NCBI RefSeq assembly: GCF_016863475.1
Contig: NZ_BOOY01000006.1
Location: 124,001 to 188,000, forward strand
Reading direction: 5' to 3'
From: Spirilliplanes yamanashiensis
GTDB taxonomy: Bacteria; Actinomycetota; Actinomycetes; Mycobacteriales; Micromonosporaceae
DNA: 64,000 nt
This document shows, in pieces, positions 1 through 64,000 of this stretch; position 1 is the stretch's first letter; each line of letters opens with the position of its first letter. The notes under the pieces were generated by a model. That model was not told where the DNA came from. It did no database searches and saw nothing but the letters and a program-made list of their open reading frames with translations. Position numbers and translations under genes: made by a program.

Positions 1-493
1 CCTCGTCGACGACCTGCTGCTGCTCGCCCGCGCGGACGACCCCCGCCCGGCCGTCGCCGCCGACCGGGTCGACCTGGGCGCCGTGCTCGCCGAGGCGGTG
101 AGCCGCTGCCCGTCGCCGCCGGTGCGGCCGTTCGCCGCTCCGGACGAGCCCGTGTGGACGGTCGGCGACCACGACGCCCTGCTGCGCGTCGCCGGCAACC
201 TGCTCGACAACGCCGCCCGGCACGCCGCGGGCGCGGTCACGGTCGGCGTGGCCCGCGAGGGCGCGTCGGTGCTGCTGACCGTCAGCGACGACGGGCCCGG
301 CATCCCCGCCGCCGACCGGGAGCGGGTGTTCGGCCGGTTCACCCGCCTCGACGACGCCCGCGCCCGCGACGCCGGCGGCTCCGGGCTCGGCCTGGCCATC
401 GTGCGCGAGCTGGTGCACCGGCACGGCGGCACGGTCACGCTCGCCGACGCGGACCCGGGGGTACGTGCCGAAGTCCGGCTGCCGGCGGCCTGA
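1..493 (+). CDS. Sensor histidine kinase, C-terminal part (start lies before the window)
   Basis: The reading frame is open from the first bases and ends in TGA at 491-493. It begins in what looks like the end of the dimerisation helix (LVDDLLLLARAD) and continues through a complete HATPase_c domain. The N box (NLLDNAARHA), G1 box (DDGPGIPA), F box (FGRFTRLD) and G2 box (GGSGLGLAIV) are all visible, so ATP binding should be intact. The layout is that of membrane-bound EnvZ/BaeS-type kinases; the sensor and HAMP parts are outside the window. A partner response regulator would be expected upstream. The signal sensed cannot be inferred. Confidence 0.93.
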   Translation, partial: LVDDLLLLARADDPRPAVAADRVDLGAVLAEAVSRCPSPPVRPFAAPDEPVWTVGDHDALLRVAGNLLDNAARHAAGAVTVGVAREGASVLLTVSDDGPGIPAADRERVFGRFTRLDDARARDAGGSGLGLAIVRELVHRHGGTVTLADADPGVRAEVRLPAA

Positions 494-513
494 ACCGGCG
501 CTACGGTGCTGGC

Positions 514-2055
514 ATGGCGGAATCCGACATCGGTGCGGCTGTGCGCGCCGGCTACGCGTTCACCGGCCCGGCCCTCGACCTCGGCGCCCTCGTCGTCGAC
601 GGCGCCGCCTGCGACCCCACGGCCAAGGTGCGCATCCCGCTCGCCATGGTGAACCGGCACGGCCTCGTCGCGGGCGCCACCGGCACCGGCAAGACGAAGA
701 CCCTGCAGGCGATGGCGGAGCAGCTGTCCGCCGCGGGCGTGCCCGTGTTCCTCGCCGACATCAAGGGCGACCTGTCGGGCCTCGCCACCCCCGGCGACGC
801 CACCGAGCGGGTCACCACCCGGGCCACCGACATCGGCTACGACTGGCAGCCCGCCGCGTACCCCGTCGAGTTCTTCGCCCTGGGCGGGGTCGGCACGGGC
901 GTGCCGGTGCGGGCCACCGTCACCGCGTTCGGCCCCACGCTGCTGGCGAAGGTGCTCGGCCTCAACGACGTCCAGGAGTCCTCGCTCGGCCTGGTCTTCC
1001 ACTTCGCCGACCGCAACGGCCTGCCGCTGCTCGACCTCAAGGACCTGCGGGCCGTCGTCCAGCACCTGACGTCGCCCGCCGGCGCCGCGGCGCTGGCCGA
1101 GCTGGGCGGGCTGTCGAAGGCCACCGCCGGGGTCATCCTGCGCAAGCTCATCAGCTTCGCCGACGGCGGCGCCGACGAGTTCTTCGGCGAGCCCGAGTTC
1201 GACACCCGCGACTTCCTGCGCGTGCACCCGGACGGCCGCGGCGTCGTCAGCGTGCTGGAGCTGCCCGGCCTGCAGGACCGGCCCGACCTGTTCGCCACGT
1301 TCCTGATGTGGTTCCTGGCCGACCTGTTCGACGACCTGCCCGAGGTCGGCGACGTCGAGAAGCCGAAGCTGGTGTTCTTCTTCGACGAGGCGCACCTGCT
1401 GTTCCGCGACGCCTCGAAGGAGTTCCTGGCCGCCATCACCCAGACCGTGCGGCTCATCCGGTCCAAGGGCGTCGGCATCTTCTTCGTCACCCAGACCCCC
1501 AAGGACGTCCCCGGCGACGTGCTCGCCCAGCTCGGCAACCGCATCCAGCACGCGCTGCGCGCGTACACGCCCGAGGACGCCAAGGCGCTCAAGGCGACGG
1601 TGTCGACGTTCCCGCGCTCGGACTACGACCTGGAGGAGGTGCTCACCCAGCTCGGCACCGGCGAGGCCGTCGTGACGGTGCTCAGCGAGCGCGGCGCCCC
1701 CACCCCGGTCGCGTGGACCCGGCTGCCGCCGCCGCGCTCGCGGATGGCCCCGGCGGACGCCGCGGTGGCGGAGGGGATCGTGGCGGCGTCGCCGCTGCTG
1801 GCCGCGTACGGCACCGAGGTCGACCGCGAGTCCGCCTACGAGCGCCTGCTCGCGAAGGTCACGCCCGCCCCGGCGCCCGCCCCCGCCCCGCCGCCCGCGG
1901 CCCCGGCGCCCGCGCCCGCCGATGCCGGTCCGGGGTTCCTCGAGCGGGCGCTCGGCAACACCGCCGTGCGCGGCGCCCTGCGCAGCGCGGCGACCGCCGC
2001 CGGGCGGGAGATCGTGCGCTCGCTGTTCGGCGCGGCCCGGCGCCGGCGCCGCTGA
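514..2055 (+). CDS. HerA/DUF853-type helicase-like ATPase
   Basis: A 513-residue protein of the bacterial HerA-like family (DUF853), P-loop ATPases of the FtsK/HerA group often found as single genes in actinobacteria. Walker A is GATGTGKT at residues 54-61, and a clear Walker B with the DEAH-like sequence FFFDEAHLLF lies near residue 290. An arginine-rich stretch (TVRLIRSKGVGIFFVTQTP) follows. The C-terminus has an Ala/Pro-rich linker (about 448-470) and ends in a basic tail RRRRR. It starts with ATG 20 bp after the kinase stop. The physiological role is not established; DNA processing is the family-based guess. Confidence 0.85.
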   Translation: MAESDIGAAVRAGYAFTGPALDLGALVVDGAACDPTAKVRIPLAMVNRHGLVAGATGTGKTKTLQAMAEQLSAAGVPVFLADIKGDLSGLATPGDATERVTTRATDIGYDWQPAAYPVEFFALGGVGTGVPVRATVTAFGPTLLAKVLGLNDVQESSLGLVFHFADRNGLPLLDLKDLRAVVQHLTSPAGAAALAELGGLSKATAGVILRKLISFADGGADEFFGEPEFDTRDFLRVHPDGRGVVSVLELPGLQDRPDLFATFLMWFLADLFDDLPEVGDVEKPKLVFFFDEAHLLFRDASKEFLAAITQTVRLIRSKGVGIFFVTQTPKDVPGDVLAQLGNRIQHALRAYTPEDAKALKATVSTFPRSDYDLEEVLTQLGTGEAVVTVLSERGAPTPVAWTRLPPPRSRMAPADAAVAEGIVAASPLLAAYGTEVDRESAYERLLAKVTPAPAPAPAPPPAAPAPAPADAGPGFLERALGNTAVRGALRSAATAAGREIVRSLFGAARRRRR

Positions 2056-2068
2056 CCCCACCCGTTCC

Positions 2069-2100
2069 ACGAGGCCCGGCGCCACCACGCCGGGCCTCGT
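2069..2100 (+). terminator. Hairpin terminator after the HerA-like gene
   Basis: A 13-bp perfect inverted repeat (arms 2069-2081 and 2088-2100, 6-nt loop CCACCA) starts 14 bp after the stop codon at 2055. There is no T-tract, which is common for actinobacterial intrinsic terminators. Confidence 0.7.
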
Positions 2101-2465
2101 CGTGTTGCGGCGGGATTGCGGGGGCAGGCGCAAGCTGAGCGTCCGGTTTTTCCCGTTCTCGTGGAGGCGTGGTGCAGCTCCCGAACCCGCTCAGTGGCGT
2201 CGCCGGTGCGGCAGCGGCCGTCCACGCGCGCCCGCCGCGGCGCGCCGCGACCGGTCCGGTGCGCACCGGTGGCCGGGGCCGCTGCGCGGGCGTCCGCCGA
2301 GGTGGGCGGGCGGGAGCCGCCGCGGGCCGCCGGGCCACTGGACCGAGCGCCCCGATGATTGGACTGAGCGCCTCGATGATGCGCGCGGCCGATTCTGGAC
2401 GACGGCGCATGCGGGCGAGTGGGTCAGCTATGTTCCGGGCGGATCTGTCCCGGTTGACTCAAGGC
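2101..2465. other. Non-coding gap upstream of the NmrA gene
   Basis: This stretch of about 365 bp carries no convincing gene; the open frames through it lack homology-like motifs and have the composition of shadow frames. It is GC-rich up to about 2330 and then holds a 21-bp tandem repeat and a less GC-rich region (about 2385-2465) that probably contains the promoter of the following gene. Confidence 0.5.
2340..2381. repeat. Two tandem 21-bp imperfect repeats
   Basis: The copies 2340-2360 and 2361-2381 differ at three positions, with common pattern GGACYGAGCGCCYCGATGAT. A period of 21 bp is two helical turns, as expected for a regulator binding side by side on one DNA face. It lies 85-125 bp before the NmrA start. 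Its function is an inference. Confidence 0.5.
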
Positions 2466-3296
2466 ATGACGGAGCGCAGCAACACCCACCAGAACAGCCC
2501 CATCCTCGTCCTCGGCGGCACCGGCAAGACCGGGCGCCGCGTCGTCGACCGGCTCACCGAGCGCGGCGTGCTCACCCGGGTCGGCTCCCGGTCGGCCGAG
2601 ATCCCGTTCGACTGGGAGGACCGCTCCACCTGGGGGCCCGCCCTGGAGGGCGTCTCGGCGGTCTACATCTCGTTCTACCCGGAGCTGGCGTTCCCCGGCG
2701 CCACCGAGACCATCGAGGTCTTCACCCGCACGGCCGTGGCGGCCGGCGCCCGGCGGCTGGTGCTGCTGTCGGGCCGCGGCGAGGAGGAGGCCCGCGCCAG
2801 CGAGCTGGTCGTCGAGCGGTCGGGCGTCGCCTGGACCATCGTGCGGGCCAGCTGGTTCAACCAGAACTTCAGCGAGAACTTCCTGCTCGGCCCGGTGCTC
2901 AGCGGCGACATCGCGCTGCCCGCCGGCGACGCGGCGGAGCCGTTCGTCGACGCCGACGACATCGCCGACGTCGCGGTCGCCGCGCTCACCTCCGAGGGCC
3001 ACGACGGCCAGGTGTACGAGGTGGCCGGACCGCGCCTGCTCACCTTCGCCGACGTGGCGAAGGAGATCAGCGACGCGACCGGCCGCGACGTTCGTTACAC
3101 CCCGGTCAGCACCGAGGAGTACGCCGCCGTGCTGCGCGCGCAGGACCTCCCGATGGAGTTCGTCGACCTGTTCACCAAGATCCTGGACGGCCGCAACGCC
3201 AGCCTGACGGACGGCGTGCGCCGCGCGCTGGGCCGCGAGCCGCGCGACTTCCGGGACTACGCCCGCGCCACCGCCGCCACCGGCGTGTGGGGCTGA
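2466..3296 (+). CDS. NmrA-like NAD(P)-dependent atypical short-chain reductase
   Basis: A 276-residue NmrA/YtfG-type Rossmann protein. The N-terminal nucleotide motif GGTGKTG is at residues 17-23, and the central region has the family pattern of a lysine-free atypical SDR (WTIVRASWFNQNFSEN). Such proteins act as NAD(P)H-dependent quinone or azo reductases or as redox sensors. The ATG at 2466 was chosen because the glycine motif then falls at the usual depth. An in-frame upstream start at 2169 would add about 99 arginine-rich residues of non-coding character. It is followed 29 bp later by the hemerythrin gene. Confidence 0.8.
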   Translation: MTERSNTHQNSPILVLGGTGKTGRRVVDRLTERGVLTRVGSRSAEIPFDWEDRSTWGPALEGVSAVYISFYPELAFPGATETIEVFTRTAVAAGARRLVLLSGRGEEEARASELVVERSGVAWTIVRASWFNQNFSENFLLGPVLSGDIALPAGDAAEPFVDADDIADVAVAALTSEGHDGQVYEVAGPRLLTFADVAKEISDATGRDVRYTPVSTEEYAAVLRAQDLPMEFVDLFTKILDGRNASLTDGVRRALGREPRDFRDYARATAATGVWG

Positions 3297-3325
3297 TCCG
3301 TCCGCCCGGCGAAAGGGGAACCCCC

Positions 3326-3982
3326 GTGACCACCTCCACCTCGACCGACCCCGGCATGCGCACCCTGCCCGACCATCTCGTCGCCTTCGGGCTGGTGCAC
3401 GTCGCGCTGCGGCGCGACGTGCGCCGGCTGACGGCGGTCGCCGACCGCGTGACCCCCGCGACGGCCGGGCGGGTGCGCTCCTGGTGGAGCGCGGTTCACG
3501 ACGTCGTCGACTGGCACCACCGCACCGAGGACGACATCGTCTGGCCGGAGCTGCGCCGCCGGGTCCCCGGCTTCGCCGCCGCCGAGCGGACGATGGACCA
3601 CCACCACGCCGACCTGGAGGACGCGCTCGCCGCGGTCGTCGCGGCGCTCGCCCCGGGCGCCGACGCCGGGCGCCTCGCCCCGGCCGCCCGGCACCTCGAC
3701 CGGCTCCTGACCGAGCACCTGGCCGCGGAGGAGGCGATCGTGTTCCCGGCGTTCGCCGACGGCATGACGAAGCGGCAGTACCTGTGGATGGAGCGGCGGC
3801 TCATCGCCAACGCCTCGCCCGCCGTGCTGGCCACCCTGCTGCCCTGGCTGCTCGACGGCGCCGACCGGCGCACCGCGGCCCGGATGCTGCGGTTCGTGCC
3901 GCCGCCGCTGCAGGTCGCCGCGGGCACGGTGCTGCGCTGGCGCTACCAGCGCACCGTGCGCCCCGTGCTCGACCTGATCTGA
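3326..3982 (+). CDS. Hemerythrin HHE-domain protein
   Basis: A 218-residue soluble four-helix protein with the histidine/acidic ligand set of a diiron hemerythrin: WHHRTEDD, DHHHAD and EHLAAEE. Such domains bind O2, NO or iron. The GTG start at 3326 follows a GAAAGGGG ribosome site. The C-terminal 60 residues (WMERRLIANASPAVLATLLPW...) are typical of the longer actinobacterial version. The specific role is unknown. It follows the NmrA gene on the same strand and may be co-transcribed with it. Confidence 0.85.
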   Translation: MTTSTSTDPGMRTLPDHLVAFGLVHVALRRDVRRLTAVADRVTPATAGRVRSWWSAVHDVVDWHHRTEDDIVWPELRRRVPGFAAAERTMDHHHADLEDALAAVVAALAPGADAGRLAPAARHLDRLLTEHLAAEEAIVFPAFADGMTKRQYLWMERRLIANASPAVLATLLPWLLDGADRRTAARMLRFVPPPLQVAAGTVLRWRYQRTVRPVLDLI

Positions 3983-4052
3983 TCCGTCCGGCCCGGTTCC
4001 CGGCAGCGCCGCCGGGGGCCGGGCCGCTCACCGTCGTCCGTAGGGAGTCATC

Positions 4053-4589
4053 GTGTCCGTCCTGTCCTCCCCGCCGGTGCGCGCGCCGCACCGGCCGAGC
4101 CCGTTCGCCGGTGCGGTGCTCGGCGCCGCCGCCGTCGTCATGGGCCTGATGGCCGGGCTGTTCTTCGCGTTCGACGTCTCGGTGATGCCGGGGCTGGCCG
4201 CGGTCGACGACCGCACGTTCGTGGCCGCGATGCAGGCCGCCAACGCGGCCATCCTCAACCCGGTGTTCGGCCTGACGTTCGGCGGCGCGGCCGTGCTGAC
4301 GCTGGTGGCCGGGGTGCTGCTGCTGGCCGGCGGGCGGCGCCGCGCCGCGACGTGGGCGCTGGCCGCGCTGGGGCTGTACGTCGTCGTGCTGGTGCTCACC
4401 ATGGGCGTCGAGGTGCCGCTGAACGATCAGCTGGCGGCGGCCGGCGACGCGCGCACGCTCGCCGACCCGGCCGCGGTGCGGGCCCGCTTCGAGCCGACGT
4501 GGGTGCCGGTCAACGTGTTCCGCACGCTCGGCTGCACGGCCGCCCTGGCGTGCCTGGCCCGGGCGATCCACCTGAACGCCCGCGGCTGA
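4053..4589 (+). CDS. DUF1772 membrane protein (anthrone-oxygenase-like)
   Basis: A 178-residue protein with four predicted membrane segments (about 23-45, 72-95, 103-122 and 152-172), matching DUF1772. Some family members are called anthrone oxygenases, but most have no proven function. The conserved VMPGLAAVDDRTFVAAMQAANAAI stretch after the first helix is also found in the gene at 5236-5715, so the window holds two paralogues flanking the phosphopantetheinyl transferase. GTG start preceded by TAGGGAG. Confidence 0.8.
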   Translation: MSVLSSPPVRAPHRPSPFAGAVLGAAAVVMGLMAGLFFAFDVSVMPGLAAVDDRTFVAAMQAANAAILNPVFGLTFGGAAVLTLVAGVLLLAGGRRRAATWALAALGLYVVVLVLTMGVEVPLNDQLAAAGDARTLADPAAVRARFEPTWVPVNVFRTLGCTAALACLARAIHLNARG

Positions 4590-4597
4590 CGCCCGCG

Positions 4598-5239
4598 CTA
4601 CAGCGTCACGGCCGCCACGAGCAGCCCGCGCGCGGCGAGCCAGCGGCCGTCGAACGCGGCCACCGGGCCCGGCCCGCCCTCGGGGCGCAGCCGGGCCCGG
4701 AACGTGCCCGCCGGGTCGATGGTGACGTGCGCCTCCGCGCAGCCCAGCCACCGGCCGGTCAGCGGCGACCACGCCTTGAAGACGGCCTCCTTGGCGCAGA
4801 ACAGCAGCCGGTCCCAGGGCACCCCGGGGTGCCCGTCGGCCAGCTCGCGCAGGTGCGGCTGCTCCTCGCCGGCGGAGGCGACCAGCGACAGCACGCCCGG
4901 CGGCAGCGGCTCGGCGGGCTCGGCGTCGATGCCGAGGGCGGTCAGGTCGGTGGCGCGCGCGACGGCGGCGGCCCGGTAGCCGTCGCAGTGGGTGAGGCTG
5001 CCGACGACGCCGGTGGGCCAGGCGGGGGCCCGCCCGGCGCCGCGCAGCACGGCGGCCGGGGGCAGCCCGAGCTGGGCCAGGGCCCGGCGGGCGCAGGCGC
5101 GGGTGGTGCCGAACTCGCGGACCCGGCGAGGCAGGGCGCCCGCGACGAGCGCCTCCTCGCCGGGGAACAGCGCGGCGGGCGCCTCGTCGTCGAAGGCCTC
5201 GGCCGCCGCGACGCCCGCCGGGAGGATCGCGGCGATCAT
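4598..5239 (-). CDS. 4'-Phosphopantetheinyl transferase, EntD/Sfp type
   Basis: A 213-residue enzyme that would transfer phosphopantetheine from CoA to carrier-protein serines. Signature motifs are present: SLTHCDGYRAAAVA, GIDAEP (the Mg-binding GIDVE motif) and FCAKEAVFKAWSPLTG (the WxxKEA helix). The ATG at 5239 overlaps the stop of the DUF1772 gene by 4 bp. Its position next to the cluster makes it the likely activator of the two discrete carrier proteins and the two NRPS thiolation domains, though it could also serve siderophore or lipid pathways elsewhere. Confidence 0.9.
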   Translation of the reverse strand: MIAAILPAGVAAAEAFDDEAPAALFPGEEALVAGALPRRVREFGTTRACARRALAQLGLPPAAVLRGAGRAPAWPTGVVGSLTHCDGYRAAAVARATDLTALGIDAEPAEPLPPGVLSLVASAGEEQPHLRELADGHPGVPWDRLLFCAKEAVFKAWSPLTGRWLGCAEAHVTIDPAGTFRARLRPEGGPGPVAAFDGRWLAARGLLVAAVTL

Positions 5240-5715
5240 GCGGTGACGAGGGCGGCGCCGAGGCAGGCGAACGCGGCGGTGTTGGTCAGCGCGCGGGCGA
5301 GGTTCCAGCGCACCCAGGGCGCCTCGAACGCGCGCCGGGCGGCGCCCGGGTCGTCGATGCGGGCGCCGGGGCCGGCGGCGTCGAGGCGGTTGTTGAGCGG
5401 GATGTTGACCCGGAAGGTGATGCCGAGCGTCCACACGTACAGCGCCAGGCCGGCGACGGTGAGCCCGAACGTCGTCCACGAGCCGATGTGCAGGGCGGCG
5501 GCGACGGCGGTGAGCAGGAACGCGCCGAAGAAGCTGAGCGCGAACCAGCCGTTCTGGATGGCGGCGTTGATGTGCTGCATGGCCGAGACGAACGCGCGGT
5601 CGTCGACCCGGCGCAGGCCCGGCATGACGGAGCACGCGTAGGTGTAGAAGAGGCCGGCGATGAGGCCCATGGCGATGGTGGCCGCGATCAGGACGGCGGT
5701 GCGGACGAGTTCCAC
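5236..5715 (-). CDS. DUF1772 membrane protein, second copy
   Basis: A 159-residue four-helix membrane protein, paralogous to the gene at 4053-4589 (shared SVMPGLRRVDDRAFVSAMQHINAAI pattern and the NIPLNNRLDAAG loop). The GTG start at 5715 has a GAGGAG ribosome site. It is translationally coupled to the downstream phosphopantetheinyl transferase by ATGA. It is divergently transcribed from the AraC regulator, which probably controls it. Confidence 0.8.
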   Translation of the reverse strand: MELVRTAVLIAATIAMGLIAGLFYTYACSVMPGLRRVDDRAFVSAMQHINAAIQNGWFALSFFGAFLLTAVAAALHIGSWTTFGLTVAGLALYVWTLGITFRVNIPLNNRLDAAGPGARIDDPGAARRAFEAPWVRWNLARALTNTAAFACLGAALVTA

Positions 5716-5787
5716 GGTGCGCTCCTCAACTTCGGTACAAAAAGATCAAACTACCTAAATACAACATAAGGGTCTAGACTGTCCTGC
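5716..5787. promoter_or_regulatory. Divergent promoter region, DUF1772-PPTase / AraC
   Basis: This 72-bp gap is strikingly AT-rich for the window (TACAAAAAGATCAAACTACC and neighbouring sequence). It must hold both divergent promoters and probably the AraC operator. No exact -10/-35 pair is assigned. Confidence 0.5.
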
Positions 5788-6894
5788 ATGGAGGCTCTGA
5801 ACGGACTGCTCGACCAGCCCCGCGCACGCGGCGCGTTCCTGCTGCGCTCCGTGCTCGACCCCCCGTGGTGCCTGCGCATCGAGGACCGGGCCGCCCTCTC
5901 GCTCGTCACGGTGGTGCGCGGGCACGCCTGGATCCTGCCCGACCACGGCCGCCCCACCGAGCTGCACCCGGGCGACGTCGCGATCATGCGCGGCCCCGAG
6001 CCCTACACGGTGGCCGACGACCCGGCCACGCCGGTGCAGATCGTCATCCACCCCGGCCAGCACTGCACCACCGTCGAGGGCGCCGACATGGCCCAGGAGA
6101 TGAGCCTCGGCGTGCGCACCTGGGGCGACGACCTGCACGCCGGCACCGTGCTGCTCAGTGGCACCTACCAGCTGCAGTCCGAGGTGAGCCGCCGGCTGCT
6201 CGGCGCGCTGCCCGACGTCGTCGTCGGCCGCAGCGACGCCACGCTGGTCTCGCTCATCACCGCCGAGTCCGGCCGGGACGAGCCCGGCCAGGAACTGGTC
6301 CTCGACCGGCTGCTCGACCTGCTGCTCATCACCGTCCTGCGGTCCTGGCTGGGCGGCGCCGACGCCCCGGCGCACGGCTGGCACCGCGCCCAGCAGGACC
6401 CGGTCGTCGGCCCGGCGCTGCGGCTGCTGCACACCGACCCGGCGAACGGCTGGACCGTCGCCACCCTCGCCGCCGCCGTCGGCATCTCCCGCGCCGCGCT
6501 GGCCCGCCGGTTCACCGACCTGGTCGGCGAGCCGCCGATGACGTACCTGACGGACTTCCGCCTCGACCTGGCCGCCGACCGGCTGCGCGAGCAGGACGCC
6601 ACCATCGGCGAGGTGGCGCGGCAGGTGGGCTACGGCAGCGCGTTCGCGCTCAGCACCGCCTTCAAGCGGGTGCGCGGCGTCAGCCCGCAGGAGTACCGGC
6701 GCCAGGCGCTGGCCGGGCAGGTCGCGCAGAGCGTGGCCGAGCCGGTCACCGACGAGGCCCGCGCCACCTGGCGCGGCGCCGCGGTGCGCCAGGCCGGGCA
6801 CGCCGGCGACCGGCCGGCGCGGGTGCGGCCCGGCGCCGCCCGGGTGGTGCGCCGGGTCGGCCGCGACGGCCGCGACAGCCGCGGACCCGCCTGA
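5788..6894 (+). CDS. AraC-family regulator with cupin_6 N-terminus
   Basis: A 368-residue regulator. The first 170 residues form the AraC_binding_2/cupin_6 sensor domain (WILPDHGRPTELHPGDVAIMRGP). Residues about 210-310 hold two helix-turn-helix motifs (VATLAAAVGISRAALARRF and IGEVARQVGYGSAFALSTAFKR). A non-conserved Arg/Ala-rich tail follows. Members of this subgroup usually control an adjacent divergent oxidoreductase or membrane-protein gene, here DUF1772 plus the phosphopantetheinyl transferase. Whether it also controls the biosynthetic cluster is unknown. Confidence 0.88.
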   Translation: MEALNGLLDQPRARGAFLLRSVLDPPWCLRIEDRAALSLVTVVRGHAWILPDHGRPTELHPGDVAIMRGPEPYTVADDPATPVQIVIHPGQHCTTVEGADMAQEMSLGVRTWGDDLHAGTVLLSGTYQLQSEVSRRLLGALPDVVVGRSDATLVSLITAESGRDEPGQELVLDRLLDLLLITVLRSWLGGADAPAHGWHRAQQDPVVGPALRLLHTDPANGWTVATLAAAVGISRAALARRFTDLVGEPPMTYLTDFRLDLAADRLREQDATIGEVARQVGYGSAFALSTAFKRVRGVSPQEYRRQALAGQVAQSVAEPVTDEARATWRGAAVRQAGHAGDRPARVRPGAARVVRRVGRDGRDSRGPA

Positions 6895-6901
6895 CACGCG
6901 G

Positions 6902-6932
6902 CGATGCCCGGTCCACACGGGACCGGGCGTCG
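6902..6932. terminator. Bidirectional hairpin terminator
   Basis: A 13-bp stem with one G-T wobble (arms 6902-6914 and 6920-6932, 5-nt loop ACACG) sits between two converging genes, the AraC regulator ending at 6894 and the trpC-like gene ending at 6951. It probably closes operon A. Confidence 0.7.
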
Positions 6933-6950
6933 TCGTCGGGCGGACGGGCG

Positions 6951-7697
6951 TCACGGCGCGGCCGCGACCGCCCCGACCGGCACGGGCGCGCCGACCGTCG
7001 CGGGCACCGTCCCGCGCCGCAGCGCGCGCACCGTGCGGGCCCAGGTGACCGGGTCGCCGTGGCGCAGCAGCGACGTGCCGACGAGCAGCCCCGCAAAGCC
7101 GTGGTCGAGCAGGCGCGCCGCCGTCTCCGGCCGGTCGATGCCGCTGGCGCTCACCGCGCAACGCGTGCCGGTCGCCAGCACCGCCGGCAGCAGCCGCAGG
7201 CTGCGCCCGAGGTCGCCGCCGTCGCGCTCCCGCGTCTTGATGTCCTTGTTGTTGACCGCCAGTACGCACTCGTCTGCGTGCGGCAGGCCGTCCAGCTCCG
7301 CCTCCGTCGTCACCTCGATGAACGGGGTCAGCCCCAGCAGCAGCGCCGCCGGCACCAGGCTGTGCAGGGCGGTGCGGGGCAGCAGCCCGGCGGTCAGCAG
7401 CACCGCCGACGCCCCCAGCTCCCGGGCGGTGCGCAGCTGGTCCCGGCGGGTGACGAAGTCCTTCTGCAGCAGCGGCCGGCGGGTGCGGCTCGCGACGTCG
7501 CGCAGCAGCTCCCGGGTGCCGCCGAACCACCGGCCGGTGACCACCGAGACGCACGGGGCGCCGGCCTGCTCGTACGCGGCCAGCACCGCCGGCACGGTGC
7601 GGCCCGCGAGCAGGTCCGCGCCGTGCGCGTCGCGGCACTTCACCTCCATGATCACGGGGTGCTCGGCGGCGAGCAGGGCCTCCACGAACGACGACAT
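6951..7697 (-). CDS. trpC: Divergent indole-3-glycerol-phosphate synthase (TrpC-like)
   Basis: A 248-residue TIM barrel of the IGPS family, which normally decarboxylates and cyclises CdRP to indole-3-glycerol phosphate. By eye, the catalytic Glu18 and Lys20 (MEVK), Lys79 (QKDF), Glu128 (IEV) and the Asn pair (NNKD) are kept. The usual SPS loop after the first motif is replaced by RDAHG. The SESG motif reads SASG (Ala184 for Glu), and NNRD reads NNKD. The N-terminus is about 30-40 residues shorter than usual, removing much of the segment that helps bind substrate. The start is firm: ATG with AGGAGGA 3-4 nt upstream. Last gene of operon A. It may use a substrate other than CdRP. Confidence 0.85.
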   Translation of the reverse strand: MSSFVEALLAAEHPVIMEVKCRDAHGADLLAGRTVPAVLAAYEQAGAPCVSVVTGRWFGGTRELLRDVASRTRRPLLQKDFVTRRDQLRTARELGASAVLLTAGLLPRTALHSLVPAALLLGLTPFIEVTTEAELDGLPHADECVLAVNNKDIKTRERDGGDLGRSLRLLPAVLATGTRCAVSASGIDRPETAARLLDHGFAGLLVGTSLLRHGDPVTWARTVRALRRGTVPATVGAPVPVGAVAAAP

Positions 7698-7726
7698 GCT
7701 TCCTCCTGGCAGGGTGGTCGGATCGG

Positions 7727-8413
7727 TCAGGACGGCGCCGGGGCCCCGATGCCCCAGCCGGCGGCGATCGCGGCGACCGCCGCCGGGTCGAACGCGCCGC
7801 CGGCGGCACGCGCCGCCGTGTCGACGTCGATGCCGGCGTAGCCGGGCAGGGCGGTGGCGGCGGCGTAGTCGCCCGCGTTGCCGGCGCCCAGGCCGCCCGC
7901 GAGCAGGAACGGCCGCGGCAGGCCGGTGGCGGCGCGCAGCACGTCGCCGGGGGCCAGGGCCACCCCGGTGCTGCCGACGCGGCCGTCCTCGGCCACCCGG
8001 TCGAGCAGGAACAGGTCGGTGCCCGCCCGCGTGTAGAACGGCACGAACCGGCTCTCCACGCAGGCGCCGTCGCGCAGGTGCAGCACCTTGACCACGACGG
8101 CGTCCGGCGCGGCCGCCTTGAGCGCGCGGACCACGCCCGGCGGCTGGTAGGCGTGCAGCTGCACCCACCGGATGCCGGTGCGGCGCAGCACGGCGGTCAG
8201 CGCCGCCACGTCGGCGAGGAACGTGACCAGCACCGGCTCGGCCGTGCCGGTGGCCCGCACGGCGTCCGCCAGCCGCGCGAGCCGGTCCGCGCTTAGCTCG
8301 GCCGGGCCGCCGGGCACGCCGTGCCACAGCCCGACCAGCCCGGCGCCCGCGCCGGCGAGCAGCGCGGGGTCGGCGTCGCGGGTCGCCCCGCAGACCTTCA
8401 GCAGCGGGCCCAT
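7727..8413 (-). CDS. trpF: Divergent phosphoribosylanthranilate isomerase (TrpF-like)
   Basis: A 228-residue TIM barrel of the TrpF family (Amadori rearrangement of a phosphoribosylamine). The catalytic Cys8 (KVCGAT) and Asp138 (LLDRV) are present, and VQLH is recognisable. The GGTG loop reads GSTG, and the phosphate-binding DVSSGVE motif reads DVDTAAR, so substrate contacts differ from housekeeping TrpF. The ATG at 8413 shares one base with the stop of the upstream dehydrogenase (TGATG). A 29-bp gap separates it from the trpC-like gene. Confidence 0.83.
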   Translation of the reverse strand: MGPLLKVCGATRDADPALLAGAGAGLVGLWHGVPGGPAELSADRLARLADAVRATGTAEPVLVTFLADVAALTAVLRRTGIRWVQLHAYQPPGVVRALKAAAPDAVVVKVLHLRDGACVESRFVPFYTRAGTDLFLLDRVAEDGRVGSTGVALAPGDVLRAATGLPRPFLLAGGLGAGNAGDYAAATALPGYAGIDVDTAARAAGGAFDPAAVAAIAAGWGIGAPAPS

Positions 8414-9552
8414 CACAGCCCCAGCAGCGCGGCGATGCGGTTGTACTGGATCTCGTTGCTGCCCGAGTAGATCGGCCCGGCGACCGCGTTGCGGACCTCC
8501 TTCTCCAGGCCGTACTCGGCCATGTAGCCGTTGCCGCCGAAGATCTGCACCGCGTCCAGGCTGCTCTGCAGGTTGGCGCGGCTGGTCAGCAGCTTGGCCA
8601 TCGCGATGTCCACGGTGGCCGCCTCGCCGCGCTGCACCTTGACGCCCGCGTCGTAGAGGAACTTGCGGGCCGTCTCGACGCCCACCTTCATGTCGACGAT
8701 CTTGTTGGCGACCGACTGGAACGACCCGATCGGCGAGCCGAACGCGGTGCGGCTGCGCGCGTACTCCACGCAGCGCTCCAGCCGGTGCTGCATCTCGCCG
8801 GTGTTGACGATGAACGAGTACAGGATCTCCCGCTTCATCACGTGGTCGAGCACGAGGAACCCGCCGCCGACCCGGCCGACCACCTGCGTGGCGGGCACCC
8901 GGCAGTCGTCGAGGAACACCTCGCTGAGCGGGGAGGTGCGCAGGCCCATCTTGTGGATCGGGTTGCCGACCGCAAGGCCGGGCGTGTCCTTCTCCACGAG
9001 GAAGGCGGTGACGCCCAGCGGGCCGCCCTCCGGCCGGGTCTTCGCGTAGATCATGAACAGGTCGGCGACGGGCGCGTTGCTGACGAACGTCTTGCCGCCG
9101 GTGAGCACGAAGTGGTCGCCGGCGCGCTCGGCGCGGGTCTGCATCGTCAGCGCGTCCGACCCGCCCTGCGGCTCGGTGATGGCGTGCGCGCCGATCGCCT
9201 CGCCGGAGCAGATCCGCGGCAGGAAGCGCTCCTTCAGCGCGGCGCTGCCGAAGCGGTCGAGCGGGACGCCGACGCTGCACAGCGACGTCGTCACCGAGAA
9301 GCTCAGGCCGCCGTCGCGGCAGCCCTGGCCGAGGCCCTCCAGCACGTACATGGTGGTGAGCAGATCCTGGCCCAGGCCCCCGTACCGCTCGTCGAACGGC
9401 AGGCCGAGGATTCCCGTGTCACTGATCAGCTTCCACTTGGCGGCGCTGAAGGCGCCCTCGGCGTCCTGCTCGACGTGGCCGGCGCTGAGCGCCTCGTCGA
9501 GCTCGGCGAGCCCCTGGCGCAACGCGATCTGGTCGGCGTCCCACTCGATCAT
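8413..9552 (-). CDS. Acyl-CoA-dehydrogenase-fold flavoprotein, PigA/RedW-like (carrier-bound aminoacyl dehydrogenase)
   Basis: A 379-residue flavoprotein with the complete acyl-CoA dehydrogenase fold (AITEPQGGSD, YARSRTAFGSPIGSFQ, IYSGSNEIQYNRIA). Its motifs resemble the prolyl-carrier dehydrogenases PigA/RedW/PltE (LGQGCRDGGLSFS; FVSNAPVADLFMIYAKT). Glu242 (KREIL) falls where isovaleryl-CoA dehydrogenase and PigA place the catalytic base. The likely role is to desaturate an aminoacyl thioester on the carrier protein at 11765-12031 that the AMP-ligase at 12028-13485 loads. With proline this would give pyrrole-2-carboxyl carrier, but the amino acid is not proven. It lies in an operon with an ectC-like gene and trp genes. 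Confidence 0.85.
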   Translation of the reverse strand: MIEWDADQIALRQGLAELDEALSAGHVEQDAEGAFSAAKWKLISDTGILGLPFDERYGGLGQDLLTTMYVLEGLGQGCRDGGLSFSVTTSLCSVGVPLDRFGSAALKERFLPRICSGEAIGAHAITEPQGGSDALTMQTRAERAGDHFVLTGGKTFVSNAPVADLFMIYAKTRPEGGPLGVTAFLVEKDTPGLAVGNPIHKMGLRTSPLSEVFLDDCRVPATQVVGRVGGGFLVLDHVMKREILYSFIVNTGEMQHRLERCVEYARSRTAFGSPIGSFQSVANKIVDMKVGVETARKFLYDAGVKVQRGEAATVDIAMAKLLTSRANLQSSLDAVQIFGGNGYMAEYGLEKEVRNAVAGPIYSGSNEIQYNRIAALLGL

Positions 9553-9563
9553 CGCGGCGGCCC

Positions 9564-9935
9564 TCAGTACGCCGAGGACGGCTGGTCGAGGTCGTGCACC
9601 TCGTCGCCGCGCAGCGCCGGCGAGAAGACGCAGACCAGGTTCAGGTCCTCGTCGGGGCCCGCGACCAGCCAGTGCGCCTCGTTCTCGCTCAGCGAGTACA
9701 TGACGCCCGGGGTGATCGGGTAGACGGTGCCGTCGTCCATGATGACCTCGCCGGAGCCGGCGATGCAGTAGCAGCTCTCCAGGTGGTTGCGGTACTCCAG
9801 CCGGGACTTCGTGCCGGCCCGGACGGTGGTGTCCGTGAGGGAGTAGCCGACCCCGTCGGCGGCGACCAGGAAGCGGCGGCTCAGGCCGTTGCCCCAGTCG
9901 ACGGTCTTCGCCTCGGTCAGGTTGCGGACGATCAT
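9564..9935 (-). CDS. ectC: Ectoine-synthase-like cupin cyclase (solitary)
   Basis: A 123-residue protein alignable end to end with ectoine synthase, starting with the family hallmark MIVRNL. EctC is an iron cupin that cyclises N-gamma-acetyl-diaminobutyrate by water loss. The three metal ligands of the family appear conserved: Glu53 (NHLES), Tyr80 (MYSL) and His88 (AHWL). The C-terminal EVHD motif is also present. No ectA, ectB or ectD gene is nearby, and the gene is embedded between trpA-like and dehydrogenase genes, with ATGA overlap to trpA. A housekeeping osmolyte role is therefore unlikely; cyclisation of a pathway intermediate is the better inference. Strong GAGGAGG site before the ATG. 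Confidence 0.9.
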   Translation of the reverse strand: MIVRNLTEAKTVDWGNGLSRRFLVAADGVGYSLTDTTVRAGTKSRLEYRNHLESCYCIAGSGEVIMDDGTVYPITPGVMYSLSENEAHWLVAGPDEDLNLVCVFSPALRGDEVHDLDQPSSAY

Positions 9936-10732
9936 GATGCCCTCCTCGGGGTGGTGACGGGGTGGATCTCCGCGACGAAGTCGCGCAGCCGCGCGACGAC
10001 GTCGTGGCCTCGGTCGAGCGCCTGCTCGATGCGGGCGACGCCGGCGGAGCCGACGATCGCCGCGTGCGCGCCGGCGGCGTGGATCGCCGCGACGTCGGCG
10101 CGGGTCTTGACGCCGAACCCGACGGCGACGGGCGCGGCGGTGCGCTCCCGCAGCCGGGCGATCGAGCCGGCCAGGTCGGCGTAGCCGGCGGCGGGCGCGG
10201 TGCCGCTGCGGCCGTAGTGGGCGACGAGGTAGACGTAGGCGGAGGCGCCGGCCGCCGCGGCGGCGAGCGACTCCGCGGACCGGCCGTGGTAGCAGGTGGT
10301 GACCACGGGCAGGCGGGCCTGCCGCGCGGCGTCGTGGTACTGCTCGCCGAGCCGGGGCGGCAGGGCGTGCACGAGCAGCCCGTCGACGCCGGCGTCGGCG
10401 ATGCGGGCCACCGCCTCCGGCAGCGGGCGGCCCTTCAGGCTGTGGCTCCAGTCGGCCAGCAGCGCGATCCGCAGCCGGCGCAGCCGCGGGCGGACCCGGG
10501 CCACGAAGGCGAGCGTCTCGGTCAGGCCGACGCCCTGGGCCAGGGCGCGGTCGGCGGAGCGGCGCACCACCGGCCCGTCGGTGACCGAGCCGGGGAACGG
10601 CACGGCCAGCTCCAGGCAGTCCACCCCGGCCTCGTCGAGCATGTCGACGAGGCCGTCGAGGACGTCCAGCGGCGGGTCGCCCGCGTTGACGAACAGCGCG
10701 AGGCCGCCCGGCGACGGGAAGAACTCAGCCAC
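9932..10732 (-). CDS. trpA: Tryptophan synthase alpha-subunit-like protein (TrpA-like)
   Basis: A 266-residue TIM barrel of the TrpA family, which splits indole-3-glycerol phosphate into indole and glyceraldehyde 3-phosphate. The two acid residues needed for this, Glu41 (LELAVPF) and Asp52 (VTDGP), are present at the usual spacing. The later loop SRAGVTG reads AHYGRSG; GFGV and the phosphate motif GSAGVA are kept. GTG start at 10732, overlapping trpD by 8 bp. The partner beta subunit would be the TrpB2-like protein at 48152, although TrpB2 enzymes usually lack the TrpA-contact surface, so this protein may work alone as a lyase. Confidence 0.83.
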   Translation of the reverse strand: MAEFFPSPGGLALFVNAGDPPLDVLDGLVDMLDEAGVDCLELAVPFPGSVTDGPVVRRSADRALAQGVGLTETLAFVARVRPRLRRLRIALLADWSHSLKGRPLPEAVARIADAGVDGLLVHALPPRLGEQYHDAARQARLPVVTTCYHGRSAESLAAAAAGASAYVYLVAHYGRSGTAPAAGYADLAGSIARLRERTAAPVAVGFGVKTRADVAAIHAAGAHAAIVGSAGVARIEQALDRGHDVVARLRDFVAEIHPVTTPRRAS

Positions 10733-11762
10733 GCTGCACCGCCAGGGGGACCGGCCGCACGCTGCGCATGCTCTCCGCGAGCCGGCGCGGGGCGCCGTCG
10801 CGGACCGCGTCGTGCGCCGCCGCCACCGCGGCCGCCCAGTCCGTGGCGTGCCCGCCCGCCACGGCCAGCGCGGCCGCGTTGAGGCACACCGCGTCGGTGG
10901 CGACCGGGTTGCCGACGCCGGACAGCACGCCGAGGAAGTGCTCGACGAGCCCCGCCGGGTCGGTGATCGGGGCCAGGTCGGCGACGTCGCCGCCGCTGGT
11001 GGTGAACCGCCCCGGCCACAGCTCCACGTCGGGCGAGCCGTCGTTGGGGTAGATGACGTTGTCGGCGAAGCCGAGCAGCTCGTCCGCGCCGACGTCGTTG
11101 GCGACCAGCCACAGCGGCCGGTCCGGCAGCGACGCGGCGAGCCGGCGCAGCACCCCGAGCGGGGCCTGCGCCGACACGCCGGTCACCTGGGCGGTGACGG
11201 GCACCGACGCGAGCAGCGGACCCGTCGCGTTCAGGAACCGGCCGAACGCGCGCATGCTCAGCGGCAGGATCTGCCGGGCGAGCCGGGTGAGCGCCGCCGG
11301 GTAGACGTACGGGCCGGCGAAGGCGATGCCGTGCCGGGCCAGCACGTCGCCGGTCTGGGAGTGCGAGCGGGTGAGTCCGATGCCGAGCCGGTCCAGCAGG
11401 TCGATCGACCCGTAGCTGCTGGTGTAGGCCCGGGACCCGGTCTTGACGACCGGGACCCCCATGGCGGCGGCGACGAACGCCGCCGCCGTGGACACGTTGA
11501 AGCTCTTCGGGCCGCCGCCGGTCCCGACGATGTTGACGGCCCCCGGCCACCGGTGCGGTGCGGCCGGGCGCCGCTCGTCGAGCGACAGCAGCAGGTTGCG
11601 CAGGGTCTCGGGCCCGGGCAGCCGGGTCGCGAGGCTGGTGAGCAGGGCGACGGCGTCGCCCTTGTCGAGGGCGCCGGCGTCCAGCTCGTCCCAGAGCGAG
11701 CGCCAGGCGGCCCGGCCGACCTCGGTGCGGGCGTCGATGAGCGCGGCGATGACCTCGTGCAC
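10725..11762 (-). CDS. trpD: Divergent anthranilate phosphoribosyltransferase (TrpD-like)
   Basis: A 345-residue type-3 phosphoribosyltransferase. Several PRPP/Mg motifs are recognisable: GTGGG at 80-84 (canonical GTGGD), NVST at 89-92 and the downstream Asp-Glu pair (GADELL). Residues that contact the amine differ: the canonical KHGN reads KTGS at 107-110, and the RTxFNLLGPL segment reads GRFLNATGPL, moving or losing the anthranilate-binding Arg. It therefore probably still uses PRPP but may phosphoribosylate a different amine. GTG start 2 bp after the carrier-protein stop. Confidence 0.83.
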   Translation of the reverse strand: MHEVIAALIDARTEVGRAAWRSLWDELDAGALDKGDAVALLTSLATRLPGPETLRNLLLSLDERRPAAPHRWPGAVNIVGTGGGPKSFNVSTAAAFVAAAMGVPVVKTGSRAYTSSYGSIDLLDRLGIGLTRSHSQTGDVLARHGIAFAGPYVYPAALTRLARQILPLSMRAFGRFLNATGPLLASVPVTAQVTGVSAQAPLGVLRRLAASLPDRPLWLVANDVGADELLGFADNVIYPNDGSPDVELWPGRFTTSGGDVADLAPITDPAGLVEHFLGVLSGVGNPVATDAVCLNAAALAVAGGHATDWAAAVAAAHDAVRDGAPRRLAESMRSVRPVPLAVQRG

Positions 11763-11764
11763 GG

Positions 11765-12031
11765 CTATCCGCCCGCGACCGCGGTGGCCCTGGTGGCGTT
11801 GCCGACGAACGTGTCGATCGCGGCGACGCTGCGGAAGTTCTCCGGGTCCAGGGCGGTGTCGTCCACCAGCAGCTCGAAGTGGTCCTCCAGCCAGGCGATC
11901 AGCTTGAGCAGGCCGAGGCTGTCGATGACGCCGGAGCCGAGCAGGTCGGCGTCGGCGTCGAGCTCGGCCGCCGTGACGTCCGGGAGGAACTCCTCGATGA
12001 CGAAGCGCTTGATCGTGTCGGTGTTGTTCAT
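11765..12031 (-). CDS. Discrete peptidyl/acyl carrier protein
   Basis: An 88-residue carrier protein with the phosphopantetheine site GVIDSLG (Ser38) and the usual acidic four-helix pattern. It is coupled by ATGA to the AMP-ligase upstream, so it is the probable acceptor of that ligase's aminoacyl group and the substrate platform for the PigA/RedW-like dehydrogenase. AGGAAG lies just before the ATG at 12031. Confidence 0.92.
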   Translation of the reverse strand: MNNTDTIKRFVIEEFLPDVTAAELDADADLLGSGVIDSLGLLKLIAWLEDHFELLVDDTALDPENFRSVAAIDTFVGNATRATAVAGG

Positions 12032-13485
12032 GACTTCCTCTCTTCGGCGGCGACCGGCTCGGCGAGCCGGCCGACGGCGGTGCGGTCGACCTTTCCGGTG
12101 GACGTCCGGGGCAGCGGGTCGTCGACGATCCGCAGGACGGACGGGATGGCGGCCCGGGGCAGGCGCCCGGCACAGTGCTGCCGCAGGGTGAGGCTGTTGA
12201 TCCGGCTGGCGGGGCGCCGCCGCACCGTGGACAGCAGGCGGTGCCCGGCGACCGGGTCCGGCCCGGCCACGACGGCGGCCTCGACGATGTCGGGGTGGGC
12301 GAGCAGGATGCGCTCGATCTCGGCGGTGTTGACGGCGACGCCGCGGATCTTGACCTGGAAGTCGCTGCGCCCGATCAGGAGCAGCCGGCCCGCCGCGTCG
12401 CGCCGCACCAGGTCGCCGGTGCGGTACCACGGCTCGGCGTCCAGGCCGCGCGGGTCGGTGGTGAAGCGCTCGGCGGTGCGCGCCGGGTCGAGGTAGCCGG
12501 GGGTCTGGAACGGGGTGCGGACGTACAGCTCGCCCTCGCCCGGTCCGTCGAGGACCGCGCCGGCGGCGTCCACCACGGCCGCGGCGACGCCGGGCAGCGG
12601 CCGGCCGATGGGCACGGGCGTCCCCTCGGCCGGGTCGATCTCGTGGACGAAGCTGTCGTTGGTCTCGGTGCAGCCGTAGACGTTGTGCAGCCGCGCGCCG
12701 GGGAACAGCGCGGGCAGCCCGGCCAGGGTGCGCTCGGCCACGGCGTCGCCGGTGACCATCGCGTGCCGCACCGCGCCGAACGTCTCGCCGGTCTCCTGCA
12801 GCAGGCCGAACGCCATCGGCACCGCCTGCACGACGGCGACGTCGTGGCGGGTCAGCAGGCCGGCCAGGTGGCGGCCCTGGGTGGCCCGCTCCGGGTCGAC
12901 CAGCACCACCGCGCCGCCGTGGGCGAGCGTCGCCCACACGTCGAGCAGGCACAGGTCGAAGTTCAGCGGGGCGTAGTTCAGGACGGCACGGCCCGGCCCG
13001 AGGCCGAACGCGTCGCCCGCCCAGGCGGCGAAGCGGCGCATCGCGCCGGCCGGCACCGGCACGACCTTCGGCAGGCCGGTGGAGCCGGACGTGGTGAGCA
13101 GCATCGCCGTGCCGGCGGGCACGACCGGCGGGCCGGGCGTGACGGTGCGAGTGTCGCCGACGCCCAGCACGTACCGGCAGCCGGCCTGCTCCGCCAGGGC
13201 GGTCAGGGTCTGCTCGGGCAGTGCGGGCGACGGCAGCAGCACCGGCCGCCGGGTGATCAGGCAGCCGAGCACCAGGGCGATCGCGGCGGGCGACTTGGCC
13301 GCCACCACCGCCACCGGCTCGTCGCGGCCCAGGTCCAGCCCGGCCAGCCGGTTCGCCGCGCGCAGGGCGCTCGCGTGCAGTTCGGCGTAGCTGACCGTCT
13401 CGTCGTGCCAGTGCAGCGCCGGGGCGTGCGGGCGGGTCAGGGCGTGCCGGACGAGGGCGGCGGCGAGGTCGAGGCGGTCAGCCAT
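12028..13485 (-). CDS. Stand-alone amino-acid AMP-ligase (adenylation enzyme)
   Basis: A 485-residue ANL-superfamily adenylating enzyme, close to a free A domain. A3 is LLTTSGSTGLPKVVP, A5 is VYGCTETNDSF, A7 is YRTGDLV, and A10 keeps the catalytic Lys (STGKVD). A by-eye read of the specificity pocket gives D-L-L-Q-M-T-V-D-S-K, which I cannot assign to an amino acid. Operon position next to a carrier protein and an aminoacyl-carrier dehydrogenase suggests a RedM/PltF-like role, with proline or another small amino acid as substrate. The ATG at 13485 overlaps the MaoC gene by 8 bp; a GTG 9 bp further upstream is possible. Confidence 0.88.
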   Translation of the reverse strand: MADRLDLAAALVRHALTRPHAPALHWHDETVSYAELHASALRAANRLAGLDLGRDEPVAVVAAKSPAAIALVLGCLITRRPVLLPSPALPEQTLTALAEQAGCRYVLGVGDTRTVTPGPPVVPAGTAMLLTTSGSTGLPKVVPVPAGAMRRFAAWAGDAFGLGPGRAVLNYAPLNFDLCLLDVWATLAHGGAVVLVDPERATQGRHLAGLLTRHDVAVVQAVPMAFGLLQETGETFGAVRHAMVTGDAVAERTLAGLPALFPGARLHNVYGCTETNDSFVHEIDPAEGTPVPIGRPLPGVAAAVVDAAGAVLDGPGEGELYVRTPFQTPGYLDPARTAERFTTDPRGLDAEPWYRTGDLVRRDAAGRLLLIGRSDFQVKIRGVAVNTAEIERILLAHPDIVEAAVVAGPDPVAGHRLLSTVRRRPASRINSLTLRQHCAGRLPRAAIPSVLRIVDDPLPRTSTGKVDRTAVGRLAEPVAAEERKS

Positions 13486-14278
13486 CGTCGCCACCCGGGC
13501 GCACCCGGACCCAGCCGCCCTTGAGGGCGATGCCGGTCGGCGTCCGGCAGGTGAAGGTGACCGTGCCGGCCTCGGCGCCCGGCTGGAGCACCACGGCGAG
13601 CGGCTCGCCGGGCAGCACCGGCGACGTGAACCGGCAGCCGATCCCGGCGATGCGGGCCGCGTCGCCGCCGGCGAAGGCGTCGGTGACCTCCTCGCAGACC
13701 AGCGCCAGCACGCTCATGCCGTGCGCGATGACGCCGGGGAAGCCGGCCGCCGCGCCCGCCGCGTCGTCGAGGTGGATGGGGTTGTGGTCGCCGGACGCGT
13801 CCGCGTAGGCGCGGACGGTGTCCCGGGTGAGCGTGCGGGTGACGGTCACCGGCGCCGCGGCGCGGTCGGCGGCGGCCGTGGCGGCCGCCGGGACGTCGCC
13901 GAACGGCTCGGGGCCGGTCGCGCCGACGAGCAGCACCGCCGTCTCCAGCCGGGCGATCGGGTCGCCGGCCTCGCCGGTCAGCTCGGTGCGCAGCGCCAGC
14001 CGCACGCCGCGCGGCTCGCGCCGGGCGGCCACGACGTCGAGCGCGATGCGCACCTGTTCGCCGGTGCGCACCAGGCGGGTCACGTGGACCTCCTGGCTGA
14101 GGTGCACCGGGGTGCCGTCGCCGGCCACGACCGCGTCGAAGGCGGCGGTGCTCAGCACGAACGGGTGCAGCGGGGACGCCTGCGCCGAGCCGGGCAGGCT
14201 GAGCGGCGCGCGGGCCGCCGCGCGGTAGACCGAGACGTCGGGCACCACGACGGCGCCGGGAACGATGGCGGTGGTCAT
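13478..14278 (-). CDS. MaoC-like (hot-dog) dehydratase/hydratase
   Basis: A 266-residue double hot-dog protein. The C-terminal half carries the R-specific enoyl hydratase motif (ASGDHNPIHLDDAAG followed by GFPGVIAHGM) with catalytic Asp and His. The N-terminal half is the degenerate repeat. In a cluster with ketosynthases and a FabG-like reductase it would dehydrate a beta-hydroxyacyl-ACP, completing a reducing type II cycle; no enoyl reductase gene is seen. Coupled to the ketosynthase by ATGA. Confidence 0.87.
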   Translation of the reverse strand: MTTAIVPGAVVVPDVSVYRAAARAPLSLPGSAQASPLHPFVLSTAAFDAVVAGDGTPVHLSQEVHVTRLVRTGEQVRIALDVVAARREPRGVRLALRTELTGEAGDPIARLETAVLLVGATGPEPFGDVPAAATAAADRAAAPVTVTRTLTRDTVRAYADASGDHNPIHLDDAAGAAAGFPGVIAHGMSVLALVCEEVTDAFAGGDAARIAGIGCRFTSPVLPGEPLAVVLQPGAEAGTVTFTCRTPTGIALKGGWVRVRPGGDDG

Positions 14279-15489
14279 GCCGGGATCACCACCAGGCAGG
14301 CGTTGTGGCCGCCGAAGCCGAAGGAGTTGGACAGCGCGGGGCCGCTCGCGATCGCGCGGGGCGCGCCGTGGACGACGTCGAGATCCATGCCGGGTTCCGT
14401 CCGTTCGTGGTTGGCGGTGGGCGGTACGACGCCCTCGCGCACGGCGAGGGTGGTGGCGAGCAGTTCCAGCGCGCCGGCGGCCCCGATGAGGTGGCCGGTG
14501 ACGCCCTTGGTGGACGTGACCGGCACGGCGCCGCCGCCGAAGACCTTGCGCAGCGCGGCCGCCTCGACCCGGTCGTTGTGCGGGGTGGACGTCCCGTGGG
14601 CGTTGACGTGCGCGATGTCGGCGGGCTGCAGGCCGGCGTCGGCGAGCGCCGCGGTCATGGCGGCGACCGCGCCCGCGCCGTCCTCCGGCGGCGCCGACAG
14701 GTGGTGGGCGTCGGCGGTGGCGCCGTAGCCGGCGACGACGCCGTGCACCCGGGCGCCGCGGGCGCGGGCGTCGGCGAGGCGTTCCAGGACCACGAAGGCG
14801 GCGCCCTCGCCCATGACGAAGCCGTCGCGGCCGGCGTCGAACGGCCGGGACGCGCGGGCCGGGTCGTCGTTGCGGGCGCTGACGGCGCCGAGGCTCGCGA
14901 ACGCGGCCATCGTGACGGGGCTGATGATGGCCTCGCAGCCGCCCGCCAGCACCACGTCGGCGCGTCCCGTCTCCAGCAGCAGCATCGCCTGGCCGATCGC
15001 GTCGGCGCTGGACGCGCACGTGGTGGCGATCGTGGTGGCCGGGCCGTGCCAGCCGAGCCGCATGGAGATCAGTGCCGCCGCGGCGTTGGGCATGGTGAGC
15101 AGCGGCATGAGCGGGTTGACGCCCTTCGGCCCGCGCTCGGCGTAGTTCAGCGACTCGGCGTCGCTGGTGACCCGGCCGCCGACCGCGTTGCCGACGACGA
15201 CCGCCGCGCGGCCCGGGTCGGTGACCGGGGTGCCCGCGTCGGCGAGCGCCCGGACGGCGGCCGTCACGCCGAACCGCGCGAACGGGTCCATCCGCCGGGC
15301 CTCCTTGGCGGACAGCACGTCGCCGGGTAGCTCCGGCACCCGGCAGGCGATGCGCACCGGGTGCCGGGCGAACTCGTCGCCGGTCAGCAGCTCGGCGCGC
15401 GACCGCCCGGCCAGCAGCGTCTCGAAGAGGGTGTCCGGCGTGCTGCCGGCGGGGGAGACCACCCCCATCCCGGTGATCGCGGCGCCCAT
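14275..15489 (-). CDS. Beta-ketoacyl-ACP synthase II (FabF-type ketosynthase)
   Basis: A 404-residue condensing enzyme with an intact Cys-His-His site: Cys158 in TTCASS, His in NAHGTST and His in TKGVTGHLIGAAG. The C-terminus has NSFGFGGHN. It would extend an acyl or aminoacyl thioester with malonyl-ACP. Neighbours (carrier protein, AMP-ligase, oxoamine synthase) resemble the RedX/PigJ setting in prodiginine pathways, where a ketosynthase elongates a pyrrolyl starter. No malonyl transferase gene is present in the window, so one from fatty-acid synthesis is presumably borrowed. Confidence 0.92.
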   Translation of the reverse strand: MGAAITGMGVVSPAGSTPDTLFETLLAGRSRAELLTGDEFARHPVRIACRVPELPGDVLSAKEARRMDPFARFGVTAAVRALADAGTPVTDPGRAAVVVGNAVGGRVTSDAESLNYAERGPKGVNPLMPLLTMPNAAAALISMRLGWHGPATTIATTCASSADAIGQAMLLLETGRADVVLAGGCEAIISPVTMAAFASLGAVSARNDDPARASRPFDAGRDGFVMGEGAAFVVLERLADARARGARVHGVVAGYGATADAHHLSAPPEDGAGAVAAMTAALADAGLQPADIAHVNAHGTSTPHNDRVEAAALRKVFGGGAVPVTSTKGVTGHLIGAAGALELLATTLAVREGVVPPTANHERTEPGMDLDVVHGAPRAIASGPALSNSFGFGGHNACLVVIPA

Positions 15490-15491
15490 GG

Positions 15492-16721
15492 TCAGACCGC
15501 CGCCGTCGCCGGGATGAGCCGGCACTCGCGGGCCGCCTCCAGCAGCGCCTGCCCGGCGAACTCGATGTCGGCCTCGGAGTGCCGCGCGGTGACCGCGATC
15601 CGCAGCCGGGCCAAAGTGTTCGGCACGGCGGGCGAGACGACCGGCAGGCCGATGATCCCGGCGCGGCGGCAGGCGGTGGCGTAGTCGTACGCCTGCTCGT
15701 CGGTGCCGGCCACGACCGGGACGACGGCGGTCTCGCTGGCCAGCGTCCGCATGCCCGCCTCGGTGAGCACCGCGCGCAGCTTCGCCGACTGGTCCTGGAT
15801 GTGCGCGACCCGCCAGGGCTCCCGGTCGAGGATGCGCAGCGCCTCGAGGGCGGCGCCGACCTGGGCGGGGGCGAGCGCGGCCGAGAACAGGAACGGCCGG
15901 GCGTGGTAGCGCAGGTGCCGGATCAGGTCGGGGGAGCCGACGACCCAGCCGCCCATCGACGGGATGCCCTTGGACAGGGTGCCGAGCTTGACGTCGACGT
16001 GGACGGTGTCGTCGAAGTGCTCCTCGATGCCGCGGCCGGTGCGCCCGATGACGCCCAGCGCGTGCGCCTCGTCGACCATCAGCAGCGCGTTGTGCGCGTC
16101 GCAGACCTCGCGCAGCTCGGGCAGCGGGGCGATGTCGCCGTCCATCGAGTACACGCTGTCGACGACGACCAGCCGGACGCCGTCCGGCGAGGCGGCGCGC
16201 AGCCGCTGGTCGAGGTGGTTCGGGTCGTTGTGCCGGAACCGGGTGACGGTGGCGCCGCTGAGCTTGCAGCCGTCGACGATGCTCGCGTGGTCGTACTTGT
16301 CGATGAAGACGGTGTCGCCGGGGCCGCACAGGGCGCCGATGGTGCCGACGTTCGCGGCGTAGCCGGAGCCGAACACCAGCGCGGACTCGCGGCCGAGGAA
16401 GCGGGCGACCTCCGCCTCCAGCTCCTCGTGCAGCGGGGTGGAGCCGGCCAGCGCCCGCACGCCGTGGGCGCCGGTGCCGTACTGCTCGACGGCCGCCTTG
16501 GCCGCGGCGACGACCCGCTCGTCCCCGCCGAGCCCGCAGTAGCTGTAGCCGGACATCATCAGGTACTTGCGGCCCTCCAGCTCCACCTGGGCGCTGTGCC
16601 GGTCGATCCCGTACGGGACGAAGCTGTTCTTGCGGCTCGGGTCCGACTCGAGTGCGTCGATCCGCCGGCGGGTCGCCTCGAGCTTCGGCGCCACGCGCCG
16701 CCATGCTTCCGATGCCTTCAC
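15492..16721 (-). CDS. Alpha-oxoamine synthase (PLP-dependent)
   Basis: A 409-residue PLP enzyme of the KBL/BioF/HemA family, which condenses an amino acid with an acyl thioester under decarboxylation to give an alpha-amino ketone. Visible motifs are the SGYSYCGLGG substrate loop, VDEAHALG (Asp217, His220) and the PLP lysine Lys251 in GTLSKGIPSMGG. The GTG at 16721 is preferred because GAGGGGA lies in front of it and the length then fits the family; the longer frame adds Cys/Arg-rich residues that cover the promoter. In prodiginine pathways such an enzyme joins serine to a pyrrolyl-beta-ketothioester. First gene of operon A. Confidence 0.92.
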   Translation of the reverse strand: MKASEAWRRVAPKLEATRRRIDALESDPSRKNSFVPYGIDRHSAQVELEGRKYLMMSGYSYCGLGGDERVVAAAKAAVEQYGTGAHGVRALAGSTPLHEELEAEVARFLGRESALVFGSGYAANVGTIGALCGPGDTVFIDKYDHASIVDGCKLSGATVTRFRHNDPNHLDQRLRAASPDGVRLVVVDSVYSMDGDIAPLPELREVCDAHNALLMVDEAHALGVIGRTGRGIEEHFDDTVHVDVKLGTLSKGIPSMGGWVVGSPDLIRHLRYHARPFLFSAALAPAQVGAALEALRILDREPWRVAHIQDQSAKLRAVLTEAGMRTLASETAVVPVVAGTDEQAYDYATACRRAGIIGLPVVSPAVPNTLARLRIAVTARHSEADIEFAGQALLEAARECRLIPATAAV

Positions 16722-17059
16722 GTCCGTCCCCTCTTCCACTGGTTGGTCCGTCGGCTTTTTGCTGAGGGCAGTTCTACGGGCGGCACCGCAAGCCGGGCGC
16801 AACACGTGGGACGCGACGCTTGCGGAGGCAGCGCGCCATTCGACGCGGCAAACGTGATCTGCGTCATAGCTGTCCACTGCGGACCGGAAATGGCGCCGGG
16901 AGGGCCACGAATTGGCAGGTCACAATGGCAATACACAGTGTTATATCGATTGTCGTCACTGACAGGAATTGTTCACCGCTCAGCCCTTGCCCACGGCGCA
17001 TCCGTGGCGGGTATCGTCCGCAGCGCTGAGTGATCAACCGATGACGAGGGTCCAGGCCT
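16722..17059. promoter_or_regulatory. Divergent control region, oxoamine-synthase operon / SARP gene
   Basis: 338 bp with no gene. It contains the heptamer pair at 16786-16803, a -10-like TAGAAC on the minus strand at 16771-16776, and an AT-rich patch around 16918-16970 (with TTATAT at 16941-16946). A 6-bp inverted repeat CCACGG/CCGTGG at 16991-17007 lies just before the SARP start. The AT-rich patch is the likely SARP promoter; no exact hexamers are claimed there. Confidence 0.55.
16771..16803 (-). promoter_or_regulatory. Predicted SARP box and -10 of operon A
   Basis: On the minus strand the heptamers GTTGCGC (16803-16797) and CTTGCGG (16792-16786) repeat with an 11-bp pitch. They are followed 9 bp later by TAGAAC (16776-16771), a plausible -10. 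SARP regulators are known to bind heptamer direct repeats at 11-bp pitch about 8 bp upstream of the -10. The predicted transcript would start near 16764, about 43 nt before the oxoamine synthase GTG. Confidence 0.65.
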
Positions 17060-20000
17060 GTGCTGATCAAGCTCGCCGGTCCGGTCGGCCTGGAGCAGCC
17101 CGGCCGGCCGCCCCGGCACCTGTCCAGCGCGCAGGCGCAGGTGGCCTTCGCCCGGCTGGTCGTCGAGCGCGCCCACGGGACCGGGCGCGACGAACTCGCC
17201 GACACCGTCTGGCCGGACGGGCTGCCCGACACCTGGGCCTCCGCCCTGCGCAGCGTCGTCAGCCGGGTCCGGGCCTTCGTCACGGAGCAGGACGCCGCGG
17301 AGGACGCGCTCGTCGCGCAGGGCGGGCGCTACCTGCTGCGGCTGCCCGCCGACGTCACCGTCGACATCGAACAGGCCGAGGCGGCCGTCGGGCGCGCCGC
17401 CGAGGCGTACGCGGCGCAGGCGTTCGCCGACGCGGGCCGGTTCGCCGCGGACGCCGTCGCCTGCCTGGAACGGCCGTTCCTGCCGGAGAGCGCGGGCGGC
17501 TGGGTCACCGAGACCCGCGAGCGCCTGCTGGAGCTGCTGGTCACCGGGCTGGAGACCGCCGGGCTGGCCGCCTGCGCCACCGGCGACGACCGGGCCGCCC
17601 TGCGCTTCGCCGACAGCGCCGTGCGCCGGGCGCCGCTGCGGGAGAGCGCGCACCGCACGCTGATGGCCGCGCACGTCGCCGCCGGCAACCGGGCGCAGGC
17701 GCTGGGCGCCTACCACGACCTGCGCCGGGTGCTCGCCGACGAGCTGGGCGTCGACCCGGCGCCCGAGACCCAGGCCGTCTACCTCGACCTGCTCGGCGGC
17801 CCGGCCGCGCCCGTACTGCCCGCGCCCCGCCGCGGCCGGCGGGCGACGGCCGCGCCGTTCGTCGGCCGGGGCGCCGAGCTGGCCCGGCTGGCGGAGTGCT
17901 GGGAGCACGCCGGGCGCGGCGACACCCACGTCGTGCTGATCGCGGGCGAGCCCGGCATCGGCAAGACCCGGCTGGCCACCGCGGCGGCCCGGCGGGTCGG
18001 CGGCGCCGGCGGCACGGTCCTGCACGGCCGCGGCGACGCGGCGGCGCGGGAGCCGTACCAGCCGCTGCTCGACGCGGTGCGCGGGTTCCTCGCCGCCGCG
18101 GGCGACGACGCCGGGGGCGAGGCGCTGCGGGCCGGCCGCGCCGCCCTGGCCGCCCCCGCCGAGGACACCCTCGCCGCCGCGCTGGCCGCCGCCGCCCGCG
18201 ACCGGCCGGTGCTGCTGCTCCTCGACGACCTGCACGCCGCCGGGGAGGCCGCCCTGCGGCTGGTCCGCGACGCCGTCGCCCGCCGCGACGGCGCCCGGCT
18301 GCTCGTCGTGGCCACCGCGCCCGCGCCCGGGCCGTGGCCCGACCCGTTCGCCGCGACCGTCCGCGACCTCGACCGGGAGGGCTGGCTCACCCGGATCACC
18401 CTCACCGGCCTGGGCGAGACCGACGCCGTCGCGCTGGCCCGCGACGTCGTGCCGGACGGCGCGTTCGGCCGGGTGCCGCCCGCCCACCGCCTCGTCGCCG
18501 ACACCGCCGGCAACCCGCACCTGCTGCTGGAGGTGCTGCGCGCGGTCGCCGCCGGGCCCGGCGACCGGGGCGAGCCCGCCCCGCGGGTCCCGCGCGGCGT
18601 CGGCGAGCACCTCACCGCCCGGCTGGCCGGCCTCGACCACGCGCCCCGCCAGCTGCTCACCGCCGCCGCCGTCGCCGGGCCCGTCTTCGAGCTGGACGTC
18701 ACCGCCGACGCCGCCGAGCTGGAACCCGACCGGGCCATGGACTGCCTGGAGACGCTGGTCGCCGCCGGCCTGGTGCGCGAGGCGCCCGGCGAGGGCGGCT
18801 ACCGCTTCACCCACGACCTGCTGCGCCGGGCCCTGTACGAGCGGGCCACCGAGGACCGCCGCCGGTTCCTGCACACCCGGCTCGCCGACGCCATCGAGCA
18901 GCGCCGGGCCGGGCGGATCGGCCCGTACAGCGAGGCGCTGGCCCGGCACTGGGCCGCCGGCGCCACCCCGCACGGCGACCAGCGGGCGGTGCGCTGGGGC
19001 TGGCGGGCCGCGGTGCGGCTGGCCGAGGAGGGCGCCCTCGACGAGGCGGTCCGGCTGCACCGGCAGGCGCTGGACCACGTGCCGGCCGCGGACGCCGAGA
19101 TGCGCGGCGAGGCGCAGACCAACCTGGGGCTCGCCCAGCTGCACGCCGGCCACCCCGGCAGCGCGCAGACCCTGTTCGACGGCGCGCTGCAGGCCCTGCA
19201 CAGCGGGCGGCTGGGCGTCGCGGCGCAGGCCGCCATCGGCCTGGCGGGCGCCGTGCGCGACGAGCCCGCGCTGCGCAGCGAGGCCGCCGCCGTCGTGTCC
19301 ACCCTGCTCGACCGCGTCACCGGCGGCGACCCGGGCGACCCGGGAGACCTCGGCGTCGTCGACGACCTCACCCTCGGCCGGCTGCTGGCCCGGCACGTCG
19401 CCCTCGGCGGCGTGGTCGCCGAGCGCACCCGGGCCACCGCGGCGGCCATGCAGGCCGTGGTGCGGGAGCTGTCCCAGCTGGAGGGCCCCGACCACGCCGA
19501 GCGGCGGGCCGTGCTCGCCGACGACGCCGCCGCCCTGGCCGCGGAGCTCGGCGACGGCCGGGCCCAGCTGCTCGCCGCGCACCACCGGGCGATGGCGGCC
19601 GAGACGGTCGGCGACTGCCCCGCCCGGGAACGCGCCCTGGCCGCCCTGGGCGCGGCCGTGCGCGCCGCCGGCGACGACCCGGTCGGCGACGCCCTGATCC
19701 TGGAGCACCGGGTCGCCACCGCGGTCGCGCACGGCCGGTTCGCCGACGCCGAGGAGACGGCCCGCCGCGCCGGCGACGGCGGTGCGGGCGGCGCCGGCAT
19801 CTTCCCCGCCCCCGGCACGATGGCCGGGCGGCAGATGCATGTTGCGGCGTGGTTGCGCGCCATGACGTGGACCGACCCGGGCCGGCGGCGCCCCGACATC
19901 GCCCAGGCCGTGGAGCAGTCGCTCGCCACCCTGCTGGCCGGCGAGCGCGGGCTGCCCCACCTGACCGTGCGGGCGCTGGCCACCGGGGCGCAGCCGCTGC

Positions 20001-20389
20001 CGCCCGGCGACGAGTGGCTGCACGTCGGCGGGCTGCTCGGGCTGGGCGCCGTCGAGCTGGGCGACCGCACCACCGCCGAGGCGCTGCGCGAGCTGTTCGC
20101 CCCGTACGCCGACCTGAACTGCGGGGTCGGCTACCGCAGCTACGTCGGGCCGATGGCGTTCCACCTCGGCCGGCTGTCGGTGGTGGTGGGGGACTGGTCG
20201 GCGGCCGAGCGGCACCTGACGGCGGCGCTGGCGATGCTGGGCGAGCGCGGGGCGCAGCCGTGGATCGCGCTGGCGCTGCGCTCGCTCGCCGACGCGCTGC
20301 AGGGCCGGGACCGAGCGGGCGACCGGGCGTCGGCGGCGGCGCTGCGCGCGGAGGCCGCCACGACCCTGACGAGCCTCGGCATCCGCTGA
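17060..20389 (+). CDS. SARP-family regulator with NB-ARC/AAA ATPase region (AfsR-like, large)
   Basis: A 1109-residue transcriptional activator. The N-terminus (1-90) is an OmpR-like winged helix (LADTVWPDGLPDTWASALRSVVSRVRAFV). Residues about 95-245 form the bacterial transcriptional activation domain (ALGAYHDLRRVLADELGVDPAPETQAVY). A STAND-type ATPase follows, with Walker A GEPGIGKT near 296 and Walker B LLLLDDLHAA near 385. The remaining 500 residues look like helical repeats. GTG start at 17060 with GAGGG upstream. It is divergent to operon A, and matching heptamer repeats stand before operons A, B and C, so it is the probable pathway-specific activator. Confidence 0.9.
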   Translation: MLIKLAGPVGLEQPGRPPRHLSSAQAQVAFARLVVERAHGTGRDELADTVWPDGLPDTWASALRSVVSRVRAFVTEQDAAEDALVAQGGRYLLRLPADVTVDIEQAEAAVGRAAEAYAAQAFADAGRFAADAVACLERPFLPESAGGWVTETRERLLELLVTGLETAGLAACATGDDRAALRFADSAVRRAPLRESAHRTLMAAHVAAGNRAQALGAYHDLRRVLADELGVDPAPETQAVYLDLLGGPAAPVLPAPRRGRRATAAPFVGRGAELARLAECWEHAGRGDTHVVLIAGEPGIGKTRLATAAARRVGGAGGTVLHGRGDAAAREPYQPLLDAVRGFLAAAGDDAGGEALRAGRAALAAPAEDTLAAALAAAARDRPVLLLLDDLHAAGEAALRLVRDAVARRDGARLLVVATAPAPGPWPDPFAATVRDLDREGWLTRITLTGLGETDAVALARDVVPDGAFGRVPPAHRLVADTAGNPHLLLEVLRAVAAGPGDRGEPAPRVPRGVGEHLTARLAGLDHAPRQLLTAAAVAGPVFELDVTADAAELEPDRAMDCLETLVAAGLVREAPGEGGYRFTHDLLRRALYERATEDRRRFLHTRLADAIEQRRAGRIGPYSEALARHWAAGATPHGDQRAVRWGWRAAVRLAEEGALDEAVRLHRQALDHVPAADAEMRGEAQTNLGLAQLHAGHPGSAQTLFDGALQALHSGRLGVAAQAAIGLAGAVRDEPALRSEAAAVVSTLLDRVTGGDPGDPGDLGVVDDLTLGRLLARHVALGGVVAERTRATAAAMQAVVRELSQLEGPDHAERRAVLADDAAALAAELGDGRAQLLAAHHRAMAAETVGDCPARERALAALGAAVRAAGDDPVGDALILEHRVATAVAHGRFADAEETARRAGDGGAGGAGIFPAPGTMAGRQMHVAAWLRAMTWTDPGRRRPDIAQAVEQSLATLLAGERGLPHLTVRALATGAQPLPPGDEWLHVGGLLGLGAVELGDRTTAEALRELFAPYADLNCGVGYRSYVGPMAFHLGRLSVVVGDWSAAERHLTAALAMLGERGAQPWIALALRSLADALQGRDRAGDRASAAALRAEAATTLTSLGIR

Positions 20390-20399
20390 GGCGGCGGCC

Positions 20400-21599
20400 T
20401 CAGAGCAGGACGCGGCGGAAGCTGCCCGGGTCGGTGTGCGCGGCGCCCGCCAGGAAGCGGTCCACGGCCGGGGCGCGCTCGCCGGTGGCCTCGGCGGCGG
20501 TCAGCACGAGCAGCACCCGCTCGCGGCGGCACGCGTGCCCGAGGTGTTCCAGCAGGCCGGCCGAGGCGTCGTCGGCCCACTGCAGGTCGTGCAGCACCAG
20601 CACCACCGGGCGGCGGCGGGCGGCGCGGGTCAGCCAGGTGCCGATCGCGTCGTACGCCTGCGGGTGGCGGGCGGGCTCGCGGCAGGCCGCCCGCCGGGCC
20701 ACGCCGATGCGGGTGCCCAGCTCGGGCAGCAGCCGCGCCACCTCGGCGGCCCGGCCGTCCAGGTCGCGGCGCAGGTCCGCCGGGTCGCAGCCGTCGGCGT
20801 ACACGCCGAACGCCTCGCGGACCGCGTGCAGCGGGGTGCGGGTCGCCGGATCCCAGCGTCCGTAGAGGACGAGCCCGCCGTCGGCGTGCAGGCGCAGCGC
20901 CAGCTCGGCGGTGGCGGCGTGGGCGTCGTCCTGGTCGGGCCCGGTGAGCAGGGCCGTGCGCAGGCCGCCCTCGCGCGCCTGCTGCCACATGCCGGTCAGC
21001 GCCCGCACGGCGTCGCCGTTCTCCGGCCGGCGCCCGGCCACGGCGCGCCGCGCCCAGGCCACGTTGGACCCGCCGGAGCCGGCGGCGTCCGCGGCGTCGG
21101 GGGCGCCGACGCGCAGCTCGTACAGGCGCTGGGCGGGGGCGTCCGGGCAGATCGGCCACGTGGTGGCCCGGTCGACCAGCTCGACGCCGCGCGGGAGGGT
21201 GGCGCCGGACAGGATCGCCGCCGGCTCGGTGACGATGACCCGCCCGGCGGGCACGGTGGCCAGCAGCGGGCGCAGCCGGGCCACGACGGCCGCGCGGCGG
21301 CGCGGGTCCGGGGCGTCGGCGGTGGTGGCGAGCACGATCCGGGCGCGGCCCGGCCCGCGGGCGATCTCGACGGCCGCCCGGGCGGCGTCGCGGGCGCACG
21401 GGAAGACGGCGGCGACGACGCCCAGGGCGTCGGCGGGGATCTCCCGGCCGCCGGCCAGGAGCAGCGTGGCGGGGGCCTCGGCGAGGCCGCCGGAACCGTC
21501 GAAAGCGGCCAGAAGAACGGTGGCCGGACTCGCCGGGGCGGTGATGTCGGTGGTTGTTCCCGGCCGGGCGAATGTTTTGATTGCCGTCGTCGAGAGCAC
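20400..21599 (-). CDS. Degenerate cyclase-homology/AAA ATPase protein, truncated LuxR-like relative
   Basis: A 399-residue protein. The first 150 residues look like a decayed class III cyclase-homology domain, ending with the typical VELVDR...PAQRLYELRV. Residues about 195-395 resemble the ATPase part of large LuxR/cyclase regulators, with a Walker-B-like VVLVLHDLQWADD. The expected Walker A is replaced by LTGPDQDDAHAAT, lacking GKT, and the protein stops before any TPR or helix-turn-helix region. It is probably unable to bind ATP or DNA in the usual way. It could be a decayed regulator or a protein-protein modulator of the adjacent SARP. GTG start, no clear ribosome site. Confidence 0.6.
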   Translation of the reverse strand: MLSTTAIKTFARPGTTTDITAPASPATVLLAAFDGSGGLAEAPATLLLAGGREIPADALGVVAAVFPCARDAARAAVEIARGPGRARIVLATTADAPDPRRRAAVVARLRPLLATVPAGRVIVTEPAAILSGATLPRGVELVDRATTWPICPDAPAQRLYELRVGAPDAADAAGSGGSNVAWARRAVAGRRPENGDAVRALTGMWQQAREGGLRTALLTGPDQDDAHAATAELALRLHADGGLVLYGRWDPATRTPLHAVREAFGVYADGCDPADLRRDLDGRAAEVARLLPELGTRIGVARRAACREPARHPQAYDAIGTWLTRAARRRPVVLVLHDLQWADDASAGLLEHLGHACRRERVLLVLTAAEATGERAPAVDRFLAGAAHTDPGSFRRVLL

Positions 21600-21783
21600 A
21601 TACGAAGGTTATCGATGGCCGAACATGCCAATCAAGACGACGATTGGCCCGCGCCCGGACCTGCAATTGCAGATTGCTTTCGCGCCGCATTCCCGTTGCC
21701 AATTCCCGCGATTTTGGACCGGACGCGCGACGGCGGCCGGCACGCCGCGGGGGCGCGCCGGCCGCCGGGCGGCCGTGCGGTGG

Positions 21784-22536
21784 TCAGGTGATCGAGACGC
21801 CGCCGTCGACGCTGATCACCTGGCCGGTGGTGTAGTCGCACTCGAGGAACAGCCGGATGCTGCGGGCCACCTCCTCGGGTGTGCCGAACCGGGGGATCGG
21901 CGACTTGTCCCTGATCCCCGACTGGATGGCGTCGGACAGGTCCTTCGTCATCCCGGTGATCATGAACCCGGGGGACAGGGCGTTGACCGTGACGCCCCGC
22001 CGGCCGCACTCGGCCGCCAGGGTGCGGGTCATGCCGATGACGCCCGCCTTGGACGCCGAGTACGCCGTCTGCCCCGCTGTCGCGATGAGCCCCGACGGCG
22101 ACACGATGTTGACGATCCGGCCCCAGCGCTGCCGCAGCATGTGCGGCACCGAGATCCGCGACGTGTGGAAGGTGCCGACCAGGTTGGTCTGGATCACCTT
22201 CGCCCACTCGTCCGGGGCCTGCATCGCCATGAGCGAGTCCCGCCGGATCGCCCCGTTGTTCACGAGGAAGTCCACCGGGCCCAGCTCGTCGGCGATCTGC
22301 TGGTACATCGCCGACACCGCCTCCCAGGACGCGACGTCGCCGGTCACGACCATGGAGTCGTTGATCAGCTTGTCCCGCACCGCGTGGGCCTGGGTCTCGG
22401 AGCTGTTGTAGTGCACGGCGACGCGGCAGCCGAGGGCGTCCAGCTCGATCGCCAGCGCCTGGCCCAGGCCGCCGGACGCGCCGGTGACCAGAGCCACCGG
22501 GCTGTCCGGGCGGATGCCGATAGCGGATTTGCTCAT
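21784..22536 (-). CDS. fabG: FabG-like 3-oxoacyl-ACP reductase
   Basis: A 250-residue classical SDR. It has the NAD(P) motif TGASGGLG, the NNGA motif (LVNNGAI), the catalytic Ser-Tyr-Lys (IVSPSG, YSASK) and a C-terminal G-x-V-I-S-V-D-G-G. It would reduce beta-ketoacyl-ACP made by the neighbouring KASIII (ATGA overlap) and the KAS of operon A. Third gene of the ACP-KASIII-FabG operon. Confidence 0.88.
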   Translation of the reverse strand: MSKSAIGIRPDSPVALVTGASGGLGQALAIELDALGCRVAVHYNSSETQAHAVRDKLINDSMVVTGDVASWEAVSAMYQQIADELGPVDFLVNNGAIRRDSLMAMQAPDEWAKVIQTNLVGTFHTSRISVPHMLRQRWGRIVNIVSPSGLIATAGQTAYSASKAGVIGMTRTLAAECGRRGVTVNALSPGFMITGMTKDLSDAIQSGIRDKSPIPRFGTPEEVARSIRLFLECDYTTGQVISVDGGVSIT

Positions 22537-23519
22537 GCCGGAACCCCTCCCCATTCGAGCAGCATCGAGCCCCACGTCATGCCGGCCCCGAAGCCGGCGA
22601 GCAGGACCAGGTCACCCTTCTTGATCGAACGCGCGTCGAGCGCCTCCGACAGCGCGAGCGGGATCGAGGCCGAGGCCGTGTTCCCGTACTTCGCCAGGTT
22701 GGTGACCAGGGCCTCGGGCCGCAGCCCGGTGTGGCTCAGGATCGAGTTGATGATGCGGATGTTCGCCTGGTGCGGCACGACGTGCTGCACGTCCTCCGGC
22801 TTCACGCCGGCGGACTCCAGGGTGGCCCGCACGGACCGCACGCTGAACCGGACGGCGTTGAGGTAGATCTCGTTGCCGTTGATCTTCGCGTAGTGCAGGC
22901 CGTCGCGGGCCGTCTGCTCGGTCGTGGGCATCCGGCTGCCGCCCGCGAGCACCTTGAGGCTGCCGGTGCACGCGCCGTCGGCGCCGAGGTTCCACGCCCG
23001 CAGCCAGCCGGTGTCCGACGGCTGCAGCACCAGCGCCGCCGCCCCGTCGCCGACGAGGATGCCCAGGTCGCGGTCGGCCGGGTTGACCGTCAGCGAGTGG
23101 GTGTCCGAGCCGATGACCAGGATCGGCCGCGGGTCCAGCGTCATCAGGCCGGCGGCCGTCATGAGGCTGTACACGAAGCCGGAGCACTCGGCGTTGACGT
23201 CGTGCGCGCTGCCCGCGATGTCGAGCTCGTGGTGCACGAACGCCGACGTCGCCGGCGACGGCTGTTCCGGCGTGGCCGTGGCCACGATCAGGTGGGCGAT
23301 GTCCGCGCCCGTCAGCCCCGCCCGGTCCAGCGCCGCCCGCCCCGCCTCGACGGCGAGGCTCGCGGTGGTCTGTCCCGGACCGACGATGCGGCGCTCGCGG
23401 ATGCCGCAGCGGCTGACGACCCAGTGCTCGTCGACGCCGAACCGCTCCGCCAGCTCCACGCTCGTCAGCACCGTCTCGGGTACGGACGTGCCCCACCCGG
23501 TGATGCCGAAGCCCGTCAT
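22533..23519 (-). CDS. Beta-ketoacyl-ACP synthase III (FabH-like)
   Basis: A 328-residue thiolase-fold initiating condensing enzyme. The catalytic triad is complete: Cys112 (AECSGF), His (VPHQANIRI) and Asn (YGNTASAS). FabH-type enzymes start a chain from acyl-CoA and malonyl-ACP. Together with the ACP 3 bp upstream and FabG it resembles the RedP/RedQ-type starter sets of secondary pathways. The acyl starter cannot be read from sequence. Confidence 0.92.
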   Translation of the reverse strand: MTGFGITGWGTSVPETVLTSVELAERFGVDEHWVVSRCGIRERRIVGPGQTTASLAVEAGRAALDRAGLTGADIAHLIVATATPEQPSPATSAFVHHELDIAGSAHDVNAECSGFVYSLMTAAGLMTLDPRPILVIGSDTHSLTVNPADRDLGILVGDGAAALVLQPSDTGWLRAWNLGADGACTGSLKVLAGGSRMPTTEQTARDGLHYAKINGNEIYLNAVRFSVRSVRATLESAGVKPEDVQHVVPHQANIRIINSILSHTGLRPEALVTNLAKYGNTASASIPLALSEALDARSIKKGDLVLLAGFGAGMTWGSMLLEWGGVPA

Positions 23520-23522
23520 GCC

Positions 23523-23777
23523 CTACGCCGCGGTGCCGGCGAGCGCCACGACGCGCTCGTGGACGTGCCGCATCGTCGTCGTGTCGTCGATGTTCTTGAA
23601 CAGCGACTCGTCGGCGGGGATGTGCGGGTACTTGTTCTGGAACCCGTACAGCCACTCCATCAGGTCCAGCGAGTCGACGTCGGCGATGAGCTGGATCGGC
23701 GCGTCCACGTCGACGGCGTCGGCCCCCGACACGGCCTGCAGATCGTTGGCCAGCTCCTCGGCGGTGGGAATCTCCAT
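23523..23777 (-). CDS. Acyl carrier protein
   Basis: An 84-residue ACP. The phosphopantetheine serine is Ser36 in DVDSLDLMEW, an atypical but recognisable form of DSL. The region after the site (LYGFQNKYPHIPADESL) matches discrete ACPs of type II pathways. Its operon partners KASIII and FabG indicate it carries the growing acyl chain, separate from the carrier at 11765, which serves the AMP-ligase. Confidence 0.9.
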   Translation of the reverse strand: MEIPTAEELANDLQAVSGADAVDVDAPIQLIADVDSLDLMEWLYGFQNKYPHIPADESLFKNIDDTTTMRHVHERVVALAGTAA

Positions 23778-23861
23778 GGCGACCGGTCCTTCCTCGGCTG
23801 TGGGCGAAGCGGCGTCGACGGGGTCCGTCGCGCCTGTCCCGACAGCAGGAAACGGTGCGGC

Positions 23862-23879
23862 CCGCAACCACCGCGCAAC
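23862..23879 (-). promoter_or_regulatory. Predicted SARP box of operon B
   Basis: Minus-strand heptamers GTTGCGC (23879-23873) and GTTGCGG (23868-23862) are repeated at 11-bp pitch, 85 bp before the ACP start. The sequence and spacing match the sites before operons A and C. Confidence 0.65.
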
Positions 23880-23981
23880 GACGCACGCGGCCCGCCGCCG
23901 GCCCCCGGCCCGCCGCGCCGCGCCCCGGGACCGCCCGGCCGGGCCGCGCGGGCGGCGCCGCCGGGGCCGCCGCGACCGCGT

Positions 23982-23999
23982 CTTGCGCGGCTGTTGCGC
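23982..23999 (+). promoter_or_regulatory. Predicted SARP box of operon C
   Basis: Plus-strand heptamers CTTGCGC (23982-23988) and GTTGCGC (23993-23999) are repeated at 11-bp pitch, 108 bp before the monooxygenase start. They face away from the site of operon B. Confidence 0.65.
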
Positions 24000-24107
24000 A
24001 CGCCCCGCCACCCTCGACTCGGCGCCGCCGGAAGCCGTCCGGCCACCTCCGGCGCGGCACACGTGAGGATCCGCGTCGCGGTGGCGCGGCGGGCTGAGGA
24101 GACCATC

Positions 24108-25628
24108 GTGACGAGCACCGTTGAACTGACCCGCGAGACGTCCGGACCCGGCGTGCGGCACCTGCGGGTGGCCGTCGTCGGCACCGGCTTCTCCGGCCTG
24201 GGCATGGCGATCCGGCTGCGCCAGGAGGGCATCACCGACTTCCTGGTCTTCGAGCGGGCCGACGAGATCGGCGGCACCTGGCGGGACAACTCCTACCCGG
24301 GCAGCGCCTGCGACGTCATGTCGCTGCTGTACTCGTTCTCGTTCGCGCAGAACCCGAACTGGCGCACCACCTTCGGCAAGCAGCAGGAGGTGCTCGACTA
24401 CCTGCGCGACTGCGCCGAGCGGTTCGGCCTGGCGCCGCACATCCGGCTCGGCCACGAGCTGACCGGCGCGGCCTGGGACGACGCGGCCCGCCGCTGGCGG
24501 ATCAGCACCTCGCAGGGCGACTTCACCGCCGACGTGCTGGTCACCGGCACCGGCTACCTCAGCGACCCGGCGGTGCCGGAGATCGACGGCCTGTCGACCT
24601 TCGCCGGCCCGGTGTTCCACTCCTCGCGCTGGGACCACGGCGCCGACCTGACCGGCAAGCGCATCGCCGTGGTCGGCACGGGCGCCTCGGCCATCCAGTT
24701 CGTGCCGAAGATCCAGCCGGACGCCGCCCAGCTGCACGTCTTCCAGCGCACCGCCGCCTGGGTGGCGCCGAAGGGCGACAAGGAGATCAGCGCGCGCCAG
24801 CTGTGGCTGCGCCGCCGGGTGCCCGGCTACCAGAACTTCCGCCGCAACTTCAACATGTGGGGCCGCGAGGTCCTGGCGTTCATCATGAACAGCCCGAAGC
24901 GGGCCGAGAAGGTGCTGCAGGGCATGGCGAGCAAGCACCTCGCGGCGAGCGTCGCCGACGAGGGGCTGCGCGCGAAGCTGACCCCCGACTACACCGCCGG
25001 CTGCAAGCGGCTGCTGTTCAGCGACACCTGGTACCCGGCGATCACCGCGCCCAACGTGGACGTCGTCACCGACCGGATCACCCGGGTCACGCCGACCTCG
25101 GTCGTCACGGCCGACGGCACCGAGCGCGAGGTCGACGTCGTCATCTTCGGCACCGGCTTCCAGGCCACCAGCCGCCCCGTCGCGCACCTGCTGCGCGGGC
25201 GCGACGGCCGCACGCTGGGCGAGGCGTGGGACACCGGGATGAGCGCGTACCGCGGCACCACCGTCGCCGGCTTCCCGAACCTGTTCATGCTGCTCGGCCC
25301 GAACACCACTCTCGGCCACTCGTCGCAGACCGTGATGATCGAGGCGCAGCTCGCGTACGTCCTCGACGCCGTCAAGCAGCTCGACGCCCGCGGCGCCGCC
25401 AGCGTCGAGGTGCGCCCCGAGGCGCAGGCGGCCTGGAACGCCCGCCTCGACGACCTGCTCACCGGCACCGTCTGGAACGCCGGCAACTGCCGCAGCTGGT
25501 ACCTCGACGCCAGTGGCCGCAACCCCTCGATCTGGCCCACGTACACGTTCCGCTTCCGCCGCGAGACCCGGCGCTTCGACATCGCGGCGTACCGCGTCGC
25601 GACCTCCGCCGGCGTCCCCGTCGCCTGA
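24108..25628 (+). CDS. Baeyer-Villiger-type flavin monooxygenase
   Basis: A 506-residue class B flavoprotein monooxygenase. The FAD motif GTGFSGLG is near residue 28, and a second Rossmann motif GTGASA binds NADPH. Between them, the type I Baeyer-Villiger fingerprint FxGxxxHxxxW[P/D] is satisfied by FAGPVFHSSRWD. It would insert oxygen next to a ketone, or oxidise N or S. An alpha-amino ketone from the oxoamine synthase is a conceivable substrate, by inference only. GTG start with GAGGAGA upstream. First gene of operon C. Confidence 0.9.
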   Translation: MTSTVELTRETSGPGVRHLRVAVVGTGFSGLGMAIRLRQEGITDFLVFERADEIGGTWRDNSYPGSACDVMSLLYSFSFAQNPNWRTTFGKQQEVLDYLRDCAERFGLAPHIRLGHELTGAAWDDAARRWRISTSQGDFTADVLVTGTGYLSDPAVPEIDGLSTFAGPVFHSSRWDHGADLTGKRIAVVGTGASAIQFVPKIQPDAAQLHVFQRTAAWVAPKGDKEISARQLWLRRRVPGYQNFRRNFNMWGREVLAFIMNSPKRAEKVLQGMASKHLAASVADEGLRAKLTPDYTAGCKRLLFSDTWYPAITAPNVDVVTDRITRVTPTSVVTADGTEREVDVVIFGTGFQATSRPVAHLLRGRDGRTLGEAWDTGMSAYRGTTVAGFPNLFMLLGPNTTLGHSSQTVMIEAQLAYVLDAVKQLDARGAASVEVRPEAQAAWNARLDDLLTGTVWNAGNCRSWYLDASGRNPSIWPTYTFRFRRETRRFDIAAYRVATSAGVPVA

Positions 25629-25663
25629 TCCCTCTCCCACCTTCCTCGCAAGGAGACACGACG

Positions 25664-27148
25664 ATGACCAATCCGCAGAGCCGGCGCACCCTGCTCAAGG
25701 GCGTCGCCGCCGGCGCCGTCGCGGTCGGGTGGAGCGCCGCGACCGGCACCTGGGCGACCGCCGCGAGCGCGGCCCCCGGCAGGTACAGCCCGCTGCCGCA
25801 GCTGGACGGCGTGCTGGAGACCGCCCCGCAGGTGCTGGCCGACTTCTCCGCCGACTTCGGCAAGATGGTGACCGGCACCCCCCGCGCCGTGCTGCGGCCG
25901 GGGTCCGTCCAGGACATCGTCAAGATCGTCCGGTACGCCCGGGCCAACCGGCTGACCGTCGCCATGAACGGCCAGAGCGGCAACGGCGGCGACCGCGAGT
26001 CGCACTCCAGCTACGGCCAGGCGGCCGTGCCGGGCGGCATCAGCATCGACGCCGGCAAGCTCGCCACGATCCACCGGGTCGGCGCCACCAGCGCCACCGT
26101 GGACGCCGGCGTCACCTGGGCGTCCCTGCTCGACGCCGCCCTCACCATCGGCCGGACCCCGCCCGCCCTGCCCGACTACTGCCACCTGTCCATCGGCGGC
26201 ACGACCAGCATCGGCGGCATCGGCGGCACCGTGCAGAAGCACGGCCTGCTCGCCGACACCGTGCGGGAGATCGACATCGTCACCGGCGAGGGCCAGCTCG
26301 TCACCGCCAGCGCCGCCACCCGGCCCGAGCTGTTCTTCGCCGCGCTCGCCGGCGCCGGCCAGGTCGGCATCATCGTGCGCGCCACCGTGCGGCTCATCCC
26401 CGCGCAGACCACCGCCACGATCATGAACCTGTTCTACGACGACCTGGCCACGTTCGCCGCCGACCAGGAGAAGGTCCTCGCCGACGGCCGGTTCAGCCAC
26501 CAGTCCGGCGAGATCGTGCGCCGGCCCGACGACTCCGGCTGGCGCTACAAGCTGGAGGCCGTCACGTACCACTCCGGCGCGGCGCCCGACCCGGCGCGGC
26601 TGCTCACCGGCCTGCGCGACGACCGGGCCGCGCTGCAGGTCGTGTCGATGCCGTACCGCGACTGGATCCTGCGCCTCGACCCGTACGAGGTGTTCCTCAA
26701 GCAGGAGGGCTTCTGGTCCGCCCCGAAGCCGTGGCTGAGCCTCATCCTGCCCGCCTCCGCGGCGCAGCGGTTCATCCGCGAGGTCACCGCCGAGCTGACC
26801 CCCGGCGACCTCGGCGCGGGCTTCGCCGGCGTCTACCCGTTCCTCACCTCGAAGATCACCCGGCCGCTGGTGGCGCTGCCCGGCGAGAAGGTCGCCTGGC
26901 TCGTCGACCTGCTGCGCTTCCCGCCGCCCGGCGACCCGAACATCCCGGCGATGCTCGCCCAGAACCGCCGCCTGTACGACCGCGCGGTCGCCCTCGGCGG
27001 CAAGCGCTACCTCGTCGGCGCCATCCCCGGCATGACCGTCGACGACTGGCGCGCCCACTTCGGCGCCAAGTACCTGCCGTTCCGCACCCTCAAGCGGCGG
27101 TTCGACCCGGGCGCGGTGCTGACCCCCGGCGCCGGCTTCTTCCAGTGA
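25664..27148 (+). CDS. Tat-targeted FAD-linked oxidase (cytokinin-dehydrogenase/BBE-like)
   Basis: A 494-residue FAD_binding_4 protein. The N-terminus has a twin-arginine signal (SRRTLLKGVAAGAVAVGW) followed by an Ala-rich cleavage region near residue 38. The FAD domain shows ESHSSYGQA, with the His that in cytokinin dehydrogenases holds FAD covalently, and DVGVTWASLL-like and GGTTSIGG motifs. A cytokinin-binding-like C-terminal domain and the terminal RRFDPGAVLTPGAGFF follow. It oxidises C-N or C-O bonds in related enzymes. Secretion implies a late, extracellular oxidation step. AAGGAGA site before the ATG. Confidence 0.88.
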   Translation: MTNPQSRRTLLKGVAAGAVAVGWSAATGTWATAASAAPGRYSPLPQLDGVLETAPQVLADFSADFGKMVTGTPRAVLRPGSVQDIVKIVRYARANRLTVAMNGQSGNGGDRESHSSYGQAAVPGGISIDAGKLATIHRVGATSATVDAGVTWASLLDAALTIGRTPPALPDYCHLSIGGTTSIGGIGGTVQKHGLLADTVREIDIVTGEGQLVTASAATRPELFFAALAGAGQVGIIVRATVRLIPAQTTATIMNLFYDDLATFAADQEKVLADGRFSHQSGEIVRRPDDSGWRYKLEAVTYHSGAAPDPARLLTGLRDDRAALQVVSMPYRDWILRLDPYEVFLKQEGFWSAPKPWLSLILPASAAQRFIREVTAELTPGDLGAGFAGVYPFLTSKITRPLVALPGEKVAWLVDLLRFPPPGDPNIPAMLAQNRRLYDRAVALGGKRYLVGAIPGMTVDDWRAHFGAKYLPFRTLKRRFDPGAVLTPGAGFFQ

Positions 27149-27161
27149 CAGGAGTGCGGAC

Positions 27162-27644
27162 ATGCATCGCTACGACCTGATCGACGAGGCCGTCCTCGAC
27201 GCCCCGCCCGCCGCGGTGTGGGACGCGCTCGTCGCCGAGCTCAACGGCGCCGCCCGCTGGTGGACGCCGAAGAACACCTTCACGCCCGGCGCCGTGCCGC
27301 CGGAGTCGCCCGGCGGCGAGATGCACGTCGGCGTGCACCCCAACGGCGCCGGCAAACCGGGCCCGGTGCTGCGCTTCACCGCCCGCACCACCGCGGTCGT
27401 CCCGGGGGAGCGGCTGGCGTTCGACTACGTCGGCGGCGTCTTCCGCGGCCGGGCCGCCATCACCCTCACCGAGGCCGGCGGCGGGCGCACCCGCATCGCC
27501 ATGCACTTCGTCGCCGAGCCGGCCGGCTGGGTGCGGGTCCTGGCGAAGGTCAAGGACGTCGGCCTGGAGCACTCCCGGGGCACCCAGGAGGCGTTCGCCA
27601 ACCTGAACGCGCTGCTGGCCCGCACCCCGGCGGTGGTGTCGTGA
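27162..27644 (+). CDS. SRPBCC/polyketide-cyclase-2-like protein
   Basis: A 160-residue START-like (SRPBCC) small protein with the family pattern from DEAVLDAPPAAVWDAL to a long C-terminal helix (GLEHSRGTQEAFANLNALL). Members bind hydrophobic ligands; some act as aromatases or cyclases. No catalytic residues can be assigned. It lies 13 bp after the FAD oxidase and overlaps the next gene (GTGA). Confidence 0.75.
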   Translation: MHRYDLIDEAVLDAPPAAVWDALVAELNGAARWWTPKNTFTPGAVPPESPGGEMHVGVHPNGAGKPGPVLRFTARTTAVVPGERLAFDYVGGVFRGRAAITLTEAGGGRTRIAMHFVAEPAGWVRVLAKVKDVGLEHSRGTQEAFANLNALLARTPAVVS

Positions 27645-28486
27645 CCATCTCCGCCGGCACCGCGTGGGCGATCGACCGGGTCGTCACCACCGACGACGGC
27701 GCCCGCCTCGCCGTCACGGTCACCACGCCCGGCCGCACCACCGAGCCCACGGTCGTGCTGGCGCACGGCTGGGGCGCGGGGCGCGCGGTGTGGCGCGGCG
27801 TCACCGACCGCCTGGTCGCCGCCGGGCACGCCGTCGTCGCGTACGACCAGCGCGGCCACGGCGACTCCACCGCGGGCACCGGGCCCGTCTCGATCAGCCG
27901 GCTCGGCGACGACCTCGACGCCGTGCTGGCCGCCGTGGACGCCCGCGGCGCGATCCTCGCCGGGCACTCCGGGGGCGGGTTCGCCGCGCTCGCGTACGCC
28001 ACCGGGCACCCGATGGGCGCCACGATCCGGCTGCGCGGGCTGGTGCTGCTCGCCACCGCCGCCCACGACCAGGACACCCCCGCCGGCGAGGTGCGGATGA
28101 TGGGCAACCCGGTGTTCTCGTGGGCGCTGCGCCGCCCCGCGCTGGGCCGCCGCATGCTGCGCCAGACCCTCGGCGAGAACCCGTCCGCGGCCGTGCAGGA
28201 ACTCAACCGGGAGCTGTTCGCGGCCACCCCGGGCGCGGTGCGCGCCGCCTGCTTCGCGTGCAGCCGCGGCATGGACCTGCGCCCGCAGCTGGCCCAGGTG
28301 CACGTGCCCGCGGTCGTGCTGGCCGGCGCCCGGGACACCGTGGTGGCCCCGCGGCTCGGCGAGGCCGTGGCGGCGGCGCTGCCCGCCGCCCGCTACGAGC
28401 TGCTGCCCGGCGCCGGGCACATGCTGCCCCTGGAGGCGCCCGCCGCGGTCGCCGCCGCCGTCCGCGACCTGTCCACCGCGGGCTGA
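27641..28486 (+). CDS. Alpha/beta hydrolase
   Basis: A 281-residue alpha/beta-hydrolase fold protein. The oxyanion motif HGWGAG, nucleophile Ser in GHSGGG, late Asp in GARDTVV and catalytic His in GAGHMLPLE are all in order. GTG start overlapping the SRPBCC stop. It could hydrolyse the ester produced by the Baeyer-Villiger enzyme or another intermediate; the substrate is unknown. Confidence 0.85.
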   Translation: MTISAGTAWAIDRVVTTDDGARLAVTVTTPGRTTEPTVVLAHGWGAGRAVWRGVTDRLVAAGHAVVAYDQRGHGDSTAGTGPVSISRLGDDLDAVLAAVDARGAILAGHSGGGFAALAYATGHPMGATIRLRGLVLLATAAHDQDTPAGEVRMMGNPVFSWALRRPALGRRMLRQTLGENPSAAVQELNRELFAATPGAVRAACFACSRGMDLRPQLAQVHVPAVVLAGARDTVVAPRLGEAVAAALPAARYELLPGAGHMLPLEAPAAVAAAVRDLSTAG

Positions 28487-28491
28487 CGGCC

Positions 28492-29211
28492 ATGGGCGGC
28501 GTGCGGCTGTTCTGCTTCCCGTTCGCCGGCGGCGGCAGCCGGCTCTACCAACCGTGGCGGGCCGCGCTCGCCGAGCACGCCGACGTGCGCCCGGTCGTCC
28601 TGCCGGGTCGCGAGACGCGCATCGGCGAACGGCCGCACCAGCGCATCGAACCGCTGGTCGAGGACCTGGTCGCCGGGCTGCGCCCCCAGCTCGGCGACCG
28701 GTACGCCCTGTTCGGCCACAGCCTGGGCGCGCTGGTCGCGTACGAGGTCGCGCGGCGGCTCGCCGAGCTGGGCGAGCCGCCGCCGCAGGTGCTCGCCGTC
28801 TCCGGCCGGCGGGCGCCGCACCTGGCGCTGCACCCGCCGGTGCTGCACACCATGACCGACGCCGACTTCGCGGCCGCCGTCATGCGCCTCGGCGGCACCC
28901 CCGACAAGCTGCTGCGCAACCCGCGCCTGCTGGCCCACTTCCTGCCGGTGCTGCGCGCCGACTACGAGGTCAACGAGACGTACCGGGCGCGCCGGCAGCC
29001 GCCGCTGGACTGCCCGGTCGTCGGCTACGCCGGCGACGCCGACCCGCTGGCCACCGGCACGCAGGTCGGGGCGTGGCGCGACACCACCACAGGGCCGTTC
29101 CGGCAGCGGGTGTTCCCCGGCGGCCACTTCTTCCTGCGGGACGCCCCCGCCGTCCTGCACGCCCTCACGGCCGACCTGTCCACCGGCCGGGTTCCCGTCC
29201 GCACCCCCTGA
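28492..29211 (+). CDS. Type II thioesterase
   Basis: A 239-residue editing thioesterase of the GrsT/RifR family. The N-terminus [17 protein letters not shown], the nucleophile motif GHSLGA, the Asp in YAGDADPL and the His in PGGHFFL are characteristic. It would remove misprimed groups from carrier domains of the NRPS directly downstream. Six bases separate it from the hydrolase, and 10 bp from the NRPS. Confidence 0.92.
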
Positions 29212-29221
29212 GAGCGAGACC

Positions 29222-32200
29222 ATGATTTCCCTCGAGCGCTGGAACGACACCGCCGCGGCCGTCCCCGACACCACCCTGCCCGAGCTGTTCGCGGCGCGGG
29301 TGGCGGCGGCGCCGGACGCGGTCGCGGTGTGGTGCGACGGCGCCACCGTCACCTACGCCGAGCTGGACGCCCGGGTCAACCGCCTCGCCCGGCACCTCGC
29401 CGAGCACGGCGTGCGCCCGGGCGCCCTGGTGGCCGTGGCGGTGCCGCGCTCGGTGGAGCTCGTGGTGTCCCTGCTGGCGACGCTGCGCGCCGGCGCCGCG
29501 TACCTGCCGGTGGACGCCGACTACCCGGCCGACCGGATCGCGTTCATGCTCGCCGACGCGTCCGCCGCGGTGGTGCTGACCGCGCACGGCGCCCCGCTGC
29601 CGGAGCTGGACGTGCCGGTGCTGGACGCGGCCGACCCGCTGACCGGTGTGGACGCCGGGCCGGTGCCGCCGCCGCCCGGCTGGGGCGGCCGCAGCCCCGC
29701 GTACGTCATCTACACCTCCGGCTCCACCGGCCGCCCGAAGGGCGTCGTCATCGACCACGCCGCCATCGTCAACCGGCTGGTCTGGATGCAGGCCGAGTAC
29801 GGCCTGGGCCCGGGCGACCGGGTGCTGCAGAAGACCCCGTCCGGCTTCGACGTCAGCGTGTGGGAGTTCTTCTGGCCGCTCATCGAGGGCGTGCCGCTGG
29901 TCATGGCGCGCCCCGGCGGGCACGGCGACCCCGGCTACCTCGCCGCGGTCATCCAGCAGGCCGCCGTCACCACCGTCCACTTCGTCCCGTCGATGCTCGC
30001 CGTGTTCCTCGACGAGCCCGCCGCCCGCCGCTGCACCGGGCTGCGCCGGGTGGTGTGCAGCGGCGAGGCGCTGCCCGCCGAGCTGGTGCAGACGTTCTTC
30101 GCCACGCTGCCCGGCGTCGAGCTGCACAACCTGTACGGCCCCACCGAGGCCGCCGTCGACGTCACCTACTGGCCGTGCGCGCCCGACCCGCAGGCCACGT
30201 CCGTGCCGATCGGCCGGCCCGTCTTCAACACCCAGGTGCACGTGCTGGACGCCGAGCTGCGGCCGGTGGCCGTGGGCGAGACCGGCGAGCTGTACCTCGC
30301 CGGGGTGCAGCTGGCGCAGGGCTACCTGCACCGGCCGTCGCTGACCGCCGAGCGGTTCACCGCCAACCCGTACGGCCCGCCGGGCAGCCGCCTGTACCGC
30401 ACCGGCGACCTGGCCCGCCGGCGCCCCGACGGCGCCCTCGACTACCTCGGCCGCGCCGACCACCAGGTGAAGATCCGCGGCCTGCGCATCGAGCTGGGCG
30501 AGATCGAGTCGGCGCTGGCCGCCCACCCCGGCGTGCACCGTTGCGTGGTGATCGCCCGCGAGGACCGGCCCGGTCACCCGCGCCTGGTCGCCTACGTGCA
30601 GCAGCCGTCCCCGCCGGAGGCGGAGCTGCGCGACTACCTGCTCGAACGGCTGCCCACCCACATGGTGCCCACCGGCTACGTGCCGCTCGCCGCGTTCCCC
30701 GTCACCGCCAACGGCAAGCTCGACCGCGCCGCGCTGCCCGCCCCCGGGGCGCCGGTCACCGCCGCCGGGCGCGCCCCGCGCAACGCCCGCGAGCAGGTGC
30801 TCGCCGAGCTGTTCGCCGAGATCCTGCGGCTGGACGCCGTGGGCGCCGACGACGACTTCTTCGCCCTCGGCGGCGACTCCCTGCTCGCCGCCCGCCTGGT
30901 CACCCGGGTGCGCGCCGTGTTCGGCGCCGACATCGACCTGCGCGCCGTCTTCGAGGCCCCGACGGTGGCCGGGTTCGCCGAGCGGATCGGCGCGGCCGCC
31001 GCCGCCCCCGAGCGGCCCGTCCCGGCGCCCGGCGACGGTCCCGGGCCGCTGTCGTTCGCCCAGCGCCGGCTGTGGCTCGCCGACCGCCTCAGCGACGGCG
31101 GCGGCACCTGGAACATGCACCTCGCGCTGCGCCTGGCCGAGCCCGCCGACCCGGCGGCCCTCGCCGCCGCCCTGGACGACCTCGTCGACCGGCACGAGCC
31201 GCTGCGCACCATCTACCCCGAGCCCGGCCCGGAGCCCGTGGTGCTGCCCGCCGGGGTCCGCCACCACGGCTTCCACACCGGCCCGGCCGACCTGGCGGCC
31301 GCCGCCGCGCAGGGCTTCGACCTGGCCCGCGAGGCCCCGATCCGCAGCCACCTCAGCGGCGACGTGCTGCTGGTGACCCTGCACCACATCGCCGCCGACG
31401 GCTGGTCCCTCGCCGTGCTGCGCGACGAGCTCGCCGCCGCGTACGTCGCCCGCCGGGCCGGCCGCGCCCCCGCCTTCGCGCCGCTGCCGCTGCGCTACGC
31501 CGACTTCGCCCGCTGGCAGCACGCCGTCGTCGCGGCCGACGGCGACCGGCAGCTCGCCTACTGGCGCGCCCAGCTCGCCGGGGCGCCGGAGGTGCTCGAC
31601 CTGCCGCTCGACCGGCCCCGGCCCGCCCGCGCCGCCGGGCGCGGCGCCGCCGCCGCGCTGAGCGTCCCGCCCGCCCTGCACGCCGCCGTCCGCGACCTGG
31701 CCCGGCGTACCGGCACCAGCCCGTTCATGGTGCTGCACGCCGCCCTGGCCGTGCTGCTCACCCGGCTCGGCGCCGGCACCGACCTGCCGATCGCCACGGT
31801 CGCCGCCGGGCGCGCCGACGAGGCGTTCGCCCCGCTCGCCGGGTGCTTCCTCAACACGCTCGTGCTGCGCACCGACACCGGCGGCGACCCGCAGTTCACC
31901 CAGCTGCTGCACCGGGTGCGCGACACCGGCCTGGCCGCGTACGCCCACCAGGACGTGCCGTTCGACCGGGTCGTCGAGGAGCTGCGGCCCGCCCGGTCCG
32001 CCGCCCACCCGCTGGCGCAGGTGCTGCTGGTGCTGCAGAACACGCCGCCCGCCCGGTCCGCCCCGATCGGCGCCGACGTGCCGGTGGGCGTCACCGCCGC
32101 CCGCCTCGACCTGGCCGTCAACCTCGCCGAACGCCCCGACGGCGGGCTCGGCGGCCGCGTCGAGTACGACGCCGACCTGTTCGACGCCGCCACCGCCGAG

Positions 32201-34762
32201 GCGCTCGCCGCCCGCTACGTGCGGGTCCTGGAGGCCGTCACGGCGAACCCGGCGCTCGCGGTGTCCGAGGTGGACGTGCTGCTGCCCGCCGACGCGCCCC
32301 CGCCCGGCGCCCCCGGCCCGGCGCCCGCGCCGCTGCCCCGGCTGATCGAGGCCCAGGTGCGCCGCACCCCGGACGGCACCGCCGTGGTCTTCCGCGACGA
32401 GCGGCTCAGCTACGCCGAGCTGAACGCCCGCGCCAACCGGCTCGCCCACGCCCTCGTCGCCCGCGGCGCCCGGCCCGAGCGGCGCGTCGCGCTGCTGCTG
32501 CCGCGCTCCGCCGACCTGATCGTCGCCTGGCTCGCCGTGCTCAAGACCGGCGCCGCGTACGTGCCCGTGGACCCGGCGTACCCGGCCGAGCGGGTCGCGT
32601 ACCTGCTCCGCGACGCGGACCCCGAGCTGGTCCTGACCGTGCCGGAGACCGCCCCGCTCGCCGCCGGCCTGCCCACCCTGTGCGCCGCCACCGGCGGCAC
32701 GGCCGACGACACCGACCCGGCCGTGGACATCGCCGTCGACCACCCCGCCTACGTCATCTACACCTCCGGCTCCACCGGCGCGCCGAAGGGCGCCGCCGTC
32801 ACCCACCGCGGCGTCGCCGCCGTCGCCGGCGTGCACGCCGACCGGCTCGGCCTCGGCCCCGGCAGCCGGTTCCTGCTGCTCGTCAGCATCAGCTTCGACG
32901 TGTCCATGGCCGACATCGCCATGACGCTGACCAGCGGCGCCACCCTCGTGCTGCCGCCGCCCGAGCGGCGCGCCGCCGGCGACGACCTGGCCGCGTCGCT
33001 GCGCGAGCACCGCATCACCCACACCGACCTGGTCGCGTCCATGCTCGGCTCGCTGCCCGGCGTGGACCTGCCGGACCTGCGCGGCTTCGTCGTCGGCGGC
33101 GAGCCGCTGTCCGCCGAGCTGGCCGCGCGGTGGGCGCCCGGCCGCACCGTCATGCAGGTGTACGGCCCCACCGAGACCACCGTCGTCGCCACCATGAGCG
33201 CGCCGCTGACCGGCGCCGAGCCCGCCCCGCCGCCGATCGGCCGCCCCGTGCCCGGCATGCGCGCCCACGTCCTCGACGAGCGGCTGCGGCCCGTCCCGGC
33301 CGGTGTGCCCGGCGAGCTGTACCTGGCCGGCGACGGCCTCGCCCGCGGCTACCTCGGCCGCCCCGGCGTCACCGCCGAGCGGTTCGTCGCCGACCCGTAC
33401 GGCCCACCCGGCTCCCGGATGTACCGCACCGGCGACGTCGTGCGCCGCCGCCCCGACGGCGACCTGGAGTTCCGCGGCCGCAGCGACGACCAGGTCAAGG
33501 TCCGCGGCTTCCGGATCGAGCCCGGCGAGGTGGAGGCCGCGCTGACCGGCCACGGCGCCGTCGCCCGCAGCGCGGTCGTCGTGCGCGCCGGGCGCCTCGT
33601 CGGGTACGTGGTGCCCGCCCCCGGCCACACCCCCGACCCGGCCGAGCTGACCCGGCACGCCGCCGCGCACCTGCCCGCCCACATGGTGCCGTCGGCCGTC
33701 GTGGTGCTCGACGCCCTGCCCACGACGCCCAGCGGCAAGCTCGACCGGCGCGCCCTGCCCGACCCGCCCGCCGCGGCCACCACCGCCACCCCGCCCGGCA
33801 CGCTGCGCGAGCGGCTGCTCGCCGACCTGTTCGCCGAGGCCCTCGGCGTCGACGGCGTGGGCGCCGACGACGACTTCTTCGCCCTCGGCGGGCACTCGTT
33901 GCTCGCCGCCCGCCTCACCGCCCGCATCCGCGAGACGCTCGGCGCCGCCGTCGGCCTGCGCGACCTGTTCGACGCCCCCACCGTCGCCGGGCTCGCCCGC
34001 CACCTCGACGCCGGCGCGCCCCCGTCCGACGGGCTGGAACCGCTGCTCGCGCTGCGCCGCTCCGGCGCCGCCGCCCCGCTGTTCTGCGTCCACCCCGCGC
34101 TCGGCCTCAGCTGGGTCTACGCCGGACTGCTCGGCCACCTGCCGGCCGACGTGCCGCTGTACGGGCTGCAGGCCACCGCCGACCCCGAGGGCCACCTCGC
34201 GCGGCTGCGCGCCGTCCAGCCGTCCGGGCCGTACCGGCTGCTCGGCTGGTCGTACGGCGGGCTCGTCGCCCACGACCTGGCGGTGCGGCTGCGGGCCGCG
34301 GGGGAGCAGGTCGAGCTGCTGGCGATCATGGACTCCTACCCGCACACCGCGCCGCCGCCCGCCGAGTACACCGGCGCCGCCGCGTACCGCACCGCCGCCG
34401 AGTCCGTCGGCGTGCCCGGCGCGGACGTCACCGACGCGGCCGGGCTGCGCACCGCGCTCACCGCCGCCGGCAGCCCGCTCGCCGTGCTCGGCGCCGACCG
34501 GCTCGACACCGTCGTCGCCGGCCTGCGCCGCCACCTCGCCGCCATGGCCGGGCACACGCCCGGCGTCTTCGACGGCGACGTGCTGTTCTTCGCCGCCCGC
34601 CACGACGGCCCGAACCCGCCCACACCGCGGGCCTGGACGCCGTACGTCACCGGCGCCGTCACCGTGCACCCCGTCGACGCCGCACACGGCGCCATGACCG
34701 CGCCCGGACCGCTCGCCCGCATCGGACACATCCTCGCCCGCACCCTCCAGGAGCAGCCGTGA
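29222..34762 (+). CDS. Two-module nonribosomal peptide synthetase, A-T-C-A-T-TE
   Basis: An 1846-residue NRPS. A1 spans about 20-500 ([11 protein letters not shown] near 163), T1 Ser is 553, C spans about 600-1030 with intact HHIAADG at 721-727, A2 about 1045-1500, T2 Ser is 1559, and TE about 1610-1840 with GWSYGG (Ser1677). The by-eye A1 pocket code DVWHVSLVDK matches serine codes (EntF has DVWHFSLVDK). The A2 code DVADVGVVVK is unassigned; Asp at the fourth position suggests a basic or amine-bearing substrate. There is no N-terminal C domain, so the first residue is a free starter. The product is a Ser-X dipeptide released or cyclised by TE, or passed to another enzyme. Confidence 0.95.
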
Positions 34763-34989
34763 CCAACCCGTTCGAGATCACCGACAAGGACTACGTCGTG
34801 CTCGTCAACGACGAGGGCCAGCACTCCGTCTGGCCCGACTTCATCGCGGTGCCCGCCGGCTGGACCGCCACGTTCGGCCCCGCCCCGCGCCAGATTTGCC
34901 TCGACCACATCGACGCCACCTGGACCGACATGCGCCCGCGCAGCCTCGCCGAGCAGCTCGCCGCCGCCGAACTCGCGGCGCTCACGTGA
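34759..34989 (+). CDS. mbtH: MbtH-like protein
   Basis: A 76-residue MbtH-like NRPS partner. The family signature is clear: [35 protein letters not shown]. These proteins bind adenylation domains and allow or boost amino-acid activation. GTG start overlaps the NRPS stop, and its own stop overlaps the MFS start. Confidence 0.96.
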
Positions 34990-36437
34990 ACCGGCCCGTG
35001 CGGCCCTGGTGGGTGCTCGCCGCGCTGTGCGTCGGCAACTCCGTCAGCCTGCTCGACACCACCGTCGTCAACGTCGCCATCCCGGCGCTCGTCGCCGACC
35101 TCGGCGCCACCGTCACCCAGATCCTGTGGGTGGTCAGCTCCTACCTCGTGGCGTACGCGGTGCTGCTCGTCACCGGCGGCCGGCTCGGCGACCTGTACGG
35201 CGCCCGCACCGTCTACATCGGCGGGATGGCCCTGTTCACCGCCGCCTCCGCCGCGTGCGGGCTCGCCGCCACACCGGGCCAGCTCATCGCCGCCCGGCTC
35301 GTGCAGGGCCTCGGCGCCGCCCTGCTCACCCCGCAGGTCCTCGCCATCGTGTCGCGCACCTTCCCCGCCGAGCGCCGCGGCGCCGCCCTCGGCGTGTGGG
35401 GCGCCGTCGCGGGCGCGTCCGCCGCGGCCGGGCCCACCGTCGGCGGGCTGCTGGTGTCCGCGTTCGGCTGGCGGTCCGTCTTCTACGTCAACGTGCCGCT
35501 GGGCATCATCGCCGTCGGCCTCGCCCTCGCCCTGGTGCCCGACACCGGCGCCCGCGACCGCCGCCGGTTCGACGTGCTCGGCACGGTGCTGCTCACCGCC
35601 GCGCTGTTCCTGCTCGCGTACGGCCTCATCGAGGGCGACGCCCACGACTGGGGACAGGTCGCCGGGCCGGTCACCGTGCCGATGCTGCTCGCCGCCGGCG
35701 TCGTCGTGCTCGGCGCGTTCGCCGCCGTGGAGCACCGCCGGCAGGACCGCGAGCCGCTGCTGCCGTTCGCCGTGCTGCGCGACCGCAACTTCCGGCTCGC
35801 CGCGATCCTCGTCTGCGCGCTGCCGTTCAGCCTCAACGCCATGTTCTTCCTGACCCTGCTGCACCTGCAGACCGGCCTCGGGCTGACCGCGTCGTCCGCC
35901 GGGCTGCTCGTCGCCGTCGCCCCGATCCTGTCCGTCGCCGTGTCCGTGTACGCCGGCCGCCTCATCGACCGCTTCGGCGGCAAGTACGTGATGATCGCCG
36001 GCTACCTGGCCTTCGCCGCCGGCATCGCCGCCCTCGCGGTCGCCGTCCGCCCCGGCGCGTCCTGGCCCGGCCTGCTGCCCGGCCTGCTCGTCTTCGGCGT
36101 CGGCATGGGCCTGGCCGCCGCCCCGCCCGCCGCGATCGCCCTGCACGACATCCCGCCGTCGCTCGCGGGCGCCGCGTCCGGCCTGTTCAACATGAGCCGG
36201 CTGTGCGGCAGCGCCCTCGGCGGCGCGGCCGTCGGCGCGCTGCTCCAGGTACGCCTCGGCGACGCCTCGATCGGGGCGTCCTCACCCGCCCTCGTCGACG
36301 CCGTCCGCGCCACGTACCTGCTGCCGGTGGTGGTCCTCGTCGCCGCGACGGCGGCGGCGTTCCGGCTGCGCCCACCGGCGCCCGCGCCCGCCCCGGCGGC
36401 GCCGGTCCCCGCGCCCGTGCCCGCCCTCAGCCGATGA
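34986..36437 (+). CDS. DHA2-family MFS drug exporter (14 TMS)
   Basis: A 483-residue proton-driven efflux protein of the EmrB/QacA type. Motif DTTVVNVAIPAL in TM1, the A motif GRLGDLYGARTV and motif C-like GPTVGGLL are present, and hydrophobicity suggests 14 membrane segments. As the last gene of the NRPS operon, coupled by GTGA, it is the likely exporter and self-resistance pump. Its 3' end overlaps the convergent kinase gene by 11 bp. Confidence 0.92.
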   Translation: MNRPVRPWWVLAALCVGNSVSLLDTTVVNVAIPALVADLGATVTQILWVVSSYLVAYAVLLVTGGRLGDLYGARTVYIGGMALFTAASAACGLAATPGQLIAARLVQGLGAALLTPQVLAIVSRTFPAERRGAALGVWGAVAGASAAAGPTVGGLLVSAFGWRSVFYVNVPLGIIAVGLALALVPDTGARDRRRFDVLGTVLLTAALFLLAYGLIEGDAHDWGQVAGPVTVPMLLAAGVVVLGAFAAVEHRRQDREPLLPFAVLRDRNFRLAAILVCALPFSLNAMFFLTLLHLQTGLGLTASSAGLLVAVAPILSVAVSVYAGRLIDRFGGKYVMIAGYLAFAAGIAALAVAVRPGASWPGLLPGLLVFGVGMGLAAAPPAAIALHDIPPSLAGAASGLFNMSRLCGSALGGAAVGALLQVRLGDASIGASSPALVDAVRATYLLPVVVLVAATAAAFRLRPPAPAPAPAAPVPAPVPALSR

Positions 36438-37308
36438 CCGGGTCCGCGAGCACCCGCCGCAGCACCGCCGCCTGGTGGCCCGCCGGGTCGGGACCGGACA
36501 GCCCGGCCATCGTCGCGAGCGCCTTCCACAGCGCCCACCCGCGGGCGCGCCGCCACGCGTCGTCGTCCAGCCCGGCGGCCGCCCGGAACACCCGCCGCTC
36601 GGCGGGCCCCAGCCAGGTCCACGCGATCACCAGGTCGCAGGCCGGGTCGCCCACCCCGCACGTGCCGAAGTCGATGACGGCGGCCAGCCGGCCGCCCACG
36701 GTGAGCAGGTTCCCCGGTGCCACGTCCCCGTGAAACCACACCGGCGCCGCCGCCCACGCCGACGTCAGGGCCGCCGCCCACACCGCCCGGCAGGCGGCCG
36801 CGTCCACCGCGTCCCCCAGCACGTCCAGCGCCCGGCCGACCTGGTCGCCGTAGACGCTCGGGTGGCAACCCCGGAACCAGCAGTGCCGCCCGGCGGCGGG
36901 CCCACCCGCGGCCGGCGCCGCCCGCAGCGCGGTGAGGAACCCGCCGAGATCGCGCGCCACCCCCGCCGGGTCCACCCCTTCGGCCGCGTCCAGCGGCTCG
37001 CCCGGCAGCCACCGCCGCACCGACCACGGGAACGGGTACCCGGCCCCGGGCCGCCCCGCGCCGACCGGCTCCGGCACCGGCAGCGGCAACCGGCCCGCCA
37101 GCACCGGCAGCCACCGGTCCTCCTTCGCGACGGCGGCCACGTACCCCTCGCCGCTGGGCAGCCGCACCGCCAGCTCCCCGCCCAGCCGGAACGTCCGGTT
37201 GTCCCACCCCTGCCGCGCCACCGCCCGCACCGGCAGGTCACCCCACCGGGGGAACTGCTCCCGCACCAGCTCCGCCACCAGCGCCGCGTCGATCTCTCTC
37301 ACGGCCAC
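36427..37308 (-). CDS. Aminoglycoside-phosphotransferase-family kinase
   Basis: A 293-residue APH/choline-kinase-fold enzyme. The catalytic loop HGDVAPGN and the Mg-binding IDFGTCGVGD motif are intact. It would phosphorylate a hydroxyl of a small molecule. Members beside biosynthetic clusters often inactivate the cluster's own product or modify an intermediate; the sequence alone cannot choose. GTG start at 37308, with a second GTG two codons later. It converges on the MFS gene. Confidence 0.85.
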   Translation of the reverse strand: MAVREIDAALVAELVREQFPRWGDLPVRAVARQGWDNRTFRLGGELAVRLPSGEGYVAAVAKEDRWLPVLAGRLPLPVPEPVGAGRPGAGYPFPWSVRRWLPGEPLDAAEGVDPAGVARDLGGFLTALRAAPAAGGPAAGRHCWFRGCHPSVYGDQVGRALDVLGDAVDAAACRAVWAAALTSAWAAAPVWFHGDVAPGNLLTVGGRLAAVIDFGTCGVGDPACDLVIAWTWLGPAERRVFRAAAGLDDDAWRRARGWALWKALATMAGLSGPDPAGHQAAVLRRVLADPVIG

Positions 37309-37348
37309 GAGTGTGCCCGGCGCCCGGCCGCGATGGCATCATGAGCGG

Positions 37349-37660
37349 ATGACCAGCAGCAGCCCCGCCACGTCCACCCCGGCGGAGCTCGCCGAGGTCC
37401 GCGCCGCCATCGACGCGATCGACGCCCAGGTCGTCCACCTGCTCGCGGCCCGCGAGTCGCACGTCCGCCGCGCCGCCACCCTGAAGACCTCCGAGGACGG
37501 GGTCCGCGCCCCCGCCCGCGTCGACCAGGTCCTGCGCAAGGTCCGCACCCTGGCGGCCGACGCGGGCGCCACCCCGGACGTGGTCGAGCAGGTGTACCGC
37601 ACGATGATCAGCGCCTTCATCGACCTCGAACTCCGCGAACACCGCACCGGCCGGCACTGA
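37349..37660 (+). CDS. Chorismate mutase, AroQ/PchB type
   Basis: A 103-residue all-helical chorismate mutase. The helix-1 Arg (EVRAAIDAID), the loop Arg (LAARESHVRRAATLK) with Lys, and the helix-2 VRAPARVDQVL region match AroQ. The usual C-terminal Gln appears to be Glu (LELREH). It would turn chorismate into prephenate, the substrate of the BacA-like gene at 40323. ATG at 37349; only a weak ribosome site. It stands alone on the plus strand, 40 bp from the divergent kinase. Confidence 0.85.
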   Translation: MTSSSPATSTPAELAEVRAAIDAIDAQVVHLLAARESHVRRAATLKTSEDGVRAPARVDQVLRKVRTLAADAGATPDVVEQVYRTMISAFIDLELREHRTGRH

Positions 37661-37690
37661 CCCGCCGGGCGCCGGCCGGGTTCACGCGCA

Positions 37691-37867
37691 CGGGCCCGGC
37701 CGGGCCCGACGGCCTGATCCGGTACGAACGGCCGCTGCGGCCCGGCGCGGCGCGGCAACGCCGGACCTGAGCGGGCGCCGCGGCCCGGCGGCGGCCCGGC
37801 GGCGGCCCGGCGCGGCACCGCGGGGCCTGTGGGGCGCCGCGGCCCGGCGCGGCAACGCCGTACCCGA
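37691..37867. repeat. GC-rich palindrome and imperfect repeats between converging genes
   Basis: 37661-37891 has no gene. It holds an 18-bp perfect palindrome at 37691-37708 and three imperfect copies of a unit starting CGGCCCGGCG (37738, 37781, 37840), two of which continue GCGGCAACGCCG. The region separates chorismate mutase from the converging MFS gene and probably forms strong RNA structures acting as a bidirectional terminator. Confidence 0.5.
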
Positions 37868-37891
37868 GCCGGACCCGCAGCGCCGGGCCGG

Positions 37892-39055
37892 TCAGCCGGC
37901 CGGGCGCCGCAGGCCGGTGAGCAGCAGGGCCGCCAGCACCACCGGGGCGCCCAGGTAGCCCAGCTGCCCCAGCCCGACCAGCCCGATCCCCGCCGCACCG
38001 GCCGCGCCCGCCACTCCGATGCCGAGGAACACCGCCGCGCTGTTCAGGCCGACCGCCACCATCGGGGCGTGCGGGGCGGCGGCCAGCAGGCGGTGCTGTT
38101 GCGGCACCGTCGTGGACCAGGCGGTGACGCCCCACGCTGCCAGGCCGAGGGCCGCGCCCGGCAGGCTGGTGGCCAGGAGCGGGAAGGCGAGCAGTACCAG
38201 GGTGAACGCGGCCAGGCCGGCGCGCAGGACCGGCACGGGGCCGAGGCGGTCGGTGAGGCGGCCGCCGAGCCAGTTGCCGGCGACGCCCGCGACGCCGAAG
38301 ACCAGCAGCAGCAGCGCCACCTGGGTGGCGCCCGCGCCCGCCGCGGTCAGGACCGGGGCCAGGTACGTGTACACGCTGAAGCCGCCCACGAAGATCAGCA
38401 CCGTGGTGGCGATGATGGTCAGCACGCCGCGGTCGGCGAGCACCCGCAGCCGGGCGCCGAGCGGCACCGCCGGTGGGGCGGCGACGGCCGGCAGCAGGGC
38501 CGCCAGGCCGGCGGTGGCGACGCCGGCGAGGACGGCGACCAGCACGAACGTCTGCCGCCAGTCCGAGCCGAGGCCGATCCAGGCGCCGATGGGCACGCCG
38601 AGCACGGTGGCGGCGGTGACGCCGCCGAGCACGGTGGCCAGGGCGCGGCCGCGGCGCTCCGGGGGCACCAGGGCGGCGGCGGCCGCGGCGGCGGCGGGGG
38701 TGTACGCGGCGGCGCCCAGCGCGGCGACGACGCGGCCCGCCAGCAGCAGGGCGTAGCCGGGGGCGAGGGCGGAGACGACGTTGCCGAGCACGAACACGGC
38801 CAGCGCGGCGACGAGCAGGGTGCGCCGCGGCACCGCGCCGAGCGCCGCCCCGAGGACGGGGGCGGCGACGGCGAACGCGAGGGCGTACACGGTGACGAGC
38901 TGGCCCGCCTGGGCGACGGACAGGCCGAGGTCGGCGGTGAGGCCGGGCAGCACCCCGGCCACGACGAACGTGTCGGTGCCGATGGCGAACGTGCCCGCCG
39001 CGAGCAGCGGGATCAGCGCCCCGCGCGGCGGCGCGGCGGTGGCGGTGACGGTCAC
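37892..39055 (-). CDS. MFS transporter, DHA1/AraJ-like (12 TMS)
   Basis: A 387-residue major facilitator with about 12 membrane segments and the start pattern AAGTFAIGTDTFVVAGVLPGLTADL of the AraJ/CmlA exporters. The Arg-rich cytoplasmic loop VPPERRGRALATVLGG is typical. GTG start overlapping the amidohydrolase stop. Last gene of operon D, so it probably exports a product or by-product of that branch. Confidence 0.88.
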   Translation of the reverse strand: MTVTATAAPPRGALIPLLAAGTFAIGTDTFVVAGVLPGLTADLGLSVAQAGQLVTVYALAFAVAAPVLGAALGAVPRRTLLVAALAVFVLGNVVSALAPGYALLLAGRVVAALGAAAYTPAAAAAAAALVPPERRGRALATVLGGVTAATVLGVPIGAWIGLGSDWRQTFVLVAVLAGVATAGLAALLPAVAAPPAVPLGARLRVLADRGVLTIIATTVLIFVGGFSVYTYLAPVLTAAGAGATQVALLLLVFGVAGVAGNWLGGRLTDRLGPVPVLRAGLAAFTLVLLAFPLLATSLPGAALGLAAWGVTAWSTTVPQQHRLLAAAPHAPMVAVGLNSAAVFLGIGVAGAAGAAGIGLVGLGQLGYLGAPVVLAALLLTGLRRPAG

Positions 39056-40326
39056 GCGGGCACCAGTTCCCGGTCGGTCGAGCCCACCGGGACGCCGCCG
39101 AGGTACACCTCGACGATGCGCTCCGGGTCGCACAGCACGCGGATGTCCTCGGCCGGGTCGCCGTCGGTGACGACGAGGTCGGCGAGGCGCCCGGCGGCCA
39201 CGACGCCCGCCGTGTCGCCGCGGCCGGCCAGCGCCGCGCCGTTCGACGTGGCCCACGTCAGCACGGTGGGGGCGTCGATGCCGGCCAGCTCGACGTACAT
39301 GGCCAGTTCCTGGGCGTACGTGCCGTGCGGGGTCCACGCGAAGCCGAAGTCGTCCCCGGCCACGATCCTGATGCCCAGCTCGACGGCCTTCGGCAGCAGC
39401 CACAGCGTGTTGGCGACCTCGGCCTCGTACTCGGTCTTGTCGAGGTACTCCTGGCTCTTGCCGAAGTCGCCGCCGTAGTCGAGCAGTTGCCTGGGCTGGT
39501 ACAGGCTGGGCACGATGTAGATGCCCTGCTCGGCGATGGCGTGCAGGGCGGCCTCGTCGGCGTACGAGGCGTGGTCGATGACGTCGACGCCGGCGGCGAT
39601 GGCGTTGCGGATGCCGTCGATGCCGCGCGAGTGGGCCCGCACGAGCACGCCGCGGGGGCGGGCGGTGGCGACGACGGCCTTGATCTCGTCGAGGGTGTAG
39701 AGGATCTCGTGGGAGTCGGCGTTGGGGTAGGTGCCGTCGCCGGACGAGAACGTCTTGATGATCTGCGCGCCCTCGTCGATCTCCTTCGTGGTGCGCTCGA
39801 CCATCTCCTCGACGGTGTCGACGATCGGCATGAGGTCGGCGGGGAACTTCTTGCCGACGGCCGGGTTGCGGCGCTGCGGGGGCGCCGACACCATCAGGTC
39901 GCGGCTGCACGCGGTGATGCGCGGGCCGACGATGCGCCCGGCGGCGATGGACCGCTTGAGCGCCATGTCGATGCCGCCGACGGAGCCCGCGCCGACCAGG
40001 CCGGTGTAGCCGAGGCGCAGCATCTGCCGGGCGTGCTCGGCGGCGATGAGCGTGACCTCGGGCAGCGTGTACTTGAACATCGTGTCGCGGGCGGTGATGA
40101 CGTCCTTGTACGCGATGTGCCCGTGGCCGAGGGTCATGCCGGGCATGACGGTGTGCCCGGTGAGCACGCGCACGTCGACGCCGGGGGAGTCGACGGGCGC
40201 CTCGCCGGCGGCCATGACGGCCTCGATGGTGTCGCCGCGCACCAGGACGCTGCGGCCCGGCACGGACGCCCGGCCGAGTCCTTCCTGGACGGTGACGTCG
40301 TGCAGCAGCAGGGGACGCTCGGTCAT
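39052..40326 (-). CDS. Metal-dependent amidohydrolase
   Basis: A 424-residue amidohydrolase-superfamily enzyme of the imidazolonepropionase/prolidase-like group. The metal ligands are visible: HGHI (HxH), Lys in GAQIIKTFSSGDGT (possible carboxylated bridging Lys), His in RAHSRG, His in IDHASYAD and Asp in AGDDFG. A beta-sandwich N- and C-terminus with DGDPAEDIRVL completes the fold. It cleaves an amide, lactam or cyclic C-N bond. It is coupled to the BacA-like gene (ATGA) and the MFS gene (GTGA), so it probably acts in the same pathway. Confidence 0.88.
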   Translation of the reverse strand: MTERPLLLHDVTVQEGLGRASVPGRSVLVRGDTIEAVMAAGEAPVDSPGVDVRVLTGHTVMPGMTLGHGHIAYKDVITARDTMFKYTLPEVTLIAAEHARQMLRLGYTGLVGAGSVGGIDMALKRSIAAGRIVGPRITACSRDLMVSAPPQRRNPAVGKKFPADLMPIVDTVEEMVERTTKEIDEGAQIIKTFSSGDGTYPNADSHEILYTLDEIKAVVATARPRGVLVRAHSRGIDGIRNAIAAGVDVIDHASYADEAALHAIAEQGIYIVPSLYQPRQLLDYGGDFGKSQEYLDKTEYEAEVANTLWLLPKAVELGIRIVAGDDFGFAWTPHGTYAQELAMYVELAGIDAPTVLTWATSNGAALAGRGDTAGVVAAGRLADLVVTDGDPAEDIRVLCDPERIVEVYLGGVPVGSTDRELVPA

Positions 40327-40979
40327 GACGGCCTCTCGTGGGGGGTGTGGGTGAACAGCAGCCAGACGACGGCCGCGCCGGCGCGCACGCTGAGCCAGTC
40401 GAGCCGGTACGTGGAGCGGCCGTTCTCGTTGGTCAGGGCCAGGTCGACGGCGCCGCGGGCGAGCATGGCGGCGGCGGTGACGGTGGAGTCCGCGTCCACC
40501 CAGCGGACCCGGCGGTCGCGCAGGGCGGGCGGGCGCAGGGCGTGGAACAGTGAGCGCACCTCCGGCACGGTCGCCACGGTGACGGTGCGCCGGGAGGTGA
40601 CGCCCTCGCCGGGACGGGCGGCCAGCCCGTACGCCGGGGTGGGGTGCACGAAGTGGAAGACCAGCCGCACCTGCGGGTGCCAGTGGAACGCGGTGGCGTT
40701 CTGGTAGGCGCTGGGCACGAGCGCGTACCGCACGGTGCCGGCGACCAGTTCGTCGAGCAGGACGTCGAACGACGGGCGCAGCCGCACGGTGAACGGGTCG
40801 GTGACGCCGTGGTCGGCCAGGCGCTCCTCCAAATGGGCGAGCGCCTGGTGGCTGGACGTGCCGGCGGGGCCGAGGGTGCCGAGCGGCGCCGGCCCGGTGC
40901 CGACCAGGTCGAGCAGGCGGGCGGCGGACTCGGCGTACTCGCCGGTGAAGCGGTCGAAGCCCGTCGCGGCCCGGGTCAC
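40323..40979 (-). CDS. Prephenate dehydratase-fold protein, BacA-like (putative prephenate decarboxylase)
   Basis: A 218-residue protein with the periplasmic-binding-like fold of prephenate dehydratase but no ACT regulatory domain. It has LGPAGTSSHQAL (dehydratase: GPEGTFS), YALVPSAYQNATAFHW, PAYGLAARPG and LALTNENGRSTYRL. The TRF motif needed for dehydration is absent. These variations recall the non-aromatising prephenate decarboxylases BacA, AerD and SalX, which give dihydro-hydroxyphenylpyruvate. No BacB-type isomerase is seen; the nearby SDR may act next. Function is inferred from motif recall and needs an alignment. Confidence 0.7.
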   Translation of the reverse strand: MTRAATGFDRFTGEYAESAARLLDLVGTGPAPLGTLGPAGTSSHQALAHLEERLADHGVTDPFTVRLRPSFDVLLDELVAGTVRYALVPSAYQNATAFHWHPQVRLVFHFVHPTPAYGLAARPGEGVTSRRTVTVATVPEVRSLFHALRPPALRDRRVRWVDADSTVTAAAMLARGAVDLALTNENGRSTYRLDWLSVRAGAAVVWLLFTHTPHERPS

Positions 40980-42376
40980 GTCGTGTACCCGCGCCGCGCC
41001 CCCAGGGCCGCGGCGACCTGCGCCTCGTGGTCGGGTGCGGTGCGCAGGTCCTTGATGCGGGCGGCCTTCCAGCTGACGAACGCGCCGGTGCTGGTGATCT
41101 GGTCGAGCTCGGTGACGACCTCGACGGTGGCGGCGACGCCGAAGCGCTCCGCGAACCGGCCGGGAATGCCGGCCGCGTCGCCGGACATCAGGTCGAGGCG
41201 GATGGTGACGCTGTCGGCGCCGTACGAGTCGTGCTCGATGATGACCTGGAAGCCCAGGCAGCCGGTGACGCCGGTGAGCACGGCCTCCTCGATCTCGCTG
41301 GCGAGGTGCCTCCCGCCGCCCAGCTCGATGCGGTCGAGGACCCGGCCGACGACGTCGAGGCGGGGGCCCTTCAGCTCGCAGTCGCAGCTGCCCTCGCCGA
41401 GCCGGACGAGGTCGCCGGTGCGGTAGCGCACGAGCGGCTTGACGCCGGTGACCAGCGTGGTGACGCACAGCTCGCCGGTGCCGGCGCCGCCGAGGCTGGC
41501 GCCGGTGTCCGGGTCGATGATCTCGGCGACGTAGTTCGGGGCCGACAGGTGCATGTTCTTGTTCCGGCACGTCGTGCCGATGACGAACGCCTCCTGCGAG
41601 CCGTACAGGATGTTGTAGGTGTCGACGCCCCAGACGCTGTCGATGTTGGCCGCCAGCGCCGGGGTGCACATCTCGCCGGTGACGAAGAACAGCTTGACGG
41701 CGAAGTCGCGGTGCAGGTCGTAGCCGTAGTGGACGGCGGCCTTGGCGAGGTTGAGGGCGACGCCCGGCGTGCAGACGATCACCTCCAGCTTCAGGTCCTT
41801 CATCAGCTGCAGCGCCTTGGCGAACCCGATGACGGGCGAGTACGGCCAGATCTTGGCGTTGCAGGAGCCGACGTTGCGGGCCACGTCGCCGAGGGTGTCG
41901 CCGAACGAGTGGACCTCGGTGGGGCCCATCAGGCCGACCGCGGGCCGCCGGTCGCCGAAGTGGTGCCGGAAGATCGACTTCCAGCTCTCGGTGACGTGGG
42001 TGTTGCTGGCGATGATCTCGGCGCCGTCGCGCGGGCACGGGGTGGCCCGGCCGGTGGTGCCGGTCGTCTCGTAGAAGAAGATCGCGTCGCTCACGTCGCC
42101 GGAGAGCACGTCGAACATCTCGCGCCGCAGGTCGTCCTTCGTCGTGAACGGCAGCCGCGCCAGGTTCGCCGTCGACACGGCCGCGCCGTCGACGCCCGCG
42201 AGGTGCCGGCCGTAGAACGGCGAGCGGGCCTGCACGTGCCGCACCACCTCGGGCAGGCGCCGGTCGTACCAGGAGGTCCAGGCGGCGTCGTCCATCCGCC
42301 CGGCGTAGTAGGTGTCACAGACGCCGAGGAACTCGGTGAGGAAGTCCTCGTACTCCTTGCCGGTGGGCAGCCACAC
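40976..42376 (-). CDS. PaaK-like phenylacetate-CoA ligase family enzyme
   Basis: A 466-residue adenylating enzyme of the PaaK subfamily. The P-loop is YETTGTTGRATP, the central motif NILYGSQEAF, and VRYRTGDLV precedes the C-terminal domain. Relatives make CoA or carrier thioesters of aryl acids (phenylacetate, anthranilate, benzoates). Here it could activate an aryl or dihydroaryl acid made by TrpEG/FMN reductase or by the BacA branch. A CDCEL motif (SCDCELKGPRLD) is a small oddity. GTG start with AGAGGAG upstream. Confidence 0.85.
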   Translation of the reverse strand: MWLPTGKEYEDFLTEFLGVCDTYYAGRMDDAAWTSWYDRRLPEVVRHVQARSPFYGRHLAGVDGAAVSTANLARLPFTTKDDLRREMFDVLSGDVSDAIFFYETTGTTGRATPCPRDGAEIIASNTHVTESWKSIFRHHFGDRRPAVGLMGPTEVHSFGDTLGDVARNVGSCNAKIWPYSPVIGFAKALQLMKDLKLEVIVCTPGVALNLAKAAVHYGYDLHRDFAVKLFFVTGEMCTPALAANIDSVWGVDTYNILYGSQEAFVIGTTCRNKNMHLSAPNYVAEIIDPDTGASLGGAGTGELCVTTLVTGVKPLVRYRTGDLVRLGEGSCDCELKGPRLDVVGRVLDRIELGGGRHLASEIEEAVLTGVTGCLGFQVIIEHDSYGADSVTIRLDLMSGDAAGIPGRFAERFGVAATVEVVTELDQITSTGAFVSWKAARIKDLRTAPDHEAQVAAALGARRGYTT

Positions 42377-42406
42377 GGGGCCGCTCCTCTCATCAGTCGG
42401 GGGTGG

Positions 42407-43096
42407 TCACCAGAGGCCGCCGTTGACGTCCACGACGGATCCGGTCAGGTAGCTGCCGGCGTCGCCGGCGAGGGCGGCCACGACGGCGGCCACCTCCTCG
42501 GGCCGGCCGAACCGGCCGAGCGGGATGCGGCTGCGGTACGCCCGCTGCCGGTCGGCCGGGATGCGCCGCGACATGTCGCTGTCGATGAGCCCGGGCGCGA
42601 CGGCGTTGACGGTGATGCGGTGCGGCGCCAGGGCGGTGGCGAGGCTCTTGGTGAGCGCGATGACGGCGCCCTTGGACGCCCCGTACGCGGCGTCGGCGCT
42701 GCCGGTGCGCCCGCTGACCGATGCGATGTTGACGATCGTGCCGGGCGTGCCCGCGGCGATCAGCGCCCGCGCGGCGTGCTGGGCGCAGAAGAACGCGCTG
42801 CGCACGTTGGCGCCCAGCACCGCGTCGAACTCCTCCGGCGTGGTGGTGAGGAAGTCGCGGGCCAGGTACACGCCGGCGTTGTTGACCAGCGTCGTGACCG
42901 GCCCGTCGGCGGCGGCGTCGGCGAGCGCCGCGGCGGCCTCGGCGGGGTCGTCCAGCCGCGCGACGACGGTGCGCCACGGCGCCGCCGGGTCGGGCCGCAG
43001 GTCGGCGCCGATGACGTGGTGCCCGGCGGCGGCGAGGGCGCGCCCGATCGCCGCGCCGATGGCCCCGGCGGACCCGGTGACCAGCGCGACACTCAC
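42407..43096 (-). CDS. Short-chain dehydrogenase/reductase
   Basis: A 229-residue classical SDR. It has TGSAGAIG (cofactor), LVNNAGVY, catalytic Ser (ASVSG) and YGASK, and ends [10 protein letters not shown]. Such enzymes next to prephenate decarboxylases or dihydro-anthranilate pathways oxidise or reduce cyclic alcohols or ketones. GTG start overlaps the FMN-reductase stop. Substrate unknown. Confidence 0.87.
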
Positions 43097-43785
43097 CGCA
43101 GCGCCCGCTCGTTCTGGTGGGGCACGGGCAGGTCGCGGCCGGTGGTGCGGCGGTAGTCGCGCAGCAGCTCGATCATGTCGATCATGCGGTGGGTCAGCCG
43201 GAACACGGTGTCCATGCCCTCGCGGTCGTGCCGCCAGTCGCCGCGCGCGCCCGCCTGCACCAGCGCGGGGAACCCGCTGCCGACCAGCAGCATCCGGTTG
43301 AGCAGGACGTTGTTCTGCAGCTGGGCGTGCACGTCGCCGTGGGCGTAGCGGCGGCCGGTGACGATCACCCCGGCGACCTTGTTCGTCAGCGGCCGGCGGA
43401 AGCGCAGGTGCCCGACCCCGGCGCGCTCGATGAACCGCTGCATGGTCTCGGCCATCCCGAAGCCGTGCACGGGCGCGGCGTAGATGATGCCGTCGGCCGC
43501 GGTCATCCGGGCGACGATGCCGGGCACGTCGTCGGTGACGTCGCAGGCGGTGCGCTTGAGGTTGCAGTCGCCGCACGTGCCGCAGGGCAGGATCGTGTGC
43601 TGCGCCAGGTGCACCACCTCGAGGCGGGCGCCGCGGCCGGCGGCCAGCTCCGCGACGTGGCCGAGCACGGCGGCGGTGTTGCCGTCGGCGCGCTCCGAGC
43701 CGTTGAGGGCGAGGATGGTCGGCGGCCGGGTGGCGCCGCCGGTGGTGGGCCGGGGGACGGCCGGGGCCGTCGCGTGCGGGGTCAT
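43093..43785 (-). CDS. NADPH-dependent FMN reductase / iron-sulfur flavoprotein-like
   Basis: A 230-residue flavodoxin-fold protein with the FMN phosphate loop ([15 protein letters not shown]) and a Cys motif [19 protein letters not shown] of the kind that can hold an Fe-S cluster or redox cysteines. Directly after trpE-trpG this recalls SgcD/SgcG of C-1027 biosynthesis, where an ADIC synthase is paired with an FMN-dependent ADIC dehydrogenase. Alternatively it supplies reduced flavin. It is coupled to the SDR (GTGA), and its ATG lies 34 bp after trpG. Confidence 0.82.
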
Positions 43786-43819
43786 GGTCGCGCTCCGTTC
43801 GAGGAGGTCGAGCGAGGGG

Positions 43820-44410
43820 TCAGGTCGCGGCCGCCGGGACGTGCGCGGCGATGAACGACCGGAAGACCGCGTGGCCGTCGTCGGTGCGCACGCTCTCGGG
43901 GTGGAACTGCACCGACTCGATGGGCAGGGTGCGGTGCCGCAGCCCCATGACGTAGCCGTCGTCGTCGGACCAGGCCGACACCTCCAGCTCGGCGGGCAGG
44001 CTGTCCGGCTCGACGATCAGCGAGTGGTAGCGGGTCGCGGTGAACGTGTCCGCCGGGCGGCCGGCGAAGCAGCCCCGCCCGTCGTGCCGGATCACGCTGG
44101 TCTTGCCGTGCATGAGGTGCCGGGCCGGGCGGACGGTGGCCCCGTACGCGGCGGCGACGGCCTGGTGGCCCAGGCACACGCCGAGGATCGGCACCACGCC
44201 GGCGAACCGGTGCACCAGCTCCACCTCGCCGGAGTCGGCCGGGTGGCCGGGCCCGGGGCCGAGGACGAGCAGGTCCGGCGGGTCGGCCGCGACCGCGTCC
44301 GGGTCGATCCGGTCGGCGCGGACGACCCGCGGCCCGGCGTCCAGGTCGAGCAGGTACTGGGCGATGATGTGGACGAAGCTGTCGTACGCGTCCACGACGA
44401 GAGTTTTCAC
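43820..44410 (-). CDS. trpG: Anthranilate/aminodeoxyisochorismate synthase, glutamine amidotransferase subunit
   Basis: A 196-residue class I glutamine amidotransferase of the TrpG/PabA type. The nucleophile is Cys79 in GVCLGHQA, with GPGPGHP and the His-Glu of HPES. It channels ammonia to the component I protein encoded immediately upstream (GTGA overlap, GTG start at 44410). Confidence 0.92.
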
Positions 44411-45873
44411 AGCAGCTCCTGACCGCTGACGGCCCAGTGGCCGGCGCTCATCTTGGCGAGGGTCTCGCGCCACTCGCTGCTCGCCTTGCTGTCGGCGACG
44501 ACCCCGGCGGACGCGCGGGTGGTGTAGGTGTCGCCGCGGCGGAACACGGTGCGGATGCAGAGCCCGAGGTTGACCCGGCCGCCGAAGTCGATGAGCCCGA
44601 ACACCCCGGCGTACAGGCCGCGGCGGCTCGTCTCGATCGACTCGATGATCTCCATCGCGCGGATCTTCGGGGTGCCGGTCATGGTGCCGGCGGGGAAGGT
44701 GGCGGCGATGACGTCGTAGGCGTCGACGCCGTCCGCGCGCCGCCCCGACACCGTGGACACCAGGTGGAACACGTGTGAGAAGTCCTGCACGGCCAGCATC
44801 TCGTCCACCGTGACGGTGCGCGCCCGGGAGAACTTCGCCAGGTCGTTGCGGCACAGGTCGACGAGCATCACGTGCTCGGCGATCTCCTTCTCGTCGGCCG
44901 ACAGAGCGGCGACGCGCTGCGCGTTGTCGGCCGCTTCGGCGCCGCGCGGGGCGGTGCCGGCGATGGGCCGCATGCTCACGGCGTCGCCCTCGACCCGGAC
45001 GAACAGCTCCGGGCTCGCGCCGATCACGGTGCAGCCGGCCAGCGGCAGCAGGCACATGTACGGCGACGGGTTGCGCAGCCGCAGCCGCCGGTAGACGGTC
45101 AGCTCGTCGACGGCGCTGCGGGTGCTGATCTCGTGGCCGATCTGCACCTGGTAGATGTCGCCGACGGCGATGTGCCGCAGGCAGGTGTCGACGTCGGCGG
45201 CGAACCGCTCCGGGTCGGTGCTGTCGTGCACGGACAGCGGCGCGGGCACCTCCGGCAGCGACGCGTCCGCGGCGGGGGCGGCGTCGACGACCGCGGCCAG
45301 CGCCGCCGCGTCGAGCGGCGCCCAGCCGGGGGCGTCGTTGAGGACCAGTTCGGCCGAGCCGTGCCGCAGGTCGAAGACGGCGTACCCGCGCGGCAGCACC
45401 AGGGTCACCTCGGCGGTGCGGCCGTCGCCGGGGATGAGCCGCGGCAGCCGCTCGATGTAGCGCACGGTGTCGTAGCCGAAGAAGGCGAGGAAGCCGAACG
45501 TGACGGCCGCGCCGGGCGCGGCGTCGACGGCGAACAGGCCCTGCACGGCCCGCAGGAACGGCCAGAGCGCGTCGTCGCCGGTGAGCCGGCCGTCGCGCAG
45601 CAGCCCGGCCTCGGCGCCGGCCCGCTCGACGGCGGCGGCGACCACGGCGTCGCCGCTGACGGCGACCACCCCGTCGGTGATGGTCACCTCGGCCAGCGGG
45701 GCGAACGGCACCACCGCGGAGCGGCGGTCGGCGGCCGGGCCGTCGAGCGACTCGAGGAGGAACACCTCCGCCTCGCCGAGGTGGGCGCGCAGCGCGAGGA
45801 ATGCGGCGAAAGGATCGGTGCCGTTCAGTGGTGTACGGCTATTCGTGACGGGAATTGGTGCGCCTTCCGGCAT
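44407..45873 (-). CDS. trpE: Anthranilate synthase component I-like (TrpE/ADIC synthase family)
   Basis: A 488-residue chorismate-utilising enzyme. Motifs PIAGTAPRG, DEKEIAEHVMLVDLCRNDL and FPAGTMTGTPKIRAMEII are complete. It makes anthranilate, or 2-amino-2-deoxyisochorismate if the lyase step is lost; this cannot be told by eye. The N-terminal LLES motif and NPSPYM, which form the tryptophan feedback site in TrpE, are present, so it may still be inhibited by tryptophan. ATG at 45873 is chosen because it sits after GGGG and gives the usual length; the longer frame adds 39 residues of promoter sequence. First gene of operon D. Confidence 0.92.
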   Translation of the reverse strand: MPEGAPIPVTNSRTPLNGTDPFAAFLALRAHLGEAEVFLLESLDGPAADRRSAVVPFAPLAEVTITDGVVAVSGDAVVAAAVERAGAEAGLLRDGRLTGDDALWPFLRAVQGLFAVDAAPGAAVTFGFLAFFGYDTVRYIERLPRLIPGDGRTAEVTLVLPRGYAVFDLRHGSAELVLNDAPGWAPLDAAALAAVVDAAPAADASLPEVPAPLSVHDSTDPERFAADVDTCLRHIAVGDIYQVQIGHEISTRSAVDELTVYRRLRLRNPSPYMCLLPLAGCTVIGASPELFVRVEGDAVSMRPIAGTAPRGAEAADNAQRVAALSADEKEIAEHVMLVDLCRNDLAKFSRARTVTVDEMLAVQDFSHVFHLVSTVSGRRADGVDAYDVIAATFPAGTMTGTPKIRAMEIIESIETSRRGLYAGVFGLIDFGGRVNLGLCIRTVFRRGDTYTTRASAGVVADSKASSEWRETLAKMSAGHWAVSGQELL

Positions 45874-46065
45874 GTGCGTACCCCAGTGATCTGCGACGGG
45901 TGGCGGTTCGTTGCACAGCCTGTCGCCGTCGCACCGGCATTGCCCGGTCCAAACACCGGATAAGTGGACTGCCGTTTCCCCGGAACCCATTCCGCGCCCA
46001 TTTCGGGCGCCGGAACTGGGGTACGGTCTCGGCGATTCACCGCCTTTTGTCGAGGGAGTTCTCCG
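45874..46065. promoter_or_regulatory. Divergent promoter region trpE operon / lysE
   Basis: 192 bp, less GC-rich than its surroundings, between two divergent start codons. It must contain both promoters. No tryptophan-codon leader, T-box or terminator-antiterminator pair is apparent, and no convincing TTGCG heptamer pair was found. Confidence 0.45.
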
Positions 46066-46704
46066 GTGCCCACGTGGTCAATGGTGCTGCTGTTCGCCGT
46101 CAGCGCGTCGGCGCTGATCGTCATCCCCGGGCCGAACATGATCTACATCGTCACGCGCACCATCGACCAGGGCCGGCGCGCGGGCGTCGCGTCCGCGTTC
46201 GGGGTCGAGACGGGCACGCTCGTGCACGTGGTGCTCGCGGTCGTCGGCATCTCCACGCTCATCGCCGCGTCGCCGGTCGCGTTCACCGTCGTGCGCTACC
46301 TCGGCGCCGCGTACCTGTGCTACCTGGGGGTGCAGGCGCTGCGCCGGCGCCCGCCCGCGGACCTGCCGGAGGGCGACCGGCCGCCGCGCACGCTGCGGCA
46401 GTCGTTCACCGACGGGCTGGTGGTGAACGTGCTCAACCCGAAGGTCGGCCTGTTCTTCCTGGCGTTCCTGCCGCAGTTCGTCGACGCCGACCGCGGCCCG
46501 GCGGCGTTGCAGACGCTCGTCCTCGGCGTGGTGTTCTTCCTGATCGCGCTGGCCCTCGACCTGGGCTACGCCTTCGGCTCGGCGGCGCTGCGCGGCTGGC
46601 TGAACCGGCGCAGCCGGCTGCTGCGCCGGCAGAACCAGATCGCCGGGGGCGTCTACCTGACCCTCGGCGTGGCGGCGGCGCTGACCGGCGGTCAGTCGGC
46701 GTAG
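46066..46704 (+). CDS. LysE/RhtB-family amino-acid exporter
   Basis: A 212-residue membrane protein with about six segments and the family start IPGPNMIYIVTRTIDQGRRAGVASAFG. It would export an amino acid or derivative. GTG at 46066 follows GAGGGAG; the longer frame has no such site. It is divergent from trpE and converges on the UbiD gene with a 13-bp overlap. An amino-acid-like pathway product or intermediate is a reasonable cargo. Confidence 0.88.
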   Translation: MPTWSMVLLFAVSASALIVIPGPNMIYIVTRTIDQGRRAGVASAFGVETGTLVHVVLAVVGISTLIAASPVAFTVVRYLGAAYLCYLGVQALRRRPPADLPEGDRPPRTLRQSFTDGLVVNVLNPKVGLFFLAFLPQFVDADRGPAALQTLVLGVVFFLIALALDLGYAFGSAALRGWLNRRSRLLRRQNQIAGGVYLTLGVAAALTGGQSA

Positions 46705-48074
46705 CTGCGCGCGGCCTCGCCGCGCAGGGCGAACGGCACGGTGGCGTCGACGAACGTGCGCCCCGCCCCGCCGTCGGCGCCGCGCTCGCGGGCCCACGCG
46801 GCGCCCTGCGACGGGTCCATGCCCAGCGGCGTGAAGCCGCCCCAGGTGTGGCAGTCGACGCCCAGGTTGGCGCGGGTGGTGGCGGCCCAGAGCACGTCCT
46901 CGGCGCTGTGCGGGTCGACGTCGTCGTCCACCGCCACCACGGTCTTGACGAACGGGTGGGCGGCCAGCACGTCGCGGGCGACCAGCCGGGCGGCGCCGTC
47001 GTCGGCGGCGCGGCGCTTGCGCACGGCCACCACCAGCAGCAGCATCCCGCCGCCGGCGGGCGGGAAGGCCAGGTCGGCGACCACGTCCCAGTGCGGACCC
47101 GCGGCGGACAGGGCCACGCTGAGCGCCCCGGCCAGGCCGAGGATCACGGACTGCTCGCGGCCGGGTCCGACCACCGTCTGCAGGTACGCGTCGCGGCGCC
47201 GGGTCACCGCCGCCACCGTCAGCACGGGTACGGCGTCGTGGGCGCGGCCGTCGTAGCCGAGGAACTCGGGCAGCGACCCGCCCAGCGCGCGGCCCGGCAG
47301 GCACTCGGGCGCGGTGGCCGCGCCGAGGCGGCCTTCCAGCACGATCTCGGCGTCGGCCGGCACCGGGGCGGGCCCGCTCACCCCCGCGGCCATCCGGACC
47401 GGGGCCTGCGCGAGCGCCCCCGCCACGGCCAGCTTGGCGGTGCCGGCGGGCAGGAACCGGGAGCCGAGCGCCGCGGCGATCATGACGGCCGGTGGGACGC
47501 CGATGCCGACCGACACGGGCAGGTCGCGCCCGGCGGCGACGGCGCGGGCGTGCAGGTCGCGCAGCTGCCGCCCCGGCACCATCCACACCGTGAGGGTGTC
47601 CGGGCCGGTGCGCAGCATGCGGTGCGCCGACAGCGCGGTCTCGCCGGTCTCCGGGTCGCGGGCGAAGATCACGCCCGCGGTGACGAACGGGCCGGCGTCG
47701 CGGGGGGTGGCCACGCCCAGCGGCAGCCCGCCCAGCGCGGCGCCGTCCTCGACGACCTCCTGGCAGGGCGGCGCCGGGCAGCGCTCGGGGGCGCGCGCGC
47801 CGGCCAGCAGCGCGGCCGCGGCGGCCGGGGTCGCGCGCGGCGGCAGCCCGGGCAGCCAGCCGCGCACCCGGCCCGCGTCGCCGTACGCGCCGACCAGCAC
47901 GTTGCCCGGGTAGACGACGACGGGCTCGGGCCCGCCGCGGCCGGTGGCCGGCACGCCGGCGTGCCGCCGCACGTAGTCGGCGGCGATCGCGTCGGGGTCG
48001 GCCGGGGACGCCGGCCGGTGGATGGGCCCGGCGGCGAGCAGGTCGCGCAGGGCGGCGGGGGCGGGACTGTCCAC
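46692..48074 (-). CDS. UbiD-family prenylated-FMN decarboxylase
   Basis: A 460-residue UbiD-type (de)carboxylase. Recognisable are ISVGIGVPPAVMIAA-type glycine/alanine stretches, the ERCPAPPCQEVV region, the IVLEGRL metal-region motif and the C-terminal VDCHTWGGFTPLGMD. UbiD enzymes decarboxylate aryl, alpha,beta-unsaturated or heteroaromatic acids with prFMN made by UbiX; no UbiX is in the window. Pyrrole-2-carboxylate, indole-carboxylate and anthranilate-type acids are family substrates and fit the cluster. GTG at 48074 has GGTGG upstream; GTG at 48086 is an alternative. Confidence 0.85.
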   Translation of the reverse strand: MDSPAPAALRDLLAAGPIHRPASPADPDAIAADYVRRHAGVPATGRGGPEPVVVYPGNVLVGAYGDAGRVRGWLPGLPPRATPAAAAALLAGARAPERCPAPPCQEVVEDGAALGGLPLGVATPRDAGPFVTAGVIFARDPETGETALSAHRMLRTGPDTLTVWMVPGRQLRDLHARAVAAGRDLPVSVGIGVPPAVMIAAALGSRFLPAGTAKLAVAGALAQAPVRMAAGVSGPAPVPADAEIVLEGRLGAATAPECLPGRALGGSLPEFLGYDGRAHDAVPVLTVAAVTRRRDAYLQTVVGPGREQSVILGLAGALSVALSAAGPHWDVVADLAFPPAGGGMLLLVVAVRKRRAADDGAARLVARDVLAAHPFVKTVVAVDDDVDPHSAEDVLWAATTRANLGVDCHTWGGFTPLGMDPSQGAAWARERGADGGAGRTFVDATVPFALRGEAARSYAD

Positions 48075-48099
48075 TGTGGCGGCCACCGGAGGTGTGGGT

Positions 48100-48133
48100 G
48101 CGGGCCGCGCCCCGGGGGGTGGGCGCGGCCCGC
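48100..48133 (-). terminator. Strong hairpin between trpB-like and ubiD-like genes
   Basis: A 13-bp perfect inverted repeat (48100-48112 with 48121-48133; 8-nt loop) begins 19 bp after the TrpB2 stop. It should reduce read-through into ubiD, so ubiD may be expressed at a lower level than the first two genes of operon E. Confidence 0.7.
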
Positions 48134-48151
48134 GTGGGAGGGCGGGAACGG

Positions 48152-49531
48152 TCAGGCGTCGAGCAGGGCGGGGCGCTCCTGGGCGGGCAGGTTCGTCAGC
48201 GCCGCCTCGACGCCGGCGGCGTCGTAGATGTCGTCCTCGAGCGTGCCCGCGAGGGCCTGCTCGTAGGCGGCCAGGTCGAAGTGGCCGTGGCCCGACAGTC
48301 CGAACAGGATGGTGCGCGGGCGGCCCTCCTCCTTCGCGGCGAGCGCCTCGGCGATCGCGCCGCGGATGGCGTGGGTCGACTCCGGCGCCGGCACGATGCC
48401 CTCGTTGCGGGCGAATAGGATGCCCGCCTCGAAGCAGGCCCGCTGGCGCAGCGCCACCGGCTCGATCAGGCCGGCCTCGACGGCGGAGCTGACCAGCGGC
48501 GACATGCCGTGGTAGCGCAGGCCGCCGGCGTGCATGCTGGGCGGGACGAAGTCGTTGCCCAGGGTGTGCATGCGGAACAGCGGGGAGAAGCCGCCGCTGT
48601 CGCCGAAGTCGAACGCGAGCCGGCCCCGGGTCAGCGTCGGGCAGGCGGCGGGTTCGGCGGCCACCACCCGCACCCGGCGGCCGCCGCGCAGCTGCTCGCC
48701 GATGAACGGGAACGTCAGGCCGCCCAGGTTGCTGCCGCCGCCGGCGCAGCCGACCACGACGTCCGGGTAGTCGTCGGCCAGCGCCATCTGCGCCAGCGCC
48801 TCCTGGCCGATGACGCTCTGGTGCAGCAGCACGTGGTTGAGCACGCTGCCGCCCGCGTAGTTGACGTGCGGGTTGTGGAAGGCGATCTCCATCGCCTCGC
48901 CGGTGGCGATGCCCAGGCTGCCGGGGTGCTCGGCCCGCTCGGCGAGCCGCTTGCGGCCGGTCTCGGTGTCCTCGCTGGGGCTGGGCACGCAGGTGGCGCC
49001 GTAGGTCTCCATCAGCAGGCGCCGGTACGGCTTCTGGTGGAAGCTGGCGCGGACCATGTAGACCCGCACGTCGACGCCGAAGTACGCCCCGGCGAACGAC
49101 AGCGAGGAACCCCACTGCCCGGCGCCGGTCTCGGTGACCAGCTGCGTGATGCCGGCGGCCTTGTTGTAGTACACCTGCGGGATCGCGGTGTTCGGCTTGT
49201 GACTGCCGGCGGGCGAGCCGCCCTCGTACTTGTAGTAGATGCGCGCCGGGGTGTCGAGCGCGCGCTCCAGGCGGCGGGCCCGCACCAGCGGCGACGGCCG
49301 CCACTGGGTGTAGATCTGGCGGACCTCGTCGGGGATCTCGACGTAGCGCTCGGTGCTCAGCTCCTGCTCGGCGATGTCCCGGCAGACGAACGGCAGCAGG
49401 TCGTCCACGGTGATGTCGGCGCCGGTGCCGGGATTCCGCTTGGGCGCCAGCTCGGGCAGGTCGGCCGCGAGGTTGTACCAGGCGGTCGGGGTGTCCTCGT
49501 CGGCGAGCAGGTACTTGGTGCGCTCGATCAT
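48152..49531 (-). CDS. trpB: Tryptophan synthase beta chain, TrpB2 type
   Basis: A 459-residue PLP enzyme of the TrpB2 subgroup, longer than standard TrpB. The PLP lysine is Lys112 in GSHKPNTA, the substrate motif ETGAGQWGSSL is intact, and GCAGGGSNLGG binds the cofactor phosphate. TrpB2 enzymes join indole or related nucleophiles to serine or phosphoserine, usually without TrpA. It is encoded apart from trpA-like, and its ATG overlaps the transglutaminase-like stop by one base. A role in making a tryptophan analogue from a modified indole or pyrrole is inferred. Confidence 0.93.
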   Translation of the reverse strand: MIERTKYLLADEDTPTAWYNLAADLPELAPKRNPGTGADITVDDLLPFVCRDIAEQELSTERYVEIPDEVRQIYTQWRPSPLVRARRLERALDTPARIYYKYEGGSPAGSHKPNTAIPQVYYNKAAGITQLVTETGAGQWGSSLSFAGAYFGVDVRVYMVRASFHQKPYRRLLMETYGATCVPSPSEDTETGRKRLAERAEHPGSLGIATGEAMEIAFHNPHVNYAGGSVLNHVLLHQSVIGQEALAQMALADDYPDVVVGCAGGGSNLGGLTFPFIGEQLRGGRRVRVVAAEPAACPTLTRGRLAFDFGDSGGFSPLFRMHTLGNDFVPPSMHAGGLRYHGMSPLVSSAVEAGLIEPVALRQRACFEAGILFARNEGIVPAPESTHAIRGAIAEALAAKEEGRPRTILFGLSGHGHFDLAAYEQALAGTLEDDIYDAAGVEAALTNLPAQERPALLDA

Positions 49532-50229
49532 CACAGGCTCCTCGGGGAAATGGCGTCCGACACCAGCGAGGAACCGCCGCGGAACGAGGTGGCTCCGGCG
49601 AACATTGCGGGGTGCTGGCGGCGCATGCCGTCGATGATGGTGCGGTACGGCAGGTCGTCGAAATCGCCGTGGAACCGCACGAATTCCATGTGCTTGCGGC
49701 CGATCCCGTCGAATGGGTGGTGCATGCTGTCGGTGCGCCCGTCGAATTCCAGCGGCTCCATGTCGTAGAGCCGGCAGAGGCGGCGGTTGAACACCGGCGT
49801 GGCCCGGATCCACCGGTCGGCCGGGCGCAGCACCGTGAGGGTGTGGTAGTGGAAGACGTCGCCGACCATGCGCTTGAGCTGCGGCGACACCAGGTGGTTG
49901 CGGACGTCGGTGATCATCAGCCGGCTGGGGATGCCGACGGCGCGCAGGGCGGCCGCGTACAGCACCGACTTGTGGATGCACATTCCCTTGCGGACGGTCG
50001 CCACCGTGCTGGCCGTGAGGCCGTCCTCGGACAGGTCGGCGCCGTAGATCTCGTAGCGGATGTCGTCGCGGACGGCGTAGTAGAGCTGCACGGCGCGGCG
50101 GACCGGGTCGGGCTCGCGGTCGGCTCCGGTGGCGGCCACGAAGTCGCGGACGGCGGTGCTGCGGTGGTCGATGGACCGGGTGTGCGCCAGTTCGGCGGGC
50201 TCGACCGCCAGTGCGCCGATCGGGTTCAA
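49531..50229 (-). CDS. Transglutaminase-like cysteine protein
   Basis: A 232-residue transglutaminase-core protein. The nucleophile Cys lies in KGMCIHKSVLYAAALRAVGIPSRL and the His in FHYHTLTVL. The usual Asp after the tryptophan (W..xDPT) seems to be replaced (RWIRATPVFN), so the triad may be incomplete or altered. The C-terminus (about 170-232) is rich in His/Arg and Phe. Start is TTG at 50229, supported by GGAGGA 4 nt upstream; no ATG or GTG suits. Relatives in antibiotic clusters form amide bonds (AdmF in andrimid). Coupling to TrpB2 suggests it acts on the same amino acid. Confidence 0.75.
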   Translation of the reverse strand: MNPIGALAVEPAELAHTRSIDHRSTAVRDFVAATGADREPDPVRRAVQLYYAVRDDIRYEIYGADLSEDGLTASTVATVRKGMCIHKSVLYAAALRAVGIPSRLMITDVRNHLVSPQLKRMVGDVFHYHTLTVLRPADRWIRATPVFNRRLCRLYDMEPLEFDGRTDSMHHPFDGIGRKHMEFVRFHGDFDDLPYRTIIDGMRRQHPAMFAGATSFRGGSSLVSDAISPRSL

Positions 50230-50535
50230 CGGGTCCTCCGGGGGAGAAGGGGACGGTCCGTGCTGACCACTGGTTCGCTCCGCTCTGTCACCGGACGATT
50301 ACTAACATGTCCGTCGATCACCGGGCAAGGCCCGCCGAATTGCTTCAAAGTCGAAGCGAAACAATTCTGGAATTCCGATCGTCGTGCATTAACCAACCGT
50401 TTGCCGGTGGTTTGCGAGGTTGCTGCGCTTTGCTCCGGCTCTCGGGTGGTCTCCGACCGAGGACGACCGTTGCCCCGTTCGATGCATTAGCCTGACCGAA
50501 TCGTTGATCAGCGACCCGGGCCAACGGAGTGATAA
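50230..50535. promoter_or_regulatory. Divergent control region, transglutaminase-trpB operon / MocR regulator
   Basis: 306 bp, AT-rich around 50330-50400. It holds an inverted repeat GCTTC(6)GAAGC at 50342-50357 flanked by AATTG (50338-50342) and CAATT (50362-50366), a candidate MocR operator. Downstream on the plus strand GTTTGCC/GTTTGCG (50399-50416) repeats at 11-bp pitch, weakly similar to the SARP boxes. Confidence 0.5.
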
Positions 50536-51987
50536 GTGGACCGAAATCTCGGCATTCCCGACGTCGTCGAGCTGTTGGGCGACTGGGCCGTGGGGCGGGG
50601 GCCGATCTATCGACGATTGGCCGAATCGCTCGAGCGGATCATCCGAGAAGGCGGTCTCCATCCGGGTGACCCCCTACCACCCGAACGGCCATTCGCCCGC
50701 GCGCTCGCCGTCAGCCGCGCCACCGTTGTCAGCGCCTACGACCGGCTCCGCGAACGCGGCATCGTCGACAGCCGGCAGGGCAGCGGCACCCGCGTCAACC
50801 GGTTCGCCGCCCCCCTGCGCCAGCCGCTCGACGGCCGGGTCACCGGCGGGCGGGCCACCTCCCTGCTCCAGCGCATGATCGACGGCCCCACCGAGGTCAT
50901 CTCCCTGACCCGCGCCGTCGACGCCGCCGCACCCGAGGTCGGCACCGTGCTGCAGGAGGTCGTCGACACCGACCTCGGCGAACTGCTCAAGGACACCGGC
51001 TACCGCCCCGCCGGCCTGCCCGCCCTGCGTGCCGCCGTCGCCGACCAGTACGGCAGCCAGGGCCTGCCCACCACCCCCGACCAGGTGCTGATCACCTCCG
51101 GCACCCAGCAGGCCCTCAACCTCATCTCCACCATGTACATCCGCCGCGGCACCAGCGTCATGGTGGAATCACCGAGCTGGCCCGGCTGCCTCGACGCGTT
51201 CCGCGCCGCCAAGGCCCGCCTGCTCGGCGTCCCCCTCGACGACGAGGGCATCGACCTGCGCATCGCCCGCCAGGTCATGGCCGAGCACCAGCCGGTGCTC
51301 ATGTTCGTCATGCCGACCTACCACAACCCGACCGGCCTGCTCATGACCGGCCGCCGCCGCGCCCACCTCGCCGACCTCGCCGCCCAGCACAACGTCGTCA
51401 TCGTCGAGGACAACAACTTCCTGCCCCCGGACGGCCCCGACGGCGCCCCCGGCCCCGCCCCCATCGCCGCGTACGGCAGCTCCGACGCCCAGGTGCTCAC
51501 CACCGGCACCCTCACCAAACTCGTCTGGGGTGGCCTGCGCATCGGCTGGCTGCGCGGCCCCGCCGAACTCATCGAACGCCTCGCCCGCCTCAAGGCCATG
51601 GCCGACCTCGGCAACCCCTTCGTCGACCAGGCCGTCGCCGCCCGCCTCATGCCCCGCCTGCCCGCCATCGCCGCCCGCCGCCTCACCGAGGCCCGCGGCC
51701 GCATGGAACTGGTCGGCTCCCTCATCGCCGAGAAACTGCCCGAGTGGCAGTGGCGGATGCCGGCGGGCGGGTCGGCGCTGTGGGTGCGGCTGCCGGGCGC
51801 GGACACCCGGGCGTTCGCCCAGGTCGCCCTCCGCCACGGCATCGAGGTGGTGCCGGGCGCGTCGATGGACTCCAGCGGCCGCCACGACGACCACATCCGG
51901 GTGCCGTGCGTCCACCCGGAGGACGTCCTGGTCGAGATGGTCGACCGCCTGGAGAACGCCTGGCGCGACGCGGCCATGGCCCGCTGA
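50536..51987 (+). CDS. MocR/PdxR-type GntR regulator with aminotransferase domain
   Basis: A 483-residue fusion. Residues 15-90 form a GntR winged helix (GPIYRRLAESLERIIREGGLHPGDPLPPER, followed by RERGIVDSRQGSGTRV). Residues about 120-470 form a fold-type I aminotransferase domain with the PLP lysine in TGTLTKLVWGGLRIGW. Members sense PLP-bound amino acids or amines and often control a divergent gene. Here the divergent operon contains the PLP enzyme TrpB2. GTG start with GGAG 7 nt before it. Confidence 0.93.
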   Translation: MDRNLGIPDVVELLGDWAVGRGPIYRRLAESLERIIREGGLHPGDPLPPERPFARALAVSRATVVSAYDRLRERGIVDSRQGSGTRVNRFAAPLRQPLDGRVTGGRATSLLQRMIDGPTEVISLTRAVDAAAPEVGTVLQEVVDTDLGELLKDTGYRPAGLPALRAAVADQYGSQGLPTTPDQVLITSGTQQALNLISTMYIRRGTSVMVESPSWPGCLDAFRAAKARLLGVPLDDEGIDLRIARQVMAEHQPVLMFVMPTYHNPTGLLMTGRRRAHLADLAAQHNVVIVEDNNFLPPDGPDGAPGPAPIAAYGSSDAQVLTTGTLTKLVWGGLRIGWLRGPAELIERLARLKAMADLGNPFVDQAVAARLMPRLPAIAARRLTEARGRMELVGSLIAEKLPEWQWRMPAGGSALWVRLPGADTRAFAQVALRHGIEVVPGASMDSSGRHDDHIRVPCVHPEDVLVEMVDRLENAWRDAAMAR

Positions 51988-51999
51988 CCGCGCCGGCGC

Positions 52000-53400
52000 T
52001 CAGCCGTTGCGGGCGGCGACCGGGTGCCCGGCGTGCCGGGTCAGCGCCGCCGGCGCCCGCTCCGCCGGGCCGGTCCACGCCACGTGGCCGTCGGGCCGGA
52101 CCAGGGTGGCCGGGCCGTCCGCCGCCGCCGTCAGCACCCGGTCCGCCCACGGTGCCGCCGGACCGGCGAGGTCCGGTGGTCCGGTGAGGACGAAGCGGCC
52201 GGCGCGCAGCGCCTCGTACAGCCGGGTGCCGTCCGCGAGCGGGCGGTCGGCCGCCCGGGGTGCGTCCGGGTAGTCCACGCCGAGCGCCGAGATCGTCGCG
52301 GCGGCGCGGCGGGCGATCGGGCGGGTGCGCAGGGCCAGGGCGCCGAGGGTGTCGCGCAGCAGGCGTTGCGGGGCGGTGCGCAGGGTGGCCGCGCGCAGCA
52401 GCGCGCCGCTGGTGCGCAGCACCTGCCGCCCCACCGGGTGCCGCTCCGCCTCGTACGAGTCGAGCAGGCCCGGCGGCGCCCAGCCGTGCACCGCCGCGGC
52501 CAGTTTCCAGCCGAGGTTGGCGGCGTCCTGGATGCCGACGTTCATGCCCTGGCCGCCGGCGGGGGAGTGGACGTGGGCGGCGTCGCCGGCGAGGAACACG
52601 CGGCCGGTGCGGTAGTGCGGAGCCTGGCGTTCGTCGCTGTGGAAGCGGGACAGCCAGCGCGGGGAGTGCATGCCGAAGTCCGTGCCGTGGGCGCGGCGGG
52701 TGACGTCGCGGATCTCCTCCAGGTCGACGGGGTCGTCGTTGGGGCGCGCGTTGTGGCGGTCCCAGGCGATGACGCGGTGCCAGCCGTCGCCGAACGGGGC
52801 GAGGAAGGCGAGGCAGTCGCCGGTGGCGGCGACGGTGATGACGTCGGCGGGGGCGTCGGCGAGGCGGACGTCGGCCAGGGCGATGGAGCGCAGCACCGCC
52901 CGGCCGGGGAACGGCATGCCGACGGCGCGGCGCACGCCGCTGCGGTGGCCGTCGGCGCCGACCACGTACGCGGCGGTGTGGGTGCCGGCGGTGGTGGTCA
53001 CGGTGACGCCGCCGGCGTCCTGGTCGATGCCGGTCAGCTCGGCGCCCTCGCGGATCTGCGCGCCGGCCGCGACGGCGCGGCGGTGCAGCAGGCGCTCGGT
53101 CTCGTACTGCGGGGTGATGAGCACGAACGGGAACCGGCTGGGCAGGGCGCCCAGGTCGACGGCGAACCGGCCGAACAGGCGGATGCCGGCGACGGTCGTG
53201 CCGGTGGCGACGAGCTCGTCGGCGAGGCCGCGCGCGTCGAGCTGTTCCAGGGTGCGGGCGTGCACGGCGAACGCCCGGGTCAGGTTGGAGGTGCCGGAGC
53301 GGCGTTCCAGCACGAGGGTGCGCAGCCCGGCGGCGGCCAGGTCTCCGGCGAGGGTGAGGCCGGTGGGGCCGGCTCCGGCAACGATGACGTCGTGGTCCAT
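52000..53400 (-). CDS. Class A FAD monooxygenase, rifampicin-monooxygenase-like
   Basis: A 466-residue PheA/TetX-type aromatic hydroxylase. FAD motifs GAGPTGLTLAG at the N-terminus and GDAAHVHSPAGGQGMN near 285 are intact, and a thioredoxin-like C-terminal remnant follows. This subgroup includes Rox enzymes that hydroxylate rifampicin and others that modify polyketides. It is divergent from a TetR gene, an arrangement typical of inducible detoxification. It lies outside the operons with SARP boxes, so membership in the cluster is doubtful. Confidence 0.85.
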   Translation of the reverse strand: MDHDVIVAGAGPTGLTLAGDLAAAGLRTLVLERRSGTSNLTRAFAVHARTLEQLDARGLADELVATGTTVAGIRLFGRFAVDLGALPSRFPFVLITPQYETERLLHRRAVAAGAQIREGAELTGIDQDAGGVTVTTTAGTHTAAYVVGADGHRSGVRRAVGMPFPGRAVLRSIALADVRLADAPADVITVAATGDCLAFLAPFGDGWHRVIAWDRHNARPNDDPVDLEEIRDVTRRAHGTDFGMHSPRWLSRFHSDERQAPHYRTGRVFLAGDAAHVHSPAGGQGMNVGIQDAANLGWKLAAAVHGWAPPGLLDSYEAERHPVGRQVLRTSGALLRAATLRTAPQRLLRDTLGALALRTRPIARRAAATISALGVDYPDAPRAADRPLADGTRLYEALRAGRFVLTGPPDLAGPAAPWADRVLTAAADGPATLVRPDGHVAWTGPAERAPAALTRHAGHPVAARNG

Positions 53401-53442
53401 GTGTGCCTCCCGGTCCGACTGTAGGAGCGGGCCCGGACGTAC

Positions 53443-53472
53443 GTCAACGCATGTTGGCCTACACTTGTTGAC
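53443..53472. promoter_or_regulatory. Candidate TetR operator between monooxygenase and tetR
   Basis: GTCAAC (53443-53448) and GTTGAC (53467-53472) form an inverted repeat spaced by 18 bp, directly touching the tetR ATG. An inner CAAC/GTTG pair at 53445-53456 adds symmetry. Position in a divergent gap of 72 bp suits control of both genes. Confidence 0.5.
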
Positions 53473-54009
53473 ATGGCACGCCCGTCCTCCGCCGACACCC
53501 GCGCCACGATCCTGCGCGCCGCCCGCGCCCGCTTCGCCGCCGACGGCTACGAGCGCGCCACCATCCGGGCCATCGCCGCGGACGCGGCCATCGACCCCGC
53601 CATGGTGATGCGCTACTACGGCAGCAAGGACCGGCTGTTCGCCGCCGCCGCCGAGTTCGACCTGCGCCTGCCCCGGCTCGGCGCGCCACCGCACGGGGCC
53701 GCGCTGGTGCGCCACTTCCTGGCCGTGTGGGAGGGCGGCGACACCTTCGTCGCGCTGCTGCGCGCCGCCGCCAGCCACCAGGCCGCGCGCGAGCGGCTGC
53801 ACGCGATCTTCGAGGAGCAGCTGGTGGCCGCCGCCGGGCGGCTCGCGCCCGACCGGCCGCGCGAGCGGGCCGGCCTGATCGCCACCCAGATGCTGGGGCT
53901 GGCGCTGACCCGGTACGTGCTGGCGCTGGAGCCGGTCGCGTCCATGCCCGCCGACGACGTGGTGGCCTGGATCGGCCCGGCGATCGACAGATATCTGACA
54001 GGCAGCTGA
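53473..54009 (+). CDS. TetR-family repressor
   Basis: A 178-residue regulator. The N-terminal helix-turn-helix (TRATILRAARARFAADGYERATIRAIAADAAIDPAMVMRYYGSKD) fits TetR_N, and the C-terminal domain is of the TetR_C_17 kind. It probably represses itself and the divergent FAD monooxygenase. Confidence 0.92.
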   Translation: MARPSSADTRATILRAARARFAADGYERATIRAIAADAAIDPAMVMRYYGSKDRLFAAAAEFDLRLPRLGAPPHGAALVRHFLAVWEGGDTFVALLRAAASHQAARERLHAIFEEQLVAAAGRLAPDRPRERAGLIATQMLGLALTRYVLALEPVASMPADDVVAWIGPAIDRYLTGS

Positions 54010-54062
54010 ACTTCTGTCACCGGCCGGTCACGAGCGGTGCCTGAGCTGCTAGACACTCCACC

Positions 54063-55685
54063 ATGGACGCCGTCGACCGCCGTACCCTCCTGCGCGTCGC
54101 CGGGCTGAGCACCGGCGCCGGCATCGCCGCCACGGCCCTGCCCGCCCCGGCCGCCGCGGCCCCCGCCCCCGTCTTCGCGCACGGCGTCGCGTCCGGCGAC
54201 CCGCTGCCCGGGGGCATCCTGCTGTGGACCCGGGTCACCCCCGAGCCCGGCGCGACGCCCGGCTCCGGCGCCGGGCCCGTCGTACCCGTGACGTGGCAGG
54301 TCGCGGCCGACCCGGCGTTCGCGGCGGTCGTGGCCGCGGGGGAGGTCGCGGCGGGGCCCGACCGCGACCACACCGTCAAGGTGGACGTGGCTGGGCTGCT
54401 GCCGGGCACCACCTACTGGTACCGGTTCGGCTGCCGCGGGCAGTGGTCGGCGACCGGCCGCACGATGACCGCGCCCGCCGCCGAGGCCGCCGTGAGCCGG
54501 CTGCGCGCGGGCGTCGTGTCGTGCAGCAACTGGGAGGCCGGGCACTTCGCCGCCTACCGGCACCTGGCCGCCCGCGACGACCTGCACCTCGTCGTGCACC
54601 TCGGCGACTACCTGTACGAGTACGGCACCGGCGACTTCGACGCGGGCGGCCGCACGGTGCGCCGGGTCGAGCCGCCGCACGAGGTGCTGACGCTGGCCGA
54701 CTACCGGGTGCGGCACGCGCTCTACAAGACCGACCCGGACTTGCAGGCGCTGCACGCCGCCGTCCCGTGGGTGATCACCTGGGACGACCACGAGGTCGCC
54801 AACGACCAGTGGTCCGGCGGCGCCGAGAACCACACCCCGGCCACCGAGGGCGACTTCGGCGCGCGGCTGGCCGCGGCCCGGCAGGCGTACGCGGAGTGGA
54901 TGCCGGTGCGGCTCGGCCCCGACGGCGCCATCTACCGGCGCTTCCGGTTCGGCCGGCTCGCCGAGCTGTCGATGCTCGACCTGCGCTCGTACCGCTCGCA
55001 GCAGACCTCCGGCGTCGCCGTCGACGACCCGGACCGCACGATCACCGGCGCCGCGCAGCTCGGCTGGCTGCAGGACGGGCTGGTCGCCTCCGCCGCCCGG
55101 TGGAAGCTCGTCGGCAACCCCGACATGATCAGCCGGGTCGACGTGGCGACGCTGCCGGCCTGGCTGCTGGGCCCGCTCGGCCGGCTGCTCGGCATCCCCG
55201 CCAACGGCTACGCCGTCAACACCGACCAGTGGGACGGCTACACCGCCGACCGCGACTCGCTCGTCGGCGTGCTGCGCCGCAACCGGGTCCGCGACGTCGT
55301 GTTCCTCACCGGCGACATCCACACGTCGTGGGCGAACGAGCTGGTCACCCGCGGGTCGGCCACGCCGTCGGCCGCCGAGTTCGTCGTGCCCTCGGTCACC
55401 AGCGACAACATCGACGACTTCCTGGGTACGCCCGCCGGCGGGCCGCTCAGCCTGCTCGCGGCGGGCGTCGTGCGCGCCGCCAACCCGCACGTGCGGTGGA
55501 CCGAGCTGGACGGTCACGGCTACGGGGTGCTGGACCTGACGCCCGACCGGTGCCGGATGGACTGGTACCACCTCGCCGACCGCACCCGCCGCGACAGCAC
55601 CGCCCGCTGGGTGGCCGGCTTCTCGGTGGCGGCGGGCTCGTCGCGGCTGCGGCCGGAGGCGGCCCCCGCCGCGCGCCGGGGCTGA
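54063..55685 (+). CDS. phoD: PhoD-like alkaline phosphatase D, Tat-exported
   Basis: A 540-residue secreted phosphatase. The N-terminus is a twin-arginine signal (DRRTLLRVAGLSTGAGIAA) ending near Ala36. PhoD motifs VFAHGVASGDPLPGGILLWTR, HLGDYLYEYG, TWDDHEVANDQW and the late LTGDIHTSWAN provide the metal ligands. It hydrolyses phosphodiesters and monoesters under phosphate limitation. No PhoP box was looked for in detail. Confidence 0.93.
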   Translation: MDAVDRRTLLRVAGLSTGAGIAATALPAPAAAAPAPVFAHGVASGDPLPGGILLWTRVTPEPGATPGSGAGPVVPVTWQVAADPAFAAVVAAGEVAAGPDRDHTVKVDVAGLLPGTTYWYRFGCRGQWSATGRTMTAPAAEAAVSRLRAGVVSCSNWEAGHFAAYRHLAARDDLHLVVHLGDYLYEYGTGDFDAGGRTVRRVEPPHEVLTLADYRVRHALYKTDPDLQALHAAVPWVITWDDHEVANDQWSGGAENHTPATEGDFGARLAAARQAYAEWMPVRLGPDGAIYRRFRFGRLAELSMLDLRSYRSQQTSGVAVDDPDRTITGAAQLGWLQDGLVASAARWKLVGNPDMISRVDVATLPAWLLGPLGRLLGIPANGYAVNTDQWDGYTADRDSLVGVLRRNRVRDVVFLTGDIHTSWANELVTRGSATPSAAEFVVPSVTSDNIDDFLGTPAGGPLSLLAAGVVRAANPHVRWTELDGHGYGVLDLTPDRCRMDWYHLADRTRRDSTARWVAGFSVAAGSSRLRPEAAPAARRG

Positions 55686-55713
55686 CGCGCGCCGGGGGCC
55701 GGCCGGTGCCTCC

Positions 55714-56451
55714 TCAGGCGGCGGGCAGGCCGCCGACCTGCTGGCTGACCCAGGTGCGGATCGACGGCAGGTCGCCGTAGATGGACGGGCCGGTGGCGCA
55801 GGTGGAGCTGTTGTTGCCGGCCCGGCTGGTCACGCCGATGAGGACCCAGCGGCCGTCCACCTGGCGCACCTGCGGGCCGCCGGAGTCGCCGTAGCAGGCG
55901 CCGGCGTTGCCGTTGGTGTTGTTCGTGCAGATCTCGTACGGGCCGTTGATGCCGGAGCAGCGGCTGTCGGCGACGATCGACGTGTCCAGCTCGTTGGCGA
56001 TGCGCGGGGCGCTGCCGCAGCCGCGGGTCGGGCAGGTCTGGCCCCAGCCGATGATGCGGGTGGCGGTGCCGGTGGCGCCGGAGGCGGCCGGGATGGGCGC
56101 GGGCGCCTGGCCGACCGCGGAGGCCAGTTCGAGCAGCTTGACGTCGATGCGCGGGTGGTTGACCGCGCGCCGGACCGCGACGACGGTGCCGCCGCTGCTG
56201 CGGTCGTTGCTGCCGACCCGCACCGAGCTGGGCGTCGGGCAGTGCTTCGCGGTGACGGCCCAGTTCGCCTTGATCAGCGAGCCGGTGCAGCCGGACACGT
56301 AGACCATGAACGGGTAGTTCTCGGTGGCGGGACGTCCGTTGACGACCCGGGTGCTCGGCGCGTCGTCGGGGGCGGCCAGCGCGGCGGCCGGGGTCGCCAG
56401 GCCGGCCGCGACGACGGCCGCGGTGAGCAGTGCTCGGGCGAGGGTGCGCAT
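55714..56451 (-). CDS. Secreted trypsin-like serine protease (S1A)
   Basis: A 245-residue protease with a Sec signal (about residues 1-27). The mature start resembles IVGG (RVVNGRPA). The triad is His (VTAKHC), Asp (RIDVKLLEL) and Ser (GACYGDSGGPQ). Six cysteines suggest disulfides. It is convergent with phoD, 28 bp apart. Confidence 0.92.
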   Translation of the reverse strand: MRTLARALLTAAVVAAGLATPAAALAAPDDAPSTRVVNGRPATENYPFMVYVSGCTGSLIKANWAVTAKHCPTPSSVRVGSNDRSSGGTVVAVRRAVNHPRIDVKLLELASAVGQAPAPIPAASGATGTATRIIGWGQTCPTRGCGSAPRIANELDTSIVADSRCSGINGPYEICTNNTNGNAGACYGDSGGPQVRQVDGRWVLIGVTSRAGNNSSTCATGPSIYGDLPSIRTWVSQQVGGLPAA

Positions 56452-56556
56452 GCGCTCACGTCCTTCTGGGCGGTTGGGGGGTGAGCCCGACCGTAGTCAG
56501 AAAGTGATGAACGTCGATACATCCCGGCTGGGGCCTATCGCCCCGGTTATGGCCCG

Positions 56557-57993
56557 TCAGCTCCAGGTGGTGCCGAGCCAGCTCACCGACGACCACGCCC
56601 GGCCCGACCAGGCCCGGCCCGACCACGTGCCGCCCGACCAGGCCCGGCCGCTCCACGCCGCCATGCCGCCCGAGGTGGTCCAGGTCGTGCCGGTCAGCGC
56701 GTGGCCCATCCACGAGCCGCCCGACCAGGCGGTGCCGGCCGCGCTCGCCGTCGACCACGCCGTCGCGTCGTACCGGCCCCACACCGTGCTCTCGCCGGTG
56801 AGCGTGGCGGCGCCGTCCGAGACGTGCACGCTGCCGCGGGCGCCCTCCAGCGTGCCCCGGCCGGTGCCCCGCGCCCACGCCTGCTTCGTCGTCGGCGCGG
56901 TGGGGTAGCTGGCCGCGAAGACGTCCAGCCGGCGCAGGCCCTGGTCCATCGTGCCCGTCGACGCCACCGGCTGCGAACCCGACTTCAGCAGCGCCTTCAC
57001 CTGGTCCGGCGTCAGGGCCGGGCGCTGCTGCAGCAGCAGCGCCACGTTGCCCGCCAGCATCGCCGCCGCCTGCGACGTGCCGCTGCCCTTGAACAGCTGG
57101 GTGCCGACCCGGGCGGCCGGGTACGCGGTGTCGATCGCCGAGCCCGGCGCGCGCAGGCTGATGATGGTGCGGCCCGGCACGCTGATGTCGACCCGCCGGG
57201 CGGTGGTGCCCCGGTTGGTGAACGCGGTGACCTGGTCGTCGCGCATGTCGGAGGTGCCGCGCAGGTCCAGGGCGCCCACCGACAGCACGTACGGGTTGGC
57301 GGCCGGGTTGACCAGCGGCGTGTTGCCGCCCGTGTTGCCCGACGCGACCACCACCACGATGCCGGCCCGCCACGCGTTCTCCACGGCGAACTGCAGCGGG
57401 TCCAGCAGCGACGACTGGACGCCGTCGGTGCCGTACGACAGGGTCAGCACCCGGATGCGGTTGGCGGTGTCGTCGTTGCGGTGCGCCACCACCCAGTCGA
57501 TCGCCGCGATGACCTGCGACACGTCGACCGCGCCGCTGGCCGCGCCGACCTTGACCGACGTCAGCTTCGCGCCGGGCGCCACGCCGCCGCCGAACGAGCC
57601 CGAGGCCCGGCCGGCGATGATGCCCGCCAGGTGGGTGCCGTGGCCGTTGCCGTCGACGAACCGCTTCGCCGGGTCCTGGCTGTCGAACGACAGGTCCGGG
57701 CCGTTGACGACGTTGCCGCCGGTCAGCCCGGCCACCGGGGCCACGCCCGTGTCGACCAGCGCCACCCCGACGCCCTTGCCGGTCAGGCCGTCGTTGCGCA
57801 TGATGTCGGCGTTCGTGGCGAACATCGCGTTGTTGATCGAGGTGCCGGTCGCGCTGTCCGACCAGCCGACGGCGTGCCAGGGCGCGGGCGCCGCCGCGGC
57901 GGGCCGGGCCACCCCGGCGGAGAGACCCGTCACCGTCACGGCGGCGGCCAGCGCCGCCGTGATCCTGCGGCCGGTCGACCGGATGTCGCGCAT
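56557..57993 (-). CDS. Secreted subtilase (S8) with C-terminal WSG repeats
   Basis: A 478-residue serine protease with a Sec signal (about 1-35). The triad is Asp (ALVDTGVAP), His (GNGHGTHLAGI) and Ser (GSGTSQAAAMLAG). The last 80 residues hold tandem Trp-Ser-Gly units (WSGRAWSGGTWSGRAW), a feature seen in actinobacterial subtilases and thought to form a surface or adhesive tail. The repeats are low-complexity at the DNA level as well (56575-56680). Confidence 0.92.
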   Translation of the reverse strand: MRDIRSTGRRITAALAAAVTVTGLSAGVARPAAAAPAPWHAVGWSDSATGTSINNAMFATNADIMRNDGLTGKGVGVALVDTGVAPVAGLTGGNVVNGPDLSFDSQDPAKRFVDGNGHGTHLAGIIAGRASGSFGGGVAPGAKLTSVKVGAASGAVDVSQVIAAIDWVVAHRNDDTANRIRVLTLSYGTDGVQSSLLDPLQFAVENAWRAGIVVVVASGNTGGNTPLVNPAANPYVLSVGALDLRGTSDMRDDQVTAFTNRGTTARRVDISVPGRTIISLRAPGSAIDTAYPAARVGTQLFKGSGTSQAAAMLAGNVALLLQQRPALTPDQVKALLKSGSQPVASTGTMDQGLRRLDVFAASYPTAPTTKQAWARGTGRGTLEGARGSVHVSDGAATLTGESTVWGRYDATAWSTASAAGTAWSGGSWMGHALTGTTWTTSGGMAAWSGRAWSGGTWSGRAWSGRAWSSVSWLGTTWS

Positions 57994-58086
57994 GTCGCTC
58001 CTCGGGGCCCGCGAGCCGCGGGGGAGCGGCTCGTGGTGGGCGTCATCGGCCGGGGTGCGTGCGACTTGAGCGAAATCAGGACGGCG

Positions 58087-59844
58087 TCAGGCGAGGTGCT
58101 GCTGCAGCCAGTCGACGACGGCCTGCTGGTACGTGGCCCGGTTGGTGCGGCACAGCAGCTCGTGGCCCTCGCCGGGGAACAGCAGGTAGCGGTGGGGCAC
58201 CCCGCGCTCGCGCAGCGCCGCCACCACCTGCTCGGCCTCGACGACCGGCACGTTGGAGTCGTTCTCGCCGTGCACGACCATGAGCGGCGTGCGGAGCCGG
58301 TCGATGCGGGTCATCGGGGACAGCTCGCGCAGCAGGGCGGCGTCGTGCACCGGGTGGCCGTACTTGGAGACCGCCGCCGCGCCGATCCACGGCTCGGTGT
58401 GCGCGTAGAACGTCGCGAAGTCCGACATGCCGCAGACGTCGACGCCGACGGCGAACAGCGACGGGTACGTGACCAGGGCGGCCAGCGTCAGGTAGCCGCC
58501 GTAGGAGCGCCCGGAGCAGCCCACCCGGGCCGGGTCGGCGACGCCGGCCGCCACCAGGTACTCCACGCACGAGGCCACGTCGGCGATGGCGGCGTGCCGC
58601 AGCGCGCCGTTGTCCGCGTTCATGAACGCGTGGCCGAAGCCCGACGAGCCGCGCACGTTCGGGGTGAACACGGCGATGCCGGCGGCGGCCAGCGACTGGT
58701 AGAGCGGGTTGTTGCCCGGCCGCTCCTGGGCCTCGGGGCCGCCGTGGAACCACAGCAGGGTGGGGTGCGGGCCGGGGCCGGCGGGCGGGTACAGCCAGCC
58801 GGTGAGGGTCAGCCCGTCATGGGCGGCGAACGTGTGCAGGACCGGCTCGACGGCGGGCGCGGGCGAGCAGCCGCCCGCGACGGCGGTCATGCCGGTCGGC
58901 GACGTCACGAACACCGAGCGGGGCAGCGCCGCGCCCTCGGCCGTCAGCGCCAGGGTGCTGCCGTCCGCGCTGAACGTGACGCCGTCCACGACCGGGCCGG
59001 GCGGGGGCACGTCGCGCAGCGACCCGGTGGCGGTGTCCAGGACGGACACCCACGAGGTGCCGCCGTGCACGTTCCAGGTCAGGGCGAGCGACGAGCCGTC
59101 GGCGGACGCCGCGACGCCCTCCAGCTCGGCGTCGTGCCGGGCGGCGACGACCCGGCCGGCCGTGTCGGTGACCTCGACCAGGCGGAAGTGGTCGGCCACG
59201 ACCGTGAGGGCGTACACGGCGGCGCCGTCGGCCGAGAAGACCCCCAGGTCGCCGGGTGCCACCATGTGCTCCGCGCCGTCGGCGAGCGAGCGCACCACGA
59301 TCTCGCGGGCCCCCCGGGGGCCGCGCCGCACCAGGGCGCGGGAGCCGTCGCGGGACACGTCGAGCAGGGCGATCAGCTCGTCGTCGAACAGGGTGCGGCG
59401 CTCGCCGCTGACGGCGTCGACGACCAGCGCCCGCGACGCGTTCTCGGTGACGGCCAGCAGCGACCGGCCGGGCAGCCAGCGCACGTTGTCGGCGGTGTCG
59501 GCGCCGAAGCCGGCGACCTGGTGCAGCGCCGAGCCGTCGGGGCGCACCAGCCACACCTCGGTGCGCGGGGCGCCGCCCGGCGCGAGGACGACGGCCAGCC
59601 AGCCGCCGCCCGTCGACCAGTGCACCGACACCACGGGGGCGTCACCGGTGTCGACCAGGAAGGTCAGCTCGGACCCGACCGGTTGCACCCACACCCGGGG
59701 GGCGCCGCTGCGGTCGGAGACGTAGGCCGCGTGGCGGCCGTCGGGCGACAACGCCGGCGACCACGCCCCGGCGGGGGCGTGCTCGGCGGTCGTCCAGCCC
59801 GCGGGCAGGACGGTGACGTCGACGCGGCTGAGCTGACCGGTCAC
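58087..59844 (-). CDS. S9 prolyl-oligopeptidase-family peptidase
   Basis: A 585-residue protein with an N-terminal beta-propeller (TolB-like, about 1-340) and a C-terminal alpha/beta-hydrolase domain. The triad is Ser (GCSGRSYGGYLT), Asp (GENDSNVP) and His (GEGHELL). Such acylaminoacyl/dipeptidyl peptidases cleave short or blocked peptides. Its GTG starts exactly at the base after the AsnO-like stop, so the two are tightly co-translated, suggesting a shared substrate such as a modified dipeptide. Confidence 0.9.
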   Translation of the reverse strand: MTGQLSRVDVTVLPAGWTTAEHAPAGAWSPALSPDGRHAAYVSDRSGAPRVWVQPVGSELTFLVDTGDAPVVSVHWSTGGGWLAVVLAPGGAPRTEVWLVRPDGSALHQVAGFGADTADNVRWLPGRSLLAVTENASRALVVDAVSGERRTLFDDELIALLDVSRDGSRALVRRGPRGAREIVVRSLADGAEHMVAPGDLGVFSADGAAVYALTVVADHFRLVEVTDTAGRVVAARHDAELEGVAASADGSSLALTWNVHGGTSWVSVLDTATGSLRDVPPPGPVVDGVTFSADGSTLALTAEGAALPRSVFVTSPTGMTAVAGGCSPAPAVEPVLHTFAAHDGLTLTGWLYPPAGPGPHPTLLWFHGGPEAQERPGNNPLYQSLAAAGIAVFTPNVRGSSGFGHAFMNADNGALRHAAIADVASCVEYLVAAGVADPARVGCSGRSYGGYLTLAALVTYPSLFAVGVDVCGMSDFATFYAHTEPWIGAAAVSKYGHPVHDAALLRELSPMTRIDRLRTPLMVVHGENDSNVPVVEAEQVVAALRERGVPHRYLLFPGEGHELLCRTNRATYQQAVVDWLQQHLA

Positions 59845-61623
59845 TCATACCCCCTTGTCCTGAAGCCACATCTCCAGCAGCGCGAGCTGCCACAACTGGT
59901 TGGCGCCGAGCGTGGTGCGCGGCGTGTTCGGGTCCTGCAGCAGCGCCCGCACGTAGCCGGGGTCGAACAGGCCGCGGTCGCGGGCGGCGGAGGTGGTGAG
60001 GGCGTCGCGGACCATGTCGAGCATCGGCCCCTCGAGGTGCCGGATGCCGGGCACCGGGAAGTAGCCCTTCGACCGGTCGATGACCTCGTCGGGCACGATG
60101 CCGCGGGCCGCGTCCTTCAGCACGCCCTTGCCCCCCTGCGCCAGTTTGACCTCCGGCGGGCAGGCCGCCGCGAGCTCCACCAACTCGTGATCGAGGAAGG
60201 GTACGCGCGCCTCGAGGCCCCACGCCATCGTCATGTTGTCGACACGCTTGACCGGATCGTCGACGAGCATCACCTCGGAGTCCAGGCGCAGGGCGGCGTC
60301 CACCGCGGTCTGCGCCCCGGGGGCGGCGAAGTGCGCGGCGACGAACTCGCGGCTGGCGTCGCGGTCGAGCAGCCACTCCGGCGCCAGCTGCCGGGCGAGG
60401 GTGGCGTGCGAGCGGTCGAAGAACTCCCGGGCGTACGCGTCGACGGCCTGCTCGCGCGGCACGCCGGCCAGCGGCGGGTACCAGCTGTACCCGGCCAGGA
60501 CCTCGTCGGCGCCCTGCCCGGACTGCACCACGGTGACGTGCTTGCTGACGTCCTCGGACAGCAGGTGGAAGGCGACGCAGTCGTGGCTGACCATCGGCTC
60601 GCTCATCGCGGCGACGGCGGCCGGCACGGCCGGCAGGAACCGCCGGTGGTCGATGCGGATCTGGTGGTGGTCGGTGGCGAACTGCTTGGCGACGATGTCG
60701 GAGTACGCGAACTCGTCGCCGCTCTCGCCCGCCGCCGCCTCGAAGCCGATGCTGAACGTGGTGAGCCCGCGCTGGCCCGACTCGGCGAGCAGCGCCACGA
60801 TGAACGACGAGTCCAGCCCGCCGGACAGCAGCACGCCGACCGGCACGTCGGCGACCATCCGCCGCTCGACGGCGGTGCGCAGCTTGCCGAGCAGGGCGTC
60901 CGCCCAGTCGCGCGGCGTCTCCAGCCCCAGGTCGGTGCGGGTGTACGACGGCGACCAGTACCGGGTGTCGGTGGCCCGGCCGTCGGCGGTGATCACCCGC
61001 ACGGTGGCCGGGGGCAGCTTGCGGATGCCCGCCAGGATCGTGCGCGGCGCGGGCACCACCGAGTGGAACGTCATGTAGTGGTGCAGGGCGACCGTGTCGA
61101 TCGAGGTGTCGACGTCGCCGGCGGCCAGCAGCGCCTGCACGTTCGACGCGAAGCGCAGCCGGGACCCCGACTCGGCCAGGTAGAGCGGCTTGATGCCGAG
61201 CCGGTCGCGGCCCAGCACCACGGTGCCGCTGTCGTGCTCCACCAGCACGAACGCGAACATGCCGAGGAAGCGCTCGACGCAGGCCGCACCCCAGCGGTGG
61301 TAGGCCTTGATGATCACCTCGGTGTCGGAGTTGCTGAAGAACCGGTAGCCCGCCGCCTCCAGCTCGGCGCGCAGCTGCCGGTAGTTGTAGACGCAGCCGT
61401 TGAAGACCAGCGTCAGGCCCAGCTCGGCGTCGGTCATGGGCTGCGCGCCGGCCTCGGACAGGTCGATGATCTTGAGCCGCCGGTGGCCGAGCGCGACCGC
61501 CCCGCGCTCCCAGACGCCCTCGCCGTCGGGCCCGCGGGACGCCAGGCACGGGAGCATCCGGCGCACCGCGCCACCGTCCGCGGGGTGTCCGTCGTACCGG
61601 AACTCGCCGGCGAAGCCGCACAT
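59845..61623 (-). CDS. Asparagine-synthase-family amidotransferase, AsnO (NAGGN-type) like
   Basis: A 592-residue class II glutamine amidotransferase. Cys2 is the nucleophile (MCGFAGEF), and the synthetase domain has the PP-loop SGGLDSSF. Its sequence style (LGHRRLKIIDLSEAGAQPM, HHYMTFHSVVPAPRTILAG) resembles the AsnB-type enzyme of the osmolyte N-acetylglutaminylglutamine amide. The usual partner, a GNAT/ATP-grasp dipeptide synthetase, is not adjacent, and an S9 rather than M42 peptidase follows. It may therefore amidate another acid or dipeptide. ATG at 61623 with GGAGG upstream. Confidence 0.82.
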   Translation of the reverse strand: MCGFAGEFRYDGHPADGGAVRRMLPCLASRGPDGEGVWERGAVALGHRRLKIIDLSEAGAQPMTDAELGLTLVFNGCVYNYRQLRAELEAAGYRFFSNSDTEVIIKAYHRWGAACVERFLGMFAFVLVEHDSGTVVLGRDRLGIKPLYLAESGSRLRFASNVQALLAAGDVDTSIDTVALHHYMTFHSVVPAPRTILAGIRKLPPATVRVITADGRATDTRYWSPSYTRTDLGLETPRDWADALLGKLRTAVERRMVADVPVGVLLSGGLDSSFIVALLAESGQRGLTTFSIGFEAAAGESGDEFAYSDIVAKQFATDHHQIRIDHRRFLPAVPAAVAAMSEPMVSHDCVAFHLLSEDVSKHVTVVQSGQGADEVLAGYSWYPPLAGVPREQAVDAYAREFFDRSHATLARQLAPEWLLDRDASREFVAAHFAAPGAQTAVDAALRLDSEVMLVDDPVKRVDNMTMAWGLEARVPFLDHELVELAAACPPEVKLAQGGKGVLKDAARGIVPDEVIDRSKGYFPVPGIRHLEGPMLDMVRDALTTSAARDRGLFDPGYVRALLQDPNTPRTTLGANQLWQLALLEMWLQDKGV

Positions 61624-61822
61624 GAGGTACCTCCAGAGCGCTACCGGACGCGCTCACCCGGATCCTCCAGGCTCGGCGTCGCCCATGTCGTCGGTGTGTC
61701 CGACCCGTAACGCTTCCTTACCCCGTCGCGGCCGCCCAGCCGGCATGCGCGTCGATGTCGTCACACCGGCCCTTCCGGCCGAACCGGCCGCCCGGGCCCG
61801 GCGGCGCACCTACGCTCGGGGC

Positions 61823-62206
61823 GTGGCCGGATACGTCCCGCTGCGCCGGGCGCTCACGCACGCGCTGATCGGCGCCGCCATGCTCATCGCGCTGTGCGTC
61901 GCCGGTGCGTTCCTCACCGCCGGCGGCGCCGAGCTGTCGGCGCTCGGCTGGCTCGTGGTCGTCGTCGTGGTCGGCGGGGCGCTCGCCTGCGCCGCCGCCT
62001 CGGCCGCCGAGCTGCGCGGCCGCCCCGCCGGCGCCCGCCGCGCGCTGGTCGTCGCCGCCGTCGTGCTGCTGCCGACCGTCGTGCCGCCGCTGCTGGCCGT
62101 CGTCGCCCGGCTGCTCATCGCGCCGGCCCCCGGCGGGGGCTCCGGCGGTGCGCGCGAGGTGCGCACGCCCGTCACCCTGCCGCCGGGCTACTCCGACCCC
62201 GCCTGA
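61823..62206 (+). CDS. Small membrane protein of unknown function
   Basis: A 127-residue protein with three predicted membrane helices (about 10-33, 42-62 and 73-97) and a Gly/Pro-rich tail (APAPGGGSGGAREV). No family recognised. The GTG at 61823 was chosen because the upstream frame is Arg-rich and lacks hydrophobic segments. Its 3' end overlaps the convergent ATP-grasp gene by 19 bp. Confidence 0.6.
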   Translation: MAGYVPLRRALTHALIGAAMLIALCVAGAFLTAGGAELSALGWLVVVVVVGGALACAAASAAELRGRPAGARRALVVAAVVLLPTVVPPLLAVVARLLIAPAPGGGSGGAREVRTPVTLPPGYSDPA

Positions 62207-64000
62207 CCCATCAGCCACGTGTCCTTCGACCCGCCGCCGCGCGACGAGTTGACGATCATGCTGCCCGCCGGGGCCACCCGGGTCAGTGCCACCGGCGCCA
62301 CCACCTGCCGCTGCCCGGTGAACACGAACGCCCGCAGGTCCACGTGCCGCGGCGCCAGCCCGTGGCCGTCGAACACCGGCGCCGTCGACAGGTCCACCAC
62401 CTCCTGCGCCACCCACCGGTGCGGGGCCGTCAGGATCTGCCGCCGCACTGCCGACAGGTCCTCCGGCGACGCCTTCGGGCCGATCACGATGCGGTCGCCG
62501 CCGTAGCCGTCCACCGGCTTGCACACCAGCTCGTCCAGCCGGGCCAGCACCTCCGCCCGCTGCTCCGGGATCCCGCACAGGTACGTCGGCACGTCCGCCA
62601 GCAGCGGCTTCTCGCCCAGGTAGTACTCGACCAGCTTCGGCACGAACGCGTACACGCTCTTGTCGTCGCCGATGCCGTTGCCCAGGGCGTTCGCCAGCAC
62701 CACCGTGCCCGCGTGCACCGCCGCCAGCAGCGACGGGCCCAGCGGCAGGCCGTCCGCGCCGGGGGAGTGCACCACGCTGTCCTCGCCCATCCGCAGGTAG
62801 ACGACGTCGACCCGGCGCCGCCCGCCGCCGCGGTGCAGCTCCACCCGGTTGTCCGTCACCAGCAGGTCGGTGCTGCGCACCAGCGGCACGCCCATCTCCT
62901 CGGCCAGCAGCCGGTGCTCGAACCACGCCGAGTCGTCCGGGCCCTGGCTCAGTACCACCAGCTGCGGGTCGTCGCACCGGGCGGCGTGCAGCAGCGCCTC
63001 GCGCAGCAGCCGCGGGGTGCGCTCCACGTCCAGCACCTCCGCCGGCATCGGCAGCTCCGGAAACACCGCCCGGGTCAGCCGGCGGTTCTGCATCGCGTAC
63101 CCGATGCCGGACGGCACCCGCAGGTTGTCCTCCAGCACGCACCAGTTGCCGGCGCCGTCGCGCACCAGGTCGACGCCCGCCACGTGCGCCCGCACCCCGT
63201 CCGCGGGCGCCAGGGCGCCGCTGGGCCGCAGCTCCGGGCTGCCCGTGATCACCCACTCCGGCACCACGCCGTCGGCCACGACGGCCCGGTCGGTGTAGAC
63301 GTCGCGGACGAACGCGTCCAGCGCCCGCACCCGCTGCGTCAGCCCCGCCGACAGCCGCTCCCAGTCGTCCGCCGGCACGATGCGCGGCACCAGGTCGAAC
63401 GGGAACAGCCGGGTCGCCGCCTCGCCCGCCACGCTGAACGTCACGCCGCGGGCGCGCTGCTCCTCGTCGCGGGCGTCCTCGCGGGCGCGCAACCCGCCCG
63501 CGCCGAGCGCCACCATGGCGCCCACCACCTCGTCGTACGCCGGCTCCGCCACGCCCGCGGCGAACACCTCGTCGCCCGCCGACACATACGGCCGCAACGT
63601 CACGGGCCGCACCTGCGGCGGCGCCACCGCCGTCGCGCCGCCCCGGGTGTCCGCCACCACCAGGTCCACCACGTCGGACAGCCGGCCCCGGCGGGCCAGC
63701 GCCCGCCGCTGCCGCGCCGCCGCGCTGCCCCGGCTCAGCGCCTGCACCGACAGGTCCGTCACCTGGTCCAGGTCGCCGTTGGCCGCCAGTTCGTCCCGCA
63801 GGTCCGCGATCAGCCGCTCCACCGCGACCGCCGCCGGCACCGGCACCGGCGACCGCGGCAGGTCCAGCAGGTCGCCCTCCAGCCCCGACCGCGCCGCCCG
63901 CCACATCGCCGCCCGGTGCAGCGGCGGCCGCCCCGCCGTCAGCGGCACCCCGGCCCGGTACGCCGCCTGCTCGCGCCGCACCAGCGCCCGGAACAGCCCG
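62188..64000 (-). CDS. Carboxylate-amine ligase / circularly permuted ATP-grasp fusion (C-terminal part; start beyond the window)
   Basis: The frame is open to the window edge. The first 120 visible residues (HRAAMWRAARSGLEGDLLDLP, SRGSAAARQRRALARRG) look like the end of a GCS2/YbdK-type carboxylate-amine ligase. The rest is a circularly permuted ATP-grasp type 2 domain (DUF404/407-like): LEDNLRVPSGIGYAMQNRR, NALGNGIGDDKSVYAFVP, KPVDGYGGDRIVIGP and a C-terminal NSSRGGGSKDTWL. Fusions of this kind form peptide or amide bonds in an uncharacterised pathway often linked to transglutaminase and alpha-E genes. The stop is TAG at 62188-62190. Confidence 0.85.
   Translation of the reverse strand, partial: GLFRALVRREQAAYRAGVPLTAGRPPLHRAAMWRAARSGLEGDLLDLPRSPVPVPAAVAVERLIADLRDELAANGDLDQVTDLSVQALSRGSAAARQRRALARRGRLSDVVDLVVADTRGGATAVAPPQVRPVTLRPYVSAGDEVFAAGVAEPAYDEVVGAMVALGAGGLRAREDARDEEQRARGVTFSVAGEAATRLFPFDLVPRIVPADDWERLSAGLTQRVRALDAFVRDVYTDRAVVADGVVPEWVITGSPELRPSGALAPADGVRAHVAGVDLVRDGAGNWCVLEDNLRVPSGIGYAMQNRRLTRAVFPELPMPAEVLDVERTPRLLREALLHAARCDDPQLVVLSQGPDDSAWFEHRLLAEEMGVPLVRSTDLLVTDNRVELHRGGGRRRVDVVYLRMGEDSVVHSPGADGLPLGPSLLAAVHAGTVVLANALGNGIGDDKSVYAFVPKLVEYYLGEKPLLADVPTYLCGIPEQRAEVLARLDELVCKPVDGYGGDRIVIGPKASPEDLSAVRRQILTAPHRWVAQEVVDLSTAPVFDGHGLAPRHVDLRAFVFTGQRQVVAPVALTRVAPAGSMIVNSSRGGGSKDTWLMGQAGSE

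Follow-up and report, generated by a model that had tools for sequence, protein, structure and literature searches.

Carrier-bound pyrrole-2-carboxylate is made from proline by modules of a proline-specific adenylation (A) enzyme, a peptidyl carrier protein (PCP), and a prolyl-PCP dehydrogenase, among which we take PltF/PltE, RedM/RedW, and PigI/PigA to be examples. In the showdomycin pathway, 2-amino-1H-pyrrole-5-carboxylic acid was reportedly identified by Ren et al. in 2021. As given in passages of PMC8724604, the proposed showdomycin pathway starts with cyclization of free Gln by the cyclase SdmE to an amino-pyrroline, followed by nonribosomal peptide synthetase (NRPS)-type loading on a PCP by SdmC and SdmD, oxidation, hydrolysis, and C-glycosylation, with SdmA and SdmB placed after the hydrolysis. 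Ectoine synthase (EctC) is also described as acting on Gln: according to passages of PMC5924519, it converts Gln weakly to the cyclic amidine 5-amino-3,4-dihydro-2H-pyrrole-2-carboxylate (ADPC), with the equilibrium on the Gln side. For P. lautus EctC, passages of PMC6344544 list the iron ligands and give Trp21 and Asn38 roles as substrate ligands, with Asn38 on the carboxylate; in some orphan EctC proteins, the same passages have the Trp shifted by two residues and call the ligands mostly conserved. The function of orphan EctC is described as unresolved in passages of both PMC5924519 and PMC6344544.

The locus studied here carries such an orphan. In the window (the whole stretch of 64,000 nucleotides that was analyzed), positions 9564-9935 of the minus strand hold an ATG-started, intact ORF of 123 aa from the EctC family, with scores of 135.2 bits against the ectoine synthase profile NF009806 (cut-off 128) and 124.6 bits against PF06339 (cut-off 27). 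The nearest solved structures are the ectoine synthases 5onn, 5ono, and 5onm (E ~1e-29). By alignment, Glu53, Tyr80, and His88 correspond to Glu57, Tyr84, and His92 of P. lautus EctC, the iron ligands listed in a passage of PMC6344544, and their conservation, claimed in an earlier note on this DNA, is thereby borne out. That note had also described EctC as lacking EctA and EctB nearby, which turned out to be true of the whole genome: profile searches of the entire assembly (99.96% complete) returned the window EctC as the single PF06339 match, zero matches to EctA, and none to EctB over the cut-off of 552 (four matches, best 166 bits). The gene shares 4 bp with the trpA-like gene (9932-10732), and a spacer of 11 bp separates it from the dehydrogenase gene (8413-9552), in agreement with the spacing reported before, and the conservation of gene order in other genomes supports the earlier view of EctC as a bona fide operon member. 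Because its partners match the proposed showdomycin chemistry, we consider EctC to be probably a Gln cyclase derived from the ectoine-synthase fold and working in an aminopyrrole module.

The minus-strand operon reads, in the order of transcription, alpha-oxoamine synthase, FabF-like ketosynthase, MaoC, A enzyme, acyl carrier protein (ACP), TrpD, TrpA, EctC, an acyl-CoA-dehydrogenase-fold oxidase (ACAD), TrpF, and TrpC, with gaps of at most 29 bp and frequent overlaps between neighbors. TrpE, TrpG, and TrpB were not found among the operon genes. Operon and flanking features are as follows.

4598-5239, minus: 4'-phosphopantetheinyl transferase; possible cluster member
5236-5715, minus: small membrane protein, DUF1772 according to a relative's annotation; possible cluster member
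6951-7697, minus: TrpC (IGPS) paralogue; Glu/Lys/Lys/Glu/Asn/Ser kept, Glu210 equivalent is Ala
7727-8413, minus: TrpF paralogue with its catalytic Cys and Asp
8413-9552, minus: ACAD oxidase, nearest 4irn; predicted to convert the cyclic amidine to a 2-aminopyrrole
9564-9935, minus: EctC-family cyclase of the S-x-Y clade with a WGNG motif; predicted to convert Gln to ADPC
9932-10732, minus: TrpA paralogue with Glu49 and Asp60 retained; 140.6 bits against a cut-off of 102.35
10725-11762, minus: TrpD paralogue that retains the PRPP/Mg motifs and has other residues in place of the anthranilate-site motifs
11765-12031, minus: carrier protein (acyl or peptidyl) with DSLG as its phosphopantetheine-type site; annotated as phosphopantetheine-binding at the same place in a relative
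12028-13485, minus: free-standing A enzyme, specificity residues D-L-L-Q-M-T-V-D-S; pocket region nearest 6o6e
13478-14278, minus: MaoC-type dehydratase
14275-15489, minus: FabF-like ketosynthase
15492-16877, minus: alpha-oxoamine synthase (BioF/Kbl family); start codon probably further in, near 16694-16730
17060-20389, plus: divergent regulator, SARP-type by reading; annotated there as "bacterial transcriptional activator domain" in a relative
21784-22536, minus: SDR ketoreductase; likely same cluster
22533-23519, minus: KAS III; likely same cluster
23523-23777, minus: 84-aa protein, carrier-like by reading, with no family match; likely same cluster

The 84-aa protein, KAS III, and SDR genes beyond the regulator have the same arrangement in an annotated relative on a Streptomyces plasmid. 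Farther along the window, positions 29222-34762 (plus strand) encode an NRPS of 1846 aa with two A domains, one condensation, two carrier, and one thioesterase domain, and an MFS transporter gene comes after it. The A enzyme, the carrier, the oxidase resembling prolyl-carrier dehydrogenases, and the TrpD/F/C/A set had all been missed as partners in the earlier note, and the rebuilt acceptor site of TrpD, described below, is the more surprising feature.

We then compared the EctC pocket with that of canonical enzymes. The window protein shares with them the cupin family, the iron ligands, and Ser23, Arg25, Thr40, Tyr52, Cys104, and Phe106 but differs in having Gly at the place of Trp21 (a Trp precedes it by three residues) and Thr in place of Asn38, in lacking EctA and EctB, and in belonging to a separate clade. 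A comparison with crystal structures, suggested in the earlier note, thus upheld the iron site and revealed an altered substrate pocket. For a wider view, EctC rows with identical sequence were merged (112 to 77) and aligned with the window protein. The iron ligands were present in all 78 rows, and 54 rows (the window protein among them, and one with S-x-F) had a C-terminal S-x-Y ending, which is not an independent finding because the clade label was built on the S-x-Y/F ending itself. The pocket changes are independent of that label. Gly stood at the Trp21 place in 54/54 clade rows, and Asn38 was replaced in every one, by Thr (31), Ala (13), or Cys (10); the upstream-shifted Trp was found in 52 of the 54, with Tyr in L051 and Arg in L093. 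Another 22 of the 78 rows had Trp21 and His or Asn at position 38 without the S-x-Y ending, and two fell in neither group. In the tree, the 54 clade rows formed one side of a branch with support of 100/99, apart from the ectABC enzymes. Four genomes of one family (G729, G620, G691, and G567) encode an S-x-Y-type EctC together with a second EctC that has the canonical residues, and the two of these four canonical-residue copies whose contexts were scanned lie within ectABCD (L126) and beside ectB (L124). The Ser-x-Tyr terminus of the window protein is encoded at 9567-9575 and marks the group with Gly for Trp21 and no Asn38.

These comparisons bear on whether EctC could make ectoine or an ectoine-like solute or be a relic, a reading that would fit its family membership and intact iron ligands and the formation of ectoine by an orphan EctC of Pseudomonas syringae in a Halomonas ectC mutant (a passage of PMC5924519). 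We regard it as very improbable, given the missing EctA and EctB, the clade and pocket that differ from those of ectABC enzymes, and an operon placement conserved across families. Ectoine or osmolyte synthesis was accordingly rejected on the first two of these grounds (no EctA/EctB, separate EctC clade).

To place the operon among relatives, we searched other genomes with the window EctC. Matches occurred in 67 of 354 genomes of its own family (E <=0.001, a set that includes canonical EctC and a few weak cupins), in 97 of 394 genomes of the class (E <=1e-15, canonical EctC included), and elsewhere in 16 loci of genome_contigs and 119 plasmid records (again with canonical EctC). The loci most similar to the window EctC were taken, and L120 was left out as a duplicate of L047; their contexts were scanned with profiles built from these same clusters, so that the shares given here are not population frequencies. 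A plus ACAD stood beside an S-x-Y-type EctC in 34 of the 47 loci with context, and an ACP was detected in 33 of these 34 core loci, window included, the exception being L062. Since every locus was found via EctC, A-ACP-ACAD sets without EctC are invisible in this survey.

All four Trp genes were present in 21 of the 34 core loci, window included, and the remaining 13 had no Trp gene at all. In each of the 21, the order was A, ACP, TrpD, TrpA, EctC, ACAD, TrpF, TrpC, with an extra ACAD further on in L052. The search for a common gene order that the earlier note had proposed was thus positive, with TrpA-EctC-ACAD recurring in all 21 of these loci. Oxoamine synthase, ketosynthase, and MaoC accompanied the set in 13/21. 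These Trp loci range over Streptomyces, Actinophytocola, Nocardiopsis, Arthrobacter, the window's own family, and other members of the class. Ten of the 47 loci lacked the core as well as Trp genes (L047, L048, L049, L051, L069, L070, L117, L121, L122, and L123), and three were partial: L038 lies at a contig edge, and only ACP, TrpD, and EctC were seen in L042 and L044. The S-x-Y clade is therefore not confined to the aminopyrrole module. In the two Streptomyces loci L042 (8649-10375) and L044, ACP, TrpD, and EctC occur with no cluster-type A, ACAD, TrpA, TrpF, or TrpC within 10 kb.

The core enzymes resemble the proline-derived modules up to a point. Over the pocket region, the A enzyme is nearest to the solved chain 6o6e, an L-proline--[L-prolyl-carrier protein] ligase that we take to be PltF, and the nearest solved structure to ACAD is the prolyl-ACP dehydrogenase 4irn (313 bits). 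Unlike those modules, the operon adds an EctC-type cyclase, and six of the nine residues of its A pocket are different, DLLQMTVDS against DLLYLALVC in 6o6e, with Gln278, Thr301, Asp330, and Ser331 gained (in what we assume to be GrsA numbering). The pocket was D-L-(L/F)-Q-x-T-(V/I/L)-D-S in 33/33 readable core loci, whether or not Trp genes were present; in the core locus L118, the A gene is in pieces and the pocket unreadable. A pocket of one type throughout points to one shared substrate. The added polar residues, above all the invariant Asp, would suit an amidine-bearing prolyl-like ring or glutamine. ACAD scored 372 bits against the curated PigA profile and 371 bits against RedW, under the cut-offs of 500 and 650, and the Glu taken as its catalytic base was kept in 35/35 copies. 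A plain pyrrole derived from proline, as at the start of prodiginine-like pathways, was set aside on the ground that the pocket was not of proline type in any of the 33 readable core loci; the presence of EctC is no argument against it because the loci were found via EctC.

The showdomycin system offers a closer parallel. Compared by the pathway described in passages of PMC8724604 rather than by sdm sequences, the window operon likewise has an A enzyme, a carrier, a cyclase, and an oxidase, and it differs in carrying Trp paralogues, oxoamine synthase, ketosynthase, and MaoC instead of a C-glycosynthase. The C-glycosynthase family PF04227 had no match in the window's first 30 kb, and the only match in the genome lies on another contig. 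In four loci, genes for PsuG/Indigoidine_A and a HAD phosphatase are joined to the core (L063, by Pfam; L064, L066, and L067, by profile), and from these showdomycin-like loci, we infer that SdmE is EctC-like. As the predicted core chemistry matches and the PsuG/HAD loci follow the showdomycin layout, we read A-ACP-EctC-ACAD as a portable aminopyrrole module. The earlier note had proposed a new use of the EctC fold as a cyclase or dehydratase in natural-product assembly. The part concerning a natural-product cyclase rather than ectoine synthesis is supported by the conserved order and the distinct clade, but the claim of novelty holds only in part, as Gln cyclization is a known weak side reaction of EctC and the first step, by SdmE, of the proposed showdomycin pathway (passages of PMC5924519 and PMC8724604). 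Gln cyclization would thus be familiar chemistry placed in a new context, and the newer part is the Trp set. At least one large group of orphan EctC proteins thereby gains a concrete predicted job, as amidine-forming cyclases of specialized metabolism, and an annotation as ectoine synthase should not be equated with ectoine production.

In the proposed pathway, the iron of EctC would activate the side-chain amide of Gln for attack by the alpha-amine, and loss of water would give the five-membered cyclic amidine ADPC. The A enzyme would then activate ADPC and load it on the ACP, a step that would pull the unfavorable cyclization forward, and ACAD would remove two hydrogens to give 2-amino-1H-pyrrole-5-carboxyl-S-ACP. 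The same module could also run in the other order, with A loading Gln on the ACP and EctC cyclizing glutaminyl-S-ACP. This is possible, if somewhat doubtful: loss of Asn38 and Gly at the Trp21 place throughout the clade are what a thioester substrate would lead one to expect, and ACP directly precedes EctC in most non-Trp core operons, but the invariant Asp330 of the A pocket would suit an amidinium better than an amide, the showdomycin proposal cyclizes free Gln first (a passage of PMC8724604), and canonical EctC takes free Gln (a passage of PMC5924519). A thioester on the carrier would accommodate the loss of Asn38 no worse than free Gln would, and this loss favors cyclization after loading; Asp330 and the showdomycin proposal favor cyclization before it. 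Our preference is for cyclization followed by loading. The TrpD/F/C/A paralogues, together with oxoamine synthase, ketosynthase, and MaoC, would subsequently work the aminopyrrole into a specialized metabolite.

The four Trp paralogues keep nearly all of the catalytic residues checked. Cluster TrpF has Cys7 and Asp126 and cluster TrpA has Glu49 and Asp60, in 22/22 copies each; cluster TrpC has the catalytic Glu/Lys/Lys/Glu/Ser in 22/22 and the Asn in 20/22, with Glu210 replaced by Ala in all 22 (residue numbers as we assume them for these catalytic sites). Cluster TrpD retains the PRPP/Mg motifs GTGG, NxST, and DE in 23/23 copies. What sets it apart from the tryptophan branch TrpD-TrpF-TrpC-TrpA is the acceptor site, presumably marked by the anthranilate-site motifs KHGNR, HHP, an Arg pair before E-LG, and LTNP. 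These are present in 4hkm and, with FHP for HHP, in the housekeeping TrpD of this genome. The cluster copies instead have K(S/T)G(S/A)R for KHGNR and VYPx for VHHP, with no Arg at the RRE-LG Arg pair and no LTNP (23/23). Also unlike the branch, the operon has no TrpE, TrpG, or TrpB, window TrpD scored 129.5 bits against a curated-profile cut-off of 199.05, and window TrpF and TrpC fell below their curated NCBIfam cut-offs (TrpF lying above that of Pfam). With catalytic residues kept and the anthranilate-site motifs of TrpD lost, the Trp chemistry seems to have been retained and the acceptor changed.

As the predicted product of the same operon, the aminopyrrole is the obvious acceptor for TrpD. 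We tentatively propose, as an idea whose chances fall a little short of even, that the Trp set has been re-aimed and annulates the aminopyrrole. TrpD would phosphoribosylate the exocyclic amine of the 2-aminopyrrole in place of anthranilate, TrpF would make the Amadori ketone, and TrpC would close the chain on the free pyrrole carbon with loss of water but not of CO2. TrpA would then cut off glyceraldehyde-3-phosphate to leave a 1,6-dihydropyrrolo[2,3-b]pyrrole-2-carboxyl unit, which the ketosynthase and oxoamine synthase would extend. As part of this tentative proposal, the aminopyrrole would be a hub diversified in three ways: by Trp-style annulation, by TrpB-like alanylation, and by C-ribosylation. 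One residue speaks against annulation: TrpC retains a Lys that we take to be the binder of the anthranilate carboxylate, and the aminopyrrole would have no carboxylate at that place. The paralogues may act on an amine other than the aminopyrrole.

The retained Lys would fit a reading in which the Trp paralogues act on anthranilate to give ordinary indole, which is later joined to the aminopyrrole unit. All four anthranilate-to-indole enzymes are indeed present with their catalytic residues nearly complete, and the window contains a TrpE/PabB-family gene at 44407-45990 (minus strand). That gene, however, lies about 28 kb from the operon, and its product is 52% identical to SgcD, the 2-amino-4-deoxychorismate synthase of an enediyne cluster and the nearest among the matches listed; the 24 kb of annotation flanking a relative's operon includes no anthranilate synthase gene; separate housekeeping TrpD, TrpA, TrpC, and TrpE are encoded elsewhere in the genome; and the anthranilate-site motifs kept by that housekeeping TrpD are gone from every cluster copy. 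We therefore consider indole formation unlikely. The TrpE-family gene was rejected as a local anthranilate synthase on account of its closeness to SgcD. Among 40 of 310 TrpE-like matches, an EctC-Trp operon was seen in one record, NBC_01351, about 90 kb away. The gene at 44407-45990 stands near an FMN reductase gene and an AMP-ligase-like gene and probably belongs to a second, chorismate-using cluster.

TrpD might instead serve as a glycosyltransferase and attach ribose to the aminopyrrole as an N- or C-riboside, giving a nucleoside like that expected from PsuG in the showdomycin-like clusters; TrpF, TrpC, and TrpA would then have a job other than annulation. The kept PRPP motifs, the two Streptomyces loci with TrpD but no TrpF, TrpC, or TrpA within 10 kb, and the PsuG genes of sister clusters are all compatible with a riboside. 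We nevertheless think it quite unlikely, in view of the 21 loci in which all four Trp enzymes occur in fixed order with catalytic residues kept and of the alphaproteobacterial locus L140, where TrpD is kept with TrpC.

Were annulation to prove true, the enzymes of a primary-metabolism pathway (Trp) would have been redirected together toward a new aromatic amine, leading to an unexplored heterocycle, and EctC plus TrpD would be a marker for mining further such clusters. We know of no natural product with the 1,6-dihydropyrrolo[2,3-b]pyrrole ring. In the open-licence literature, we found no report of an EctC/ACAD aminopyrrole module with a re-specified TrpD/F/C/A set, and a search there on EctC in natural-product clusters, carrier-bound 2-aminopyrrole, and the bicyclic ring gave no report of this operon among the papers listed.

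A related operon (L128) is present on pSCL4 of the laboratory strain S. clavuligerus ATCC 27064, where trpD matched in two pieces. The core also occurs with other partners. A transglutaminase-like gene was found in 11 of the 13 non-Trp core loci (absent from L061, a contig of 3.4 kb, and from L062) against 1 of the 21 Trp loci; S. xanthii, outside this set, is the second case of a Trp cluster with such a gene. The transglutaminase-like protein (e.g., L063:16990-17682) is perhaps a hydrolase that frees the aminopyrrole from the carrier and is dispensable before the Trp set. Three core loci (L056, L057, and L065) contain a TrpB-like gene, and the two that were scanned scored 554.5 and 565.4 bits against TIGR01415 (cut-off 518.85). 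Our reading is that TrpB would be a second Trp-type enzyme recruited to the aminopyrrole hub. The genes at L056:12113-13477 and L065:6623-7993 lie in A-ACP-EctC-ACAD-transglutaminase operons, where synthesis of an aminopyrrolyl-alanine is possible. L140, on an Aliiroseovarius plasmid, brings together transglutaminase, EctC, two ketosynthase-like proteins, ACAD, A, ACP, TrpD, and TrpC; its A pocket is DLLHLAIDT, with Asp330 kept, and its annotation includes no TrpF or TrpA.

Further EctC contexts were seen in passing. An orphan EctC gene lies directly upstream of an NRPS gene in Mycetohabitans and of a type I PKS gene with an A domain in Rhizobium gallicum (L130:8001-16375 and L132:8001-16178), and the first A domains of the two have the common motif YGSTEVQDV. 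In two genera (L048:10001-14084, by Pfam; L049:10001-13973, by profile), a same-clade EctC is followed by nucleoside-deoxyribosyltransferase-like, dihydroorotate-dehydrogenase-like, creatininase, and ATP-grasp genes. A cyanobacterial EctC with the WGNG motif (L131:8001-8378) is found near genes annotated as GNAT acetyltransferase, tryptophan 7-halogenase, and HpaB. Finally, a PF04199 cyclase heads Trp-type operons without oxoamine synthase in L058, L059, and L060 (e.g., L059:5500-6306), and the one scanned, that of L059, is weakly arylformamidase-like.
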